In this document: one piece after another, positions 1 to 64,000 of the stretch
Layout of the letters: every line of letters begins with the position of its first letter
Numbering within the stretch: the stretch's first letter is position 1
Assembly: GCF_900120165.1 (NCBI RefSeq)
Contig: NZ_LT635475.1
Location: 434,001-498,000 of the forward strand
Direction of reading: 5' to 3'
Length of the DNA: 64,000 nt
Origin: Ezakiella massiliensis
GTDB lineage: Bacteria > Bacillota > Clostridia > Tissierellales > Peptoniphilaceae
Position numbers and translations under genes: made by a program
Notes under the pieces: model-generated
Seen by the model: only the letters and a program-made list of their open reading frames with translations
Databases searched by the model: none
Told to the model about the DNA's origin: nothing

Positions 1-1056
1 CGTAATGACGGCGAAGATTTGATTTCTGTTTTGAAAGACAAAGGTTATACCTTTATTACAAAACGTGACGAACTTTTAAACACAAAAGCAGACAAGCTTT
101 GGGGTTTATTTGCTAAAAAAGACTTGGCCTACGACCTTGAAGCTGATAAAACAGTTGAACCAAGCCTAGAAGAAATGACAAAGAAAGCTATTGAAATCCT
201 TTCAAAGAATGAAAACGGATTCTTCTTGATTGTTGAAGGTTCTGAAATCGACTGGGCTGGACACTCAAACGACCCTATTAATATGGTTGGCGACATCCTT
301 GCCTATGACAAGGCTGTTAAAGCTGCCCTTGATTTTGCTAAGACAAATAAAGATACAGTAGTTATTTCAGCTGCTGACCACGGCACCGGTGGAATCACGA
401 TGGGTAACTACCACACAAGTGGAACTTACACAAAAAATAAACTTGGCTACTACACAGACCTTATTAAAAATGCCAAGGGCGGAGCTTTAAAAGCTTCAAG
501 CGAATTAGATGAAGACCGTACAAATATCAGAGAAGTTGTTAAAAAATACTTTGGCATAACAGACCTAACTGATGAAGAAGTTAAATTTATCAAGGAATAT
601 GATAGCGCTGAATCAGGAATTGGCCTTATGATAAGTGAACGTTCAGGAATTGGCTGGACAACTCACGGCCACGTTGGTGGAGATATTGGTCTCTACTGCT
701 ACAGTTCAAATCCAAATGTCCCTGCACTTTCAGGAACTATTATGAACAATGAAATTGGTGAGTACATTGCAAGAGTTATGAACTTTGACTTAGATGCACT
801 AAGTGAAAAACTATTTGTTCCAGCTCGTCCAGCTCTTGAAGCTAAAGGCGCAAAGATTCAATGGAAAAACGTATCAGAAAATAAAGAAAAGAAAAACCAC
901 GAACTAATTGTTACTAAGGGTTCAAACACTTACCGCTTCCCTGTTAACAAAAATATTGTTTATGTAAATGGTCAAGTAAAAGAATTTGACGGATTGACTT
1001 TGTTTAATGAAAAGGCTGTATTCCTACCAAAAGCAGCTATTGACCTAGTAAAATAA
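1..1056 (+). CDS. Alkaline phosphatase (phoA family), 5'-truncated, with extra C-terminal domain
   Basis: The reading frame is open from base 1, so the start lies outside the window; 351 residues are visible. It hydrolyses phosphate monoesters outside the membrane. Family motifs seen are EGSEIDWAGHSNDP (metal-binding Asp/His region), SAADHGTGGIT (Asp-His metal ligands) and the late WTTHGHVGG histidine. The phosphatase core ends near DLDALSEKLF. The last 75 or so residues (from FVPARPALEAKG to the end) look like a copper-amine-oxidase-N-like or stalk beta domain, the kind found on clostridial surface enzymes; a related domain occurs in the amidase at 34581-36701. The nucleophile Ser and any signal peptide are in the missing part. 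It is the first plus-strand gene and faces the fet operon, with a shared terminator between them. The family is clear; the exact substrate is not. Confidence 0.9.
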   Translation, partial: RNDGEDLISVLKDKGYTFITKRDELLNTKADKLWGLFAKKDLAYDLEADKTVEPSLEEMTKKAIEILSKNENGFFLIVEGSEIDWAGHSNDPINMVGDILAYDKAVKAALDFAKTNKDTVVISAADHGTGGITMGNYHTSGTYTKNKLGYYTDLIKNAKGGALKASSELDEDRTNIREVVKKYFGITDLTDEEVKFIKEYDSAESGIGLMISERSGIGWTTHGHVGGDIGLYCYSSNPNVPALSGTIMNNEIGEYIARVMNFDLDALSEKLFVPARPALEAKGAKIQWKNVSENKEKKNHELIVTKGSNTYRFPVNKNIVYVNGQVKEFDGLTLFNEKAVFLPKAAIDLVK

Positions 1057-1096
1057 GACAATCTTTTTCATAAAACCTAAGAAAAATTTTTCCAAT

Positions 1097-1130
1097 ATAA
1101 AATCGACGGACTATACTCCGTCGATTTTAT
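1097..1130. terminator. Bidirectional terminator between alkaline phosphatase and fetB
   Basis: A perfect 14-bp stem (ATAAAATCGACGGA and its complement) closes a 6-base loop. The A/T flanks give a U-rich tail on both strands. It sits between two convergent genes. Confidence 0.85.
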
Positions 1131-1149
1131 ATTTACATATTTTTTAAAC

Positions 1150-1935
1150 TTAATCTAATTCTTCCACTCTCAATTGCGCATCTTTATTAAACAGGAGCTT
1201 TCTTGCCATCTCTAAAAATAAAAATGTAGAGATTACTACGCTGCCAAAAATTCCTAGCATGATAGAAATCTGATAAAAAATTGCAGTAAGTGGTGACTCG
1301 CCTGATATAATTTGCCCAGCCATCATACCTGGCAAAAATACTATGCCCATACCAAGCATAGAATTCATTGTTGGAAGTATACTTGCGTTTAAGGCGTTTT
1401 TAAAGTTTTCATCCACAGCATCGTGTGGACTAGCCCCAAGCATAAGCGCCCCCTCAATTTTTACTCTTTGCGATTTAATTTCCTTGGTCAATGAGTTAAT
1501 GGCTAGTGTTAGAGCCGTCATGGTGTTCCCTATAAGCATACCCCCAAGTGTAATAATGTATTGAGGATTGTACCAGGGTTTTAATTTGATAACTATTAAA
1601 ATAAAATAAATTAAGCACAGTAAACTTCCTGCGACCATTGATATGGCAATTGTTTTAGTAAAATGCAAAGACTTTATTCCACTTCTTTTTCTTATATTAT
1701 AAATTGCAAATATCTCCATAACAGATAAGATTATAATTGTATAAATCGCCTTTGGATTATCAAAAACCATCTGGAGTACATAGGCTGTTATGAGAAGTTG
1801 CAGGGTCATCCTAAAGCCAGAGATAAAAATCAATTTTTCTTTTTTTATACCGGTCAATTTAGAAATAACTAAAGCTATTATTACATAAACATAAGCGATG
1901 AGAACCGAGTAAATATTTACACTTTCACTATTCAT
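1150..1935 (-). CDS. fetB: FetB/UPF0014-family ABC permease
   Basis: This 261-residue polytopic membrane protein has about seven hydrophobic segments and belongs to the UPF0014/FetB (YbbM) family. The Escherichia coli homologue works with FetA to export iron and protect against oxidative stress. Family-like features are the central segment GALMLGASPHDAVDENFKNAL followed by LPTMNSMLGMGIVFLPGMMAGQI, which are among the best conserved parts of UPF0014. It overlaps the end of fetA by 8 bases, so the pair is translationally coupled. The substrate in this organism is inferred from the family only. Confidence 0.88.
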   Translation of the reverse strand: MNSESVNIYSVLIAYVYVIIALVISKLTGIKKEKLIFISGFRMTLQLLITAYVLQMVFDNPKAIYTIIILSVMEIFAIYNIRKRSGIKSLHFTKTIAISMVAGSLLCLIYFILIVIKLKPWYNPQYIITLGGMLIGNTMTALTLAINSLTKEIKSQRVKIEGALMLGASPHDAVDENFKNALNASILPTMNSMLGMGIVFLPGMMAGQIISGESPLTAIFYQISIMLGIFGSVVISTFLFLEMARKLLFNKDAQLRVEELD

Positions 1936-2566
1936 CTTTCATCACCCTTCCTTCATCTATCATCACAATATTATCAGAAATGTTTTTTGAAATCTCATCT
2001 GAGTGGGTTACCATAATTATTGTTTGGTCTTTTTCTTTGGCAATCTGCGATATTTTTTCTATAGTATTGTTGGCAAGTTCGCTATCGAGGGCTGAGCTTG
2101 GCTCATCCAGCAAATAGACATCTGGCTCCATGGCTATTACCCTGGCTATAGCAATCCTTTGCTTTTCTCCACCAGAAAAATCACTGGGATCATCATCCAA
2201 ATTTTTATCGAGCTCTACATAGTCCAAGAGTTCTCTTAATTTTTTATCATCTGCCAATTCTTTTTTGGCAAATTTTAGCCCATGATTCAAATTGTCCCGC
2301 ACATTTCCGGGAAAAATTATCGGCTGCTGGCCAAGCATAACCACTTTTCTGCGAAGTTTTACGGCGTCCATGGCTTTTATATTTTCTCCATGATAATAAA
2401 CATCTCCGCTCGTAGGTGTGATCATCTTGTTTAGAGCTAACATCAAAGTTGTTTTACCGCTGCCACTTTTGCCTATAATCGACGTTATCCCCTTATAAAA
2501 AGTGAGGCTTGGAATATCTAAAATATCTTTAAATTTTAAATTTTTTAATTCAAATACTTTTTCCAT
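1928..2566 (-). CDS. fetA: FetA-type ABC transporter ATPase
   Basis: This 212-residue ATP-binding subunit partners the FetB permease just downstream. Walker A is GKSGSGKTT near residue 33, the signature is FSGGEKQRIAIARV, Walker B is VYLLDEPSSALD, and the switch His lies in IIMVTHSDE. It is short, as usual for FetA, and carries no membrane segment. It starts 11 bases after the Crp/Fnr regulator gene, so the three genes form one operon. Iron or metal export is inferred from the FetB partner. Confidence 0.88.
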   Translation of the reverse strand: MEKVFELKNLKFKDILDIPSLTFYKGITSIIGKSGSGKTTLMLALNKMITPTSGDVYYHGENIKAMDAVKLRRKVVMLGQQPIIFPGNVRDNLNHGLKFAKKELADDKKLRELLDYVELDKNLDDDPSDFSGGEKQRIAIARVIAMEPDVYLLDEPSSALDSELANNTIEKISQIAKEKDQTIIMVTHSDEISKNISDNIVMIDEGRVMKDE

Positions 2567-2577
2567 GCAGATTCCTT

Positions 2578-3258
2578 TTATATTGTAAGTTCAAATAGGC
2601 CATCTAAGTTTAAAATTTCTATGCCGCCCTTTGGCAAGAGTTTAATTAGGCCTATATCTTGGAAGTAGGCTAGTTTTCTGGTCAAGGTTTCCCGTGCAAG
2701 ACCCGTGAATGACCCCATTTCAGTCCGAGTAAGGTTTGGATTTACAATCCAGTTGCCATTTATAGACCTTGATCCGTGAGTTTTTATCAAATCAATAATT
2801 CCCTTGGCGACTTTCATATCTCCATTTATAACAGATAATCTATCAATCAAATCTTCTGATTTACGAATTCTAGAATAAGATTCAACAAGCATAGCCCTTA
2901 AAAAATTATTATCATTCATCAAATGCTCGTCAAAGGCAGCTTTATTTATAGTTATAACACTTGTTTCAATCAAGGCAACCCCATTATAAACATAGTGGTC
3001 ACTCGTCAAAAGATTAAGGCCTCCAACAAAGTCTCCGTTTTTATATATATACAAAATCTGCTCTCTTCCGTCAGAGAGATTCATAGTTATCTTCATAGCC
3101 CCAGTTTTTACTACATACATAACAGTGGCTGGGTCATCAGACTTAAATATATACTCACCCTTGTGATATCTTTTTAAATTAACTTCGTTACTAATGGCAT
3201 CTCTTGCCTCGTTAGATATTTCATTAAACAATGGAATGTTTTCAAAAATTTTATTAAT
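2578..3258 (-). CDS. Crp/Fnr-family transcription regulator, probable ATT start
   Basis: A cyclic-nucleotide-binding-fold N-terminal domain (YHKGEYIFKSDD ... GDFVGGLNLL) is joined to a C-terminal winged helix (LTRTEMGSFTGLARETLTRKLAYFQ). No cysteine is present, so it cannot carry an Fnr-type Fe-S cluster; the effector is unknown. It heads the operon with fetA-fetB and may control it. Start choice: the frame is open from an ATT at 3258, giving INKIFENIPLFNEIS, which matches the usual start of this family, and a GGAGGGG ribosome site lies just upstream. The first conventional codon, TTG at 3231, has no ribosome site. No ATG, GTG or TTG lies between the upstream in-frame TGA and 3231. If ATT is not used, the protein is 217 residues. 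Confidence 0.85.
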   Translation of the reverse strand: MNKIFENIPLFNEISNEARDAISNEVNLKRYHKGEYIFKSDDPATVMYVVKTGAMKITMNLSDGREQILYIYKNGDFVGGLNLLTSDHYVYNGVALIETSVITINKAAFDEHLMNDNNFLRAMLVESYSRIRKSEDLIDRLSVINGDMKVAKGIIDLIKTHGSRSINGNWIVNPNLTRTEMGSFTGLARETLTRKLAYFQDIGLIKLLPKGGIEILNLDGLFELTI

Positions 3259-3295
3259 AGTAGCCCCCTCCCCTCATTTTTATTCCAATAAATTA

Positions 3296-3324
3296 ATTAT
3301 ATCATTAGCCCAAAATTCATTCAA
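3296..3324 (-). promoter_or_regulatory. Promoter of the crp-fetA-fetB operon
   Basis: Minus-strand -35 TTGAAT (3319-3324) and -10 TATAAT (3296-3301) are 17 bases apart, and TGA before the -10 makes it an extended -10. It lies 38 bases upstream of the proposed ATT start and diverges from the rplJ promoter. Confidence 0.75.
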
Positions 3325-3372
3325 CTCCAGAAAAATAAAATCATTTAAAATTAAAGTTTTTTGCAAAAAGCC

Positions 3373-3401
3373 TTGACAAAGCTAAGGGCATATGATATTA
3401 T
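3373..3401 (+). promoter_or_regulatory. rplJ-rplL promoter
   Basis: Consensus -35 TTGACA (3373-3378) and -10 TATTAT (3396-3401) have a 17-base spacer, with TGA upstream of the -10 as an extended element. It directly precedes the L10 leader. Confidence 0.85.
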
Positions 3402-3407
3402 AATTGA

Positions 3408-3515
3408 TGTTAAGAATCGCCGAAGAAAGCAGGTAGCGTTTACGTGTAAATCCCGCCGAGGTTATTTATCAATGTTTATTTGATTTTTAGACCTCGTTTT
3501 TTCGAGGTCTTTTCT
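3408..3515 (+). ncRNA. Ribosomal protein L10 leader
   Basis: The transcript start region carries the conserved L10-leader sequence GCCGAAGAAAGCAGGT (from 3419) and the later CCCGCCGAGG, as in Firmicute rplJ leaders. Excess L10(L12)4 complex binds this RNA and represses the operon in known cases. The leader ends in a terminator-like hairpin. Confidence 0.85.
3490..3514 (+). terminator. Attenuator hairpin in the L10 leader
   Basis: GACCTCG (3490-3496) pairs with CGAGGTC (3503-3509), followed by TTTTCT. The upstream CGAGGT at 3457-3462 can also pair with ACCTCG, giving a mutually exclusive antiterminator arrangement. The pairing is visible; control by attenuation is inferred. Confidence 0.7.
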
Positions 3516-3536
3516 AATATATAAAGGAGGTGTCGC

Positions 3537-4067
3537 ATGAAAGAGGCAGTACTAAGAGAAAAACAATCAATTGTTTCTGAAATCAAAGATCGTATTGAAA
3601 GAGCAGACTCAATGGTTCTTGTAGACTACCGTGGACTAAACGTTCAAGAAGTTACAGAGTTAAGAGATAACTACCGTAAAGAAGGCGTTGAATACAAAGT
3701 TTACAAAAACACATTGATGGCACGCGCTTTTAACGAACTTGGATATGAAGAATTCACACAATTCTTAGCAGGCCCTAATGGAATTGCTTTCTCCTATGAA
3801 GATGTTGTAGGTGCAGCAAAAGTTTCAGCAGAATTTGCAAAGAAAAATGAAAAACTTGAATTAAAAGCTGGCATCGTCGATGGAAAGATTGTCGACATTA
3901 ACGAGATTAAGGCTCTGGCAGAGCTACCACCAAAGGATGTTCTGTTAGCTCGTGCATTAGCTGGTTTCAACAGCCCAATTCAAGGATTTGCAAATGTATT
4001 ACAAGGGACTATTCGTTCCCTCGTCTATGCTCTTGACGCAGTAAGAGCTAAACAAGAAGAAAATTAA
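3537..4067 (+). CDS. rplJ: 50S ribosomal protein L10
   Basis: A 176-residue L10 protein forms the base of the ribosomal stalk and anchors L7/L12 dimers. Typical features are the N-terminal [29 protein letters not shown] region, [12 protein letters not shown] and the central LLAGPNG-like [10 protein letters not shown], ending in a charged helix for L12 binding. The ATG follows an AAAGGAGGTG ribosome site at ideal spacing. rplL follows 16 bases later in the usual pair. Confidence 0.97.
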
Positions 4068-4083
4068 TTTGGAGGTATTTAAA

Positions 4084-4464
4084 ATGAGTGAAAAAGTAAC
4101 ACAACTAATTGAAGATGTAAAAAATTTAACAGTTCTAGAACTAAATGATCTAGTAAAGGCATTAGAAGAAGAATTCGGAGTATCAGCAGCAGCTCCAATG
4201 GCAGTTGCAGCAGCTCCAGCAGCAGGCGGCGCAGCTCCAGCAGCAGAAGAAAAATCAGAATTCAACGTAGTTCTTAAAGAAGCTGGCGCAGAAAAGATCA
4301 AAGTTATCAAAGCAGTTAGAGAAGCTACAGGTCTTGGCTTAAAAGAAGCTAAAGAAATGGTAGACGGCGCACCTAAGACAATCAAAGAAAACGTTGCAAA
4401 AGACGAAGCTGAAGAACTAAAGAAAAAATTAGAAGAAGCTGGAGCAGTTGTAGAACTAGCTTAA
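4084..4464 (+). CDS. rplL: 50S ribosomal protein L7/L12
   Basis: This 126-residue stalk protein recruits translation factors. It has the N-terminal dimerisation helices ([21 protein letters not shown]), an alanine-rich hinge ([15 protein letters not shown]) and the conserved C-terminal domain ([22 protein letters not shown] ... [15 protein letters not shown]). The ATG at 4084 follows GGAGGT and is preferred over an in-frame upstream TTG. A strong terminator follows. Confidence 0.97.
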
Positions 4465-4480
4465 GATCTTTAAAATTTTT

Positions 4481-4507
4481 AACTCCCCTTGTGGGAGTTA
4501 TTTTTTT
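4481..4507 (+). terminator. rplJL terminator
   Basis: AACTCCC pairs with GGGAGTT around a short loop, followed by seven T residues, 16 bases after the rplL stop. Confidence 0.9.
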
Positions 4508-4528
4508 ATGTTAATTTATCCAATAAAA

Positions 4529-4571
4529 AAAGACTGGGTCTTAAAGTTTTCTTTAAGTCTCCCAGTCTTTT
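4529..4571 (-). terminator. Terminator of the murB-aro-M42 operon
   Basis: The arms AAAGACTGGG and CCCAGTCTTT form a 10-bp outer stem. On the minus strand it is followed by a run of T after the last gene of the operon. Confidence 0.85.
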
Positions 4572-4585
4572 AAATTTATCTTATT

Positions 4586-5626
4586 TTATTTATCTGCTAG
4601 TACATAGGCAATAGCTAGATCTGTTGTAGCTTTAATACCTTCTTTGTGGGTGCGTTCAAATGAGTGGGAAGCATCAACACCTGGTCCAATGAGTCCTGCT
4701 CTTGCATTTACACCTGCTCTTTGAGCTGCAGATGCGTCTGAACCATAGAATGGATAAATGTCAAGTACATATGGGATGTCATTTTCTTTTGCAAGTTTAA
4801 TAAACTTCCTCTTTAAGCCTAGATCATAAGGTCCTGTGCTATCCTTGACACAAATTGTAACCTTGTGTTCGTCAGATGTTTGTCCTTGACCTGGAGCTGC
4901 CATATCAACGGCGATAAATTCTGAAACTTCTTCAGGAATTCCTGCGCTTGATCCGTGGCCAACTTCTTCATAGTTAGAAATGAAGAGATAAGTTGTGCGT
5001 GGTGGAACAATATTATTTTCCTTTAGGTATTTAGCAATTCCAATCAATGAAATTACGCAGGCCTTGTCGTCTAAGTGTCTGCTCTTTAAATATCCAGAAT
5101 CAAATAGTTTTGTGCCTGTATTATAATAAACAAAATCGCCTACTTGAATACCTAGGTCTTCTAGGTCTTTTTTATTTCTTGCGACTTCATCAATTCTAAT
5201 TTCAAGATTTTCGTCATTTCTTTCGATGTTTTGAGTTTTGGCTCCGTGAACGTGTGAGCTTGCAGCTGTAGTCATAATTGTGCCTGGGATTCTCTTGCCA
5301 TCTTCTGTAGCAACTTCGACTTCAAGTCCTTCAACTGTTGCCCAAGCATAGCCGCCAAGCATAGACATTTTTAGTCTGCCATTTGGTTTTAATTCCTTAA
5401 CCATAGCGCCAAGAGTATCAACGTGTGAGCTTAATAAAATTGCATCATCTTTGTTCTTGCCTTCGATCTTAGCAAGCAAAGCTCCTTTTCTGGTATATTC
5501 CACATGGCAATATTTTTCAAGTTCTGATTTTACTAAATCAACTGCTGCCTTTGTGTCACCTGTTGGTGATGGAGTTTCCAATAGTTTTACCCCAAAATCA
5601 ATTAAATAATCTAAATCGTATTTCAT
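4586..5626 (-). CDS. M42-family metallopeptidase (aminopeptidase)
   Basis: A 346-residue cytoplasmic di-metal aminopeptidase of the M42 (glutamyl aminopeptidase/TET/FrvX-like) family. Metal ligands and catalytic residues are visible in LLSSHVDTLG (His, Asp), SRHLDDKACV (bridging Asp), ISNYEEVGHGSS (catalytic Glu pair), FIAVDMAAPG (Asp) and VDASHSFERTH (late His). Start: ATG at 5626 follows AGAGGAGGTAATT; an in-frame start 16 codons upstream lacks a site. It is the last gene of the aro operon, 28 bases after aroQ. It probably releases N-terminal residues from imported peptides; substrate preference cannot be read from sequence. Confidence 0.9.
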   Translation of the reverse strand: MKYDLDYLIDFGVKLLETPSPTGDTKAAVDLVKSELEKYCHVEYTRKGALLAKIEGKNKDDAILLSSHVDTLGAMVKELKPNGRLKMSMLGGYAWATVEGLEVEVATEDGKRIPGTIMTTAASSHVHGAKTQNIERNDENLEIRIDEVARNKKDLEDLGIQVGDFVYYNTGTKLFDSGYLKSRHLDDKACVISLIGIAKYLKENNIVPPRTTYLFISNYEEVGHGSSAGIPEEVSEFIAVDMAAPGQGQTSDEHKVTICVKDSTGPYDLGLKRKFIKLAKENDIPYVLDIYPFYGSDASAAQRAGVNARAGLIGPGVDASHSFERTHKEGIKATTDLAIAYVLADK

Positions 5627-5654
5627 AATTACCTCCTCTGTTCTCTTACCCATT

Positions 5655-6083
5655 TTATAAAGAAAAATAATCACAAATAGCTTTTACCGCTAAATAATAT
5701 GACTTTTCTCCCATACCCATAATTATTGCGTCTGCCCCACCGCTTGTCGTCATTTGCTGGCGGAAGTCTTCCCTCTTATAGACATTGGTCATGTGGACTT
5801 CAACTTTAAACTTGTCCTCCTTGGCCCTCAAGGCATCGTAAATAGCCAGGCTATAGTGAGTATAAGCTCCTGGATTAATTATAAGCGCATCATAGTCCTT
5901 TTCCATAAGAGCGTCTATAATTTCCCCTTCGCTATTAGTTGCCAGCATTTCTATTTGAACCTGATCAGAAATTTGATTCATAGACTCATAGATTTCATCA
6001 ATAGTCTTTGAACCGTAAATATCCTTTTCCCTTTGGCCCAAATATTTTAAATTTGCTCCTAATATAAATAATATTTTCTTCAT
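5655..6083 (-). CDS. aroQ: 3-Dehydroquinate dehydratase, type II
   Basis: This 142-residue type II enzyme converts 3-dehydroquinate to 3-dehydroshikimate. Near-family motifs are LGQREKDIYG (catalytic Arg and Tyr loop), INPGAYTHYSLAIYDAL (Asn and substrate-binding loop), VEVHMTN (His) and FRQQ. The Asn of the usual QSNxEGE motif is present as TNSEGEIID. The fold length matches the family. It overlaps aroK by 4 bases. Confidence 0.9.
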   Translation of the reverse strand: MKKILFILGANLKYLGQREKDIYGSKTIDEIYESMNQISDQVQIEMLATNSEGEIIDALMEKDYDALIINPGAYTHYSLAIYDALRAKEDKFKVEVHMTNVYKREDFRQQMTTSGGADAIIMGMGEKSYYLAVKAICDYFSL

Positions 6084-6574
6084 ATTGACTCCTCTTTTAT
6101 TTTTTTTATTATTACATTCACAGTAGCCTCAACTGTTTCTCCAGTCACGACAAAGTCTGCTGTTGATAAATACTTATCCCGCCTTTTATCAGATAGGGTC
6201 TTTAAATTTTCATAAGGCTTGTCTTTTAAAAGCGGCCGCGTAGTCTCATCGAGGTCTTTCAAGATATCCTCAACAGACCTGTCTAAAAATATTACATAAT
6301 GGTCTTTGAGTAAGTCTAAATTACAAGACCTTTCTACTACTCCCCCACCACTTGCAAGAATTATATTTTCTTTGTCGAGTAAAGCCTCTAAAGTCTCTGT
6401 TTCAAGATTTCTGAAATATTCTTCACCATTTTTAAAAATTTCATTTATAGACTTGCCATGGGATTTTTCTATTTCAAGATCTGAATCAAAAAATTCTCTA
6501 TTTATTTTTTCTGAAAGAAATTTTCCAACAGTGGTCTTGCCGCTGCCAGGTAATCCGATTAAAACAATGTTCAT
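6080..6574 (-). CDS. aroK: Shikimate kinase
   Basis: A 164-residue kinase phosphorylates shikimate at the 3-hydroxyl with ATP. Walker A is GLPGSGKTTVG at residues 7-17, DSDLEIE carries the shikimate/Mg-binding Asp, FRNLETETL the substrate Arg, ASGGGVV the glycine triad, and DETTRPLL the lid Arg. It overlaps its neighbours by 4 bases on both sides, so translation is coupled. Confidence 0.95.
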   Translation of the reverse strand: MNIVLIGLPGSGKTTVGKFLSEKINREFFDSDLEIEKSHGKSINEIFKNGEEYFRNLETETLEALLDKENIILASGGGVVERSCNLDLLKDHYVIFLDRSVEDILKDLDETTRPLLKDKPYENLKTLSDKRRDKYLSTADFVVTGETVEATVNVIIKKIKEESI

Positions 6575-7494
6575 CTGGCCCTCATCAAGAGATCAAGCAA
6601 GGCTATTTGGACCGCGCTTTCAAGGACAATTCCAACCCTATTTGCAATTTGCTTATCGTGCCTGCCCGAAGCCTTTATTGTCGTTTTGTTAAAGTCTTTA
6701 TCAAGAGTTTCCACATCTATATTTACAGTTGGAATGGCTTTTAAAAATACATTTATAACAAGTGGCATGCCATTTGTAATTCCCCCTTGGACTCCACCAT
6801 CGTGGTTGTGCTTGGTCTTAACTTTTTGATCTTCCATATAAAATTCATCCAGAGCTTCCAATGATGACATCTTGTAAGTCTCCAAGATATTTCCAAAGTT
6901 AATCCCCTTGACAGATGGAACCGAAAACAAAATATGGCTGACTACAGATTCAACCGAATCAAAAAATGGTTGACCAAGACCTGGATCAATTTTTTCGGCG
7001 ATGATTTTTATCTGAGAACCTGTATTTTCTCCAGCAAAAATTATTTCTGAAGAGATGCCGAAGTCGTTAATCTGCCTTGCGATCTCACCTGCAACCACCA
7101 AAGCCACAGTCATTCTGCCGGAAAAAACTCCACCGCCAGTCTCGTAAGCTTGGCCCTGGTATTTTATAAACTTGGAATAATCGGCGTGACCAGGCCTAAA
7201 GGCATCTTTGATATCACTATAATCAGATTTTTTTACATCTGAATTTTTTATTAATATTACAAGAGGGGATTCACTTGTATGATTGTTTTCATAACCTGAA
7301 ACAAGAACCAATTCATCCTCTTCCCTGCGCGAGGTCTCTTCAGTGCTCGTCGGCCTTCTTCTGTCCAGACTCGTCTTTATTTTTTCAAAATCTATATGAG
7401 CGCCTGCCTTTATTCCGTCAATTAAAAGGCCGACATAGTTATCGTGTGAGGCCCCAAAAATTGTAATTCTAAAATCTCTACCGTAAGTAAACAT
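6571..7494 (-). CDS. aroC: Chorismate synthase, short form
   Basis: Chorismate synthase removes phosphate from EPSP using reduced FMN. Motifs include FGASHDNYVG (family: SHG.S.G), LDRRRPTSTEETSRREED, FRPGHADYSKFIKY and YETGGGVFSGRMT, and a late GRHDKQIANRVGIVLE. At 307 residues it is shorter than the 350-390 usual for the family; the short form still retains the FMN and substrate residues. ATG at 7494 is spaced better from GAGGT than the TTG just upstream. It overlaps aroA and aroK. Confidence 0.93.
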   Translation of the reverse strand: MFTYGRDFRITIFGASHDNYVGLLIDGIKAGAHIDFEKIKTSLDRRRPTSTEETSRREEDELVLVSGYENNHTSESPLVILIKNSDVKKSDYSDIKDAFRPGHADYSKFIKYQGQAYETGGGVFSGRMTVALVVAGEIARQINDFGISSEIIFAGENTGSQIKIIAEKIDPGLGQPFFDSVESVVSHILFSVPSVKGINFGNILETYKMSSLEALDEFYMEDQKVKTKHNHDGGVQGGITNGMPLVINVFLKAIPTVNIDVETLDKDFNKTTIKASGRHDKQIANRVGIVLESAVQIALLDLLMRAR

Positions 7495-8581
7495 CAAAAT
7501 ACCTCTTAAAATAATTATAAATATTATAGTCTGACTTTTTCAAAGACTCCAAGCCCTTTATCTTTAAATCTGAATTATGATATATTTTCAAAAATAAAAT
7601 CATATGGCAAATCCTATGGTCGGTCACTTTTATAGACCCGCTTATTTTTTTCTTGTCTCGACTTCCCCTTATATAAATTTCGTCCCTGCCATTAGTCCCG
7701 CAGTCCACATGAAAAAATTTTAAAACTCTTAAAATTTCCCTCAGCCTATTTGACTCCTTGTGCTTTAAATTTTCAAGGCCAGAGATTGTAAAAACTCCAT
7801 CCACGGTTGACAAGTAAGCTGCAAGCATGGGTGCTAAATCGATTGAGTTTTTTAAATTATACGTCCACTGCAAATTATTTACATGGTCTATAAAAACTCT
7901 ATCCTTTTGACACCTTGCCACAGGCGGAGTAATTTTCTCTATAAAATTCTTTTTGTATAAGGCATAAAAAAGTGAATAGTTAGACATATCCACTGGAACG
8001 TAAACTTTTTCTGGCTTTGTTTTAAAAATATCAATGGCATCCTTGGTAATTTCTATATATTGAGAAGATTTATCCGCCTGGTAGATTACATCAAATTTTC
8101 CCTGACCTGCCATCAACATGGCTGAGACAAATTGGCTAGATTCCTCAGCCGAAATTAAGTAGGATTTTAGGCCCAATTTGCCCTTTATCCTTATATTTTG
8201 ACCAGCTATATCAAAAGACCCTCCCTCGTCCTCTATGAGGCTTTTAAAGACCTTTAAAGGCCTATCTACCAAATGTCCCTTAGTGATAAAAGTAATTTCT
8301 TTATTTTCTTGGAATAATAACATTAGTGGAACCAAAAATCTCAAGGTAGATCCAGATTCGCCCACATAAATTTGGTCCCTCAAAACCCTATCAGTCTTTT
8401 GCAAATATAAGTCTCCTCCAATGATCTTGTAAGAATCATAGAGGGCGTTTAAAGTTGCGAAAACATCATCAGATGGTGTGAAATTTTTAATAACAATATC
8501 CAAATCATTTATCCAGGACAAGATAATAAACCTATGTAAATAGGACTTTGAATAGCCTGGTATATATTCCAAACTACTCAA
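7478..8581 (-). CDS. aroA: 3-Phosphoshikimate 1-carboxyvinyltransferase (EPSP synthase), short and divergent
   Basis: It joins shikimate-3-phosphate and phosphoenolpyruvate. At 367 residues it is about 60 shorter than usual. Diagnostic motifs remain: PGYSKSYLHR (Lys-Ser...Arg substrate site), GESGSTLRFLVPL, SSQFVSAML, LAPMLAAYL, HKESNRLREI and a late TDHRICHM. It starts at TTG, with an AAAGGAG site upstream, and overlaps the aroB stop by 8 bases; no ATG is available. The divergence is consistent with a compact clostridial variant and not with decay. Confidence 0.9.
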   Translation of the reverse strand: MSSLEYIPGYSKSYLHRFIILSWINDLDIVIKNFTPSDDVFATLNALYDSYKIIGGDLYLQKTDRVLRDQIYVGESGSTLRFLVPLMLLFQENKEITFITKGHLVDRPLKVFKSLIEDEGGSFDIAGQNIRIKGKLGLKSYLISAEESSQFVSAMLMAGQGKFDVIYQADKSSQYIEITKDAIDIFKTKPEKVYVPVDMSNYSLFYALYKKNFIEKITPPVARCQKDRVFIDHVNNLQWTYNLKNSIDLAPMLAAYLSTVDGVFTISGLENLKHKESNRLREILRVLKFFHVDCGTNGRDEIYIRGSRDKKKISGSIKVTDHRICHMILFLKIYHNSDLKIKGLESLKKSDYNIYNYFKRYFDVYLR

Positions 8582-9536
8582 AATAAATGCTCCTTTGAAA
8601 ATCTTTTTTGTTAAGAGTTAAAATACTTCCGCAGCCGATTTTCCTTATGCAAGGAATCTTGATCAGATCTCCAGCGGATTTTTTGTCATCTTTAATTGTA
8701 AGCTTGGTTTTTTTATATTTTTCGACCAATTTTTTAAAATCGTCTCCATATAATTTATCAAAAATCCTAAAGAAATCTTTGTGAGTATCATAGCCCAAAG
8801 CCTGGTGTTCAATCACAAGGCCCAGAGCCACTGTCTTGCCGTGGGGAATTTTATAATCTTCATAGGCCTCTATGGCGTGGCCAAGGGTGTGGCCAGCATT
8901 TAATAGCTGCCTCAAGCCCTTATCGCGAAAATCATTTTTTACAATTCCTTGTTTTTTCTGTGGACAATAGCCAGCTGCAAGATGAGTAAATTCATCTCTA
9001 TTTTTCATTTCATAATCTATTAAAGCTTCCATTTCATTAAAAATATTGTCGTCAAATAAAGCGGCTAGCTTGATGGCTTCCACCACCCCATTTTTATAAT
9101 TATCTAGACTTTCAGTCTTGGTAAATCTTTCATCAATAATAACATTCTTGGCTTCATTAAAGATGCCCACAAAATTTTTTGCATGATTAAAATTGATGGC
9201 GGTCTTACCTCCCACGCAAGCATCCACCATGGATAAAAGCGTGGTAGGAATTATATCGTGGCTAAGGCCGCGCATGTAAATACCAGCTGCAAAGCCCACT
9301 GCATCTGATAGACTGCCGCCGCCAACCACTCCTATATGAGAAGACCTATCCAGACCGCGACTTTGCATCTGGCCAATTAGCGACTCAATAAAATCAAAAG
9401 TCTTGCAAGCTTCACCTGCTTGGACAAAATATGTGTCCTCTGGAAACATTTCTCCATATAAATCTCTTAAAACTTCATCCCCTACAAGGAAATCGTATTC
9501 AATTTTGTCTATTGATTTATAAATTATATTTTCCAT
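8574..9536 (-). CDS. aroB: 3-Dehydroquinate synthase
   Basis: This NAD- and Zn-dependent enzyme cyclises DAHP. The NAD-binding VVGGGSLSDAVGFAAGIYMRG, the PTTLLSMVDACVGGKTAINF signature and the metal ligands in EAIKLAA, NAGHTLGHAIE (His) and PHGKTVALG (His) are all seen. It is 320 residues against about 350-360 for the family, mostly trimmed at the N-terminus. It overlaps aroF by 20 bases. Confidence 0.95.
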   Translation of the reverse strand: MENIIYKSIDKIEYDFLVGDEVLRDLYGEMFPEDTYFVQAGEACKTFDFIESLIGQMQSRGLDRSSHIGVVGGGSLSDAVGFAAGIYMRGLSHDIIPTTLLSMVDACVGGKTAINFNHAKNFVGIFNEAKNVIIDERFTKTESLDNYKNGVVEAIKLAALFDDNIFNEMEALIDYEMKNRDEFTHLAAGYCPQKKQGIVKNDFRDKGLRQLLNAGHTLGHAIEAYEDYKIPHGKTVALGLVIEHQALGYDTHKDFFRIFDKLYGDDFKKLVEKYKKTKLTIKDDKKSAGDLIKIPCIRKIGCGSILTLNKKDFQRSIYFE

Positions 9537-10230
9537 TGAGGTCCTTTAATAATTTTTCAAAAGTTTTAATATCCAAGGCTTGGTCTTTATCAGTCAAAGC
9601 CTCTTCCGGATTTTCGTGAACTTCTATTATCAGTCCATCAGCCCCTGCAGCCATGGCCGCCTTGGCAGCCCCTGACACAAAGTCTCGTCTGCCCATCGAA
9701 TGCGAAGGATCAGCTAGAACTTCAAAGTCAGTCATCTCTTTTAAATAAATAATAGCGCCAATATCCAAAACATTTCTGGTTATATTATCAAAGGACCTAA
9801 TGCCCCTTTCGCAAAGGGTCACGTTTTGGTTGCCTGCCCTTGTAATGTACTCAGACGCCTTGATCCACTCTTCTATATAGGAAGCAAAACCCCTCTTTAG
9901 AATAATATTTTTATCAGTCCGACCCAGCTCTCTTAACAAATCAAAGTTTTGCATATTTCTGGCGCCAACTTGCATTGAATCAACATAATCATATAGCTTT
10001 TCAATTTGTTCAGCATTCATAACTTCGCTGACAATTTTAAAGCCCATATTTTTTAATTCTTTTAAAATTTCTATACCATCGTATCCTATTCCCTGAAAAC
10101 TATTTGGATCAGTCCTCGGCTTAAAAAGCATGGCCCTGATTTCGCTTACGCCCAGAGCCTTTAATTTACCAGCCAAACTAATGGCTTGATCGTAGTTTTC
10201 AATTGAACAAGAACCTGCAATAATTCTCAA
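9517..10230 (-). CDS. aroF: 3-Deoxy-7-phosphoheptulonate synthase (DAHP synthase), core-only type Ibeta
   Basis: First step of the shikimate pathway, condensing PEP and erythrose-4-phosphate. AGSCSIEN, FKPRTDPNSFQGIG, MQVGARNMQNFDLL, LKRGF and ADPSHSMGRRDFV are the metal and substrate motifs of the Ibeta/KDO8P-like class. At 237 residues it is a bare barrel without the N-terminal ferredoxin-like or chorismate-mutase regulatory domain, so feedback inhibition through such a domain is not expected. It is flanked by overlapping aroE and aroB. Confidence 0.93.
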   Translation of the reverse strand: MRIIAGSCSIENYDQAISLAGKLKALGVSEIRAMLFKPRTDPNSFQGIGYDGIEILKELKNMGFKIVSEVMNAEQIEKLYDYVDSMQVGARNMQNFDLLRELGRTDKNIILKRGFASYIEEWIKASEYITRAGNQNVTLCERGIRSFDNITRNVLDIGAIIYLKEMTDFEVLADPSHSMGRRDFVSGAAKAAMAAGADGLIIEVHENPEEALTDKDQALDIKTFEKLLKDLNGKYNL

Positions 10231-10958
10231 CTTATCTCTCCTAAAAATATTTTATAACTCATCTTGGCTTGCAAATCAAGCATTTCAAATCCGTTTTTAA
10301 TTTCAAGGCCAGACTCTTCCATACAGGATAAAAACATTGTTTTTGCCGGTGTATAGATTAGATCAATAGCCGTTTTTTGCGAGGCAAATGGCTTTCCCAT
10401 CAGTGTTTTTTCTTCGTTAAAGCCAACGCTTGTCGCATTTATAACATTTATAAAATCTTGGCCATGTAAATTATCTATAAATTTTAAATCAACTTTTATC
10501 TTAAGCAGATCGTCATTGTTAAAGTCTCTGGCGTAAATAGTCAGGTCCTTATCTTTAAAAGCCCTGATGACAGCCCGGGCTGCTCCACCCCGTCCTAAAA
10601 TTAAAATACTTCCTTCTTTTAAAACGGGATTGATACTTTCAAAGGCCCCATAAATATCCGTGTTGTAGCCATATAGCACGCCGTCTTTATTGTAGACAGT
10701 GTTTACTGCCGCCACAGCCTTCGCATCATCACTTATATAATCTAAATATTTTATAATATCATTTTTATAAGGGGCCGTGACATTAAAGCCACTATATCCA
10801 CCAGACCTAACTTCATCGACAAAGGCTGGCAAATCTTCTCTATCTAAATCTCTCAACTCATAAGACAAGTCGACCCAATCTCTCTTTGCAAAAGAGTGAT
10901 AGAGTTCTGGCGACCTGGAATTTTTTATATTTTTCCCTATCAGGCAAAGTTTTAGCAT
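10227..10958 (-). CDS. aroE: Shikimate dehydrogenase
   Basis: NADPH-dependent reduction of 3-dehydroshikimate. The N-terminal substrate domain has IGKNIKNSRSPELYH (Ser-x-Ser substrate site) and GFNVTAPYKNDI with the catalytic Lys; the Rossmann domain has ILGRGGAARAVIRAF; INATSVGF follows. 243 residues is slightly short of the usual 270-290. It is the first aro gene transcribed after yvcK, with a 7-base overlap. Confidence 0.94.
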   Translation of the reverse strand: MLKLCLIGKNIKNSRSPELYHSFAKRDWVDLSYELRDLDREDLPAFVDEVRSGGYSGFNVTAPYKNDIIKYLDYISDDAKAVAAVNTVYNKDGVLYGYNTDIYGAFESINPVLKEGSILILGRGGAARAVIRAFKDKDLTIYARDFNNDDLLKIKVDLKFIDNLHGQDFINVINATSVGFNEEKTLMGKPFASQKTAIDLIYTPAKTMFLSCMEESGLEIKNGFEMLDLQAKMSYKIFLGEIS

Positions 10959-11890
10959 AATTTTAAAATCTCTTCCGCAATTTTTTCTGAAGCAGACCTT
11001 ATATAGCCTTCTTTTACAGAAATAAAGTCTCCTGTAATTAGCCTGTCTCCATAAAATTCATAATCGTCTTTGCTAGGTACAACTGGGATAGATCCTTCGT
11101 CCTTGTACTTAGCCAATACCTCTTTTTCTGGCAAGACATCATTGGCAAATACAAAATCCAAGTCCCTGCCCAAATATCTTTCGATTTCCTCTATATGGTC
11201 CCTGAGTGTATAATTATAAGTTTCTTCCGGCTGGGTCATGACGTTTGATACATAGGCAATTTTTTTGTTCTTTAATAAATCTCTCACATCGTCCACCAGC
11301 AAATTACAAATTACAGATGTGTACAAGGACCCTGGGCCTAAAGTTACAATGTCTGCCTCCCTTATGGCCTCTCTGGCATCGACAGAAATATTGCAAGGCT
11401 GATTTAAATAAATTTCGTTTATCTTGGCTTTTCTCTTTAAAGAAAAAATTGCAATCTCACTTTCACCGTAAATGGTATCTCCATTTGATAAATTAGCAAC
11501 TAAATCCATTGGGTCAAGGCTAACAGGATATACATTGCCCTTTATGTTTAATGCCTTGCTCAAAAAATAAATCGCCTGTTCAAAAGACCCAAACTCCTCG
11601 GTCATTCCTGCTATCATTAAATTTCCCAGTGACTGACCATTCAATCCTCCTTTTTTAAACCTATAAGACAAGAGTTTAGACAAGGAGTCAGGTGCATTAG
11701 ACAAAGCCAAGAGGCAGTTTCTAATATCCCCTGGCGGCAGCATATTTAAATCGGCACGCAAAATTCCGCTTCCGCCACCATTATCGCCAACGGTTACTAT
11801 GGCAGAAACGTCAAATTTATCCTTGAGTCCCGATATTAAAATGCTAAGTCCAGTCCCACCACCAATGGCGACCAGTTTATTTGCTTTCAT
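10952..11890 (-). CDS. yvcK: YvcK family (gluconeogenesis factor / morphogenesis) protein
   Basis: A 312-residue YvcK/CofD-like protein. The N-terminal IGGGTGLSILISGL nucleotide-binding loop, AIVTVGDNGGGSGILR, PPGDIRNCLLALS and TLGPGSLYTSVICNLLV are hallmark motifs. In Bacillus it binds UDP-GlcNAc and is needed for growth on gluconeogenic carbon and for peptidoglycan synthesis. It pairs with rapZ as in other Firmicutes; the usual third partner whiA is absent, and aroE follows instead. Confidence 0.93.
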   Translation of the reverse strand: MKANKLVAIGGGTGLSILISGLKDKFDVSAIVTVGDNGGGSGILRADLNMLPPGDIRNCLLALSNAPDSLSKLLSYRFKKGGLNGQSLGNLMIAGMTEEFGSFEQAIYFLSKALNIKGNVYPVSLDPMDLVANLSNGDTIYGESEIAIFSLKRKAKINEIYLNQPCNISVDAREAIREADIVTLGPGSLYTSVICNLLVDDVRDLLKNKKIAYVSNVMTQPEETYNYTLRDHIEEIERYLGRDLDFVFANDVLPEKEVLAKYKDEGSIPVVPSKDDYEFYGDRLITGDFISVKEGYIRSASEKIAEEILKLC

Positions 11891-12725
11891 CTTCCAAATC
11901 CCTGTTAATCATAGTAATACTTATATTATCTTCTTTTTCAAATATTTCCTTTAGGCGTCTGGCAACGCTTACAGACCTCTGCCTACCACCTGTGCAACCA
12001 AAGGCTACCAAGACTTGTTCCTTACCCTCTCGTTCATAAAGCGGTATTAAAAATTTAATTAAATCATAGAGTTTTTTTATAAATTCATCCACTTCCGGCT
12101 GGCTTAAAACAAAAGTGTAAACTTCATCCTTATAACCGGACTTGGTCTTTAATTCAGGCACATAATATGGATTTTCAATAAATCTTACATCGAAAACCAA
12201 ATCAGCATCCATAACAATCCCGTGCTTAAAACCAAAGGTTGTAAAGACCACATTGAGCCCATCAGTCTCTTCCAGCATTGAGTGAATGGCTCGTTTGAGT
12301 TCGCCCAAACTCAAGTTAGAAGTCTCAATAGGCAGAGAAATCTCTTGGATCTTATCCATAATCTTACGTTCCTTGGAAATGCCATCTAAAATACTTCCCT
12401 TCATAGCAAGAGGATGCGGTCTCCGCCTTTCCTTAAATCTTCTTATTAGCGCCTCATCAGATGCATTTAAAAATAAAACCTTGGCTCCGTATTCGTCCTT
12501 CAAATTTTTTATAATCGAAAAGAGTTCGTTTGTAAAAATCCTATTCCTGAGGTCTATAGCCAGGGCAACTTTTTCAACTTGAGGAGTCTTTTGCATCAAT
12601 TCAAAAGTCTCTCTAATCAGTGGTATTGGCAAATTGTCTATGCACAGATAGCCGTCGTCTTCCAATACATTTAAGGTGGCAGTTTTTCCTGCCCCGCTCA
12701 TGCCAGTTACAATTATAATATCCAT
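11877..12725 (-). CDS. rapZ: RapZ/YvcJ nucleotide-binding protein
   Basis: A P-loop protein of the RapZ (YvcJ) family. Walker A GMSGAGKTAT is near the N-terminus, with YLCIDNLPIPL after it, and the C-terminal half has VAFGCTGGRQRSVSVARRL, the phosphate-binding loop that binds RNA or GlcN6P in the Escherichia coli protein. In Firmicutes it hydrolyses ATP/GTP; its target is not settled. ATG at 12725 is 1 base after the murB stop; a TTG at 12737 inside murB, close to AAGGA, is an alternative that adds four residues. It overlaps yvcK. Confidence 0.92.
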   Translation of the reverse strand: MDIIIVTGMSGAGKTATLNVLEDDGYLCIDNLPIPLIRETFELMQKTPQVEKVALAIDLRNRIFTNELFSIIKNLKDEYGAKVLFLNASDEALIRRFKERRRPHPLAMKGSILDGISKERKIMDKIQEISLPIETSNLSLGELKRAIHSMLEETDGLNVVFTTFGFKHGIVMDADLVFDVRFIENPYYVPELKTKSGYKDEVYTFVLSQPEVDEFIKKLYDLIKFLIPLYEREGKEQVLVAFGCTGGRQRSVSVARRLKEIFEKEDNISITMINRDLEDESK

Positions 12726-12726
12726 T

Positions 12727-13575
12727 TTATCTTTCAATTATCCTTAACTCCGTTTCTAATTCTACACCGTATTCGTCTCTGACCTTACCTCTAATAAGTT
12801 CAATCAGCTCTATAACATCATCAAAAGTCGCCTGGTCATAGTTGATTATAAAGCCTGCATGCTTTGGTGATACCATTGCTCCGCCAATTCTTGTCCCCTT
12901 TAAATTTAAATCATCAATAAGTTTTGAAGCATAATAACCCTTTGGCCTCTTGAAAACTGATCCACACGAAGGATATTCAAGTGGCTGTTTAGAGTTTCTT
13001 CTCTCGTGCAGGTCATCAACCAAGGCTTTTATCTCTTCTCTATTGCCTTTAATGGCCTTATAGTAAGCGCCTAATATAATGTCGCCATTGTCTTGAAAGA
13101 CGGAATGCCTTGAGTCAAATTCGCAAAGGTCATTTGAAACTTCCACAATTTCTCTATCTCTAAAAACAACAACAGAATGAATTATGTCTTTCATTTCCCC
13201 GCCATAGGCTCCCGCGTTCATAAAAACTCCGCCGCCAATAGAACCTGGTATGCCCTCCATAAATTCAAAACCTGTAAGAGCATTTTCAATAGCAAAATTG
13301 CTGAGCTCGTTCATAGTAGCTCCAGCTTGAGCGTAGACCAAATCATCTTTTAATTCAATATTTGAAAAATTTTCCCTTAATAGAATTATCGACCGGTCAA
13401 ATTTTTTATCTGTAATTAAAATATTGCTCATCTGGCCTATTATCAGTGGATTTTTTTCTGTATTTAAAATTTCTTTTATATCCTCGTTGGACTCTGGCAA
13501 ATAAATTGCCCTACAAGGTCCTCCAATCTTCATTGTAGAAAATTCTTTTATATCATAATCTTTTAAAACTTTCAT
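12727..13575 (-). CDS. murB: UDP-N-acetylenolpyruvoylglucosamine reductase
   Basis: An FAD enzyme making UDP-MurNAc for peptidoglycan. It has the N-terminal FSTMKIGGPCRAI, GAGATMNELSN-like AQAGATMNELSNFA, GIPGSIGGGVFMNAGAYGGEM (FAD-binding), PSCGSVFKRP with the catalytic Ser, and IGGAMVSPKHAGFIIN. Length (282) fits a type IIb enzyme. It is the first gene of the long operon running to the M42 peptidase, with its own promoter and a GGAGG site. Confidence 0.95.
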   Translation of the reverse strand: MKVLKDYDIKEFSTMKIGGPCRAIYLPESNEDIKEILNTEKNPLIIGQMSNILITDKKFDRSIILLRENFSNIELKDDLVYAQAGATMNELSNFAIENALTGFEFMEGIPGSIGGGVFMNAGAYGGEMKDIIHSVVVFRDREIVEVSNDLCEFDSRHSVFQDNGDIILGAYYKAIKGNREEIKALVDDLHERRNSKQPLEYPSCGSVFKRPKGYYASKLIDDLNLKGTRIGGAMVSPKHAGFIINYDQATFDDVIELIELIRGKVRDEYGVELETELRIIER

Positions 13576-13625
13576 TTGTCCTCCAAATTATTTTTCGTTC
13601 ATCGATATATCTATACCCCTATTTT

Positions 13626-13655
13626 ATTATATTTGAGGCAAATTGTCCACATCAA
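13626..13655 (-). promoter_or_regulatory. Probable promoter of the murB-rapZ-yvcK-aro operon
   Basis: Minus-strand -35 TTGATG (13650-13655) and -10 TATAAT (13626-13631) are 18 bases apart. It starts directly downstream of the preceding terminator. Confidence 0.6.
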
Positions 13656-13657
13656 AA

Positions 13658-13682
13658 AACCTTTGACAAAAAGTCAAAGGTT
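13658..13682 (-). terminator. Terminator of the valS-hpt-CPBP operon
   Basis: AACCTTTGAC and GTCAAAGGTT form a perfect 10-bp stem with a 5-base loop, followed by TTTT on the minus strand. Confidence 0.9.
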
Positions 13683-13691
13683 CTAATTCAT

Positions 13692-14627
13692 TTAAAACTT
13701 TTTCATAACTATTACAAATGCACTTGCAAGCATTATAAATCCAAAGATAAACATGATCAATGTAAATAATCTTTCTCTTTTTTCTGGCTTTATAACTAGA
13801 GTGGTCTTTTCCCTATAATCTGGGAAAGATTTTAACAACTTGTAAACCATATAAGCCAAAAGTGCAATTACAATCACTCCAAATGCAGCAACAAGGACTT
13901 TTGAATCGCCTAGCACGGCCTCAACATTTGCCATATCAGGATCGCCGGCAGCATCCAAATCCAAGTTGCCAGCCTTGTTGGCAATGTAGCCTATGACCAT
14001 GGCTATGGAGTTGTTGGTTGTGTGACCAATGATGCTAGGGAGTAATGAGTCAGACCTGTATCTCAAATATCCAAATGTCAGTCCCATCAAAAATGGTCCG
14101 ACAATATTTATAGGATTGTAGTGGAAGATTGCAAAGAGGGTTGCAGTTATAAAAATCCTCGCCAGAGGCTTGTACCTATCAAAGGCCTTAAATAGAAATC
14201 CTCTAAAGACCAACTCTTCAAAAACTCCTGGCAAGACCGCAAACATAATAACACTTACCAAAAACATTGGGAAAGTTTCTGGTAGGGGTACACCCAAATC
14301 AGATGGTAGCGTCATAAACTTAGATAGGCCTGTCAAATACAAACCATTTATAAATACAATAACTGGATAAGATAAAAGCGATATAAAAAACGCCTTCCAT
14401 AAAGTCCCCTCGTAGGGCATCCTAAGGGCCAAGGTCTCTTTTACATAATATTTTCTAAATACACAGACCAGATATGTCACTAGGCCTAATATTATTGCCT
14501 CTGTAAAAAATATTCCAAAATAAATATTTAAAAGCTGAGTAAGTCCACCCAGGGTTAAAAACAAAACCGTTAACCCCATAAACATGAGTGATCCAGCAAC
14601 AGCTGTTGGCATACTTTTTTTATTCAT
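13692..14627 (-). CDS. CPBP-family intramembrane metalloprotease
   Basis: A 311-residue membrane protein of the CPBP/Abi (CAAX-processing-like) family with about eight hydrophobic segments. The signature motifs are PGVFEELVFRGFLFKAF (Glu-Glu...Arg), IFITATLFAIFHYNP (FxxxH) and a later IIGHTTNNSIAMV (HxxxN). Such enzymes cleave or process membrane-embedded peptides; in Gram-positives some are linked to bacteriocin immunity, but nothing here shows a bacteriocin. ATG at 14627 overlaps the hpt stop by 8 bases; a longer frame upstream is inside hpt. Confidence 0.88.
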   Translation of the reverse strand: MNKKSMPTAVAGSLMFMGLTVLFLTLGGLTQLLNIYFGIFFTEAIILGLVTYLVCVFRKYYVKETLALRMPYEGTLWKAFFISLLSYPVIVFINGLYLTGLSKFMTLPSDLGVPLPETFPMFLVSVIMFAVLPGVFEELVFRGFLFKAFDRYKPLARIFITATLFAIFHYNPINIVGPFLMGLTFGYLRYRSDSLLPSIIGHTTNNSIAMVIGYIANKAGNLDLDAAGDPDMANVEAVLGDSKVLVAAFGVIVIALLAYMVYKLLKSFPDYREKTTLVIKPEKRERLFTLIMFIFGFIMLASAFVIVMKKF

Positions 14628-15150
14628 CTTCTCCCTCTTCCAAAAATTCAAATATATAAGGCACATTTCTGTAATTGTTTTCATAGTCCAAGCCATAACC
14701 TACAATAAAAACATCGTCCACTTCAAAGCCTACAAAATCACTGTTTACATCTTGTGTCCTTCTGGATGGCTTATCAAGCATTGTGGCAATCTTTAATGAC
14801 TTTGGATTTCTAATTCCTATATAGTCCTTGATAAATTTTAAGGTATTGCCTGAATCAATAATATCATCGACTATTAAAACATTTTTGCCTTCTACATTGG
14901 ATCTCAAATCGCTAAATACTTTTACATCACCAGATGAAACCTTCTTGTGCCCATAGGAAGCAGTTGTAATAAAATCTACTTCAACAAGCATGTCCAGCCT
15001 CTTAATCAGGTCGGCTGCAAACATAAAGCCACCCCTTAAAAGAGGTATTACCATGATGGGTTCACCATGGTAATATTCATTTATTTCCTCTGCCAGCTTG
15101 TCCAAACGCTCATTAATTTCATCTTGTGTAATCAAAACTTTTTTAATCAT
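14620..15150 (-). CDS. hpt: Hypoxanthine phosphoribosyltransferase
   Basis: A 176-residue purine salvage enzyme converting hypoxanthine or guanine plus PRPP to IMP or GMP. PRPP motif VLIVDDIIDSGNTL, IPLLRGGFMFAADL near the N-terminus, and VDDVFIVGYGLDYENNYRN with the base-binding loop match the family. It overlaps valS by 4 bases (ATGA). Confidence 0.96.
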   Translation of the reverse strand: MIKKVLITQDEINERLDKLAEEINEYYHGEPIMVIPLLRGGFMFAADLIKRLDMLVEVDFITTASYGHKKVSSGDVKVFSDLRSNVEGKNVLIVDDIIDSGNTLKFIKDYIGIRNPKSLKIATMLDKPSRRTQDVNSDFVGFEVDDVFIVGYGLDYENNYRNVPYIFEFLEEGEDE

Positions 15151-17786
15151 AAAGCCCTCTTAATTTCTTCAAGAGAATCCTTAGCTGATTGGAGCAAGGA
15201 CTCATAGTCGTTTAGCTTTTCTTTTTCTTTATTTACAACTGCCTCTGGAGCCTTGTCTACAAAGCCCTTGTTAGCAAGTTTTTTATTTAATCTTTCGATT
15301 TCTGATTCGTAATTTTCGATTTTCTTTTCCAAACTAATAATTTCTTTTTCGTAATCGATTAGCTCTTTTAGAGGCATATACATATCGAATTCAGGTATTG
15401 ACATAAAGAGATAGTCGCTTGGATTTAGCTTTTCTGTAGTAGAAATAATCTCTGTTACGCCGATTAATGGCATAATCATTTCTTTATTTGCAATAACATC
15501 TGCAATCAAAGCATTGTCGCCAGCCAAAATCAATTCGGATTTCCTGCTTGGATCGATATTTCTGGATGCCTTTGCATTTCTAACTTCTCTTATAATGTCC
15601 TTGATCTTTTCAATTACAAAAACGCTGCTCTTTGGATTTTTGATTTCCAAAACCTCTGGCCATGCTTGAACCATAATATAGCCCTTTGAGTTTGGTAGAG
15701 ATTGGTAAATTTCCTCTGTGATAAAAGGCATAAATGGGTGAAGAAGCTTTAAACTATTTTCCAATACATAAAGAAGCACTGACTTAGTAACAGCCTTTCT
15801 ATCTTCGTCATCACCATATAAATCGCTCTTTGAAAATTCGATATAGTAGTCGCAGAGGTCTTCCCAGATAAATGAGTAAATGCGTTCAGCTGCAAGACCA
15901 ACTTCATATTTGGAAAGGTTCTTGTCGACAGTTGAAATTGCGTCATTTAATTTTTCCAGAATCCAAATGTCCTTATCGGTGAGTTTATCTTGGTCAAAAT
16001 CAGTTGACTTGTGGTCGCCAATGTTCATAAGTAGGAAGCGGCTTGCATTCCAAACCTTGTTGGCAAAGTTTCTTGCATTTTCAACCTTTTTCTCATCAAA
16101 TCTCATATCGTTTCCAGGTGAATTACCCGTAACCATATTAAATCTCAAGGCGTCGGCCCCGTACTTTTCAATAATTTCAAGCGGGTCAATACCATTGTCA
16201 AGAGACTTACTCATCTTCCTGCCTTGAATGTCACGGACGAGTCCGGTAATCAAAACATCTTTAAATGGAATTTGATTCAAGAAATACTTAGATGTAAAGG
16301 TCATCCTAATAACCCAGAATAAAATTATATCAAAGCCAGTGATCATTAGATCAGTTGGGAAGAATTTTTTAAAGTCTTCTGAATTTTCATCCGGCCAACC
16401 CAATGTTGCAAATGGCCACAAGGCTGATGAGAACCAGGTATCCAAAGTGTCTGGATCTTGGTGTATATTCGTTGATCCACATTTTTCACACTTTTCTACT
16501 GGACTTTCGCTAACGTGAATGTGGCCACAGTCTTCGCAGTAATATGCTGGAATTTGATGGCCCCACCAAAGCTGACGTGAAATACACCAGTCGTTTAAAT
16601 TTGACAGCCAGTTTCTGTAAATCTTTCCATATCTTTCAGGATAGAATTTTGGTTCGCCAGCGTCAAAAGCTTCAAGAGTATCTTTAGCCAAGTCTTTCAT
16701 CTTAACAAACCATTGCTTGCTGATCAGGGGCTCAATAACAGTTTTACACCTGCTGCAATGGCCAACTGCATTTTCGTGTTTCTTTTCGCTGACCAAAAGC
16801 CCTTGAGCTTTTAAGTCTGCAATAATATTTTTCCTTGCCTCATACCTATCCATACCTGCGTATTTCAAAGCATTTTCATTCATCTTGGCATCTTCATCAA
16901 TAACTACAAATTGGCCAAGATTGTGGCGTTCACCAACCATAAAGTCGTTAGGGTCGTGAGAAGGTGTAATCTTTACAACACCTGTACCAAATTCCATATC
17001 AACATAATCATCAGCAATTATAGGAATTTCTTTTTCAACAAGTGGAAGTATGACATTTTTGCCAACCACATCCTTGTATCTATCATCGTTTGGATTAACA
17101 GCAACAGCCAAGTCGCCAAGCAAAGTTTCAGGACGAGTTGTAGCAATGACTACACTCCCATCTCCATCAGCAAAATTATATCTGATTTCCCAAATTTTAC
17201 TATCAGTATCAACGTGGTCAACCTCAGCATCAGAAATAGCAGTCTTACAATCTGGGCACCAGTTAATAATCCTGTCACCCTTATAAATAAGACCATCATC
17301 ATACATGCGTTTAAAAGCTGTAAAAACAGCGTGACTCATATTGTCATCCAGAGTAAATTTTAGCCTATCCCAATCGCAAGAAAAACCCATAGACTTGAGC
17401 TGATTAATAATATTGCCACCGTGCTCATGGGTCCAGTCCCAGGCCTCTTCCAAAAATCCATCGCGGCCAAGTTCTTCCTTGGACTTGCCTTCGCGTCTAA
17501 TCTTATTTACAACACGAGACTCAGTTGCAATACTTGCGTGGTCTGTGCCTGGCAGCCAAAGAGCTGCATAACCTTGCATCCTCTTTAGCCTGATATAAAT
17601 ATCCTGTAAAGTATACATAGAATGCCCCAAATGCAAATTACCAGTAACATTTGGCGGTGGCATCATAATAGTGTATGGCTTACCATCTTTATTAACAGAG
17701 GGAGAAAATAAATTATTGTCTACCCACTCATTATAAATTCTTTTTTCAAAATCATGCGGATTATATTTACTATCTAATTCTTTCAT
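15147..17786 (-). CDS. valS: Valyl-tRNA synthetase
   Basis: An 879-residue class I synthetase charging tRNA-Val, with editing of Thr. MPPPNVTGNLHLGHSMY holds the HIGH-type motif, RKMSKSLDNGIDP the KMSKS loop, ATTRPETLLGDLAVAV the editing domain, followed by paired CxxC zinc-type motifs (CPDC, CSRC, CEDC, CEKC), DLCDYYIEFSK in the anticodon domain and a C-terminal coiled coil (EKKIENYESEIERLNKKL). The ATG at 17786 (MKELDSKYNPHDFE) matches family starts; the frame extends 37 codons further into the promoter. The leader is too short for a T-box. Confidence 0.97.
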   Translation of the reverse strand: MKELDSKYNPHDFEKRIYNEWVDNNLFSPSVNKDGKPYTIMMPPPNVTGNLHLGHSMYTLQDIYIRLKRMQGYAALWLPGTDHASIATESRVVNKIRREGKSKEELGRDGFLEEAWDWTHEHGGNIINQLKSMGFSCDWDRLKFTLDDNMSHAVFTAFKRMYDDGLIYKGDRIINWCPDCKTAISDAEVDHVDTDSKIWEIRYNFADGDGSVVIATTRPETLLGDLAVAVNPNDDRYKDVVGKNVILPLVEKEIPIIADDYVDMEFGTGVVKITPSHDPNDFMVGERHNLGQFVVIDEDAKMNENALKYAGMDRYEARKNIIADLKAQGLLVSEKKHENAVGHCSRCKTVIEPLISKQWFVKMKDLAKDTLEAFDAGEPKFYPERYGKIYRNWLSNLNDWCISRQLWWGHQIPAYYCEDCGHIHVSESPVEKCEKCGSTNIHQDPDTLDTWFSSALWPFATLGWPDENSEDFKKFFPTDLMITGFDIILFWVIRMTFTSKYFLNQIPFKDVLITGLVRDIQGRKMSKSLDNGIDPLEIIEKYGADALRFNMVTGNSPGNDMRFDEKKVENARNFANKVWNASRFLLMNIGDHKSTDFDQDKLTDKDIWILEKLNDAISTVDKNLSKYEVGLAAERIYSFIWEDLCDYYIEFSKSDLYGDDEDRKAVTKSVLLYVLENSLKLLHPFMPFITEEIYQSLPNSKGYIMVQAWPEVLEIKNPKSSVFVIEKIKDIIREVRNAKASRNIDPSRKSELILAGDNALIADVIANKEMIMPLIGVTEIISTTEKLNPSDYLFMSIPEFDMYMPLKELIDYEKEIISLEKKIENYESEIERLNKKLANKGFVDKAPEAVVNKEKEKLNDYESLLQSAKDSLEEIKRAL

Positions 17787-17832
17787 ACAACACTTCCCCA
17801 TTAAATATTGGCATAAGCCTGATTTATATATA

Positions 17833-17861
17833 ATTATACACAAAGAGCCCCTAAATGTAAA
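17833..17861 (-). promoter_or_regulatory. valS operon promoter
   Basis: Minus-strand -35 TTTACA (17856-17861) and consensus -10 TATAAT (17833-17838) with a 17-base spacer, 47 bases before the valS ATG. Confidence 0.8.
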
Positions 17862-17920
17862 GCAAAGAGTGGCCAGCAAAGCCATCATAAAATACACTTG
17901 TTTACTTAATAAAAATAACT

Positions 17921-17995
17921 TGTAATGAAACTGTAATCATAAAAGCCCACTAATTAACCATTCTGTAACTTGTATTGGCAAAGGCATGCTATAAT
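17921..17995 (+). promoter_or_regulatory. Orphan plus-strand promoter with Pho-box-like repeats
   Basis: TGTAAT occurs at 17921 and 17932, TTAACC at 17954 and TGTAAC at 17964, close to an 11-base phase as in PhoP-bound direct repeats, with one repeat missing. A consensus -10 TATAAT lies at 17990-17995. No gene follows on this strand, only a terminator 28 bases downstream. The repeats are visible; PhoP binding is inferred. Together with the hairpins below, this is all that is seen in 17787-18182 besides the valS promoter. Confidence 0.45.
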
Positions 17996-18022
17996 AAAAC
18001 CATCCTATTGTTTTGTTTTTGA

Positions 18023-18051
18023 AAAATCCGCAGATGTTAGCGGATTTTTTT
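18023..18051 (+). terminator. Intrinsic terminator just after the orphan promoter
   Basis: AAAATCCGC and GCGGATTTT form a 9-bp stem with an 8-base loop, followed by T residues on the plus strand. It would end a transcript of roughly 50 bases from the promoter at 17990. Confidence 0.75.
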
Positions 18052-18064
18052 ATGCCCAAAATTA

Positions 18065-18108
18065 AAAGAGCCCTAGTATATATGTTATAGTATATACTAG
18101 GGCTCTTT
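18065..18108. terminator. Long perfect hairpin downstream of the McrBC-like block
   Basis: AAAGAGCCCTAGTATATA and its exact complement form an 18-bp stem around an 8-base loop. On the minus strand it is followed by TTTTAATTTT, so it may back up the terminator at 18142. Confidence 0.65.
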
Positions 18109-18141
18109 ATTATATATTAATTATTATCTTTTCCCACAAAA

Positions 18142-18171
18142 AAACTTAGCATTTATCTTAATGCTAAGTTT
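18142..18171 (-). terminator. Terminator of the McrBC-like operon
   Basis: AAACTTAGCAT and ATGCTAAGTTT pair around a short loop, followed by seven T on the minus strand, just after the nuclease gene stop. Confidence 0.85.
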
Positions 18172-18182
18172 AATCTGTTTTT

Positions 18183-19859
18183 TTATTTTACTTCCTCTGC
18201 TAATCTTTCAATCAACCTAAAGAAGGCCATGTTTCTTGAATTATCAGGACTATATTTAAATATTCCGAAGTCACTATAAAAGTCTTCTATCAATCCATCA
18301 TCTAGATTTTCATAAAACCATATATCGTTTTTGTTTTCATCAAAGCGTCCCTGGAGGACATAAACCATCTGATCTCGCTTGCCATCAGTTTTTCTGATTT
18401 GATTGTAGTATTTTGAGATCACTTGGTCCATGTGCCCACGCAGGATTGTATTTCTGGATTGGTATTTGGCGTCAAGTATTAAATACTTGGTGGTTTTGCC
18501 TTGGAATTTTAAAATAAAATCTGGCGAATAATAATTCCCTGTTTTGTTAAAGTTGGTAAAATTATCATCGCCGCCACTGGTCCTCAAGAGTCCAATTTCA
18601 TTTAAACTTTGATTTCTATATATCAATGGTTGGAAATACAAAGAGAGTTTAACTCCCTCCCTTTCCCTGTAAAAGGTATTAAATAATATATTTTCATTTT
18701 GAAAGACATTGTTGATTGTTGGATAATAGAACTGCTTATCCTTGGTCTCGACTTTTACGTAGCCCATATCTTTTAGACAATTTAATAATCTTGCCAGGCA
18801 ATAATATTCATAGAGTTTATCAAGGGAATCGATATTGAAATAAAATTCGTGGTATCTGAGATTTACCTTGCGTGCATGGACCCACCTGTTCATGTAAGCC
18901 CAGAAAACTGGGTTTATATAGTCGCTCATATTGGAAGTGAGTTTAAATTTGCCCTTTGACTTAAAGCGATTCCTAAGCAAGATGTTTTGCATAATCTCAA
19001 TATTTTTAACTAGCCTTCTAAGCTCCATATAAACTCGGTCTATCCTTAGCTTATAAGTGATAACTATGGGCGCACTGTAGCCCTCTGGCAGTGATTTCTT
19101 GATAGAAGTGTATTTTTTCTCCATATCTTTTGTAATGGTCAGAATTTTCTTGTAGAGTTTTTTGCTGGCGACCGTAAGTTCATTTAAAAACTCCATTATT
19201 TCCAAGCGTTCTTTTTCAACTTTTGGACCGCGAGTTAAATTTGATCCCAAAAAGTCGCTGGTTAAAATCCTCCGCCTGGCCGATATTATTTGCTCATTTG
19301 CAGAAAAATCCCTTTCATACATGGCCTTGTGCTTATTATAGGTTTTTATAATATTTGAAACGAGGTTGTTGTAAAGACCAAGTGTTATTGTGTCCTCCTC
19401 GTAACTCGTATCAATCTGCCGGCTGAGGCCGTGTTCACCGGAAATGTAATAGATCATATCGTCTACATTTTTCTGGTCGTCATTGGTCTTAGTGGTTACC
19501 AGGACCTTGTCACTTGAATAAAAATCATCAGTGTCATCATCATAGATCAAACGGACTCTAAGCCTAACGCTATCAATCATCATCAAAAATGGATATGACC
19601 TGTCTTTTTCATTTGATCCCTTGTAGACGACCTTGAAATCGTATCTGTCATTGGATTTTTCTATTAATTCTAGGCTGCCAATTTCCTCTTCGTCAATATA
19701 AAATTCGCCCGATACAATTTCTTTTGCCGAATAAATTACAAAGTTGATTGAATAGTAGCCGTTTTCAAAGACTACACCATTGGTGTATCTATCCCTGCCA
19801 AAGCCGTTATTTAAATTGATGGAGTTTTCAGTGTTTGTGTTATAGCATTTAAGCTGCAA
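18183..19859 (-). CDS. McrC-like DUF2357/PD-(D/E)XK nuclease-like protein
   Basis: A 558-residue protein with a beta-rich N-terminal part (about 1-160), a helical middle (about 165-300) and a C-terminal PD-(D/E)XK-like core. The core shows an upstream Glu in KLYEYYCLARLL (Glu351), SPDFIL (Asp447), then LILDAKYQ with Asp463, Lys465 and Gln467, the classical nuclease order. This is the layout of DUF2357 proteins that partner McrB-like ATPases in type IV restriction relatives. It is the last gene of a four-gene block, 23 bases after the ATPase. Start is uncertain: TTG at 19859 is the first conventional codon, but the GGGGGTGG site lies 16 bases upstream of it, farther than usual. Role in defence is inferred from the family; target unknown. 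Confidence 0.78.
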   Translation of the reverse strand: MQLKCYNTNTENSINLNNGFGRDRYTNGVVFENGYYSINFVIYSAKEIVSGEFYIDEEEIGSLELIEKSNDRYDFKVVYKGSNEKDRSYPFLMMIDSVRLRVRLIYDDDTDDFYSSDKVLVTTKTNDDQKNVDDMIYYISGEHGLSRQIDTSYEEDTITLGLYNNLVSNIIKTYNKHKAMYERDFSANEQIISARRRILTSDFLGSNLTRGPKVEKERLEIMEFLNELTVASKKLYKKILTITKDMEKKYTSIKKSLPEGYSAPIVITYKLRIDRVYMELRRLVKNIEIMQNILLRNRFKSKGKFKLTSNMSDYINPVFWAYMNRWVHARKVNLRYHEFYFNIDSLDKLYEYYCLARLLNCLKDMGYVKVETKDKQFYYPTINNVFQNENILFNTFYREREGVKLSLYFQPLIYRNQSLNEIGLLRTSGGDDNFTNFNKTGNYYSPDFILKFQGKTTKYLILDAKYQSRNTILRGHMDQVISKYYNQIRKTDGKRDQMVYVLQGRFDENKNDIWFYENLDDGLIEDFYSDFGIFKYSPDNSRNMAFFRLIERLAEEVK

Positions 19860-19882
19860 ATAACTGTTGATACTACCACCCC

Positions 19883-22357
19883 CTAGAAGCTTACAGATAT
19901 ATCTTCAATAAAGTTATCATACATATCCTTGTAGGCTACAAGGCATTCTTCTAGTCTTGGCATTTCTTTTACCTCTTGCAAGAGTCCATCAATAAGTCTC
20001 TTATTGATGCTGGTAGAAATTCTGGATGGGAGCATAAATTGTAATACTGCCATTTCAAGTGCCAGGTATTTGAATTCATTTATATTTGTTTTGAGTAGGG
20101 GTGTGATTGAAGAAATAAACTGCCTAGTCCTCATTATAGTTCTGGGGCTAAGGGGTGAGCCATATCTCCTCAATACATTAGAAATATTAGCTAGCTTGTT
20201 TTCAACATCTGGACTAATGTTATCATGCTTGGCTTGTAAGCCTAGTATATCTGAAAGTTTAACAACACCCCTTGGACTCATATCATCCATGTCTTTTTGA
20301 TAGAAGTTTTTGCTCTCATACTTTGCTTCGACTGTTGCCGTCTTGTCATAAAAACGAGAAGTTAGTTCCAAGCTGGTGTGGTCTTTTTGCAAGGTTGTAA
20401 AAAACCGCATATTATCTTTTAATTGAATTTCCTTGCCACCACCAAGATTTAAATAATCTTTAGATCCTATCTCGTGCTCTAAAAAGCTGGCCATATAGTG
20501 TTCTGGCATTGATAAGTTTGCGTTATCAAAGAGCACAATATGTGGCAGGTTTCCATCGCAAGTCTTGTCCATCATATCTAATAATCTCTTGTTGTTAGCG
20601 GTGAGCTCTCCAGAAACAGGATTGTAAAAACCAATTAGGTCTCTGGAGCTCCTGATATCTGGATCAATATTTACTTTTATAAATAAACCGTTTTCTTCGC
20701 TTAAACCCAAAGCTCTGGCAAAGGTGCTAACCATTGAGGTCTTGCCTGATCCAGTCTTGCCATTGATATTGGTTATATAGGACATGCCAAAGAGGACCAA
20801 GAGGTTGGCGACCATATTTCTCGAAATATTATAGTTATATTCAAAATTCATCATGTAGTAAACATAATTTACCAGGTCTTCTTTTGAATTAAAGCTGGCC
20901 AATTCAAATTCTTTCTTCTCAGTGGAATCAAAGTTTTTGAGGCCTTTTAAAGTGGACATAAAATCATCCATGCCATCTTTTCTCAAATCCTTAGCAATTA
21001 CTCGACCAATATTTTTGTACTCGTCTACAGAATCTTTTAGCTCCGTCAAAACTTCGCCTTGAATGGTCTTTAGCTTTTCAAGCTCTGCCTTGTTTTCTTG
21101 AATTGTTTCTTCCAAGCTTATTTTTTCAGAGGCGAGGTCATTTACATAACCCATGAGCCTGAGTTCTTCGTGCCTTTCTTCCAATTCTCTTTCTTTAGCT
21201 GCAATTTGTTCATTAAGTTCTTTGGCCAATTCTTCGTTCTCTTTGATCAAAAATTCTCTGGAATCTTTAGCATCTATACTTAGCTTATTTACCTCATCTT
21301 GTAAGGCGTCTTTTTCTCTTTCTAGCTCAGAGATTTTTTCTCTAACTTCAATAAAAATAGTTAATCTGTCTTCAATTTCTTCAAAATTATTGTCCAAAAT
21401 TAGCCTGATTACATAGTCCTTTAGCTTGTCATCCTTGAGCAAGAAGGTGGCTATTTTAAACAAGAAATCAGTCCCCATTTCAGATTGCTTAATAATATTG
21501 CGGAAACGCTCAACCCTGTCCTGGCTAGCATTTGGATAAGTAACATTGTTTATAGATGTTAATAGGGCTTTCTTAAGTGCATTTACATCAGCGCTGTTGA
21601 TATTTTCTTCGCGTTCAAAAATACTTAAGACAGTTTCTATTAGCATCTCATCTGAGATAAAATCTTGGACTTTGAGTTTGTCCTTATTTTCATCCAAAAA
21701 GTTTTTACAAGTTAAAAATACGCCGTTTTCAGCCCTGTCTCCAACCTTGAAAACAAACTTGTTTAAAATAAATTCCTCATCTATAAATAAATTGTAATCG
21801 TATTCACCAACAGCAGCCAGTTCAACCGTATTATCATTTACAAAATAAGTAAAAGGACCACAAATTCCGTCCCTAGCCTTTATAAAAATTTGATCTGTAT
21901 AAATTTTTTCTAAAACATAATCAAGTTTTCTATTTTCTATAATTGTTTCTAAAGAATCTTCGCTATTAATAACCTGTATAAAATTATCGTTTTTAAATCT
22001 TTCTAGCCAAACTTCACTTGAATCATCCCCATAAGATGGATTAAATTTCATCCTATAAAAATTGTTTTGTTGATTGGTGTCAACTTCTGGTTCAAAATTA
22101 ATCCTAATTGAAACCAAATGTGTTAGTTTGTCAACAATTTCTTCGGCTGAAAATCCTCCTTGTATGCGGACTTCAAAACTTCCAAGTTGGGGAAAATCCT
22201 CTGGATTAACTGGTAAGACTTCCCCATCACTTAAAATAAAACGCGGATAAACATAGCAAACCCTATTAATGCTATTTGAATATTCTCCGTGGGAATAATT
22301 TTCGTTGTAATAAATCCAACCTAAAAGTTCCTTTCCAACATAATCACAAATGCTCAT
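19883..22357 (-). CDS. McrB-like AAA+ ATPase with long coiled coil
   Basis: 824 residues from the ATG at 22357, which follows AGGTGA (a GTG three codons upstream is less well placed). Residues 1-330 match no family I recognise. About 335-445 is a strong heptad coiled coil (repeated KxxLExE-type helices). From about 510 comes a McrB/MoxR-type AAA+ domain: Walker A GKTGSGKT (533-540), Walker B-like IVLFDNANLS (607-616), a sensor/finger segment FTTLQKDHTSLELTSRF with Arg668, and SPRT (737-740) near the sensor-2 position. The Walker B acidic pair DE is replaced by Asp611-Asn612. It lies between membrane protein genes and the McrC-like nuclease, so it likely forms an NTP-driven complex with that nuclease. 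Confidence 0.8.
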   Translation of the reverse strand: MSICDYVGKELLGWIYYNENYSHGEYSNSINRVCYVYPRFILSDGEVLPVNPEDFPQLGSFEVRIQGGFSAEEIVDKLTHLVSIRINFEPEVDTNQQNNFYRMKFNPSYGDDSSEVWLERFKNDNFIQVINSEDSLETIIENRKLDYVLEKIYTDQIFIKARDGICGPFTYFVNDNTVELAAVGEYDYNLFIDEEFILNKFVFKVGDRAENGVFLTCKNFLDENKDKLKVQDFISDEMLIETVLSIFEREENINSADVNALKKALLTSINNVTYPNASQDRVERFRNIIKQSEMGTDFLFKIATFLLKDDKLKDYVIRLILDNNFEEIEDRLTIFIEVREKISELEREKDALQDEVNKLSIDAKDSREFLIKENEELAKELNEQIAAKERELEERHEELRLMGYVNDLASEKISLEETIQENKAELEKLKTIQGEVLTELKDSVDEYKNIGRVIAKDLRKDGMDDFMSTLKGLKNFDSTEKKEFELASFNSKEDLVNYVYYMMNFEYNYNISRNMVANLLVLFGMSYITNINGKTGSGKTSMVSTFARALGLSEENGLFIKVNIDPDIRSSRDLIGFYNPVSGELTANNKRLLDMMDKTCDGNLPHIVLFDNANLSMPEHYMASFLEHEIGSKDYLNLGGGKEIQLKDNMRFFTTLQKDHTSLELTSRFYDKTATVEAKYESKNFYQKDMDDMSPRGVVKLSDILGLQAKHDNISPDVENKLANISNVLRRYGSPLSPRTIMRTRQFISSITPLLKTNINEFKYLALEMAVLQFMLPSRISTSINKRLIDGLLQEVKEMPRLEECLVAYKDMYDNFIEDISVSF

Positions 22358-22366
22358 AAAAATCAC

Positions 22367-23143
22367 CTATCCTAAAATTTTGTTTCTTAAAATAAATATA
22401 ATAATTGTAAAAATTGGCAAAAATAAAAGCCAATAGCTGTTCGTTCTCTTTCTGTCAAAGTCTTCGTCATAAAAATATACAAATAAATTTGCAAGAACCG
22501 AAGATCCCTGAGGGAACATGCTAATGGCACCAAAAATAGCCTGACTTGACCTTACTGGATCAAAATAGGCTAGAGAAATAATATAAATAGAAAGTGAAAT
22601 TGCATAATTCACTCCTAAAAATATTGAAATAAAGAGAAGGCTAAATGTTATTAGCAGCCTATAGGCCCAAGCCTTACCATTCCTTTTTACCATCGTCCAA
22701 GCGTAAAAAAACGGAATCGATAAGAGGACCATAAATACTTCAGAAAATTCTCCCAAGTAAAATTGCTTAAAATTAAAATAAAAATAAAAACCTTCAGCAA
22801 AAAGAATAACAAAAATAACTGGCCACAGATTAAGCTTGCCATTGTAGATGCATAAAAATATGCAAAATATTGCCATAGGTATGCAAATTCTGCCAATAAA
22901 TTCACATATTAGTGAAAATTTTTGACTACCTATAAACTTGATGAAACCCGAGTAAGTAAAACCAGGTTCAGCTAACATTCTCTCTTCTGCAAGGCTCCTG
23001 TAAATTGTGGCATCATGTACAAAATATCTAGAAAAAATATAGATAATACTCAGGGCAAAAAATGTCCAAAAAATATTTTGGTAAGTGAAAAATTTCTTAG
23101 GAGCTTCCTTAGGCTTATAAATATTATAATTCATACTACTCAT
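22367..23143 (-). CDS. Membrane protein of the McrBC-like block (about 7 TM)
   Basis: 258 residues, with about seven strongly hydrophobic segments after a short basic N-terminus. Segment FIGRICIPMAIFCIF and the later aromatic FAEGFYFYFNF loosely recall TraX-like membrane acyltransferases (GRIAFP...EGF), but the match is weak and I make no functional claim. The stop codon lies 9 bases before the ATPase start and the gene overlaps its upstream neighbour by 8 bases, so the four genes are tightly linked. It would place the complex at, or make it respond to, the membrane; that is inference. Confidence 0.7.
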   Translation of the reverse strand: MSSMNYNIYKPKEAPKKFFTYQNIFWTFFALSIIYIFSRYFVHDATIYRSLAEERMLAEPGFTYSGFIKFIGSQKFSLICEFIGRICIPMAIFCIFLCIYNGKLNLWPVIFVILFAEGFYFYFNFKQFYLGEFSEVFMVLLSIPFFYAWTMVKRNGKAWAYRLLITFSLLFISIFLGVNYAISLSIYIISLAYFDPVRSSQAIFGAISMFPQGSSVLANLFVYFYDEDFDRKRTNSYWLLFLPIFTIIIFILRNKILG

Positions 23144-23699
23144 CCTTACTGTGATCTTTGATAATACCCCTTAGAACTTTATGTCTGTTATAAAGTTCAG
23201 AATTTACAACATCTTTTTTGTGGTTTTTAATCATCTCATTGTCTATTGATTTCTCAAGGTATTTGGCCCCGCCAATAAAGGCTAACATTAATAAATGAGT
23301 GTATGAAGTTTTAATAGAAGGTTCAGATAAGGCTCCGGTAAGCTCAACAAAAAAGTTTACATTTAAAATATTATTATAACCGATAACCATTACAGCTATT
23401 GATCCTACATATAAAGCGGATGCGAGTATAATCTTGAATATATTTCCCCCAACTCGAGGGCTAACTAATAATTTAAATACACTAACAAAGGCATAGGCGC
23501 CTAAAAAAAATAAATAAACAATCAAAAAGTTAAATAAACGTCCATACATTTTAATCCTACGAACCGCTTCTGCATTAAGTTCATTAGAAGATAATTGTCT
23601 AACATTATCTACTCTAACGACCTCCATATAAATAGCAACTATACAAAAAATAATAAATAATGCAATCCATAGGACTTTAAAAAATTTCTTAAATTTCAT
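23136..23699 (-). CDS. Small membrane protein of the McrBC-like block (about 4 TM)
   Basis: 187 residues, not recognised. Hydrophobic segments are at about 7-25, 53-77 and 88-108, with a weaker fourth near 132-148; the C-terminal 40 residues are basic and polar and probably cytoplasmic. ATG follows TTGGAGATATT. It is the first gene of the four-gene block. Only about 85 bases separate it from oppDF, and no clear promoter is seen there, so read-through from the opp operon past the weak terminator is possible. Confidence 0.7.
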   Translation of the reverse strand: MKFKKFFKVLWIALFIIFCIVAIYMEVVRVDNVRQLSSNELNAEAVRRIKMYGRLFNFLIVYLFFLGAYAFVSVFKLLVSPRVGGNIFKIILASALYVGSIAVMVIGYNNILNVNFFVELTGALSEPSIKTSYTHLLMLAFIGGAKYLEKSIDNEMIKNHKKDVVNSELYNRHKVLRGIIKDHSKDE

Positions 23700-23743
23700 A
23701 ATATCTCCAATATAACAAGTTAAGCTTGTATTTTTTAAAAATT

Positions 23744-23771
23744 AAGGGGAGAGGCTAAGCCCACTCCCCTT
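23744..23771. terminator. Terminator after oppDF
   Basis: AAGGGGAG and CTCCCCTT form an 8-bp stem. The T run is best on the plus strand; on the minus strand the tail is AATTTTTAA, which is weaker and may allow read-through into the membrane/McrBC-like genes. Confidence 0.6.
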
Positions 23772-23784
23772 TTTTATATAAATT

Positions 23785-25785
23785 TTATTTTAAATTCTTT
23801 CTCATTTCAGCAATTTCAGCTTCATTTGCTAGAACAAAGTGTCCTGGCTTAATTTCAGTCCATGATGGCTTATCAACTTCATAGTTGTGCATTGATGGAT
23901 CATAAACTAAGTGGTGTCTGCCCTTTTCAATTCTAGGATCTGGAATTGGGATAGCTGATAGTAGAGCTTGTGTATATGGGTGAAGTGGGTTTCTATAAAG
24001 TTCTTCACTTTCTGCAAGTTCAACTAACTTACCATAGTACATAACACCAATTCTGTCTGAGAAGTACTTAACAACTGACAAGTCGTGGGCAATAAATAGG
24101 ATTGTAAGTCCTAGTTTACGCTTAATTGAGTTCAATAGGTTAAGAACTTGAGCTTGAATTGAAACGTCAAGTGCAGAAACTGGTTCGTCAGCAATAACGA
24201 AGTCAGGATTTGTAATCAGAGCTCTTGCAACACCAATTCTTTGTCTTTGTCCACCTGAGAATTCGTGTGGATATCTGTTGGCGTGTTCTGATGTCAAGCC
24301 AACAGTTTCAAGCATTTGATATACAAGTTCGTTCATTTCGTGTTCTGAAGAAGTTAAGTTGTTAATTCTTAAACCTTCACCAATAATTTCCTTAACAGTC
24401 ATTCTTGGGTTGATAGAAGCAATTGGGTCTTGGAAGATCATTGACATTGATTGGTTAACTTCACGTTTTTCTTTTTTGTTTAGTTTACCAGATATATCCT
24501 TGCCCTTATAGATAATTTCCCCTTCAGTTGGTTCATAAAGTCTGATAATAGTTCTACCTGTTGTAGTCTTACCACAGCCAGATTCACCAACTAGACCAAA
24601 GCTTTCGCCTTTATATATATCAAAGCTAACATCATCTATAGCCTTAACAATCATCTTGTTCTTACCACGACCTGATTTGAAGTATTGTTTCAAGTTTCTA
24701 ACACTTAAAATAGGTTCTTCTTCTGAAGTTGCAACGTGTTTACTTACGCTTTCATAAGCATCACTTCTAACCTTGTTTCTAAATGTTTCAAAGTCAATTT
24801 GTGGAGCTTCAGGGTGTAGTAACCATGTTGATGCCCAGTGATCATCATTAACAGTAAACATTGGTGGTTGTTGTTCAAGGTCAATCTTCATAGCGAATTG
24901 GTTTCTAGGTGCAAAAGCATCTCCTACTGGAGGATAAAGCATATTTGGTGGTGCACCTGGAATTGTATAAAGTTCATGATTTGAGTCTGTTTCTAGGTCA
25001 GGCATAGCTGATAATAGAGCCATTGTATATGGATGTCTTGGTTTTTCAAAGATATCATATACAGTACCGTATTCTACAACCTTACCTGCATACATAACAG
25101 CAACTTTGTCTGCTAGGTTAGCAACAACACCAAGGTCGTGAGTAATAAAGATTACACCGATATTTCTTTCTTTTTGTATATCTTGAATTAATTCAAGAAT
25201 CTTAGCTTGAACTGTAACGTCCAGAGCTGTTGTAGGTTCGTCACAAATTAGAAGTTCAGGGTCACAAGCAAGAGCTGTTGCGATAACAATTCTTTGTCTC
25301 ATACCACCTGAGAATTGGAATGGGAATTGTGTATATCTAACTTCTGGGTTTGAAATACCAACTGCATCCAATAATTTAACAGCTTTTTGTTTTGCTTCTT
25401 CTTTAGATGTGCCGTGTTTAATTCTAGCTGCTTCGGTAATTTGTTTACCTATTCTCATAACAGGGTCAAGAGATGAGAGTGGGTCTTGGAAGATCATAGC
25501 GATTTCGTCACCACGGATTTCACTCATTTCTTTTTCTGTGATCTTTAGTAGGTCTTTACCCTTATATAAGATTTCCCCGCTTTCAACATTAGCGTTTTTA
25601 GCAAGTATTCTCATTATAGCTCTAGCAGTAACACTCTTACCACTTCCACTTTCACCAACGATTGCAAGAGTTTCTCCATTGTCAACATCAAAGTTAACTC
25701 CTCTTACAGCGTGAACTTTTCCTGAATAGGTATTAAATGTTACATATAGATTTTTTACTTCAAGTAATTTTGTTTTATCTGTCAT
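23785..25785 (-). CDS. oppDF: Fused OppD-OppF oligopeptide transporter ATPase
   Basis: 666 residues holding two complete ABC ATPases in one chain. The OppD half has Walker A GESGSGKS (44-51), signature FSGGMRQRIVIATA and Walker B LLICDEPTTALD; the OppF half has GESGCGKT (400-407), FSGGQRQRIGVARA and FVIADEPVSALD. The two are joined by OppD's C-terminal extension. That extension lacks all four cysteines that usually bind a 4Fe-4S cluster (Asp289, Asn295, Asp302 and Thr320 stand in their places). It powers peptide uptake with oppB/oppC, whose genes lie directly upstream. Last gene of the opp operon. Confidence 0.93.
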   Translation of the reverse strand: MTDKTKLLEVKNLYVTFNTYSGKVHAVRGVNFDVDNGETLAIVGESGSGKSVTARAIMRILAKNANVESGEILYKGKDLLKITEKEMSEIRGDEIAMIFQDPLSSLDPVMRIGKQITEAARIKHGTSKEEAKQKAVKLLDAVGISNPEVRYTQFPFQFSGGMRQRIVIATALACDPELLICDEPTTALDVTVQAKILELIQDIQKERNIGVIFITHDLGVVANLADKVAVMYAGKVVEYGTVYDIFEKPRHPYTMALLSAMPDLETDSNHELYTIPGAPPNMLYPPVGDAFAPRNQFAMKIDLEQQPPMFTVNDDHWASTWLLHPEAPQIDFETFRNKVRSDAYESVSKHVATSEEEPILSVRNLKQYFKSGRGKNKMIVKAIDDVSFDIYKGESFGLVGESGCGKTTTGRTIIRLYEPTEGEIIYKGKDISGKLNKKEKREVNQSMSMIFQDPIASINPRMTVKEIIGEGLRINNLTSSEHEMNELVYQMLETVGLTSEHANRYPHEFSGGQRQRIGVARALITNPDFVIADEPVSALDVSIQAQVLNLLNSIKRKLGLTILFIAHDLSVVKYFSDRIGVMYYGKLVELAESEELYRNPLHPYTQALLSAIPIPDPRIEKGRHHLVYDPSMHNYEVDKPSWTEIKPGHFVLANEAEIAEMRKNLK

Positions 25786-25794
25786 TTCATCCTC

Positions 25795-26958
25795 CTATTC
25801 AATACCACGTAATGTTGGGTCAAATGCGTCTCTTAATCCGTTACCCATCAAGTTAAATGCAATCATCATAACTGAAATAACAAGTGAAGGGAAAACAGTT
25901 AAGTGTGGGTGTTCAAGTAGAACCTTTTGACCATCTGCTAACAATACACCAATTGAAGATTCTGGAGCTTGGATACCTAGACCAATATAAGCTAGGAATG
26001 ATTCACTGAAGATAGCTCCTGGAATTTCTAGTGCAGCCATTGTAATAATAATACCAATAGCGTTTGGTAGAATGTGTCTAAAAATAAGGGTTCTATCGCT
26101 TGCACCAAGAGTTCTGGATGCAAGTACGTATTCCATTTCCTTGTACTTTAAGAATTGTGCACGAATCATACGGCTCATGCCAATCCAACCTGTCATACAC
26201 ATAGCAAGAGCTAGTGGAACAATACCAGGTCCATAGTAGAATACAAAGAGAATAACAATAACTAGATAAGGTACACCACCGAGTATTTCAATAATACGTT
26301 GCATTAAAAGGTCTACCCATCCGCCATAGTAACCGGAGACAGCACCGTATACAATACCTACAAAAATATTTACAGCCATGGCGATAAGAGAGATTAAGAA
26401 TGAAACTCTAAGACCTCTCCATAGCCTTGTCCATAGGTCACGTCCTAGATAGTCAGAGCCGAACCAGTGATAAACTGAAGTTGGCTTTGGTTCTAGATCT
26501 GGATTTTCAACTTCTACTTGTTTGTATTGGTTATACTTAATTGTAGCCATTGGAACACCCATTATTTCACGAGTGCTAATGGTTTTTAGATATGAATCAT
26601 TATACTTTTCTTCGATTGAAGTTTCTCTAACTTCTTTCTTTTTAACACCTGAGAAGAAATCAGACTTTGCCCAAGAAATTCTTGGAGTCATATTGGTCAT
26701 CTTAACATTTTGTTCGTCGTATGTGAACTTGCCAATTGATGGACCAATGATAGCCATAATAGCTAAGATTGCAATAATAACAAAACTTACTAGAGCTGCC
26801 TTGTTCTTTCTAAATCGAATCATAGCGTCCTTGAAGAAACCAATAGCTTCACCCTTTATAGCTTCGTCATGAATTTTTTCATCAAAGTGAACATATTCAA
26901 ATTTTTCTTTTGGAATATCTAAACTTGGATCAAGATTTACATTTTTGATATCAGCCAT
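25795..26958 (-). CDS. oppC: Oligopeptide ABC permease OppC
   Basis: 387 residues. An N-terminal cytoplasmic tail and one membrane segment (ALVSFVIIAILAIMAII) are followed by an extracytoplasmic stretch and the five-segment BPD_transp_1 permease core. YHWFGSDYLGRDLWTRLWRGLRVS is the typical OppC/DppC lead-in, and the EAA loop is seen as SRTLGASDRTLIFRHILPN. The extracytoplasmic stretch (about residues 75-165) is longer than in many homologues. It abuts oppB and precedes oppDF by 9 bases. Confidence 0.93.
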   Translation of the reverse strand: MADIKNVNLDPSLDIPKEKFEYVHFDEKIHDEAIKGEAIGFFKDAMIRFRKNKAALVSFVIIAILAIMAIIGPSIGKFTYDEQNVKMTNMTPRISWAKSDFFSGVKKKEVRETSIEEKYNDSYLKTISTREIMGVPMATIKYNQYKQVEVENPDLEPKPTSVYHWFGSDYLGRDLWTRLWRGLRVSFLISLIAMAVNIFVGIVYGAVSGYYGGWVDLLMQRIIEILGGVPYLVIVILFVFYYGPGIVPLALAMCMTGWIGMSRMIRAQFLKYKEMEYVLASRTLGASDRTLIFRHILPNAIGIIITMAALEIPGAIFSESFLAYIGLGIQAPESSIGVLLADGQKVLLEHPHLTVFPSLVISVMMIAFNLMGNGLRDAFDPTLRGIE

Positions 26959-27905
26959 TAATCTCTACCTCCTAGTCTAATTCTTGGGTCAATAATACCA
27001 TAGCTTAAGTCAACGATTAAAATTGTAATTAAGCTTAGTAATGAGAACCAGAACAATACTCCGATTGCAAGTGGAAAGTCGTGAGCGTTAATAGCGTCAA
27101 CCATAACATTACCCATACCTGGAATTGAGAAGATCTTTTCAATAACAAGTGATCCACCCATTATTTGGATAAACATTGGGATAATAATATTTGCAAGTGG
27201 AATAAATGAGTTCCTTAAAGCGTGTCTTGTTGTAGCTTGTACTTGGCTCAAACCTTTTGATTTTGCAAGTAACATGTACTCTGAGTTTAGAGCTTCAGTA
27301 AGCTCGGCTCTTGTATAACGTGCAACACCAGCGATTGAACCAAATGATAGTGCCAATATTGGTAAAATCATTGAGTGGAACTTAGTCCAGGTCAAATGCT
27401 TTTCAGGTGTTGTAATTATAGGGAACCATCCAAGTTTAAATGCTAAGAAATATTGCATAAGTGTAGCGAATATAAAACTTGGGACTGAAATAAATAAAAT
27501 TATGAAAAATGAAATAACTTGGTCAGCAAGTTTGTTTTTTCGTATAGCTGCCCATATACCCAATATCATAGCTATAGGCATTGTAAAAATAAGTGAAAAA
27601 ATATTAAGTTGCATTGAAACCGGAATCTTGGTTGCAAGAACTTCATTTACGGGAACTTTTGGATTAATAACTAGTGAAATTCCAAAGTCACCTCTAACAA
27701 AATCTTTTAAAAAATATCCATATTGTACCATCAAAGGTTCATTCAAGTGATATTTATCTTCCATGGCTCTCTTAACTTCTGCCGGTAATTTATTATCTTG
27801 AATAAAGCTTCCTGGCATAGAGTGCATAACGAAAAAACTTAGTGATATGATGAAAAACAAGGTTATCGCCATAAGTACTAGTCTTCTTGCGGTATATCTG
27901 ATCAC
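26958..27905 (-). CDS. oppB: Oligopeptide ABC permease OppB
   Basis: 315 residues, six membrane segments, with the OppB N-terminal segment YTARRLVLMAITLFFIISLSFF and the EAA loop ARYTRAELTEALNSEY...AKSKGLSQVQATTRHALRN. It forms the channel with OppC. It overlaps oppC by a single base (ATG/TAA style) and lies 84 bases after oppA, across an intercistronic stem-loop. Confidence 0.94.
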   Translation of the reverse strand: MIRYTARRLVLMAITLFFIISLSFFVMHSMPGSFIQDNKLPAEVKRAMEDKYHLNEPLMVQYGYFLKDFVRGDFGISLVINPKVPVNEVLATKIPVSMQLNIFSLIFTMPIAMILGIWAAIRKNKLADQVISFFIILFISVPSFIFATLMQYFLAFKLGWFPIITTPEKHLTWTKFHSMILPILALSFGSIAGVARYTRAELTEALNSEYMLLAKSKGLSQVQATTRHALRNSFIPLANIIIPMFIQIMGGSLVIEKIFSIPGMGNVMVDAINAHDFPLAIGVLFWFSLLSLITILIVDLSYGIIDPRIRLGGRD

Positions 27906-27934
27906 GCTCTTCTCTCCTTTCTCTTATATATTTG

Positions 27935-27961
27935 AAGAAAGGGGAATAGCTCCCCTTTCTT
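27935..27961 (-). other. Intercistronic stem-loop between oppA and oppB
   Basis: AAGAAAGGGG and CCCCTTTCTT form a perfect 10-bp stem without a T run on the transcribed strand. It is placed to protect the oppA 3' end or reduce read-through, which would keep binding protein in excess of permease; that role is inferred. Confidence 0.65.
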
Positions 27962-27989
27962 AATCAAATATAATATTTTTAACTATATA

Positions 27990-29999
27990 TTAGTTAGCTG
28001 GTAGTGGATCAAGTGGTGCTTGGTATGAAGCAAATCCAACGCCTGGGATCCATTGTCTGGTTAATAGGTGAATTCTGTCTGAATATAAAACTGCAGATCT
28101 TGATTGATAAATAGGAATTACTGGAAGTGCATCTAATAGCATTTTTTCCATTTCAACTAGAGCTTCAATTCTTTCTTGAGTCTTGAAGATTAAGTCGCCC
28201 TTAACAGTTCTTCTGTATAGTTCGTCAAATTCGTCTGAATAGAATTGGTCGGTCTTGATACCGAAGTCTTGTGTATAAACTTCCATTGAGCCCCATGGGT
28301 TAAATAGACCGCCAACCCATGAACCAAATCCTAGGTCGTAGTCGCCATGTTCCATCTTGTCATAAACGTTGTTCCATGGAACTGCACGTAGTTGGATGTC
28401 AAGTCTGTCTGGTCCGAATAGTGTTTCATATTCTTTTTCTAGGAATTCAGCCATCTTCTTCATGTTGTCTGAGTTTTCGAAGTACATCATTTCAGCAACC
28501 ATTTGCTTATTGCCAAATGCTTCGTATGCTTTGTCAAAGTATTCAACAGCCTTTTCTGGATCATATCCATGGTTAGGAGCTTCAATTGCCTTAGCTTCTG
28601 GAGTATCTCTGTAGAGTTCACCCTTTAGAGCGTCAGCTGTTTTGATTGTAGCAACGATTGTTGTCATTGGGATACCAATCTTGTAAATGTCGTTAACGAT
28701 TGATTCACGGTTCATACCGTAGAACATAGCTCTTCTGAAGTTGATATCAGTTAAGAATTCTTTGCCTGGTTTGTCTGATGTCATGTTGATGTTCATCATC
28801 CAAACAGCTTCTCTTTCGTTAAATACTAAACGTGGGTCTTCTTCGTATTTGGTGTAGTTGTCACCAGCTAGAGCAGCTGAGTCTGTTTCACCATTTTCGA
28901 ATAATTGAAGGTTTGTATTAGCATCTTCAACAACTCTTGATTTGATAACATCTGCTGTCCAGTATTCTGGAAGTGGATATTTATCGTTTCTGTGGTATTC
29001 GTAGTATTGGTCTCTTGTCCATTCTGTCATAACATAAGGACCAGTAAAGTCAAGCATTTCAAGGCTTGTACCATAAGTTGTTTCTGTTTTATCAGCATTC
29101 ATACCTTTTTCGTAGAGTTCTTCTCTAACTGGTGAAATAGGTCCATTTGTGAAAGCTAGCCAGAAGTCAACTTCTGGAACAGCATATGCTAAGTCGACTT
29201 CGATTGTTAGTGGGTCTGGGAACTTTAATCCAACTTCTTCCCATTTAGCTCCACCTTCAGCTAAATCTTCTTCGTTAATATCAACATAGTTAGCTTGAAG
29301 CTTGTCGTTTCTTTCGTCGTATTCAGCTTGCTTTTTGTCTTTTTCTTCACCGTCTGCCATAGCATCGATTTCTTTTTTGAGTTCTTCTAGAGCAGCTTCT
29401 TCTTCTTTTTGTTTTTGAAGCTTAATGTTGTCTTCAGCTGTACCCAACCAATATTTCTTAGCGTTAACTACTTCTATGTCACCATAGAAGGCAGTACCTC
29501 TGTGGTTCTTTAGCTTTGGATCAAGTAGCATCTTCCATGAATATTCAAATGTGCTTGAATCAATAGGTGTTCCGTCTGGCCATTGTAGGTCATCTCTTAG
29601 TTTAAATGTCCAGTGTAGACCATCTTCTGAGTGAGTTGGCATTTCTGCTGCTAGTTCTGGAACGAATTTAAATGTGTCGTTTTCTTCATCATAGTAAACG
29701 CCCATAAGTCCAGCTAGTGTAAAGAAGAAAATGTCTGATTCAGCTGATGTTTGGTAAACGTGTTGGTTTAGAGTAGCGATCTTTGATCCTGAAACTCTTC
29801 TAACAAGTTCGCCTGAAGCATCTGCAGGTTCAGTGTCTTCTTTTTCGTCTGTCTTTTCATCTGTCTTTTCGTCTGTCTTTGATGTGTCTTCTGTGGCAGG
29901 TTTTGTATCTTCTGCTGGCTCATTTTTTTTGCCGCAAGCTACCATGAATGACATAACCATCATTGCTGCTATTAGGATAGCTAATAGTCTTTTGTTCAT
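27990..29999 (-). CDS. oppA: Oligopeptide-binding lipoprotein OppA with a coiled-coil insertion
   Basis: 669 residues, SBP_bac_5 family. A lipoprotein signal (MNKRLLAILIAAMMVMSFMV then Cys22) is followed by an acidic linker with TDEK repeats (about 24-62) and the peptide-binding fold (LHWTFKLRDDLQWPDGTPI; FRRAMFYGMNRESI). Residues about 187-252 are an unusual highly charged, probably coiled-coil insertion (KLQKQKEEEAALEELKKEI onward) before GLKFPDPLTIEVDL. It captures peptides outside the cell for OppBC. The AAAGGAGG ribosome site and strong promoter suggest high expression. Confidence 0.93.
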   Translation of the reverse strand: MNKRLLAILIAAMMVMSFMVACGKKNEPAEDTKPATEDTSKTDEKTDEKTDEKEDTEPADASGELVRRVSGSKIATLNQHVYQTSAESDIFFFTLAGLMGVYYDEENDTFKFVPELAAEMPTHSEDGLHWTFKLRDDLQWPDGTPIDSSTFEYSWKMLLDPKLKNHRGTAFYGDIEVVNAKKYWLGTAEDNIKLQKQKEEEAALEELKKEIDAMADGEEKDKKQAEYDERNDKLQANYVDINEEDLAEGGAKWEEVGLKFPDPLTIEVDLAYAVPEVDFWLAFTNGPISPVREELYEKGMNADKTETTYGTSLEMLDFTGPYVMTEWTRDQYYEYHRNDKYPLPEYWTADVIKSRVVEDANTNLQLFENGETDSAALAGDNYTKYEEDPRLVFNEREAVWMMNINMTSDKPGKEFLTDINFRRAMFYGMNRESIVNDIYKIGIPMTTIVATIKTADALKGELYRDTPEAKAIEAPNHGYDPEKAVEYFDKAYEAFGNKQMVAEMMYFENSDNMKKMAEFLEKEYETLFGPDRLDIQLRAVPWNNVYDKMEHGDYDLGFGSWVGGLFNPWGSMEVYTQDFGIKTDQFYSDEFDELYRRTVKGDLIFKTQERIEALVEMEKMLLDALPVIPIYQSRSAVLYSDRIHLLTRQWIPGVGFASYQAPLDPLPAN

Positions 30000-30060
30000 A
30001 AAATCCTCCTTTGTTTTGTGGTTTTACCAATAATTCATATCTCTTAGATATGATGTATAT

Positions 30061-30089
30061 ATAATAACACATTGTAATTATTTTGTAAA
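30061..30089 (-). promoter_or_regulatory. opp operon promoter
   Basis: Minus-strand -35 TTTACA (30084-30089) and -10 TATTAT (30061-30066) with a 17-base spacer, about 60 bases before oppA. The rest of the 30000-30220 gap is AT-rich with nothing else recognised. Confidence 0.75.
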
Positions 30090-30222
30090 GGGTATTTTGT
30101 GCGAAAATCGTATGTTCTTTACTATTTTGTTAACTATTTATGGATAAGTGTTGGAATTATGCCTTTTCTCAAAAAACATTTTTTTCGAATTTATTTAAAA
30201 AATTTGATTTATATATAAAAAA

Positions 30223-30245
30223 CGAGTCGTTTTTTATACGACTCG
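30223..30245 (-). terminator. Terminator of the GntR/ABC exporter operon
   Basis: CGAGTCGT and ACGACTCG form an 8-bp stem, followed by TTTTTT on the minus strand, after the permease gene ending at 30264. Confidence 0.9.
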
Positions 30246-30263
30246 CTTCATTTATTAGGATAT

Positions 30264-31043
30264 CTAGATATTAATCTTTTTGTCCAGTATATATGTTGTG
30301 CCTGTTACAAACAAGGCTCCACAAATAATATCAAAGATTACTACTTTCCAGATATTATAATCATAATAGACTCCAAAGATATTTACTACTGGCCCAATAG
30401 GTCTAAAGATATATGGGCTGGCTAAGAAGGATCTTAAATAATTTACTGCTATTAATAGTAAAATAAAAATTGGAATCCACAATAGACCTAGCTTTTTGTT
30501 ATTAAAAGTTACCTTGCTTAAGGAAATTGCAAAATAACAAATGCTCATTGTAAAAGTTGCTTCAAGTCCAGCCAGAAAAATATCCCTAATAATATCTGAA
30601 AAACCAGATAAAGTTTCCATCAAAACTGCCGCACTTTGTGTTGAATCAAAGGTTAGATAAGATAAGGCCATGTTGTAATAAAATCCCACAAGCATTGACA
30701 GCATACTCCATATAAAGACGATAAAGAGTTTACTTAAAATCATTTTATACATGCTTTGGGGAACCGAGAAGGTCAAATATCCCCTGTCCTCGTTTAGCTC
30801 ATTTGAAAACATTCTTACGCTGTAAATTATAAAGCCTATTACTACTGATACTATAACGAGAGCGCTGGCAATTGTTATTATTCCCTTTAGTGCAACAGGC
30901 ATATCAATACCAGAAGCTTTAAGAGTATTGCTTTGTTGGAAGAAAAATATTTGAATAAATGTCGATCCTATTATGCCTCCTAAGATAAAGCCCAAGAGGG
31001 TTTTATAACTGCCCTTAAAATCGTATTTTAAAAATTTAACCAT
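30264..31043 (-). CDS. ABC-2 type membrane subunit
   Basis: 259 residues with six predicted membrane segments; not a close match to a named family, but its position and topology fit the permease of the ATPase encoded directly upstream (1-base overlap). The N-terminus (MVKFLKYDFKGSYKTLLGF) is typical of ABC-2 exporter subunits. It is the last gene of the five-gene operon. The exported substrate is unknown; YtrA-type operons often respond to cell-wall-active peptides. Confidence 0.8.
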   Translation of the reverse strand: MVKFLKYDFKGSYKTLLGFILGGIIGSTFIQIFFFQQSNTLKASGIDMPVALKGIITIASALVIVSVVIGFIIYSVRMFSNELNEDRGYLTFSVPQSMYKMILSKLFIVFIWSMLSMLVGFYYNMALSYLTFDSTQSAAVLMETLSGFSDIIRDIFLAGLEATFTMSICYFAISLSKVTFNNKKLGLLWIPIFILLLIAVNYLRSFLASPYIFRPIGPVVNIFGVYYDYNIWKVVIFDIICGALFVTGTTYILDKKINI

Positions 31044-31747
31044 TATATTTGCCCCCTATAAATTTCCTTGAATGTTTCTTCTATGCTCATGCCTCTTTCA
31101 TTTCTAATTTCCTCGGCATTGCCTGATAAAATTGTGGCTCCATCACTAAGGAATACACATCTATCAAAAATATTTTCTATGTCTCTGACGAGTTGGGTTG
31201 TAATGATAATTGTCTTTTTATCGTATGCCCTATCTATGATAGAATCCAAAATCATATCTCTGGCAAGCGGGTCAACGCCACCAATGGGTTCGTCAAGTAC
31301 GTAGAGTTTGGCTTCGCGTGAGAAGCAAAGGGCTACATTTAATTTTTCTTGCATGCCCTTGGATAAGCTTGATATCTTTTGATTTATATCCAGGTTCATA
31401 ACCTCCATCATCTTTACAAAGCTTTGCTCGTTAAAATCTGGAAAGAAGTCCCTGTAAAAATCTCTAGCGTTACTTATCTTCATCCACTTATATAGGAAGT
31501 TTCTATCTGGTAAATATGAAACCATGCCCTTAGTTTTTATACCGGGTTCTTCACCACAAATTGTAATTTCCCCTGATGTTTTCTTGTGCATACCTGCTAT
31601 AATCTTTAAAAAAGTGGTTTTGCCGCTACCATTTGGTCCAAGAACTCCAAGGACTTCGCCCTTTTGTAATTCCAAAGTCAAATTGTCCAAGGCGGTCTTG
31701 GATCCATATTTTTTTGTAAGATTAGTCGTTCTTAGAATTGTCGTCAT
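31043..31747 (-). CDS. ABC exporter ATPase (YtrB-like)
   Basis: 234 residues. Walker A is GPNGSGKTT, signature SLSKGMQEKLNVALC, Walker B LYVLDEPIGGVDP, and the switch His position reads IIITTQLV, with Gln where most ABC ATPases have His (typical of the YtrB/EcsA-like exporter group). It overlaps the GntR gene by 26 bases and is coupled to the permease after it. Confidence 0.87.
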   Translation of the reverse strand: MTTILRTTNLTKKYGSKTALDNLTLELQKGEVLGVLGPNGSGKTTFLKIIAGMHKKTSGEITICGEEPGIKTKGMVSYLPDRNFLYKWMKISNARDFYRDFFPDFNEQSFVKMMEVMNLDINQKISSLSKGMQEKLNVALCFSREAKLYVLDEPIGGVDPLARDMILDSIIDRAYDKKTIIITTQLVRDIENIFDRCVFLSDGATILSGNAEEIRNERGMSIEETFKEIYRGQI

Positions 31748-32096
31748 CTGTCTTCTCCTTAACTAATTCAATTAATCTTTGCTTATCTATGCCAAGCATT
31801 TCAAACTCTGTTATTATATCTGAAACCCTAGACCCTATATAATTGTCCACGGTTTCCTCTATCATGTCTTTATCTTCTACTATATATGTCCCCATGCCCC
31901 GCCTGGTCTCCAGGATTCCTTGGGCTTCAAGATCTGTCAGCGATTTGCTTACCGTGTTGGCATTTATTTTAAAATCCTTTGCCAGATCTTTGATCGAAGG
32001 AATCTTGTCTCCGGGCTTATAATCGCAAAGGATTATTTTTTTGATTATGGCGTCTTGGACTTGGACATAGACAGGAATTCTATCTGTAAAATCCAT
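31722..32096 (-). CDS. GntR-family regulator, YtrA type
   Basis: 124 residues. An N-terminal winged helix (PVYVQVQDAIIKKIILCDYKPGDKIPSIKDLAKDF ... NANTVSKSLTDLEAQGILETRRGMGTYIV) is followed by only about 45 residues of dimerising helices, without an effector domain, which defines the YtrA subgroup. YtrA-type proteins usually repress their own ABC exporter operon. Here it sits between two ABC pairs, and palindromes overlap the operon promoter. Confidence 0.92.
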   Translation of the reverse strand: MDFTDRIPVYVQVQDAIIKKIILCDYKPGDKIPSIKDLAKDFKINANTVSKSLTDLEAQGILETRRGMGTYIVEDKDMIEETVDNYIGSRVSDIITEFEMLGIDKQRLIELVKEKTDDDNSKND

Positions 32097-32848
32097 TAAT
32101 ATCTCTTCCTTTTTTTGCTAATCAAACTTATCGCATTAAATATAATGAAGTTTAATACTATCATCATTATAAAATACTTCCAGTTCATTTCAAATCCATC
32201 GTTTTCAAAATATCTTGATAGATTAAAGAAATTATTCATCGGCGTTAAATTATAAACATGCTTGCAAAGCTTACCCAAAAATGTATCGTACTCCATAAAG
32301 GCAGACATTATTTGTGGTATTAATAGATATAGTAAAAAGGATAGCATACTTGCAACACCCGATTTGCCAGATACATTGTAAATCATATAGGTCCCACAAT
32401 TCATGGCAAAAACTGCTAGAGTGATACAAAATACAGCTAGGAGCATATCATTTAAATCCATGTGGGGATTTACTGGGTCAGCCTTAAATAATAGTGATGA
32501 TAAGTAGACCAGTATTGTTAGGCCTACAGCCTTAACTATTGTAGAAAGAGTTGCTACAGCCAGGTCTCCCCATATAATATTTGATCTCTTATAGCCTTTT
32601 TGTACATAATTTTTCTCTTCAAAATCTTTTTTAAAGCTGGCTCCCATAATTAATATGGATATAAAGACAGCCATTTGACTTAGCATTTGTGCTATACCAA
32701 AGTAAAAATTATCCCTATATGGAACATCGTCAAAAGACTTCATCGAAATTACTGTCAGTCCTATAGCTAGGACTCCCAGGATCCACATTATCCAATTGTT
32801 TGAAGTTTTTTTAGTCCTATAAACCTCTGCTTTTATATAATCAAACAT
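32096..32848 (-). CDS. ABC-2 type permease (bacitracin/lantibiotic-exporter-like)
   Basis: 250 residues, six membrane segments, N-terminal MFDYIKAEVYRTKKTSNNW typical of ABC-2 permeases partnering BcrA-type ATPases. Overlaps by one base with both the upstream ATPase and the downstream regulator. Substrate unknown. Confidence 0.82.
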   Translation of the reverse strand: MFDYIKAEVYRTKKTSNNWIMWILGVLAIGLTVISMKSFDDVPYRDNFYFGIAQMLSQMAVFISILIMGASFKKDFEEKNYVQKGYKRSNIIWGDLAVATLSTIVKAVGLTILVYLSSLLFKADPVNPHMDLNDMLLAVFCITLAVFAMNCGTYMIYNVSGKSGVASMLSFLLYLLIPQIMSAFMEYDTFLGKLCKHVYNLTPMNNFFNLSRYFENDGFEMNWKYFIMMIVLNFIIFNAISLISKKRKRY

Positions 32849-33735
32849 TATTTTTCCTCCAATCTTTCAAGATAATATTCTTCAAGGGATTCTTTCTTGC
32901 GGGCAAACTCGATGATTTCAAGATCATTTTCTGTCATGAGTTTTAAAATCCTGGAAGTTTTTATATCGCCTTCTATAATAAGACCTTTATCCTCTTTGAA
33001 AGAAATATTTTCTTTTGTCAAAATTTCTTTAGCCTTTTCATTATTATCCGTTGAGAGGCTTGTAACATATTTTGTCATTTGATTTTTTGTCGAGTGATTT
33101 TCTATAACGTCAATCACTTGGCCCTTTTCAATAATGGCAATATTGTCGCAAAGATTTTCAACTTCGCTCAAGATATGAGAGCTGATGATAATGGTCTTGC
33201 CTTGGTCATAGACCAGACTCTTAAATAAGTTTCTCATCTCTACAATGCCCTCTGGGTCAATGCCGTTAATCGGCTCATCCAACACAAGTAAATCCGGGTC
33301 ACCAATCAAGGCTAAGGCAATGCCCAGGCGTTGCTTCATACCAAGTGAATAATTTTTATATTTTTTATCCTTGGCTTCAGATAATTTTAAAAGTTGCAAG
33401 AGCTTAAGAACTTCTGCTGAATCATTAATGCCAAAGGCCTTGGAAAAATACATAAGATTTTGATAACCTGTTAGGTTTTTAAAAAATCCTGGTTCTTCTA
33501 TTAAGGCTCCCGTCCTTCTCCTGCCCTTAGCAAGGTCGTCGGTCTCAAACATTTTAATCTCTCCGCTTGATCCTGGCAGCAAACCCAGCAAACATTTCAT
33601 AAGAGTTGTCTTGCCAGCGCCATTCTTTCCTACTAAACCATAAATTTGATTGCTCTTAACATCGATCGATACATCTTTGACCGCGTAAAAGTCTTTGAAC
33701 TTCATGGTTAAATTTTTTGTATTAATTATATCCAT
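32848..33735 (-). CDS. BcrA-like ABC exporter ATPase
   Basis: 295 residues. Walker A GKNGAGKTT, signature NYSLGMKQRLGIALAL, Walker B LLVLDEPINGIDPEG and switch His in IIISSHILSEVE place it with BcrA/NukF-type exporters that give immunity to lantibiotics and bacitracin. A C-terminal DUF4162-like tail follows. ATG at 33735 is better spaced from AAAGGAG than the TTG just before it. First gene of the operon. Confidence 0.87.
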   Translation of the reverse strand: MDIINTKNLTMKFKDFYAVKDVSIDVKSNQIYGLVGKNGAGKTTLMKCLLGLLPGSSGEIKMFETDDLAKGRRRTGALIEEPGFFKNLTGYQNLMYFSKAFGINDSAEVLKLLQLLKLSEAKDKKYKNYSLGMKQRLGIALALIGDPDLLVLDEPINGIDPEGIVEMRNLFKSLVYDQGKTIIISSHILSEVENLCDNIAIIEKGQVIDVIENHSTKNQMTKYVTSLSTDNNEKAKEILTKENISFKEDKGLIIEGDIKTSRILKLMTENDLEIIEFARKKESLEEYYLERLEEK

Positions 33736-33759
33736 CAAGATTCTCCTTTCATGTCGTCC

Positions 33760-33804
33760 CTAGTGAACTAGTTACATAGTACACCATATTTATATGTTTG
33801 TCAA
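33760..33804 (-). promoter_or_regulatory. Promoter with GntR-type operator for the ABC exporter operon
   Basis: Minus-strand -35 TTGACA (33799-33804) and -10 TACTAT (33776-33781) with a 17-base spacer. The palindrome CTAGTTCACTAG (33760-33771) and a second, ACTATGTAACTAGT (33767-33780), overlap the -10 and start site, a fitting operator for the YtrA-type repressor encoded in the operon. Confidence 0.7.
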
Positions 33805-33960
33805 TAGGTTTTTTATAAATTTATGTAAAAATATTTTTAAATTTTTATAAAGATTTCACTGTCTTAATTTCTTGTAATTATAAATTGAATCACAATGCCT
33901 CCTTCAAAATTGAAGGCTTCTCAATTTGTATTCGACTTACAAATTTTCATTGCAAAGAAA

Positions 33961-33999
33961 AACCACGACCTCCAGCATATCACTACTGGTTATCGTGGT
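33961..33999 (-). terminator. Terminator after rdgB
   Basis: ACCACGATAACCAG pairs, with one mismatch region, with CTGGAGGTCGTGGT, followed by TTTTCTTT on the minus strand. Two smaller hairpins lie beside it at about 33898-33950; nothing else is seen in 33805-34005. Confidence 0.75.
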
Positions 34000-34005
34000 C
34001 AAAAT

Positions 34006-34581
34006 TTATTTTTTATCTTTTAAATATTCTTTTAACTTTTCAAGGGCCCTCCGCCTGTGGGAAATTTTATTTTTTTCTCCTGCAGACATCTGAGCAAAGG
34101 TCTTGGTCTCTCCATCAGGTAAAAAGTACGGATCATAGCCGAAGCCTCCGTCGCCCCTTGGCTCATCTATTATCTGTCCCTTGCAAATTCCAGTAAAATA
34201 AGATACCTTGCCATCTTCTTCAATCAAGCAGATGGTCGATCTAAATTCAGCCGTCCTATCCTTGCCCTGAAGATTTTTTATAAGCAAGTCATTGTTATTT
34301 TTGTCATTGCAAGGCTCACCTGCATATCTTGCAGAGTGAACTCCAGGATCTCCATTTAAAGCCTGACAAAAAAGACCAGAGTCATCAGCAATAACCATGC
34401 AGTCGTACAAGGCCTTTATGTCCTTGGCCTTAATAAAGGCATTGGCCTCAAGAGTATCGCCATCTTCAACTGGTGATTCATGGTCTGGGTGAGCTTCCTT
34501 GTAAGAAATTATTTGCCAGTCACTCAATATTTCTTTTATTTCTTGAATCTTGTGGGCATTACCACTTGCTACTACTATCAT
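34006..34581 (-). CDS. rdgB: RdgB/HAM1 non-canonical purine NTP pyrophosphatase
   Basis: 191 residues. It removes dITP/XTP from the nucleotide pool. Motifs: ASGNAHKIQEIKEIL (N-terminal substrate loop), ADDSGLFCQALNGDPGVHSARYAG, EPRGDGGFGYDPYFLPDG and SHRRRAL near the end. Its start overlaps the amidase stop by one base. Confidence 0.95.
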   Translation of the reverse strand: MIVVASGNAHKIQEIKEILSDWQIISYKEAHPDHESPVEDGDTLEANAFIKAKDIKALYDCMVIADDSGLFCQALNGDPGVHSARYAGEPCNDKNNNDLLIKNLQGKDRTAEFRSTICLIEEDGKVSYFTGICKGQIIDEPRGDGGFGYDPYFLPDGETKTFAQMSAGEKNKISHRRRALEKLKEYLKDKK

Positions 34582-36701
34582 TATCTAAACTCCGTCAAAT
34601 AAATTTCTATGGCCGACACAAGTCCGTCGACAACTCTTTCTAAAAAGGCTGGATCTTTTAAAAGTGCCAGATCTCTTTCGTTAGTTAAAAATGCCATTTC
34701 AAGTAAAACAGCCGAGACATTTGACTTGCCCACAACGACAATCTCTGGCCTATTTTTGATGCCGCGAGAATTAAGTCCTGTGGCCTTGGATACTTCATCG
34801 TTAAAGATTTGAGCAATCCTGGCCTGACCTTTTTCTTTGCTAGGGTTTTTATCCTCAGATGCATATAGAACTTCCATTCCATTTGGCTTAGCGTAATCAG
34901 ACGCATTCGCATGGATGGATATAAATATATCTGGCATCAATTCGTTGGCCATCTTGGCCCTATCGTGAATGCCGATATATGAATCAACCGTATCGTTTGT
35001 CTTTTTAACAACATAGCCTAAATCCAAGAGCCTTTTTTCCAAAGATCTTTGTACTGGTAAGATGCAATCTTTTTCCCAATATGTCTTTGCAAAATTGCTG
35101 GCGCCCGGATCAGTTCCTCCATGGCCGGGGTCAATCAAAATCAAATAGTCTGAGTTTTTACCCGTCTTTACCCTGGTAATCTTAATAGAGCTGCCGTCTT
35201 GGTCAAGAGCGCTCTCTACTTGAACATTACGAACCAAGTTTATGGTAATAATATTGTTTTCAACAACCAAGTCTCTAACAAGGGAGTCGTTATATTTTAC
35301 AATTCCGTCTGGAATATCCCTATCGATCCTTGCTGTTATCTTGTTAGCCACTTCATCATAGGTAAAATCAATCGGCTTATCATAATTCTTTATGGTAATG
35401 AACCTCTGTGTTCCGCTGTTTCTAAACTTAAAATAATTATAGAGAGATTCTACTGGATAAACATAGAGGTCATCGCCTACAGTTTCAATTTTTAAGTCAG
35501 GATATTTAATCCCATCTTCTATGTCAAAAACAACCCGCAAAATCTTGTCGTTTGGATCATAGTTTTTGTCTGGAACAAACTGGCTCATCCTAACGCTTGA
35601 TATAAATCCAATCGCCTCTTTAAATTCTACATAATTTGTGCCTTCGAGCTCAGAATCCAGGAAGTCCAGTGCAACTCTCTTTGGATTATCAAATTCAAAT
35701 TTCTTATATTGTTGTTTGCCCATGCCCTTTAATACATAGGCCTTGCTTCCGTTGTGATCGGCTATTTGCAGGCCTTTGAATAGGTGGCTATCAATTACAA
35801 CCAAGGTCTTGTTGCCATCTTCCAAATATAGATTAATTCCATCCTGGGCCTTTACAAATTCAATCTCTATACCATCGGGCTTTTGACTAATATTATAAGA
35901 AGATGAATTTTTAAGTGCAGACCTAAAGCTACCCAAAAATCTGCTATCTGATTGTGCATTTGGAACAAATATAACTTTTGAACCGTTGTTAGATAAAACT
36001 TTATATTCCATCTTGCCATCAAAGTTAAAATACATCTTTGGAGTGGACTCTTCCTCCCCACTAGTCTTGACATTTATAAGATTTACCCAAGCGTTGTTAG
36101 CGTGCTTAGTGGTGTTTTCATTTTTATTAACTTCATTTAAATTGTCTTTTGGATCAACCTTATTGTCATCCACTTCAGGCTTTTCGTCCTCTGCAAGAAG
36201 GTCTGGATTTTTCACAGCATTGCCTTGACCAATCTTTACAGTCATGGTCGCTTGGTCCCAGTCAATTTTTTGACCCATGTATTCAGCAATAAATCTGACC
36301 GGCACATAAGTAAAACCATCTGTGTACCCTGGCAAGCGAACAATAGACGCCTTAACCCCATCAGGAGTATTGATTAGGCCAGCGCCCAAATTAACTTGGG
36401 CCTTGCCAACAGGAAACCACATCTTTTTATCAGTCCCTCTGATTTCAACAGTAAAAGTATCTTGAAGCCAAATAACCTTGTAGCCCAGACTTTCACTTAC
36501 AAATCTAACAGGCACATAGGTCCTTTCATTTACAACAAAAACAGGCAAATTAGTATTGGCGGACTGGCCGTTGATACTAATATTTACATTCAATACTTCC
36601 CTATCTTGTCCATCTATATTTAACTTTGCCGCATCGATTTGCATGCATATAGAAAATGTTAAAAGAAAAAATATAAAAAATTTAAAAAATCTCTTTTTCA
36701 T
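34581..36701 (-). CDS. N-acetylmuramoyl-L-alanine amidase with copper-amine-oxidase-N-like and AMIN-like domains
   Basis: 706 residues, secreted. A signal peptide (about 1-24) is followed by two copper-amine-oxidase-N-type repeats (VFVVNERTYVPVRFVSESLGY; GFTYVPVRFIAEYMG), an acidic Asn-rich linker, two AMIN-like beta regions (about 210-490) and a C-terminal Amidase_3 domain: ILIDPGHGGTDPGA (Zn His), the Glu in YWEKD, FISIHANA (Zn His) and LLEMAFLTNERD (catalytic Glu). It cleaves the peptide from glycan in peptidoglycan, probably in cell separation. Confidence 0.93.
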   Translation of the reverse strand: MKKRFFKFFIFFLLTFSICMQIDAAKLNIDGQDREVLNVNISINGQSANTNLPVFVVNERTYVPVRFVSESLGYKVIWLQDTFTVEIRGTDKKMWFPVGKAQVNLGAGLINTPDGVKASIVRLPGYTDGFTYVPVRFIAEYMGQKIDWDQATMTVKIGQGNAVKNPDLLAEDEKPEVDDNKVDPKDNLNEVNKNENTTKHANNAWVNLINVKTSGEEESTPKMYFNFDGKMEYKVLSNNGSKVIFVPNAQSDSRFLGSFRSALKNSSSYNISQKPDGIEIEFVKAQDGINLYLEDGNKTLVVIDSHLFKGLQIADHNGSKAYVLKGMGKQQYKKFEFDNPKRVALDFLDSELEGTNYVEFKEAIGFISSVRMSQFVPDKNYDPNDKILRVVFDIEDGIKYPDLKIETVGDDLYVYPVESLYNYFKFRNSGTQRFITIKNYDKPIDFTYDEVANKITARIDRDIPDGIVKYNDSLVRDLVVENNIITINLVRNVQVESALDQDGSSIKITRVKTGKNSDYLILIDPGHGGTDPGASNFAKTYWEKDCILPVQRSLEKRLLDLGYVVKKTNDTVDSYIGIHDRAKMANELMPDIFISIHANASDYAKPNGMEVLYASEDKNPSKEKGQARIAQIFNDEVSKATGLNSRGIKNRPEIVVVGKSNVSAVLLEMAFLTNERDLALLKDPAFLERVVDGLVSAIEIYLTEFR

Positions 36702-36713
36702 AATGCCTCCATG

Positions 36714-36741
36714 TATTAAATTTTACATTATTATAAGTCAA
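36714..36741 (-). promoter_or_regulatory. Possible amidase promoter
   Basis: Minus-strand TTGACT (36736-36741) and TTAATA (36714-36719) are 16 bases apart, just upstream of the amidase start; the -10 is poor and a TATAAT lies at another spacing. Confidence 0.35.
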
Positions 36742-36793
36742 ATTGCAAATTAATTTAATATTACGAGGAAAGTTTTATTGTTTGCATATAAAA

Positions 36794-36821
36794 ACCATGC
36801 AAGAAAACTCTCCTGCATGGT
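36794..36821 (-). terminator. Terminator of the pcrA-ligA-gatCAB operon
   Basis: ACCATGCA and TGCATGGT form an 8-bp stem with a 12-base loop, followed by TTTT on the minus strand, just after gatB. Confidence 0.85.
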
Positions 36822-36826
36822 CAATA

Positions 36827-38245
36827 CTATTTCATTTCGTTTAATTTATCTAGAATCATCTTGTTAACAAGAACTGGATCTGCCTTACCTCTCGAGGCCT
36901 TCATAACCTGACCTACCAAGAAGCCCAAGGCCCTGTCCTTACCATTGTGGTAGTCTGTGATTGAATCTGGATTTGCTTCCATTACATCTGCAACCCATTT
37001 TTCAATAGCGCCATCGTCGCTAACTTGGAGGAGGTTGTCCCTTTTTATAATTTCTTCTGAACTGGTTCCGTCCTCAAACATTTCTCTAAAAACTTTTTTT
37101 GCAGAATTGTTATTGATTTTATTTTCTTTGACCAATTTTAATAGATTTACAAAGTCAGCTTTTTCAAATTTCAAGTCATCAATAGTGGTTTCCAGATCAT
37201 TGATTCTTCTTAAGAATTCATTCATAATCCAATTTACAACCAGCTTTACATCGCCCACTTCTTTGGAAATGGATTCAAAATATTCTGACAAATGCTTGTC
37301 ATTTGAAATAATGCCAGCATCATAATCACTTAGGTCATAGGTCTTGATTAATCTTTCCTTGCGTTCGGATTTTAATTCTGGTAAAGAATCTTTAATATTT
37401 TTTATGAGTTCATCGTCAATTGGCAAAATTGGGATGTCGCCATCAAACTGGAACCTGTAGTCGTTGGATTCAGATTTTACACGCATGACAACAGTCTCTT
37501 GCTTTTCTTCGTCCCAACGCCTGGTTTCTCTGATTCCCTTTTCACCCTTGGCTAATAAATCCTTGTGACGATTGAATTCATAGTTCATGGCCATCTCAAC
37601 GCCGCTAGTTGAGCCTATGTTTTTTACCTCTGTAATAGCGGTTTTAAAATCGCCATCGACAATATTGAAGTTACAGTCTACACGCATGGAACCTTCTTCC
37701 ATCTTGCAGTCTGAAACGCCGAGCTCTGTTAATATATCTCTGAGTTCTTCTATGAAGGCTCTGGCTTCCTTACCACTCTCGATTTCTGGTTTGGTAACAA
37801 TTTCTATTAGTGGAAGGCCTGCCCTGTTGTAGTCCATAAGGGTAATATCATCCATGTGAGTGGCCTTGCCTGTATCTTCTTCTATATGAGCCCTTTCCAA
37901 GTGAATGCGTTTTTTATTGCCATCGACCTCGATCTCTACATAGCCGCCAGCACAAATCGGCGTGTCCTCTTGGGAAATTTGATAGCCCTTGACGAGGTCG
38001 GGATAAAAATAATTTTTCCTGTCCATCTTGATGACCTTTGCAATCTCAGAATTTAAGCCAAGGCCAGCTCTAATGGCCTGTTCAATAGCAAATTCGTTTA
38101 TAACAGGAAGGGCGCCCGGCATACCAAGGCAAACTGGGCAAACATTTGTATTTGGTTCATCGCCAAAAGCTGACTTGCACTTGCAAAACATCTTTCTTTG
38201 AGTTTTTAATTCAACGTGGAGTTCTAATCCAATTAAAGTTTTCAT
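36827..38245 (-). CDS. gatB: Asp-tRNA(Asn)/Glu-tRNA(Gln) amidotransferase subunit B
   Basis: 472 residues. With GatA and GatC it amidates mischarged Glu-tRNA(Gln) or Asp-tRNA(Asn). N-terminal IGLELHVELKT, the zinc motif with CKC...CPVC, DRKNYFYPDLVKGYQISQ and the signature EDTGKATH are clear; the C-terminal YqeY-like tail (NKINNNSAKKVFREM) binds tRNA. One-base overlap with gatA. Confidence 0.97.
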   Translation of the reverse strand: MKTLIGLELHVELKTQRKMFCKCKSAFGDEPNTNVCPVCLGMPGALPVINEFAIEQAIRAGLGLNSEIAKVIKMDRKNYFYPDLVKGYQISQEDTPICAGGYVEIEVDGNKKRIHLERAHIEEDTGKATHMDDITLMDYNRAGLPLIEIVTKPEIESGKEARAFIEELRDILTELGVSDCKMEEGSMRVDCNFNIVDGDFKTAITEVKNIGSTSGVEMAMNYEFNRHKDLLAKGEKGIRETRRWDEEKQETVVMRVKSESNDYRFQFDGDIPILPIDDELIKNIKDSLPELKSERKERLIKTYDLSDYDAGIISNDKHLSEYFESISKEVGDVKLVVNWIMNEFLRRINDLETTIDDLKFEKADFVNLLKLVKENKINNNSAKKVFREMFEDGTSSEEIIKRDNLLQVSDDGAIEKWVADVMEANPDSITDYHNGKDRALGFLVGQVMKASRGKADPVLVNKMILDKLNEMK

Positions 38246-39644
38246 TATTTCACCAACCCTTCGTATGCCATGGCAATCCTTGCCAGATTTGCATCGTCTT
38301 TTTTATTCCCAATAAAGTGCATGCCAGCATTTATCTTTCTCTCGCTTGTTGATGGGACAGAAATTGCAGGAAGTCCTGCCATATTTGGAGAAACTGAAAG
38401 TATGTCGCCTTCCATCATCTTCTTTGGATCTGTGGTCTTGCTGCCAAGTTTAAAGGCAAGTTCGTTGACAGTAGGAGTTAAAATTACGTCAGCATTTTTA
38501 AAAATCCTGTCGTAATCATTTCTAATGGCTTGTCTGATTTTCAAAGCCTTGCCATAAATTTGGTCTTTATTTTTGCTGGACAAAATATACATGCCAAGTA
38601 AAACCCTGCGCTTTACACTTTCATTTAAGCCCTCTGACCTAACCTTGGTCATGTAATCTTCAATACTTCCAGTATAATCTATGCCTGAATACCTAATCCC
38701 ATCAAATCTGGAAATATTGCTTGAACATTCAGCGGCCACAAGGGTATAATAAGCGGCAACGGCAAAGTCTAAATACTTAAACTCATCTTCCACAATAATT
38801 GCCCCTGCATCTTGGAGGGCTTTAATGGATTTGTCATAAGCATCTCTTACGCCGTCTTCAAAATCAAAGTCATCAAAGTTTTTAAAGATGGCAATCTTCT
38901 TGCCCTTCAAATTTTCTATAGCCTGGTCATGACTTTTGTATAAGTCTGGCAAATCAACCTTAATTTTGGTCATATCATTTTGTGTGTCACAGGCAATATT
39001 TTGTAGGAACAAATAAGCGTCCTCAACTGAACGGCCAAGTGTGCCTACAGTATCAAAGGTATTTGCCAGGCTTTGAACACCGTACCTGGACACTGCCCCA
39101 TAAGTTGGTTTAATACCAACAACCGAGCAAAAACTAGCAGGCTGCCTAATGCTGCCGCCAGTATCAGTACCAATAGCCACATCCACAAAGCCCATGGCAA
39201 CTGCAGCAGCAGAACCGCCTGAGCTGCCTCCTGGCACAAGTGAATTATCTAGTGGATTTTTAACTGGGCCAAAGTAAGAGCTCTCATTGGAAGAACCCAT
39301 GGCAAACTCATCCATATTTAATTTTCCCAGTATAGTTGCCCCTGAATTTCTGATGCTCTTGGTCACATCAGCATCAAAAACGCTTTCAAAATCCTTTAAG
39401 ATCTTTGAAGCACAAGTGGTCTTCATGCCCTTCACATTTACATTGTCCTTGATGCCAACAACAGCTCCTCTTAGTGGGCCCTCCTTGGAATTTTTTGCCA
39501 TTTCCTTAGCGGCTTCTAGTCCCAAGCTGATAAAAGAATTTATATTTTCATCTTCTTTTATATTTTCCAGGACCTCTGATAAATGCTCTTCTGAAGATAG
39601 CTTTCCTGAATTAATTAAATCTAAAGTTTCTGTTAAATTTCTCA

Positions 39645-39645
<1 letters not shown>
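38245..39645 (-). CDS. gatA: Asp/Glu-tRNA amidotransferase subunit A
   Basis: 466 residues, amidase-signature family; it releases ammonia from glutamine for GatB. The Ser-cisSer-Lys triad is Lys66 (GIKDN), Ser141 (PGGSSGGSA) and Ser165 (GTDTGGSIRQPAS), at the same spacing as in characterised GatA. It overlaps gatB and gatC by one base each. Confidence 0.97.
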
Positions 39646-44027
<4,382 letters not shown>

Positions 44028-44055
44028 ATGCCTTCCTTTAAATATAATCATATTC

Positions 44056-44084
44056 ATTATACTTTTTATAGGAATTTAAGTCAA
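44056..44084 (-). promoter_or_regulatory. pcrA-ligA-gatCAB promoter
   Basis: Minus-strand -35 TTGACT (44079-44084) and consensus -10 TATAAT (44056-44061) with a 17-base spacer. Nothing further is recognised in 44085-44233. Confidence 0.85.
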
Positions 44085-44233
44085 GAAAAAAGCCGGCCAA
44101 TAAAATATCAACCAACTTTGCTAAATTACATTTAAAATTTAAATTTGACTTTTATTTTAGTAAAATTATCTCTTTATATCTATCTAGAAAAACACTTTAA
44201 GAAATAATTTTTAATTAAAAATGAGGGCACAAA

Positions 44234-44258
44234 AAAACTGCGGCTAGTCCGCAGTTTT
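44234..44258 (-). terminator. folD terminator
   Basis: AAACTGCGG and CCGCAGTTT form a 9-bp stem with a 5-base loop, followed by a T run on the minus strand. Confidence 0.9.
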
Positions 44259-44265
44259 AATTTTC

Positions 44266-45114
44266 TTATTTGTTTTGGTTTTTACAAGCCTTTACAACTT
44301 GGCTTAAAAGAATTGTTGTGGTGATAGATCCAACTCCACGTGGAACTGGAGTAATAGCTGCAACAAAATCTTTAACATCGTCAAAGTTTACGTCGCCTGA
44401 TAACTTGCCATCCGCTGTTGTGCCTACTCCGACGTCAATTACAATTGAGTCCTCTGTGAAGTAAGACTTATCAAGCATGGCAGGTCTACCCAAAGCAGTT
44501 ACAACTATGTCAGCTCTTTTTGTGTGAGCCTTTAAATCCTTGGTTCTGGAATGGCAAATAGTAACTGTGGCATTTTCTTGTAAAAGCATCATTGAAAGTG
44601 GCTTACCAACAACCATTGACCTATTGATTACAACAACGTCCTTACCTTCAAGTTCATAGCCGTGTCCTTTGATCATTTCAACAGCTGCTCTTGGAGTTGC
44701 AGGTTCTAGTCCTGTTGGATCGCCTTCAAAAATCTTTTCTAGATTTATAGGGTTCATAGCGTCAACGTCTTTTTCAGCTACGATAATATTTTGCATCCTG
44801 TCTTGGTCAATGTGCTTTGGAAGTGGTCTAAACATTAAAATTCCATGAACTTCTTTGTCATTGTTTAACTTAACAAGTTCAGCTTCCAATTCTTCTGTTG
44901 TGGTCGATTCTTTCAAAGTAACGAGTCTTACCAACAAGCCAATAGCTTCTGAAGCTTTGACTATAGCCCTTTCATAAGAAATATCTGAATCATTTTCGCC
45001 AACTCTTACAACAGCAATTGTAGGATTAATACCCTTAGCTTTTAATTCTTCTATATCTTTTGATAGGCCTTCTTTAATTTGATCAGCAACAACCTTGCCT
45101 CTTAATTCTTTCAT
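44266..45114 (-). CDS. folD: Methylene-THF dehydrogenase/methenyl-THF cyclohydrolase
   Basis: 282 residues. Bifunctional FolD interconverts 5,10-methylene- and 10-formyl-THF. YxxxK-type SYERAIVKASEAIG, FRPLPKHIDQDRM (family: QLPLPxH), KDVDAMNPINL, NRSMVVGKPLSMMLLQENATVTICHS and a late AITPVPRGVGSITTTILL are seen. The central DQ of other FolD (VQLPLP) reads MFRPLP. It supplies one-carbon units and lies 14 bases after the NlpC/P60 gene. Confidence 0.93.
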   Translation of the reverse strand: MKELRGKVVADQIKEGLSKDIEELKAKGINPTIAVVRVGENDSDISYERAIVKASEAIGLLVRLVTLKESTTTEELEAELVKLNNDKEVHGILMFRPLPKHIDQDRMQNIIVAEKDVDAMNPINLEKIFEGDPTGLEPATPRAAVEMIKGHGYELEGKDVVVINRSMVVGKPLSMMLLQENATVTICHSRTKDLKAHTKRADIVVTALGRPAMLDKSYFTEDSIVIDVGVGTTADGKLSGDVNFDDVKDFVAAITPVPRGVGSITTTILLSQVVKACKNQNK

Positions 45115-45128
45115 ATGTTCTCCTTAAA

Positions 45129-46139
45129 TTATAAAACGCGTCTAGCGCAAACGTAACGGGCGTTATAATATTTCTCACTTAGAGAATTAATCATAACCTT
45201 CATATACGGAGCGCTTGCGGCATGAATAAATTTATCATTTCCAATATAAATTCCAACGTGGCTTACTCCACTACCTGAAGTGTTAAAGAAAACTAAATCT
45301 CCAGGAACCAGGTCATTTCTATTTACCAATTGTCCAAAACCTGATTGAGATGCGCTTGATCTTGGCAATTTAACTCCAAGTTGCTTGTAAACCCATGTTG
45401 AAAAACCTGAGCAGTCAAAAGAATTTGGACCTGCAGTTGCATAAACATATGGTGTATTTAATTTACTTTGTGCTATTGCAACTACGTCATTTTCTAAACT
45501 TGGATTTCTGTTAGCAGCCCTAGATAATCTATCCTTTACAATTTTTACAAATTCTTTTGCAATAATAAATTCCTTCTTATCTTTTGTACTTGCAGTAAAA
45601 TTCCCGTCTGCAAATCCATTAATGACAACAGGAGTACCCGCTTCTAGAGTTGTCCCATCAATTAGCTGTATCAAACCAAGTAATTCACCTGTTACAACAT
45701 TTGAAACAACTTCTTTGTCCAAGTCACTTGACAATACATAACCTGTTAAATTATCTGTGGTTAAAACAAACGAGTATTCACCTTCGTTTTTTTGAACGGT
45801 AATAGCTTCACCTTCTAGCAATTGTCTTTTTACCTGGTCACTAGCCTTATCATCTTTTAAAGCTGTTAACCTTCTAACGGTAAATTCATTGCTTTTTTTA
45901 TTGAACTGAATAATATTTTCGCCATCAAGCTCTGCAGTTTGGTCGTCTTTTTGAATGACATATCCATTGGGAGTTTCCTTTAATATTTCAACTTCTTCTC
46001 CCTCTACAAAGTTAATAACTAAATTATCTTTTGTTTTTACATCAACATTATTTATGATAGTGCCAGTATCGAAAGTGGATAAAGCTAAGATAGAAATTGC
46101 TCCTACAAGCTTTAATGTCCCTTTTAAAAACTTGTTCAT
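45129..46139 (-). CDS. Secreted NlpC/P60 endopeptidase with SH3-like region
   Basis: 336 residues. A signal peptide (about 1-25, positively charged start then hydrophobic) is followed by SH3-like stretches (about 30-200) and a C-terminal NlpC/P60 domain with catalytic Cys243 (FDCSGFSTWVYKQ), His294 (GVSHVGIYIG) and His306 (FIHAASA). It hydrolyses gamma-D-Glu-diamino acid bonds in peptidoglycan. ATG at 46139 follows AAAGGAGG; the longer frame has no site. It has its own promoter behind eno. Confidence 0.92.
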   Translation of the reverse strand: MNKFLKGTLKLVGAISILALSTFDTGTIINNVDVKTKDNLVINFVEGEEVEILKETPNGYVIQKDDQTAELDGENIIQFNKKSNEFTVRRLTALKDDKASDQVKRQLLEGEAITVQKNEGEYSFVLTTDNLTGYVLSSDLDKEVVSNVVTGELLGLIQLIDGTTLEAGTPVVINGFADGNFTASTKDKKEFIIAKEFVKIVKDRLSRAANRNPSLENDVVAIAQSKLNTPYVYATAGPNSFDCSGFSTWVYKQLGVKLPRSSASQSGFGQLVNRNDLVPGDLVFFNTSGSGVSHVGIYIGNDKFIHAASAPYMKVMINSLSEKYYNARYVCARRVL

Positions 46140-46164
46140 AAATCCTCCTTTAGTTAACAGGATA

Positions 46165-46193
46165 ATTATATCAAAATTTGCTATTATTTGCAA
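46165..46193 (-). promoter_or_regulatory. Promoter of the NlpC/P60-folD unit
   Basis: Minus-strand -35 TTGCAA (46188-46193) and extended -10 TGATATAAT (-10 at 46165-46170) with a 17-base spacer. It lies in the short gap after eno. Confidence 0.8.
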
Positions 46194-46209
46194 ATTTTAA
46201 GGAGTTTGA

Positions 46210-47505
<1,296 letters not shown>

Positions 47506-48249
47506 TTACTCCTTAAATTCCACTATTCTCTTCCATGAATCGAATTTTAAACTAGCTCCACCAACCAAGACGCCGTCAACATGTTCAGTTGCCATAATCT
47601 CATCGATATTGCTATCTTTAACGCTGCCACCGTATAAGAGGTGGACATCATCCTTGATACCCTTATACATATAGTCAAGTGTATTTCTTATATATTCAAG
47701 GGCTGATTTTATATCCGATGTATGAGCTGTCTTTCCTGTGCCAATTGCCCAAATAGGTTCGTAGGCATAGATAATTTTTCTAGCATCTTCTATATCGACA
47801 CCTGCTAGACCTTCTTTTAATTCCTTGTACAAATAGGCTTCGTAAGTTGAATTTTCCCTTTCACTAATGGGTTCGCCAATGCAAAAAATTGGTGTGATTC
47901 CATTTTTTAAGGCAGCCTTAACTTTTTTATTTAAAAGCTCATTTGATTCGTTAAAAATTGTCCTTCGTTCTGAGTGGCCAACAATGGCGTATTTAATGCC
48001 AAAGTCCTTGGCTTGCTCCAAAGAAATTTCTCCTGTAAAAGCTCCACTTGCCTCATAGTAAAAGTTTTGTAGGCCGTAGCTCTTGCCTTCTAAATATTCT
48101 TCGGCTTGATATAAATATATATCTGGCAGGCAGATAATCATCTCGCGATTATTTTTTTCTTCAATTTGTGAAAGATTTTTTAATAAGTCTTCAGATTCTT
48201 TTTTAGACAGGTTCATCTTCCAATTTGCTGCTAAAATCTTCTTCCTCAT
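47506..48249 (-). CDS. tpiA: Triosephosphate isomerase
   Basis: 247 residues. AANWKMNLSKKES (catalytic Lys), YAIVGHSERRTIF (His), YEPIWAIGTGKTA (Glu and lid loop) and YGGSVKDSN are complete. The start ATG overlaps the pgk stop (TAATG); a longer frame inside pgk is rejected because family proteins begin with this RKKILAANWK segment. Confidence 0.97.
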   Translation of the reverse strand: MRKKILAANWKMNLSKKESEDLLKNLSQIEEKNNREMIICLPDIYLYQAEEYLEGKSYGLQNFYYEASGAFTGEISLEQAKDFGIKYAIVGHSERRTIFNESNELLNKKVKAALKNGITPIFCIGEPISERENSTYEAYLYKELKEGLAGVDIEDARKIIYAYEPIWAIGTGKTAHTSDIKSALEYIRNTLDYMYKGIKDDVHLLYGGSVKDSNIDEIMATEHVDGVLVGGASLKFDSWKRIVEFKE

Positions 48250-49430
48250 TAGGCTTCCTCCAAACATTTAATACCTGGCAGTTCTTTACCTTCCATCATT
48301 TCAAGACTTGCTCCACCGCCTGTAGAAACGTGGGTAACCTTGTCTTCGTAACCAGAAAGCTTAACAGCAAGACTTGAGTCGCCGCCACCAATAATTGAAA
48401 CGGCATCGCTTTCTGCAACTGCCTTTGCAATTTCAAAAGTACCTTTGGCAAAATCTTTATTTTCAAATACGCCCATAGGTCCATTCCAAATTACAAGTTT
48501 GGCATCTTTTATAGCTTTGGAGAAATTTTTAATTGATTCTTCCCCAATATCTACAGCCATTAGATTTGCCTTGTCGTCGCCTAGCTTAACAGTCTTTATA
48601 AGATTTGAATCATCCAAGCTATCGGTCATAACTAAATCAACAGGTAATAAGATTTCGACATTTTTATCCTTGGATTCTTTTAACAGGTCTTTGGCTAAGT
48701 CAATTTTTTCATCTTCAACCAAAGATTTGCCCATATCATAACCCTGAGCCTTTAAAAAGGTGTTAGCCATAGCCCCGCCTATGATAATCTTGTCGACTTT
48801 ATTCATAAGATTTTCAATTACACCAATCTTATCTGAAACTTTTGCTCCACCTAAAATGGCCACGAAAGGATGCTTTGGATTATCAAGATTTTCTTTGATA
48901 TATTTGATTTCATTTTCAACCAAAAATCCTGCTACAGCTGGCAAAATTTCTGAGACGCCAACATTAGAAGCGTGGGCCCTGTGGGCTGTGCCAAAGGCAT
49001 CATTTACATAAATATCTCCGTGGGCTGCTAGTTTCTTCGCAAGGTCTGGATCATTTTTTTCTTCGCCAGCATCGTATCTGGTGTTTTGTAAGAGTAAAAT
49101 GCTTCCATCAAAGTCCTTTGAAGCCTTTACAGTATCATCATTAACTGGGCTTTCGATGTCAAAGAAGACAACTTTTTTTCCTGTTAATTCCTCTAACTTT
49201 TCAGCCACAGGTTTAAGTGAAAATTCAGGCTTATATGTGCCCTTTGGGCGACCAAGATGGCTCATCAAAACCACCTTGGCTCCCTTATCCATTAAATAAT
49301 CAATGGTCTTTAAGGCTGATTTAATCCTAAAATCATCGGTTATCTTTCCGTCTTTCATAGGAACATTAAAATCAACTCTAACTAGGGCTCTTTTATTTTT
49401 AAAATCAATATCTCTAACAGTTTTTTTCAT
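48249..49430 (-). CDS. pgk: Phosphoglycerate kinase
   Basis: 393 residues. RALVRVDFNVPM, MSHLGRPKG, NDAFGTAHRAHASNVG, ILGGAKVSDKIGVIENL and the C-terminal IIGGGDSSLAV loop are all present. It overlaps gap by 1 base and tpiA by 1 base. Confidence 0.98.
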   Translation of the reverse strand: MKKTVRDIDFKNKRALVRVDFNVPMKDGKITDDFRIKSALKTIDYLMDKGAKVVLMSHLGRPKGTYKPEFSLKPVAEKLEELTGKKVVFFDIESPVNDDTVKASKDFDGSILLLQNTRYDAGEEKNDPDLAKKLAAHGDIYVNDAFGTAHRAHASNVGVSEILPAVAGFLVENEIKYIKENLDNPKHPFVAILGGAKVSDKIGVIENLMNKVDKIIIGGAMANTFLKAQGYDMGKSLVEDEKIDLAKDLLKESKDKNVEILLPVDLVMTDSLDDSNLIKTVKLGDDKANLMAVDIGEESIKNFSKAIKDAKLVIWNGPMGVFENKDFAKGTFEIAKAVAESDAVSIIGGGDSSLAVKLSGYEDKVTHVSTGGGASLEMMEGKELPGIKCLEEA

Positions 49431-50431
49431 TATAAACTCTTTGCTACCATTTTAGCTAAATCTACAACTCTGCAGGAATATCCCCATTCGTTATCATACC
49501 ATGAAACGATCTTTACCATGTTGTCGCCCATCATCATTGTGAGTTTGCTGTCGACAATTGAGCTGCGTGGGTCGCCTTGGTAGTCGATGCTTACGAGTTC
49601 TTCATCTGAAAAACCTAGGATTCCCTTCATTTCATTTTCACTTGCTTTTTTCAAAGCAGCGTTAACTTCTTCAACTTTAGCTGGTTTCTTAAGTTCTAAG
49701 ACAACATCAACAACTGAAACTGTAGGAGTTGGAACCCTAAGAGCATAGCCATTTAATTTTCCTTTTAACTCAGGAATAACTTCTGCAACAGCTTTAGCAG
49801 CTCCTGTTGTTGTAGGAACCATACTCAAAGCAGCAGCTCTTGCACGGCGTCTGTCCTTTTTGTGTCTCTTGTCTAAGAGCATTTGGTCACCTGTGTATGC
49901 ATGGCAAGTTGTCATCATACCTTTTTCAATACCAAAAGTATCTTCAATAACCTTGGCTACTGGTGCTAAGCAGTTTGTTGTGCAGCTTGCATTTGAAATA
50001 ATATTTTGTTCTGGCTTATATGTGTCACAGTTAACACCCATTACAATTGTGTTGTCAAGGCCCTTACCAGGAGCAGTTAAAATAACTTTTTTAACGCTTC
50101 CTTTTAAGTGTTTGCCAAGGCCTTCCATGTCTTTAAAAGCACCTGTTGAGTCGATTACGATTTCAACTCCATGTTCTGACCAGTCGATTTCAGCTGGATC
50201 TCTAAATTGTGTAAAGTGGACCTTGTGGCCTTCAATATCAAATCCATCGCCGTCAACTTTTATATCCTTGGTAAATTTACCATAAAGACTATCATATTTA
50301 AATAAGTGTCTTAGATCATCCAAGTCCCCACTAGCATTGATGTGAACTAGTTCAAGACCGTGGTCTTCTTCTAATAAAATCCTAGCTACGTCCCTACCAA
50401 TTCTTCCAAAACCGTTAATTCCTACTTTCAT
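49430..50431 (-). CDS. gap: Glyceraldehyde-3-phosphate dehydrogenase, possibly NADP-preferring
   Basis: 333 residues. Rossmann GINGFGRIGR, catalytic Cys150 in SNASCTTNC and His177 in TCHAYTGDQ, and SWYDNEWGYSC near the end. The cofactor loop reads INASGD (31-36) in place of the usual NDLTD with its NAD-selecting Asp, and the segment LLDKRHKKDRRRARA has Lys188-Arg189 where NAD enzymes have Leu-Pro, so NADP use is possible. The gene follows the nucleoside permease after 12 bases, with a GGAGG site in that gap. See finding. Confidence 0.96.
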   Translation of the reverse strand: MKVGINGFGRIGRDVARILLEEDHGLELVHINASGDLDDLRHLFKYDSLYGKFTKDIKVDGDGFDIEGHKVHFTQFRDPAEIDWSEHGVEIVIDSTGAFKDMEGLGKHLKGSVKKVILTAPGKGLDNTIVMGVNCDTYKPEQNIISNASCTTNCLAPVAKVIEDTFGIEKGMMTTCHAYTGDQMLLDKRHKKDRRRARAAALSMVPTTTGAAKAVAEVIPELKGKLNGYALRVPTPTVSVVDVVLELKKPAKVEEVNAALKKASENEMKGILGFSDEELVSIDYQGDPRSSIVDSKLTMMMGDNMVKIVSWYDNEWGYSCRVVDLAKMVAKSL

Positions 50432-50443
50432 TTTAACCTCCTA

Positions 50444-51376
50444 CTAATTTTTCTTTACATATTGCAATCCATTTGCTTTTGGTGACCTGCTCTTACCTGA
50501 TGTTATTACCAATATTATTAAAGTAAGAACATAAGGTAGCATAGAAAGCACAGAGCTTGGGATTTGTGTATTTCCACCACCAAAATGAATTGCAAGTCCT
50601 TGTGCAAGGCCAAACAATAATGAAGCCATTAATGCTCCTTGCGGTTTCCAATTTCCAAATATCATAGCTGCAAGGGCGATAAAGCCTTGCCCACTTACCA
50701 AAGTCGTTCTAAAGTTTGCAACAACTGCTATTGACAAACTTGCTCCACCAAGTCCAGCTAAGAAACCACTTGACAAGACTCCGAAATATTTAATTTTTCT
50801 AACATTAATACCCAAGGTATCTGCGGCTAGAGGGTGTTCACCAACTGCACGCATCCTAAGGCCAAGCTTTGTGTTATACAAAATTATATACACAAGAGCA
50901 ACCAAAATTAAAGCAATATAAAATGTTGCATATTGGTTGAAGACTGACTTTAAAAATGAACCTTCAGGGAAGGTGTGTTGAAAAAGTTGTGGTAATTTTT
51001 GATCCATTGTCAGTGGTTTTGAAGTAGCACCACCATCAAAAAATATCCTGCACAAAAAGAGTGCAAGTCCAGGCCCTAAAAAGTTAATTGCAGTACCACT
51101 TACAACATGGTCTGCCCCAAATTTAATTGTAGCAAGAGCATGTGGGATTGCAATTACAAGACCTGCCAAACCCCCGCATAAAAACGCTAGCCAAGGGCTG
51201 CCAGAGAAGTGAGCAACTGTAGCTGCTATCAAAGCACCAATGGACATTATCCCTTCTAGACCAATATTTACAACGCCTGTGTTTTCACTCATTACCCCAC
51301 CTATAGCAGCATAAATAAGAGGAGTTGCATACATAAATGTTATACCAATAATAATTCCAATTTCTTGTAAACTCAT
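50444..51376 (-). CDS. Nucleoside ABC permease, NupC/YufQ-like
   Basis: 310 residues, BPD_transp_2 family, about nine membrane segments. GGVMSENTGVVNIGLEGIMSIGA near the N-terminus and GLRMRAVGEHPLAADTLGIN are typical of the second permease of BmpA-type nucleoside importers. It works with the permease and two-domain ATPase just upstream. Confidence 0.9.
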   Translation of the reverse strand: MSLQEIGIIIGITFMYATPLIYAAIGGVMSENTGVVNIGLEGIMSIGALIAATVAHFSGSPWLAFLCGGLAGLVIAIPHALATIKFGADHVVSGTAINFLGPGLALFLCRIFFDGGATSKPLTMDQKLPQLFQHTFPEGSFLKSVFNQYATFYIALILVALVYIILYNTKLGLRMRAVGEHPLAADTLGINVRKIKYFGVLSSGFLAGLGGASLSIAVVANFRTTLVSGQGFIALAAMIFGNWKPQGALMASLLFGLAQGLAIHFGGGNTQIPSSVLSMLPYVLTLIILVITSGKSRSPKANGLQYVKKN

Positions 51377-52482
51377 TATATTTCCTCCTTAACTTCTATA
51401 GATGACTCTGCTTTCTTCTTGTTTTTAAAGACAAAAGGTATTGAGATAAAGAACACGATAAATCCGATAATAATCGAAACAATTTCTCCAGGAACCCCAA
51501 CACTTAGGGTTAATTTTCCTCCACCGTATTTGAGAGCTGAGAAAAGTAAGGATACCGGAATAACTGCAAGTGGATTGTTAAGTGCTATTAGTGCGATTGC
51601 AATTCCGTCAAAACCAACACCTTGCATTAGAGCAAGAACTCCAATTCTTTGAGTTACGCCAAGTACATCAACAGCTCCTGCGAGTCCGCCGATAGCGCCT
51701 GAAATAAACATAGCTTGTACTATCTTATTATTTACTGAAATCCCTGAGAATTTTGCCGCGTCTTTATTTAGACCAACAGCTTTAAGTTCAAAACCAAGTG
51801 TGGTCTTTTTTAATATAAACCATATAACTATTGCGACTAAGATACCAACCAAAAGCCCCAGGTTAACAGGAGCCTTTAAGAAATTGCCCCAAAAAGAATT
51901 TCCTGCTAAATATTCCATGCCAGCTTCTGTGGACTTCCATGAATCAAGTATTCTAATGCTTGCATTTGGAGAAATATTGTAAGAAAAATCACTGTTTGGC
52001 TGCCTAATAGCAGTAAGTGTCAAAACATAGTTGTTAAAGTAAAGAGCAATCCAGTTTAACATAATAGAAGAAATAACTTCGTTTACATTAAACTTAGCTT
52101 TTAAAAATCCTACAAAAGCCGCATATAATCCACCAGCTAAAAATGCACATAACAAGCAGAATATTGGGTGAATAACAGGCGGTAAGTCCACAAGTATTCC
52201 TGCACAAGTAGCTGCAACAGATCCAATGATAAATTGACCTTCAATACCAATATTAAAAAGCCCTGTCTTAAATGCAAAGGCAGCAGCAATTCCCGTTAAT
52301 AGAAGCGGCGCCATATTTACAAGTGTATAGCTCATTGAGGTTGGCGTATTAAATATTCCATAAAACAAGTTATACATAACCTTTATCGGATTATGCCCTG
52401 CCAGTAAAAGTACAACAGATCCAAACAATATACCGACTAAAATTGATAGCAAGGCCGTACTTATTCTTTTCTTATTATTCAT
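51376..52482 (-). CDS. Nucleoside ABC permease, NupB/YufP-like
   Basis: 368 residues, BPD_transp_2 family. AAAFAFKTGLFNIGIEGQFIIGSVAAT and LGFELKAVGLNKDAAKFSGISV are family motifs. It overlaps the ATPase gene by 8 bases and the next permease by 1 base. Confidence 0.9.
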   Translation of the reverse strand: MNNKKRISTALLSILVGILFGSVVLLLAGHNPIKVMYNLFYGIFNTPTSMSYTLVNMAPLLLTGIAAAFAFKTGLFNIGIEGQFIIGSVAATCAGILVDLPPVIHPIFCLLCAFLAGGLYAAFVGFLKAKFNVNEVISSIMLNWIALYFNNYVLTLTAIRQPNSDFSYNISPNASIRILDSWKSTEAGMEYLAGNSFWGNFLKAPVNLGLLVGILVAIVIWFILKKTTLGFELKAVGLNKDAAKFSGISVNNKIVQAMFISGAIGGLAGAVDVLGVTQRIGVLALMQGVGFDGIAIALIALNNPLAVIPVSLLFSALKYGGGKLTLSVGVPGEIVSIIIGFIVFFISIPFVFKNKKKAESSIEVKEEI

Positions 52483-53992
52483 TTTTACCTCCTGCCATCA
52501 AAAGTCCTAGCTCATTTTCATTTGTTTCAGAAGCTTTTTTGTGATCTACAATCTTACCATCGAAAATAACAGCAATTTCATCTGATAAATTTAATATTTC
52601 ATCAAGTTCAAAACTTACTAAAAGTATCGCTTTGCCCTTGTTGCGTTCATTTACAATTGCCCTGTGAACATATTCGATTGCCCCAACGTCTAAGCCCCTT
52701 GTTGGTGTGACCGCGATTAAAATATCTGGGTCTTCTGTAATTTGTCTAGCAATGATAACCTTCTGTTGGTTACCTCCAGACAAGCTACCAGCAGATACCG
52801 CTCCATCTGTGGGCCTAATATCAAAGTCTTCAATAAGTTCTTCTCCGCGTTCTCTAAGTTTATCTTCTTGCAAGATGCCTTTCTTTGAAAGAGGCTCATT
52901 CTTAATTCTTAAAATAGAAAGGTTGTAGTCAACAGGATATTCAAGTACCAAGCCGTGCTTTTGTCTGTCTTCAGGTATGGATAACAATTTGCTATCGATA
53001 ATTTCCTTTGGAGTTTTATTTTGAACTTCCTTGCCATTTATAAAAATCTTGCCTTCTTTAACTGTAGTCATGCCAGTAATAGCATCTACAAGTTCAATCT
53101 GGCCATTTCCATCAACACCAGCTAGACCAAGGATTTGACCTTTCCTGAGCTCAAGATTTAAGCCGCGGACTCTTTCCCTTTTATCTAAGTCATCAACCTT
53201 GAGGTTTTCAACTTTCAAGCAAACTTCCCCTACTTCAACTTCAGGTTTATCAACAGCAAATATAACTTCTCTTCCAACCATCATGTTAGCAAGATCTTGC
53301 TCAGTAACATCGCATACATTTACCGTGTCAATCTTTTTCCCCCGCCTGATAATTGTACACCTGTCGGCCATGGATTTAATTTCTCTAAGCTTGTGAGTAA
53401 TTATTATTATAGTCTTTCCTTCAGCCTTTAAGTTATTTACAATACCAATGAAATCTTCTATCTCTTGCGGAGTTAAAACAGCCGTTGGCTCATCAAAAAT
53501 AATAATGTCAGCTCCCCTATAAAGAGCTTTGAGTATTTCAACCCTTTGTTGCATACCAACACTTATATTCATAATCTTGGCATCAGGATCAACATTTAAA
53601 CCATATCTATCAATCAAATCTTTAATAGTATCTTTGGCAGCATTCTTATCCAAGAACATTCCCTTAGTAGGTTCGTTGCCTAGAATAATATTTTCAGTAA
53701 CAGTAAATACATCAACTAACATAAAGTGTTGGTGAACCATAGCAATCTTATGATTGATAGCATCCAGTGGTGAGTTAATAACAACCTTTTTACCATCTAA
53801 AAATATCTCGCCCTCATCAGCTGTATAAAGGCCATACAATATATTCATAAGAGTCGATTTGCCCGCACCATTTTCTCCAAGCAGAGAGTGAACTTCGCCT
53901 TTTCTTATTTCTAAGTTAATTTTATTATTTGCAATGTTCTCACCAAAAATCTTGGTGATATTAGACATTTTAATCAAATTATCTTCGGCCAT
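52475..53992 (-). CDS. Nucleoside ABC transporter ATPase, two-domain (NupA/YufO-like)
   Basis: 505 residues with two ABC domains of the RbsA/MglA-like class. The first has GENGAGKSTLMNIL, the signature MNISVGMQQRVEILKAL and IIFDEPTAVLTP; the second has a degenerate Walker A (GVDGNGQIE) and GSLSGGNQQKVIIARQ. A terminator separates it from the bmp lipoprotein gene upstream. Confidence 0.92.
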   Translation of the reverse strand: MAEDNLIKMSNITKIFGENIANNKINLEIRKGEVHSLLGENGAGKSTLMNILYGLYTADEGEIFLDGKKVVINSPLDAINHKIAMVHQHFMLVDVFTVTENIILGNEPTKGMFLDKNAAKDTIKDLIDRYGLNVDPDAKIMNISVGMQQRVEILKALYRGADIIIFDEPTAVLTPQEIEDFIGIVNNLKAEGKTIIIITHKLREIKSMADRCTIIRRGKKIDTVNVCDVTEQDLANMMVGREVIFAVDKPEVEVGEVCLKVENLKVDDLDKRERVRGLNLELRKGQILGLAGVDGNGQIELVDAITGMTTVKEGKIFINGKEVQNKTPKEIIDSKLLSIPEDRQKHGLVLEYPVDYNLSILRIKNEPLSKKGILQEDKLRERGEELIEDFDIRPTDGAVSAGSLSGGNQQKVIIARQITEDPDILIAVTPTRGLDVGAIEYVHRAIVNERNKGKAILLVSFELDEILNLSDEIAVIFDGKIVDHKKASETNENELGLLMAGGKNE

Positions 53993-54017
53993 GTGCCCTC
54001 CTTATCTTTAAAAAAAA

Positions 54018-54037
54018 GCGACCTAAAGATAGGTCGC
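54018..54037 (-). terminator. Internal terminator between bmp and the transporter ATPase
   Basis: GCGACC and GGTCGC form a 6-bp stem with an 8-base loop, followed by eight T on the minus strand. Its place inside the operon suggests partial termination that favours the binding protein. Confidence 0.85.
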
Positions 54038-54043
54038 CTCTTT

Positions 54044-55114
54044 TTATAATGACTTTATATATTCTTCGTATGATTCTTCGTTATTTGGAACCTTAATATC
54101 TCCCTTAACGATGCTTTCTTTAAGTTTTTCAATTTCTTCTAAAACATCAGCTGGAACGTGTTTATCACTTGTTGGAGCAATATCAACACCGTTATTAGCT
54201 AGTGAGAATTCAACTGTTTTGGCTTCGAATTTACCTTCAGCAAATTCTTTAGAAATATCATACATGGCAACGCCAACGTTTTTAATTGTTGAAGTAATTA
54301 CGTGGTCAGGAGCAATATAGTTTTGGTCACGGTCAACACCGATAACCTTCTTGTCTGCTTCTCTAGCAGCTTCAATAACACCATCGCCTACACCGCCAGC
54401 AGCGTGGAATACAATGTCAGCTCCGCCTTCGTACATTTTCTTTGCAATAGCCTTACCCTTTGTAGCATCTGTAAAGCTGTCAGCATATTGTACTTCAACT
54501 TCAATTTCCTTACCTAATTCTTTTGCAGCGTATTGAACACCGGCTCTGTATCCATATTCAAAAGCCCAAATAATGTCTCCTTCAATACCGCCAACAAAAC
54601 CTACTTTATTTGTTTCTGTCATCTTACCTGCAATGTATCCAACCAAGAATGAAGGTTCATTGTCTTTAAATACACAGTTAACAACATTCTTTAAATCTGG
54701 ATTTGAAGAAACAGAGTCAATAAGTGCGTACTTTGTATCTGGATTAGCAGCTGCAGCAGCTGTTAAGTCTTTTTCTAGTTTAAATCCTACGCCCCAGATT
54801 AAACCATTTCCAGCTTCTAACATAGCTTGGAAGTTTGGAGCATAGTCTGATGGAATGTGACTTTCTACATATGATACATTAACTTTTGTATCTTTGTTAA
54901 GCTTTTGAAGGCCTTCCCATCCACCTTGGTTAAAGCTTTGGTCATTTACACCACCTTCGTCTGTAACCATACCAACTTTTACATTACTATAATCTACTGA
55001 TTCTGTGTTTTCTTTATTTTCAGCGTTTGCATCAGCTGGCTTTTCGGATTTGTTTCCGCAGCCAAATGTAAATAACATTGCAACAGCTAATAAAATAGCA
55101 AATAACTTTTTCAT
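54044..55114 (-). CDS. BmpA-family nucleoside-binding lipoprotein
   Basis: 356 residues. A lipoprotein signal with lipobox FTFGC (Cys19) is followed by an acidic linker and the Bmp/PnrA fold: VGMVTDEGGVNDQSFNQGGWEGL, GFVGGIEGDI, FHAAGGVGDGVIEAA and GVDRDQNYIAPDHVITS. It binds nucleosides outside the cell for the importer. Confidence 0.93.
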   Translation of the reverse strand: MKKLFAILLAVAMLFTFGCGNKSEKPADANAENKENTESVDYSNVKVGMVTDEGGVNDQSFNQGGWEGLQKLNKDTKVNVSYVESHIPSDYAPNFQAMLEAGNGLIWGVGFKLEKDLTAAAAANPDTKYALIDSVSSNPDLKNVVNCVFKDNEPSFLVGYIAGKMTETNKVGFVGGIEGDIIWAFEYGYRAGVQYAAKELGKEIEVEVQYADSFTDATKGKAIAKKMYEGGADIVFHAAGGVGDGVIEAAREADKKVIGVDRDQNYIAPDHVITSTIKNVGVAMYDISKEFAEGKFEAKTVEFSLANNGVDIAPTSDKHVPADVLEEIEKLKESIVKGDIKVPNNEESYEEYIKSL

Positions 55115-55148
55115 AAAATCTCCTCGTTTTTAAATTTTTAAAGTTTAA

Positions 55149-55176
55149 ATAATAAAAAGGTAGCTGAGTCGTGCAA
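55149..55176 (-). promoter_or_regulatory. Possible bmp operon promoter inside the grd terminator
   Basis: Minus-strand TTGCAC (55171-55176) and TATTAT (55149-55154) with a 16-base spacer. It overlaps the terminator hairpin. Confidence 0.4.
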
Positions 55177-55195
55177 GACGACCCAGTTTACCTTT
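55156..55195 (-). terminator. grdCD terminator
   Basis: An imperfect stem of about 17 bp is formed by AAAGGTA...CTGGGTCGT and ACGACTCAG...ACCTTT, followed by TTATTATT on the minus strand. Confidence 0.7.
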
Positions 55196-55205
55196 ATTTA
55201 ATATT

Positions 55206-56393
55206 TTAGCAGTTAGCGTCTCCTGTGACATAACCTGCTTTTTCTAGTTCCTTGTGTGCAGCTTCTAGCTTTGCTTCATTGACCATAACAATTGGTCCTG
55301 TGCAACCCATTCCGCTTTCAGCGTAAATGCCTACTGCCCATAATGCTTGAACAGCATCTTCAAGTTCTAGGATATCAATACCTGCGATTGAACCATCTAC
55401 GATTTCTTTTTCAGGCATTTTTACTTCTTCTTTTGGTCCAGCTGCTTTTGTGGATTCAGCTTTCAAGCCATCTAAGATCTTATCTAAGCCAGCTTTTTCA
55501 GCCTTAGCATATTCTGATTTTTTGATTTGATCGATTCCACCGCGAGCTGTTCTAATTGCATATTCAAGTGCGTTTGCAACTACTGGATATCCACTAGCAC
55601 GGCTAACGATAAAGATATGTCTATCGTATCCTCTGCCAATACCAGGACCATATCCATAACCCATGGCTTCAAATCCGCCACCTGTTTGGAAACTTGAGAA
55701 CATCTTCATCAAGATATTTCCTGTAAGTGTATCTGTAACCATAACATCAGGTACGCCTTGTAAGAGGTCATTACCTCTCATTACACAGCCACCATCTGCA
55801 CGGTTTGATTCTGCAAAATGAAGTGTGTAGCCATTAGATGAAAGTTCTTTTAAAGCTCTTTCAACTTGTCTAGCACCGTCAACATTTAGAATACCAATTG
55901 TTGGTTCATCCTTGCCCATTGCCTTTGCAGTAATAACACCAGCAATAGCATTTAAAACCATAGCTTCAACCCTGTGTGGTGAAGAAGTTCCTGTAGTTGT
56001 AGCAATAGTCATTTCTTCTCCAAAAGCTGGAGTGATAACTCTACCTACAGTACTTACACCGATTGGGAAATTGTAGTGCATGGTAACAAAAGCTGAAACT
56101 TCTCCGCTATCAAGCAGTTCTTCCATCTTTTTGTAACCTTCATCTTCACTTGCAACATTGTATTGAACAAGATCAGTTTCTGCCTTATCACCAACAGTGA
56201 TAATTACAACTTCTGATGATGGGTCAGCTGCTTGAGCTTTTTCTGCTCCCTTAACTAGGTTTTCGACTCCATGTTCACTGCCAAATGCTGTTAAACCGAC
56301 TCTAACTTTTTTCCCAAAGCTACCTGATTCGATTCCATCAGCAATGTCCATAAAGACGTCACCAATCATCTTTTTAATATTTTGTTCTGACAT
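55206..56393 (-). CDS. grdD: Glycine reductase complex component C, subunit alpha
   Basis: 395 residues. With GrdC it turns the carboxymethyl-selenoether from GrdA into acetyl phosphate via an acetyl-thioester. The PlsX-like fold shows GVSTVGRVITPAFGEE, TGTSSPHRVEAM and TGGGFEAMGYGYGPGIGRG. Cys364 in the late GMGCTGPIV motif is the expected acyl-carrying Cys. ATG at 56393 follows GGGGTGA and lies 10 bases after the grdC stop; the longer frame overlaps grdC. Confidence 0.95.
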   Translation of the reverse strand: MSEQNIKKMIGDVFMDIADGIESGSFGKKVRVGLTAFGSEHGVENLVKGAEKAQAADPSSEVVIITVGDKAETDLVQYNVASEDEGYKKMEELLDSGEVSAFVTMHYNFPIGVSTVGRVITPAFGEEMTIATTTGTSSPHRVEAMVLNAIAGVITAKAMGKDEPTIGILNVDGARQVERALKELSSNGYTLHFAESNRADGGCVMRGNDLLQGVPDVMVTDTLTGNILMKMFSSFQTGGGFEAMGYGYGPGIGRGYDRHIFIVSRASGYPVVANALEYAIRTARGGIDQIKKSEYAKAEKAGLDKILDGLKAESTKAAGPKEEVKMPEKEIVDGSIAGIDILELEDAVQALWAVGIYAESGMGCTGPIVMVNEAKLEAAHKELEKAGYVTGDANC

Positions 56394-56403
56394 CAAATCA
56401 CCC

Positions 56404-57975
56404 CTATTCTTGAACGAATGAAGCTGCAAATTCTCTCATAGCATCTGCAACATATTTCTTAATTGTGTCTTCAGATACTCCCTTAGAGTCTTCTCCCTTC
56501 TTACCGTCATTTGCTTCGATAACAATAGAAGCACCATCAAATAGGTTTGTCATACGTCCTAGGAACAAGCTTCCTTTACCAATTATCATAGCTCTGTTCA
56601 TTTTGCCTTCGAGCATGTCTTCTCTAATAAATCCAAGGAATGGAACACCTGATGGAATATGACCTTGTGTTGGAGCCCATCCATTCATACCATAATCCTT
56701 AGCAAATGTTAGTAGGCCTTGTCTTTCGATTTCTCCGCCTCTAACAGCTAGAGCACCAATCATCTTATAGTTAGCTTCAGGAACGTCTCCTGCGCCAGCT
56801 GGTTTTGTGATGTCTGGGTTTTGCATTTCAACTGAATATTTATCAACGTCTGTAATCTTTAATCCAGCTTTTTCAAGTGGCATAGTTACAAGTGAAGAAA
56901 TAACAGCTTGTGGTGCTGATCCAGTTCCTACTGTGTGACGACCAACGATGTCGTTTCTCATGATTGGGTTCTTGCCATCGTTTTCACCAATAACAGTTGC
57001 AAAACCTGCAACACAGTCTTCAATGATTGGAAGATCTTTCTTAACGTGGTCTTTACCGTTCATACCTAATTTTGCAGTACATCCACCTGCTACAACTAAA
57101 ACATTCTTAAATGTGCCAGCAGCAACTAATGATGAAGCTTCGATAACAGCGTGTGATGGAGCAGCACAGAAACCTCTTGTATCTGATCCACTTGCGTTTA
57201 CTAGGCCAGCAAATTCGGCAACAGCCTTAGCAAAGTTACCACCTCCACGTTGGTTCATATCTCCGCATGCTTCTTCTGAACATTCGATTACATATTCGAT
57301 ATCTTCTGGGTTAATTCCATTTTTATCAATGCAGTGTAGGGCAGACAAAACACCTGAAGCTTTAGCAACTAGGTTTTCAAACATTACATGAGCTGATAAG
57401 TTTTGATCTATTTCATGAGCTCTCTTAACGCATCCTACCACCTTACCATCATTTACAAGTGGCTCTGCACCATATTTATTGATAGCATCATCAATAGCTG
57501 ATTGATCAGCACCATCTTTTAGTCTATTGACTAAATCATCATTAATGAGTGGGTGATCTGCCATTTTTTGTTTTACAGCACTGCTAAATTCATGTTCAAG
57601 AAGAACTAAGTCAAAAACATCAACGATTTTAATTAAGCCAATGAATTCATCTTGTGGCATAATTTCGCCGTATTTACCATGTCTATCAGCATTTGGCATC
57701 TTGTGATTTGTCCATGGCATTTCTAGGTCTGCAAGAACTTCTGGCCTTTCATTACCAATATAGATTTGGTTTGGATAATAGCTTACAACATCATCAAAAC
57801 TTCTTAAGTGTTTTGGAACTGCGTCCAAATACTTTTGTTCAGCATCAATCTTAGCTTGATCTTTTTCATGTTCAATAATAAACTTTGCGCTTGTTTGTGT
57901 TGTACCATTATGAATAACCATATCTGGACAATGCATCAATACATAACTGCTTCCTTTGTTTACTGAGTAACTCAA
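56404..57975 (-). CDS. grdC: Glycine reductase complex component C, subunit beta
   Basis: 523 residues, thiolase/FabH-like. N-terminal NKGSSYVLMHCPDMVIHNGTTQT is the family start. GFCAAPSHAVIEASSL carries the catalytic-type Cys, and KLGMNGKDHVKKDLPI, TVGTGSAPQAVI and AVRGGEIERQGLLTFAKDYGMNGWAPTQGHIPSGVPFLG follow. The frame is open earlier from an ATG, but that ATG is part of the ribosome site GGAGGTG, and TTG at 57975 is well spaced, so TTG is chosen. It has its own promoter and is cut off from grdB by a terminator. Confidence 0.94.
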   Translation of the reverse strand: MSYSVNKGSSYVLMHCPDMVIHNGTTQTSAKFIIEHEKDQAKIDAEQKYLDAVPKHLRSFDDVVSYYPNQIYIGNERPEVLADLEMPWTNHKMPNADRHGKYGEIMPQDEFIGLIKIVDVFDLVLLEHEFSSAVKQKMADHPLINDDLVNRLKDGADQSAIDDAINKYGAEPLVNDGKVVGCVKRAHEIDQNLSAHVMFENLVAKASGVLSALHCIDKNGINPEDIEYVIECSEEACGDMNQRGGGNFAKAVAEFAGLVNASGSDTRGFCAAPSHAVIEASSLVAAGTFKNVLVVAGGCTAKLGMNGKDHVKKDLPIIEDCVAGFATVIGENDGKNPIMRNDIVGRHTVGTGSAPQAVISSLVTMPLEKAGLKITDVDKYSVEMQNPDITKPAGAGDVPEANYKMIGALAVRGGEIERQGLLTFAKDYGMNGWAPTQGHIPSGVPFLGFIREDMLEGKMNRAMIIGKGSLFLGRMTNLFDGASIVIEANDGKKGEDSKGVSEDTIKKYVADAMREFAASFVQE

Positions 57976-58024
57976 TATATACACCTCCATAAATTTGCTA
58001 TTTTTATAAATAGCCTTGCCATAC

Positions 58025-58046
58025 ACATATACCCAAAATTATATGT
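58025..58046. other. Inverted repeat in the grdCD leader
   Basis: ACATATA and TATATGT flank an 8-base spacer, between the -10 and grdC. It could be an operator or a leader hairpin. Confidence 0.4.
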
Positions 58047-58060
58047 ATATATCCATCTCA

Positions 58061-58089
58061 ATTATACAATATTAGGCCAATAATAACAA
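58061..58089 (-). promoter_or_regulatory. grdCD promoter
   Basis: Minus-strand -35 TTGTTA (58084-58089) and -10 TATAAT (58061-58066) with a 17-base spacer. About 85 bases of leader precede grdC. The stretch 58090-58237 shows nothing else. Confidence 0.75.
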
Positions 58090-58237
58090 TACCCTTTTAA
58101 TTTTTTTCGTTTTACCCTATAGAGTTTACTAATGATTATTTTTAAAAAGTTATCATTGGCTATTTTAAAACAAGTTCACATAAATTTACATAATCACCAA
58201 AAATTATTAAATTTATGCTCCAACAATTAAAAAATAA

Positions 58238-58263
58238 AACCGGGAACAAAACTGTCCCCGGTT
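58238..58263 (-). terminator. Terminator after grdB
   Basis: AACCGGG and CCCGGTT form a 7-bp stem around a 12-base loop, followed by TTATTTTTT on the minus strand. Confidence 0.88.
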
Positions 58264-58272
58264 GTTAGTGTA

Positions 58273-59583
58273 CTAGTTATCAAAAACTGTTTGACCATCA
58301 ACTTCTGTTGTTAATGCGTCAAGTGCTTTTCTAACTAATTTTTTCCTCAATTCATATTCTTCTTCTTTGGATAACTTTGGATCTCCAAGTGGGTGAGGAA
58401 TAGCAATTGTAGGAACAATTCTATTAGCTCCAACTGTTTGTGAAATTGGAACAACAGTACACATGTGAACTACAGGTAGACCTGCACGTTCAATTTCCTT
58501 AACCATCGTTGCACCGCAACGTGTACAGGTGCCTCAGGTTGAGGTCATAATTACAGCGTCAACACCATCTGCAATTAATTTTTGTGCGTATTCTGCAGCA
58601 AATTTCTTAGCACTTGCTACAGCTGTTCCGTTACCAACTGTTGTATAGAATTTGTTGTGAAGTGATCCGATGACTCCCTCTTTTTCAAATTCTCTCATTA
58701 CGTCTACAGGTAAAACTCTGTCTGAATCTTCGTTACAGTAAACTGGGTCAAATCCACCGTGAGCTGTTTCGTAAGTGTCTTCTGTTAAGTCATTTACGCC
58801 AGTGATGTCATATTCACCATATTTACTTGCTGATGATGATTCAATGTGGTCTGGATTGCCCTTTGGAACAATACCACCTGAAGTACATAATGCAATCTTA
58901 GCTTTTGAAAGATCTTTAATAGCTGGTTGTGGATCTACTCTATCGAACTCTGGCATTGGGTATTCTGTTACGAATTCTTCGCCTTTAAGTTTCTTTAAGA
59001 GCATATCAACAGCTCTCTTTGAACCAGTTTCTTCGTGGAAGAAGTTGTATCTGATTCCTCTTTCAATATAGCCTTCTTCTTCTGGTGTTCCGATTTCTTC
59101 GCCTTTAACTAACTTTAATGCTAAGTTTGCGATAGCTGGAACAGCCTTACCCATTGCTGCTGCTGAGTTACCTGTTGATACAATGTAAACAGATTTCTTA
59201 AACATATCAGCGCCTGGGTTTTCGATATACATACCGGTTACAGATGGAATTCCAAGTTCATTTTGAACTGCATCTGCAATAGTAGCACATGCTACCCCGT
59301 AACGTCCTGCGTTAAACGCTGGACCGGCGATAAATAAATCGGGTTTAATTTCTTCAACAATTTTGAGAATTTCAGCTTTAGCATCATCGATGTTTTCACC
59401 GAAGTATGAGTCACCACAAATGATGGTTTTTACTATATCAGCTTCGCCTTTAAATGCACCTTTAAGAGCATTACCAGGGCCAACTGCACCATCTCTAACC
59501 TCAGGCTTAATGTCAGCCTTTTCTTCCCCACCGATACCGGCGAAGAATTGGTTAATATAGTGAACAACTTTGATTTTCTCCAT
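58273..59583 (-). CDS. grdB: Glycine reductase complex component B, selenoprotein GrdB
   Basis: 436 residues when the in-frame TGA at 58534-58536 is read as selenocysteine (residue 350). GrdB with GrdE binds glycine and transfers the carboxymethyl group to GrdA. Before the TGA: VVHYINQFFAGIGGEEKAD, GNALKGAF, ICGDSYFGEN, GPAFNAGRYGVACA and DAVIMTST; after it: GTCTRCGATMVKEIERAG and VVPISQTVGANRIVPTIAIPHPLG. Both sides match one protein, so this is one intact gene. ATG follows a GGGGGAAC site. No Cys version of codon 350 is present. Confidence 0.95.
58534..58536 (-). other. Selenocysteine codon of grdB (TGA, residue 350) with hairpin
   Basis: TGA sits in the motif MTST-U-GTCTRCGATM. Directly after it GCACC and GGTGC can pair around a 12-base loop, the place expected for a bacterial SECIS element. 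Confidence 0.9.
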
Positions 59584-59616
59584 TGTGTTCCCCCTTTCTT
59601 CTATTCGGATGTGAAT

Positions 59617-60090
59617 TTATAAAAATTGACAGTGCTGATCTCTCATTTCTTTGATTTCAGCGTTAATTGCTTCGCCATCAAGGACCATTTCCATCATTCC
59701 AATTTGTTCATCATAAACAGCTGGATCGATTTCGGCCTTAACTTCTTCTTCTAGTACATGGTATACCTTAAGTCCCAACGAGACTCCGGCGAGCGGACCT
59801 GCCCAGGTTGGATCTCCTGCAGTAACTGTTTCAGCAGCTAATCCTGCTGTTTCTGCTTCAGCTCCACCTAGTAAAACTACAACATTTTCTGCGCCGTACT
59901 TATCTGCGGCTTCTTTAACTCTGTTTTGGTTTTCCAAGTCCATTGCTCCTGCGGCGGTTCAGACGAAGCATTCAGTAGCTGAAAATACGACTTCAGCTGG
60001 TGTCGTCTTAATGCACTCTTCCATTGCAGGACCAGGAATACCATCTCTGTCACCAATGATGATGACTTTTGTATTGTCATTAAATAACAT
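59617..60090 (-). CDS. grdA: Glycine reductase selenoprotein A
   Basis: 157 residues when the TGA at 59959-59961 is read as selenocysteine (residue 44). GrdA is the small electron and carboxymethyl carrier of glycine reductase, reduced by TrxA. From the ATG at 60090 (after GGGAGGAACC) it runs [20 protein letters not shown], then [16 protein letters not shown], then [42 protein letters not shown]. This fits the family along its length. It lies between grdE and grdB. Confidence 0.96.
59959..59961 (-). other. Selenocysteine codon of grdA (TGA, residue 44)
   Basis: TGA lies in the family motif [15 protein letters not shown]. The reading frame continues for 113 codons past it with full family identity. 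I could not define a convincing downstream hairpin by eye. Confidence 0.93.
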
Positions 60091-60144
60091 TCTTGGTTCC
60101 TCCCTTAAAATTTTAATTTTTGTTATTGTTTGTGAAAAATATTA

Positions 60145-61431
60145 CTATTTTCCTCTAGCAGTTAAATATCCAAATCCAGTTTCGTTTGTTGCACCTGTAA
60201 TTGCTTGGATTTCAACTTCTAATGATCCGTCTTCTCTAATTGCTTTGTCGGATCCACCAGCGATAATTGCAACATATTTTTCATCGCCGATTACGTGGTC
60301 AAGTTTTGGTAATACAACAACTTCGTTTGCGTTACCACCTGTTACTACAGCATCTGCTAGTGGGTCAGCGTCAGCTAATGATTGGCTGGCACCGTCACGG
60401 CCTGCATATTCGTCTGTAATGATAACAGTCTTAACACCTTGTTTTTCAATCTTCTTGCAGTTCATGATTAGGTCTGTATCTGGGTTACCAAATCCTTCTT
60501 GTGAAAGAATGATACCATCAAGATCTAAATATCTGCAAAGTTTAGCTGTCCAGTTTGAAGAACGTTCCTTATCAGCTAGGTAAACGTTTTCGTTAGTAAT
60601 AATCATACCTACGAAGTTGATTTCCTTGCCGTGAATCTTGTATAGATTCTTGATAACGTCGTTGTTCATGTGAACATAGCTTGGGTTTTTATCACAGCTT
60701 GAAACACAGTTTCCGCTGATGATAGCTCCATCCATAACTTCTGTTGGATATAACAGTGTTGGTACAATTTGTTTTGCGTCTACACCATATACATATGTGT
60801 CATGGAGTAGGCCTTGAGATTGTAGCATTTGTACATAAGCTACTCTTGGTAGTCCTTTGAATTTTTCAGCACCTTCCATCAAAGGTAATGTTTCATAAAC
60901 TTCAACTTCATCAGGTTCTATATTTCTTCCTGCTTCTGCAAGATACATAGCTGTTTTAAATCCAGCTAATCTTAGAGCCTTTTCGTGATTGTGTTGCTTT
61001 AATCCTTCGATTGGATCAGCTTTCAATACGATGTTTAAAGTTTTTGAAAATGGTGTGTAGTCTGCACCTGGTCCAGTCATGTCTACGATTCCTTCTTGGA
61101 AGCCGACAACTTTACCAGTTGTTACAACTGCACAACCTTTGAGTACGTGGGTTTTACCACTTCCTACAACATCAACTTTTGACATAACCCCTGGGAAAAT
61201 TCCCCCTGGGCCTTCAACTTTTACGCGTGGTTCAACAACATCTTTAACTGGTGTAATTCTGATGCTTTCACCTGGTCTAGCAAGTTCAACATCTGCAGTT
61301 GCGATGTGTTCGTCCTCTAAAACTAAATCGATAATTTCTTGTTTGTTAACAAAGAGAGTGCCGTTTTCGATTTTAGTTTCATTTCCGAATTGGATATCCT
61401 TAATAAGAATATTACCTATTTCGAGACGCAT
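60145..61431 (-). CDS. grdE: Glycine reductase complex component B, precursor of alpha and beta subunits
   Basis: 428 residues. This precursor is cut before Cys242 (GAIISGN-CVSSCDKN) in known cases, leaving a pyruvoyl-type carbonyl group that binds glycine as a Schiff base. Asn241-Cys242 are at the exact expected positions. Other features: GPGGIFPGVMSKVDVVG, GADYTPFSKTLNIVL and GFGNPDTDLIMNCKKIE. ATG follows AAGGAGGTGAATTT. It is followed by grdA and preceded by trxA across a strong stem-loop. Confidence 0.96.
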   Translation of the reverse strand: MRLEIGNILIKDIQFGNETKIENGTLFVNKQEIIDLVLEDEHIATADVELARPGESIRITPVKDVVEPRVKVEGPGGIFPGVMSKVDVVGSGKTHVLKGCAVVTTGKVVGFQEGIVDMTGPGADYTPFSKTLNIVLKADPIEGLKQHNHEKALRLAGFKTAMYLAEAGRNIEPDEVEVYETLPLMEGAEKFKGLPRVAYVQMLQSQGLLHDTYVYGVDAKQIVPTLLYPTEVMDGAIISGNCVSSCDKNPSYVHMNNDVIKNLYKIHGKEINFVGMIITNENVYLADKERSSNWTAKLCRYLDLDGIILSQEGFGNPDTDLIMNCKKIEKQGVKTVIITDEYAGRDGASQSLADADPLADAVVTGGNANEVVVLPKLDHVIGDEKYVAIIAGGSDKAIREDGSLEVEIQAITGATNETGFGYLTARGK

Positions 61432-61462
61432 AAATTCACCTCCTTAAAATATTTATTTATCT

Positions 61463-61491
61463 AATCTGTGCACCGGGGAGGTGCACAGATT
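61463..61491 (-). other. Perfect 12-bp stem-loop between trxA and grdE
   Basis: AATCTGTGCACC and GGTGCACAGATT surround a 5-base loop. No T run follows on the transcribed strand, so it is more likely an mRNA stability or processing element than a terminator. Confidence 0.7.
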
Positions 61492-61528
61492 AAAACTAAA
61501 TTATTGGTATATTATTTATACCCAGTAC

Positions 61529-61843
61529 TTAAGCGTACTTTTCAAGCATGGCGCGAACATTTTCTTTTGTTGCGTCATCTGTGGTTACTGCATCAATTCT
61601 TTCACCATCTTTGTAGATAGCGATTACTGGTAGACCCATAACTTTTTCTCTAATAGCTAGTCTTCTACCTAAACCGATATCAAATGATGTGAATTTGATA
61701 TTTTCGAAATCTTTTTCCATATCATGAACATGTGGCATTAAAGCTTTGCATGGTTCGCATGATTGGCTCCAGAAATCTACTAGTACGTATCCTTCAGCTT
61801 CTTTAACTTCTTGGTCGAAATTTTCTTTTGTTAATTCTAACAT
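61529..61843 (-). CDS. trxA: Thioredoxin of the glycine reductase system
   Basis: 104 residues. It reduces GrdA after each turnover. The active site reads FWSQSCEPCKALMP, so CEPC (Cys29-Cys32) replaces the normal CGPC, and the cis-Pro motif is MGLPVIAIYKDGE. ATG at 61843 follows AAAAGGAGG; the longer frame overlaps trxB without a site. It lies 28 bases after trxB. Confidence 0.94.
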   Translation of the reverse strand: MLELTKENFDQEVKEAEGYVLVDFWSQSCEPCKALMPHVHDMEKDFENIKFTSFDIGLGRRLAIREKVMGLPVIAIYKDGERIDAVTTDDATKENVRAMLEKYA

Positions 61844-61871
61844 TGATTTCCTCCTTTTAGAATGCTGCAGA

Positions 61872-62813
61872 CTATTCTGCAAAGTTTTCTTCTATATATT
61901 TTTCAGCTTGTGTGGCAGCAATTGCACCGTCACTGGTAGCTGTAACCACCTGTCTTAATAGTTTCTTTCTATTGTCTCCTGCTGCAAATACTCCTGGAAT
62001 ATTTGTGTGCATGTTTTCATCTGTTACGATGTAACCATTTTCCACGTTTACAACATCTTTAACAATGTCATTTTGTGGTAGGAATCCGATAAATACGAAG
62101 CAGCCAAATGTTCCGTCTTCTTCATCAGCATGGATTTCTCTGGTTTCTTTTGTTTTAGAATCTTCGAGAACCATTGTGCTTAACAAACCGTCGCCCTTAA
62201 ATTCTACAACATTTGTGTTGAAAATAAAATCAAGTTTTGGATTGTTGAAAGCCTTTTCTTGAATACTCTTAGCAGCTCTAAGGTCTTCTTTTTCTTTTCT
62301 GTAAATAATTGTAACTTTTCTAGCAAACTTTGTTAAGTACATAGCTTCTTCAAGTGCTGAATCTCCACCACCAACTACATATACTTCAAAATCTTCAAAG
62401 AATGCTGCGTCACATGTAGCACAGTAGCTTACGCCACGACCTGTGAATTCTTTTTCACCTGGGCATCCGATGTATCTTGGTGATGCACCTGTAGCAACGA
62501 TAACTGCTTTGGCTTCATAAGTTTTTTCTCTTCCGATAAGCTTTTTAACTTTTCCTTCAAGTTCAACTTCTTGGATTGTATCTAGTACAAATTCTGATCC
62601 AAATCCTTCAGCTTGTTCTTTCATTCTTTTGATAAGTGATGGTCCGCCTGCGTTTTCAACGCTTCCTGGATAGTTAGCTACTTCATCAGTAGTAACGATT
62701 TGTCCACCTGCTTTTTCTTTTTCAATAATGATTGTTTTGAGCTTAGCTCTTGCTGCGTATAAGCCAGCAGCTAGTCCTGCTGGACCGCCTCCGATAATTG
62801 CTATATCGTACAT
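61872..62813 (-). CDS. trxB: Thioredoxin reductase of the glycine reductase operon
   Basis: 313 residues. FAD motif IIGGGPAGLAAGLYAARA, redox site CATC (Cys131-Cys134) in SYCATCDAAFF, NADPH motif VVGGGDSALEEAMYL, and the C-terminal FAD loop TNIPGVFAAGDNRKKLLRQVVTATSDGAIAA. It passes electrons from NADPH to TrxA. First gene after the glycine riboswitch. Confidence 0.96.
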   Translation of the reverse strand: MYDIAIIGGGPAGLAAGLYAARAKLKTIIIEKEKAGGQIVTTDEVANYPGSVENAGGPSLIKRMKEQAEGFGSEFVLDTIQEVELEGKVKKLIGREKTYEAKAVIVATGASPRYIGCPGEKEFTGRGVSYCATCDAAFFEDFEVYVVGGGDSALEEAMYLTKFARKVTIIYRKEKEDLRAAKSIQEKAFNNPKLDFIFNTNVVEFKGDGLLSTMVLEDSKTKETREIHADEEDGTFGCFVFIGFLPQNDIVKDVVNVENGYIVTDENMHTNIPGVFAAGDNRKKLLRQVVTATSDGAIAATQAEKYIEENFAE

Positions 62814-62871
62814 AAAAACCCTCCTTAACTTATTTTATATATACCCAATCTACAAACAATAATAACGGACA

Positions 62872-62927
62872 TAAAAACAAGAACTCCTTACAATTCTGTA
62901 GCGAATAGCTTAAAACTTCAGAGTTCT
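62872..62927 (-). terminator. Riboswitch expression-platform terminator
   Basis: AGAACTC (aptamer 3' portion) can pair with GAGTTCT at 62880-62886, followed by TGTTTTTAT on the minus strand. Glycine-bound aptamer would hold the first arm and allow read-through, which would be an ON switch; this is inferred. Confidence 0.6.
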
Positions 62928-63018
62928 GTCCTTCACATAATTCTTTTACCTGAGTTTTCTAAGCAAAGCTTATTATACCTTCGGTGCCAAACTGGTCTCT
63001 CTTATGTGCTATCATCCA
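62900..63018 (-). ncRNA. Glycine riboswitch, single aptamer
   Basis: The minus-strand leader of trxB holds the glycine aptamer core: GAGAGACC, GCACCGAAGGTATAA, AAACTCAGGTAAAAGAA and GGACAGAACTCTG, in the right order and spacing. Only one aptamer is seen. It senses glycine, the substrate of the operon. Confidence 0.9.
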
Positions 63019-63039
63019 GTATATTGAGTTTGTAAATTA

Positions 63040-63067
63040 ATTATATCATATTTTTTTATAAAATCAA
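63040..63067 (-). promoter_or_regulatory. grd operon promoter (before the glycine riboswitch)
   Basis: Minus-strand -35 TTGATT (63062-63067), 16-base spacer and extended -10 TGATATAAT (-10 at 63040-63045). The stretch 63068-63207 upstream shows only a weak GTGTC/GACAC dyad (63101-63123). Confidence 0.75.
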
Positions 63068-63207
63068 TAGTTAAGTTTATTCATCCCAACTATAAGCAGA
63101 GTGTCCATCTACTCACTAGACACATACCCAATAACAAGGGATTTATAAACATATTTTTACATTATATTTAAAATTTTTTATTATTGTAACTTTGCTGACT
63201 TTTCTTA

Positions 63208-64000
63208 TTAACTCTCCTTGTTCACTACATAAGAAGCAATGTTGTTGGAGTGGTCACTAATTCTTTCTAGATTTGAAATGCAGTCCAAAAATACAATGCC
63301 CGGGGCAGCATCTACATATTTATTGGCAAGTCTACGTATGTGGTTTTGCCTATAAGTTTCTTCCATTTGGTCAACGCTATCTTCTATTTCAAAAGCCTTT
63401 TGAGCTAAATCTTCATCTCTTTCTACAAAAGCTTCTATAGCTGTTTTGAAAACATTTTCACAGGCATCAAACATATGACCAAGTTCTTCTAAGCCATCTT
63501 GGGAGAAAATTATTTCATCGTTTTCAATGTCTTCGTAGAGTTCGCAAATATTTTTAATATGGTCACCAACTCTCTCGATGTCGTTTATCATATACAAAAG
63601 ATCGTCAATTTCCTTGTGCTCTGTGTCATTCAATAGAGATTCACGGCTTAAGGCAACTAAATAATTGGTAATTGACCTCTGCATGGAATTTATAACTTTT
63701 TCTCGTTCCATAATAGATTCGTAGTTTTTAGCCTTGCTATTTATTATTAAATCTTTAACCTCTTGCTGACTTTCTTTTACAAAGTCACCCATTCTAAGAG
63801 TTTCCTGCATGGCTTGACCCAAAGCAATTGACGGAGTCTTTAACATTCTTTCGTCAAGGTAAACTGTAAACTCATCCCCGTTGTCGCTGCCTGGTATAAC
63901 TTTTTCAGCTAAGGCTACAAGTTGTTTAGTAAATGGATATAATAACATGGTATTTATAAGGTTAAAGCCCAAGTGGCTGATAGCTATTTGAGATGGAAGC
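63208..64000 (-). CDS. Na/Pi-cotransporter (NptA/PhoU-domain), 5'-truncated
   Basis: The frame is open to the window edge; 264 residues are visible. The start of the visible part, IAISHLGFNLINTMLLYPF, is the last membrane segment motif of Na/phosphate symporters. The rest is a cytoplasmic PhoU-like helical domain in two repeats (MINDIERVGDHIKNICELYED; CISNLERISDHSNNIASYVV). The gene ends upstream of the glycine riboswitch on the same strand with no clear terminator between. Confidence 0.88.
   Translation of the reverse strand, partial: LPSQIAISHLGFNLINTMLLYPFTKQLVALAEKVIPGSDNGDEFTVYLDERMLKTPSIALGQAMQETLRMGDFVKESQQEVKDLIINSKAKNYESIMEREKVINSMQRSITNYLVALSRESLLNDTEHKEIDDLLYMINDIERVGDHIKNICELYEDIENDEIIFSQDGLEELGHMFDACENVFKTAIEAFVERDEDLAQKAFEIEDSVDQMEETYRQNHIRRLANKYVDAAPGIVFLDCISNLERISDHSNNIASYVVNKES

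Follow-up and report, generated by a model that had tools for sequence, protein, structure and literature searches.

Organization of the locus

The window analysed here is a stretch of 64,000 nucleotides from Ezakiella massiliensis, in which four open reading frames (ORFs) follow one another on the minus strand; the ORF list confirms them where a preliminary description of the same DNA had placed them. In reading order they encode TM1, an orphan small membrane protein (23136..23699, 187 residues, with three to four transmembrane segments by ORF and hydropathy), TM2, a TraX-derived membrane protein (22367..23143, 258 residues, by ORF and hhalign comparison with TraX), a McrB-like AAA+ ATPase/GTPase (19883..22357, 824 residues, by ORF, motifs and comparison with McrB) and a McrC-like nuclease (18183..19871, 562 residues if translated from an ATC codon, with a C-terminal PD-(D/E)XK domain). 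The original ORF calls had given 19883-22366 (827 residues) for the ATPase and 18183-19859 (558 residues) for the nuclease. The ATG at 22357 is, from the sequence, the more likely ATPase start than that of the longer ORF, and the common N-terminus MNYN suggests that TM2 begins at 23134.

The two hairpins that were thought to close the block were also recovered by the terminator scan. An intrinsic-terminator-like hairpin lies on the minus strand at the block end (18142..18171) and a second one, flagged on both strands, at 18065..18108; they have the longest stems among the terminator-like sites (8 found against 3.2 expected). A promoter scan returned 35 sites where 25 were expected and was excluded from the argument, and Rfam gave no match at 14000-30000 of the window. 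Upstream, outside the block, lie conserved neighbours on the minus strand, which we take from their sequences to be a fused OppD-OppF ATPase, OppC and OppB (23785..27905), and, in the same opp context, a binding protein (27990-29999). A hairpin and a T-run can be read by eye between opp and the block (about 23740-23771), where the terminator scan did not flag a site.

The ATPase retains Walker A but not the catalytic Walker B glutamate

The ATPase comprises an N-terminal beta-rich region (about 1-235), a coiled coil (about 325-470), an AAA+ domain (about 490-690) and C-terminal helices, and hydropathy gives 0 or 1 transmembrane segments in the Ezakiella ATPases. A coiled coil of 110 residues had been proposed; it is present, but in the structure model it forms a single helix of about 145 residues (pLDDT about 50-80 there). 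Since the model has a pTM of only 0.46, its domains were used and not their arrangement. Foldseek searches with this model ranked BrxL, NorQ and MCM first at low coverage, hence the kinship to McrB rests on sequence comparisons with McrB and on motifs, which place a McrB-like AAA+ domain in the protein. Sequence searches of the PDB, with single proteins and with profiles, returned generic AAA+ or coiled-coil matches, or none.

Walker A (GKTGSGKT) is intact in the window ATPase. Walker B reads LFDNAN and aligns to DEINRA of E. coli McrB, such that the Asp is kept and the catalytic Glu is replaced by Asn (codon AAC, 20522..20524 on the minus strand, residue 612 of the 824-residue protein). This position reads DN or DG in all 21 rows of the Ezakiella clade, which are rows and not species and from which identical ones were removed, as against DE in 77 of 77 relatives. 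The NxD signature, QKD in the window, is likewise kept in 2 of the 21 rows compared with all 77 relatives. The 21 rows include six genomes and metagenome proteins (one named Ezakiella, one Tissierellia) grouped by 42-97% identity. At 27 further class-wide loci (L093-L119), which lie outside the 77 relatives, a loose pattern found Walker B Asp-Glu in 16 and no usable match in 11; weak short ATPase matches in two genomes (G114 and G053) were not counted. As described in PMC6344862, E. coli McrB mutated at this Glu still forms hexamers while hydrolysis is abolished.

Scans of the four proteins against Pfam, NCBIfam and PADLOC returned little beyond the PADLOC candidate PDC-M26A, which matches the ATPase at an E-value of 5e-19 (residues 320-629), and no PADLOC match was seen for the nuclease, TM1 or TM2.

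The nuclease and its start codon

The PD...DxK nuclease motif is intact in the Ezakiella protein, and P446, D447, D463 and K465 (numbered from TTG 19859) are invariant in 34 nuclease rows. Of the earlier assignment as a DUF2357/PD-(D/E)XK protein, the second half stands; DUF2357 was undetected by Pfam in the window nuclease, whose best match is PF04411 (E-value 0.0033, 18 bits where the cut-off is 22.1), whereas a relative (L020) passes the cut-offs of both DUF2357 (25.3 against 23.3 bits) and PDDEXK_7. A genome-wide search with the DUF2357 family matched nothing, its controls included, and was given no weight. The comparison with E. coli McrC is a weak match (hhalign 25.8%).

In five of six Ezakiella genomes the nuclease gene begins with ATC or ATT, and in every case GGGGG or GGAGG lies 7 nt ahead of the codon. 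In the window the non-canonical ATC (19869..19871, minus strand) aligns with the Met of homologues P0002/P0003, and sequence inspection places a G-run, a putative Shine-Dalgarno sequence overlapping the ATPase stop, at 19879..19883 (minus strand). On this evidence translation more likely starts at ATC 19871 than at TTG 19859; the protein would therefore have 562 residues and the gap to the ATPase gene would be 11 bp, not the spacing implied earlier by the TTG start. Frameshifting that fuses ATPase and nuclease was weighed as an alternative to the ATT/ATC start and rejected: from genome to genome the relative frame varies, the two genes being out of frame in the window but in frame across the stop in L012, yet the ATT/ATC codon and the 7-nt spacing persist. 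The nuclease is intact, with its supply probably kept low by the start codon. Annotation limited to ATG, GTG and TTG starts will shorten this protein. The recurrence of ATT/ATC as the start of a dangerous enzyme would be an instance of dosage being set by the start codon.

The membrane proteins

TM1 and TM2 had been described as proteins with four and seven transmembrane segments; the hydropathy scan gives three clear segments in TM1 and six in TM2. Homologues of TM1 occur in five of the six Ezakiella genomes, and none was found among 124 non-Ezakiella genomes of the family or 198 other genomes from the phylum. Since it is missing from a 99%-complete genome (G047), TM1 is dispensable. A second copy in G048 (158 residues) was located by position and length and then placed in the TM1 alignment, so that its match to the profile is circular, whereas the copy in G049 was found independently.

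TM2 is present in all six genomes, and profile comparison traces its descent to the TraX acyltransferases (PF05857). It aligns with TraX over 155 columns, including a GR-I-x-x-P motif, at an hhalign probability of 95.9%, compared with 0.9% for OppB, 0.06% for nucleoside permeases and 0.4% for TM1 against TraX, all under 1% (shallow alignments throughout). A TM2 profile also retrieves TraX genes. In the reverse direction, a search with the TraX family reported TM2 in no Ezakiella genome, the best score to PF05857 being 24.4 against a gathering threshold of 25, in one of six TM2 proteins. When TraX invariant residues were defined from 8 TraX rows, the His of the C-terminal Y-P-V-H was absent from 10 of 10 TM2 rows. 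An Asp-His was not found in the first TM2 helix, where the alignment lacks hhalign support, and the Asp of the S-x-D-Y stretch is kept in some rows (L010, L012). The TM2 structure model contains nine helices that are at least 11 residues long, and no clear solved structural relative was found for it.

Conservation in Ezakiella and distribution of relatives

The block lies behind the opp operon in all six Ezakiella genomes examined, the upstream opp gene order is identical in the other five, and the block gene trees are congruent with the Opp tree across the six. As judged from these sequences, the block is old, fixed and vertically inherited within Ezakiella. Compared with E. peruensis, dN/dS is 0.05 for TM1, 0.19 for TM2, 0.10 for the ATPase and 0.045 for the nuclease, similar to the adjoining opp genes (0.05-0.10). 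Homologues across the genus together with these low ratios indicate that the four ORFs are more than chance, and those of the ATPase, nuclease and TM2 are open in 6/6 genomes. Divergence is much faster in the block genes than in Opp; outside E. peruensis the ATPase retains 41-47% identity and OppB 82-88%. The conserved neighbours of the block look like housekeeping genes and offer no direct tie to phage defence.

The proposal of a McrBC-like ATPase-nuclease pair with a coiled coil was borne out: sequence comparison assigns the pair to a widespread coiled-coil McrBC-like family, in the NxD clade near the CoCoNuTs. In this wider family the pair mostly stands without the two membrane genes, an outcome that the preliminary description had named as counting against its proposal. 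A gene with several transmembrane segments lies directly upstream only at five Ezakiella loci among the 61 testable pair loci (75 loci minus 14 in which the ATPase was at a contig edge or a pair gene was undetected). The four genes are real and the block is fixed in Ezakiella; the membrane genes fall outside the wider family, and the earlier interpretation is supported in part.

Relatives in other genera adjoin quite different genes, and those on three contigs classed as viral lie near putative recombinase-like or methyltransferase-like genes. At least 135 neighbours were listed (two per side; loci after L064 are nearly absent), and 120 were scanned with PADLOC, leaving out 15 from L052, L057, L061, L063 and L071. 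They matched 87 PADLOC families, an uncontrolled count, with methyltransferase models included; among the 25 families listed, 24 matched one neighbour each and mad3 three.

Relation to known systems

Among the literature matches listed, no description of this gene set was found. The closest likeness is to NxD-clade McrBC systems and CoCoNuTs (eLife 2024, PMC11090510): a McrB-like domain is fused to a long coiled coil, and there is a nuclease partner, with DUF2357 and PDDEXK_7 in its relative L020; the relatives also carry NxD. In contrast, the Ezakiella ATPase is without the Walker B Glu and mostly without the NxD Asn, its nuclease is intact where many such systems are described in PMC11090510 as having lost it, and it comes with two separate membrane genes, which the parts of PMC11090510 on these systems do not mention. 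Pfam scans of the four proteins showed no CoCoNuT RNA-binding, HEPN or CARF accessory domains. CoCoPALM, according to PMC11090510, likewise is a coiled-coil McrBC with a membrane link, which there involves an FtsB-like domain fused to the GTPase and associated signal-peptidase-family proteins; in Ezakiella the membrane proteins have genes of their own. E. coli McrBC shares the AAA+ fold, Walker A, the Walker B Asp and a partner nuclease with DxK, but differs in that the Ezakiella ATPase has a coiled coil and another N-terminal region and has lost hydrolysis residues. The match to PDC-M26A, seen also in six of six relatives scanned, extends only over the coiled coil and the beginning of AAA+. 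As for TraX, which PMC12423673 places in the TmAT superfamily, TM2 shares the aligned region but not the C-terminal His.

Possible roles of the block

We tentatively favour, at somewhat less than even probability, a domesticated coiled-coil McrBC-like complex that would be non-hydrolysing and membrane-tethered and would contain a low-dose nuclease. This view lost some ground because GTP binding has been reported to need the signature Asn. The ATPase would bind nucleotide and form a ring with neither hydrolysis nor translocation, TM1 and TM2 would hold or gate this ring at the cytoplasmic membrane, and the weak start codon would keep the nuclease scarce. The loaded ring would restrain the nuclease until it was released, by TM1 and TM2 or by dropping nucleotide levels, to cut nucleic acid locally. 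The complex would most likely act as a gatekeeper that stops nucleic acid from entering, or as a suicide switch in phage attack, triggered at the membrane and not through DNA translocation. Only one lineage shows loss of the Glu and acquisition of the membrane genes, which makes the link between the two a single coincidence. We regard as doubtful a more far-reaching version, in which a nucleotide-loaded, static McrB-like ring that does not hydrolyse serves as a safety catch on the low-dose nuclease, a TraX-derived protein together with an orphan partner tethers it to the membrane, and the machine is passed on vertically in one genus rather than carried in a mobile defence island.

A housekeeping role outside defence, in which the complex would work with the oligopeptide transporter upstream in taking up or turning over peptides or nucleic acid, is unlikely. 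The constant site behind opp in 6/6 genomes and the congruent trees would fit such an envelope or uptake role, however, the hairpin and T-run at about 23740-23771, though unflagged by the scan, would separate the block from opp, its genes diverge far faster than Opp, and relatives elsewhere have quite different neighbours. Still less probable is a conventional type IV restriction system that is active and also located at the membrane, in which nucleotide would drive translocation and the cutting of foreign DNA or RNA. The residue whose change abolishes hydrolysis in E. coli McrB (PMC6344862) is missing in 21/21 Ezakiella-clade rows; the fixed vertical position beside opp also argues against this reading, despite the relationship to McrB, the intact nuclease site, and the viral contigs and PADLOC methyltransferase matches around relatives. 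A decaying relic, in which ATPase motifs were lost because the system no longer functions, would account for the missing catalytic residues, for the TraX-invariant His lost from TM2 and for the fast divergence. It is nonetheless highly improbable given three ORFs open in 6/6 genomes, dN/dS of 0.045-0.19, the retained nuclease site and Walker A, and the constant Shine-Dalgarno spacing.

McrBC has been reported to need GTP hydrolysis to cleave DNA (PMC6344862). Here, in one lineage, purifying selection has preserved the nuclease and the nucleotide-binding loop, whereas the hydrolysis residue is gone; this offers a natural experiment on functions of the ring other than translocation. That a membrane acyltransferase fold was apparently taken on as a partner is a separate point of interest.

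Conservation and inheritance within Ezakiella

The four open reading frames and two closing hairpins (at 18142 and 18065) were confirmed where the preliminary description had placed them, with TM1 (23136..23699), TM2 (22367..23143), the McrB-like AAA+ ATPase (19883..22357) and the McrC-like nuclease (18183..19871) on the minus strand of a single-contig genome of 1.74 Mb, and we are highly confident of this anatomy. The ATPase was found in all six Ezakiella genomes forming the genus sample, with one further, negligible match among the 130 genomes of the family. TM2 is likewise present in 6/6, and TM1 in five, being absent from G047 (99% complete), duplicated in G049 and probably present as a second copy also in G048.

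The genes directly upstream of the block, in the window as in all five other Ezakiella genomes, encode a peptide-binding protein, two permeases and a fused OppDF ATPase, and we take them from their sequences to be members of the opp families; the downstream neighbours vary, while this upstream side is fixed. Unrooted trees of concatenated OppB/C/DF, the ATPase, the nuclease and TM2 have a single topology in common, and their distances correlate (r 0.91, 0.92 and 0.95, reached by 2, 4 and 1 of 720 permutations), which argues for vertical inheritance of the block within the genus. Between the window and E. peruensis the block genes are under purifying selection, with dN/dS of 0.050 for TM1, 0.187 for TM2, 0.102 for the ATPase and 0.045 for the nuclease, the opp genes showing 0.049-0.099. 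Outside E. peruensis, identity to the window is 41-47% for the ATPase, 22-38% for TM2 and 81-83% for OppDF, the block diverging much faster than opp.

Some side observations concern the same region. OppD and OppF appear to be fused into a 666-aa double ATPase (window 23785-25785), and the five other Ezakiella genomes each have a counterpart, 664-667 aa long. In E. peruensis a gene for an acidic, repeat-like protein of 1710 aa lies behind the nuclease gene (L015 10963-16095), followed by a 916-aa ORF of the same length as the window's valS; the 1710-aa gene is absent from the window (17900-18183). Synonymous divergence (dS) from E. peruensis is 0.53 for the window's nuclease gene (window 18183-19859 vs L008 11589-13265) but 0.07 for the adjoining ATPase gene, suggesting that recombination has exchanged alleles of the nuclease gene.

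The ATPase-nuclease pair outside Ezakiella

A profile search of genome contigs, with the nuclease alignment, provided 75 nuclease loci. Five are from Ezakiella, namely L015 (E. peruensis, 96% nuclease identity), L016 and L018 (Ezakiella sp.), L017 ('Tissierellia bacterium') and L019 (E. coagulans); the remainder are mainly from Clostridia, Treponema MAGs, Anaerobiospirillum and other proteobacteria. At 60 of the 63 non-Ezakiella loci with both genes detected, the nuclease is the first ORF following the ATPase. The membrane genes are not constant companions of this pair: of 61 loci at which the ATPase was complete and a gene before it could be seen, five have, on the same strand and no more than 60 bp upstream, a gene with at least 2 predicted TM segments; all five are from Ezakiella, and matches to the TM1 and TM2 profiles are confined to L015-L019. 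The pair without membrane genes also occurs on three contigs classed as viral.

The pair can also occupy recurrent positions outside Ezakiella. In Anaerobiospirillum and kin (L033, L043, L047, L076, L077, L080) it lies behind yidC-mnmE, identified by family search in L033 and assigned from gene lengths and gene order at the other loci; this is another recurrent, housekeeping-like site of the same family. In Ruminococcus and kin (L042, L052, L061, L063, L067, L072) it lies between an HtrA-like gene (trypsin plus PDZ) and a rhomboid protease plus YceG_bac gene, the families being tested in L052 and the other loci assigned by length and order; L065 and L066 have the right-hand part only. In several Treponema MAGs (L024, L025, L027, L028, L070, L087) it is divergent from apparent BioY/ECF transporter genes, with families tested in L024 and L028 and length and order used for the rest.

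Nuclease identity and start codon

The PD-(D/E)XK residues P446, D447, D463 and K465 (numbered from TTG 19859) are invariant in 34 rows. The relative L020 passes the DUF2357 and PDDEXK_7 Pfam cut-offs, while the window protein is below them. E. coli McrC aligns weakly, over the DAK region.

The conserved N-terminus starts with ATC in the window (19871) and E. peruensis, ATT in L009, L010 and L012, and ATG in L011 only. All five ATC/ATT starts are preceded, at a distance of exactly 7 nt, by GGGGG or GGAGG, and ahead of the conserved stretch the open frames of L009, L010 and L012 contain neither ATG nor GTG nor TTG. In 60 relatives with the nuclease directly after the ATPase canonical starts were called, the gene caller permitting no others, and in 55 of these the called start is at most 35 bp from the ATPase stop. 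Dose control of the nuclease through its ATC/ATT start is the natural reading. In S. aureus, according to PMC13009471, conserved AUU/AUA start codons preceded by a strong SD motif yield roughly a tenth of what AUG yields in poor medium, and one gene reaches a higher output in rich medium.

TM2, a relative of TraX

The window TM2 has no Pfam match; one orthologue scored 24.4 bits with TraX (cut-off 25). Profile-profile comparison of TM2 with TraX gave 95.9% (P 5e-9), with other comparisons (OppB, nucleoside permeases, TM1 vs TraX) below 1%. The TM2 profile matches in 51/130 family genomes, 45 of them not Ezakiella, and matches in, for example, G041, G058 and G037 overlap TraX genes. The TraX model listed TM2 in none of the Ezakiella genomes; TraX proper is above cut-off in 82/130 family genomes, the window's own not among them. 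Despite this profile likeness, TM2 differs from TraX in the merged alignment: the C-terminal Y-P-V-H His, invariant in 8 TraX rows, is absent from 10/10 TM2 rows, and none of the ten has the Asp-His that TraX carries in its first helix, though some keep the Asp of another conserved stretch. TM2 is of TraX ancestry and has presumably lost acyltransferase activity. TM1 is an orphan.

Class and possible mechanism

Among the matches listed, a literature search returned no paper on this gene set, and the closest known systems were CoCoNuTs and CoCoPALMs. The block ATPase fails the Walker B and NxD tests of active McrBC, on which residue evidence the block should not be classed as an active McrBC system; hydrolysis has probably been lost in the Ezakiella ATPase.

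The gene set, its vertical descent, the residue losses and retentions, the start codons and the TraX ancestry can be read from the sequences. In the mechanism we propose, the ATPase ring would form without nucleotide hydrolysis, TM1/TM2 would tether the complex, release of the nuclease would be the output, and the purpose may be to protect against nucleic acid entering the cell. The constancy of the neighbourhood speaks for a resident role, and rapid divergence under purifying selection is in keeping with a role in conflict. This composite is tentative, its chances being somewhat short of even.

Elsewhere in the window, 55206-62813 carries genes that we take to resemble a glycine/sarcosine/betaine reductase operon with thioredoxin and thioredoxin reductase; selenocysteine TGA codons would be expected in these genes.
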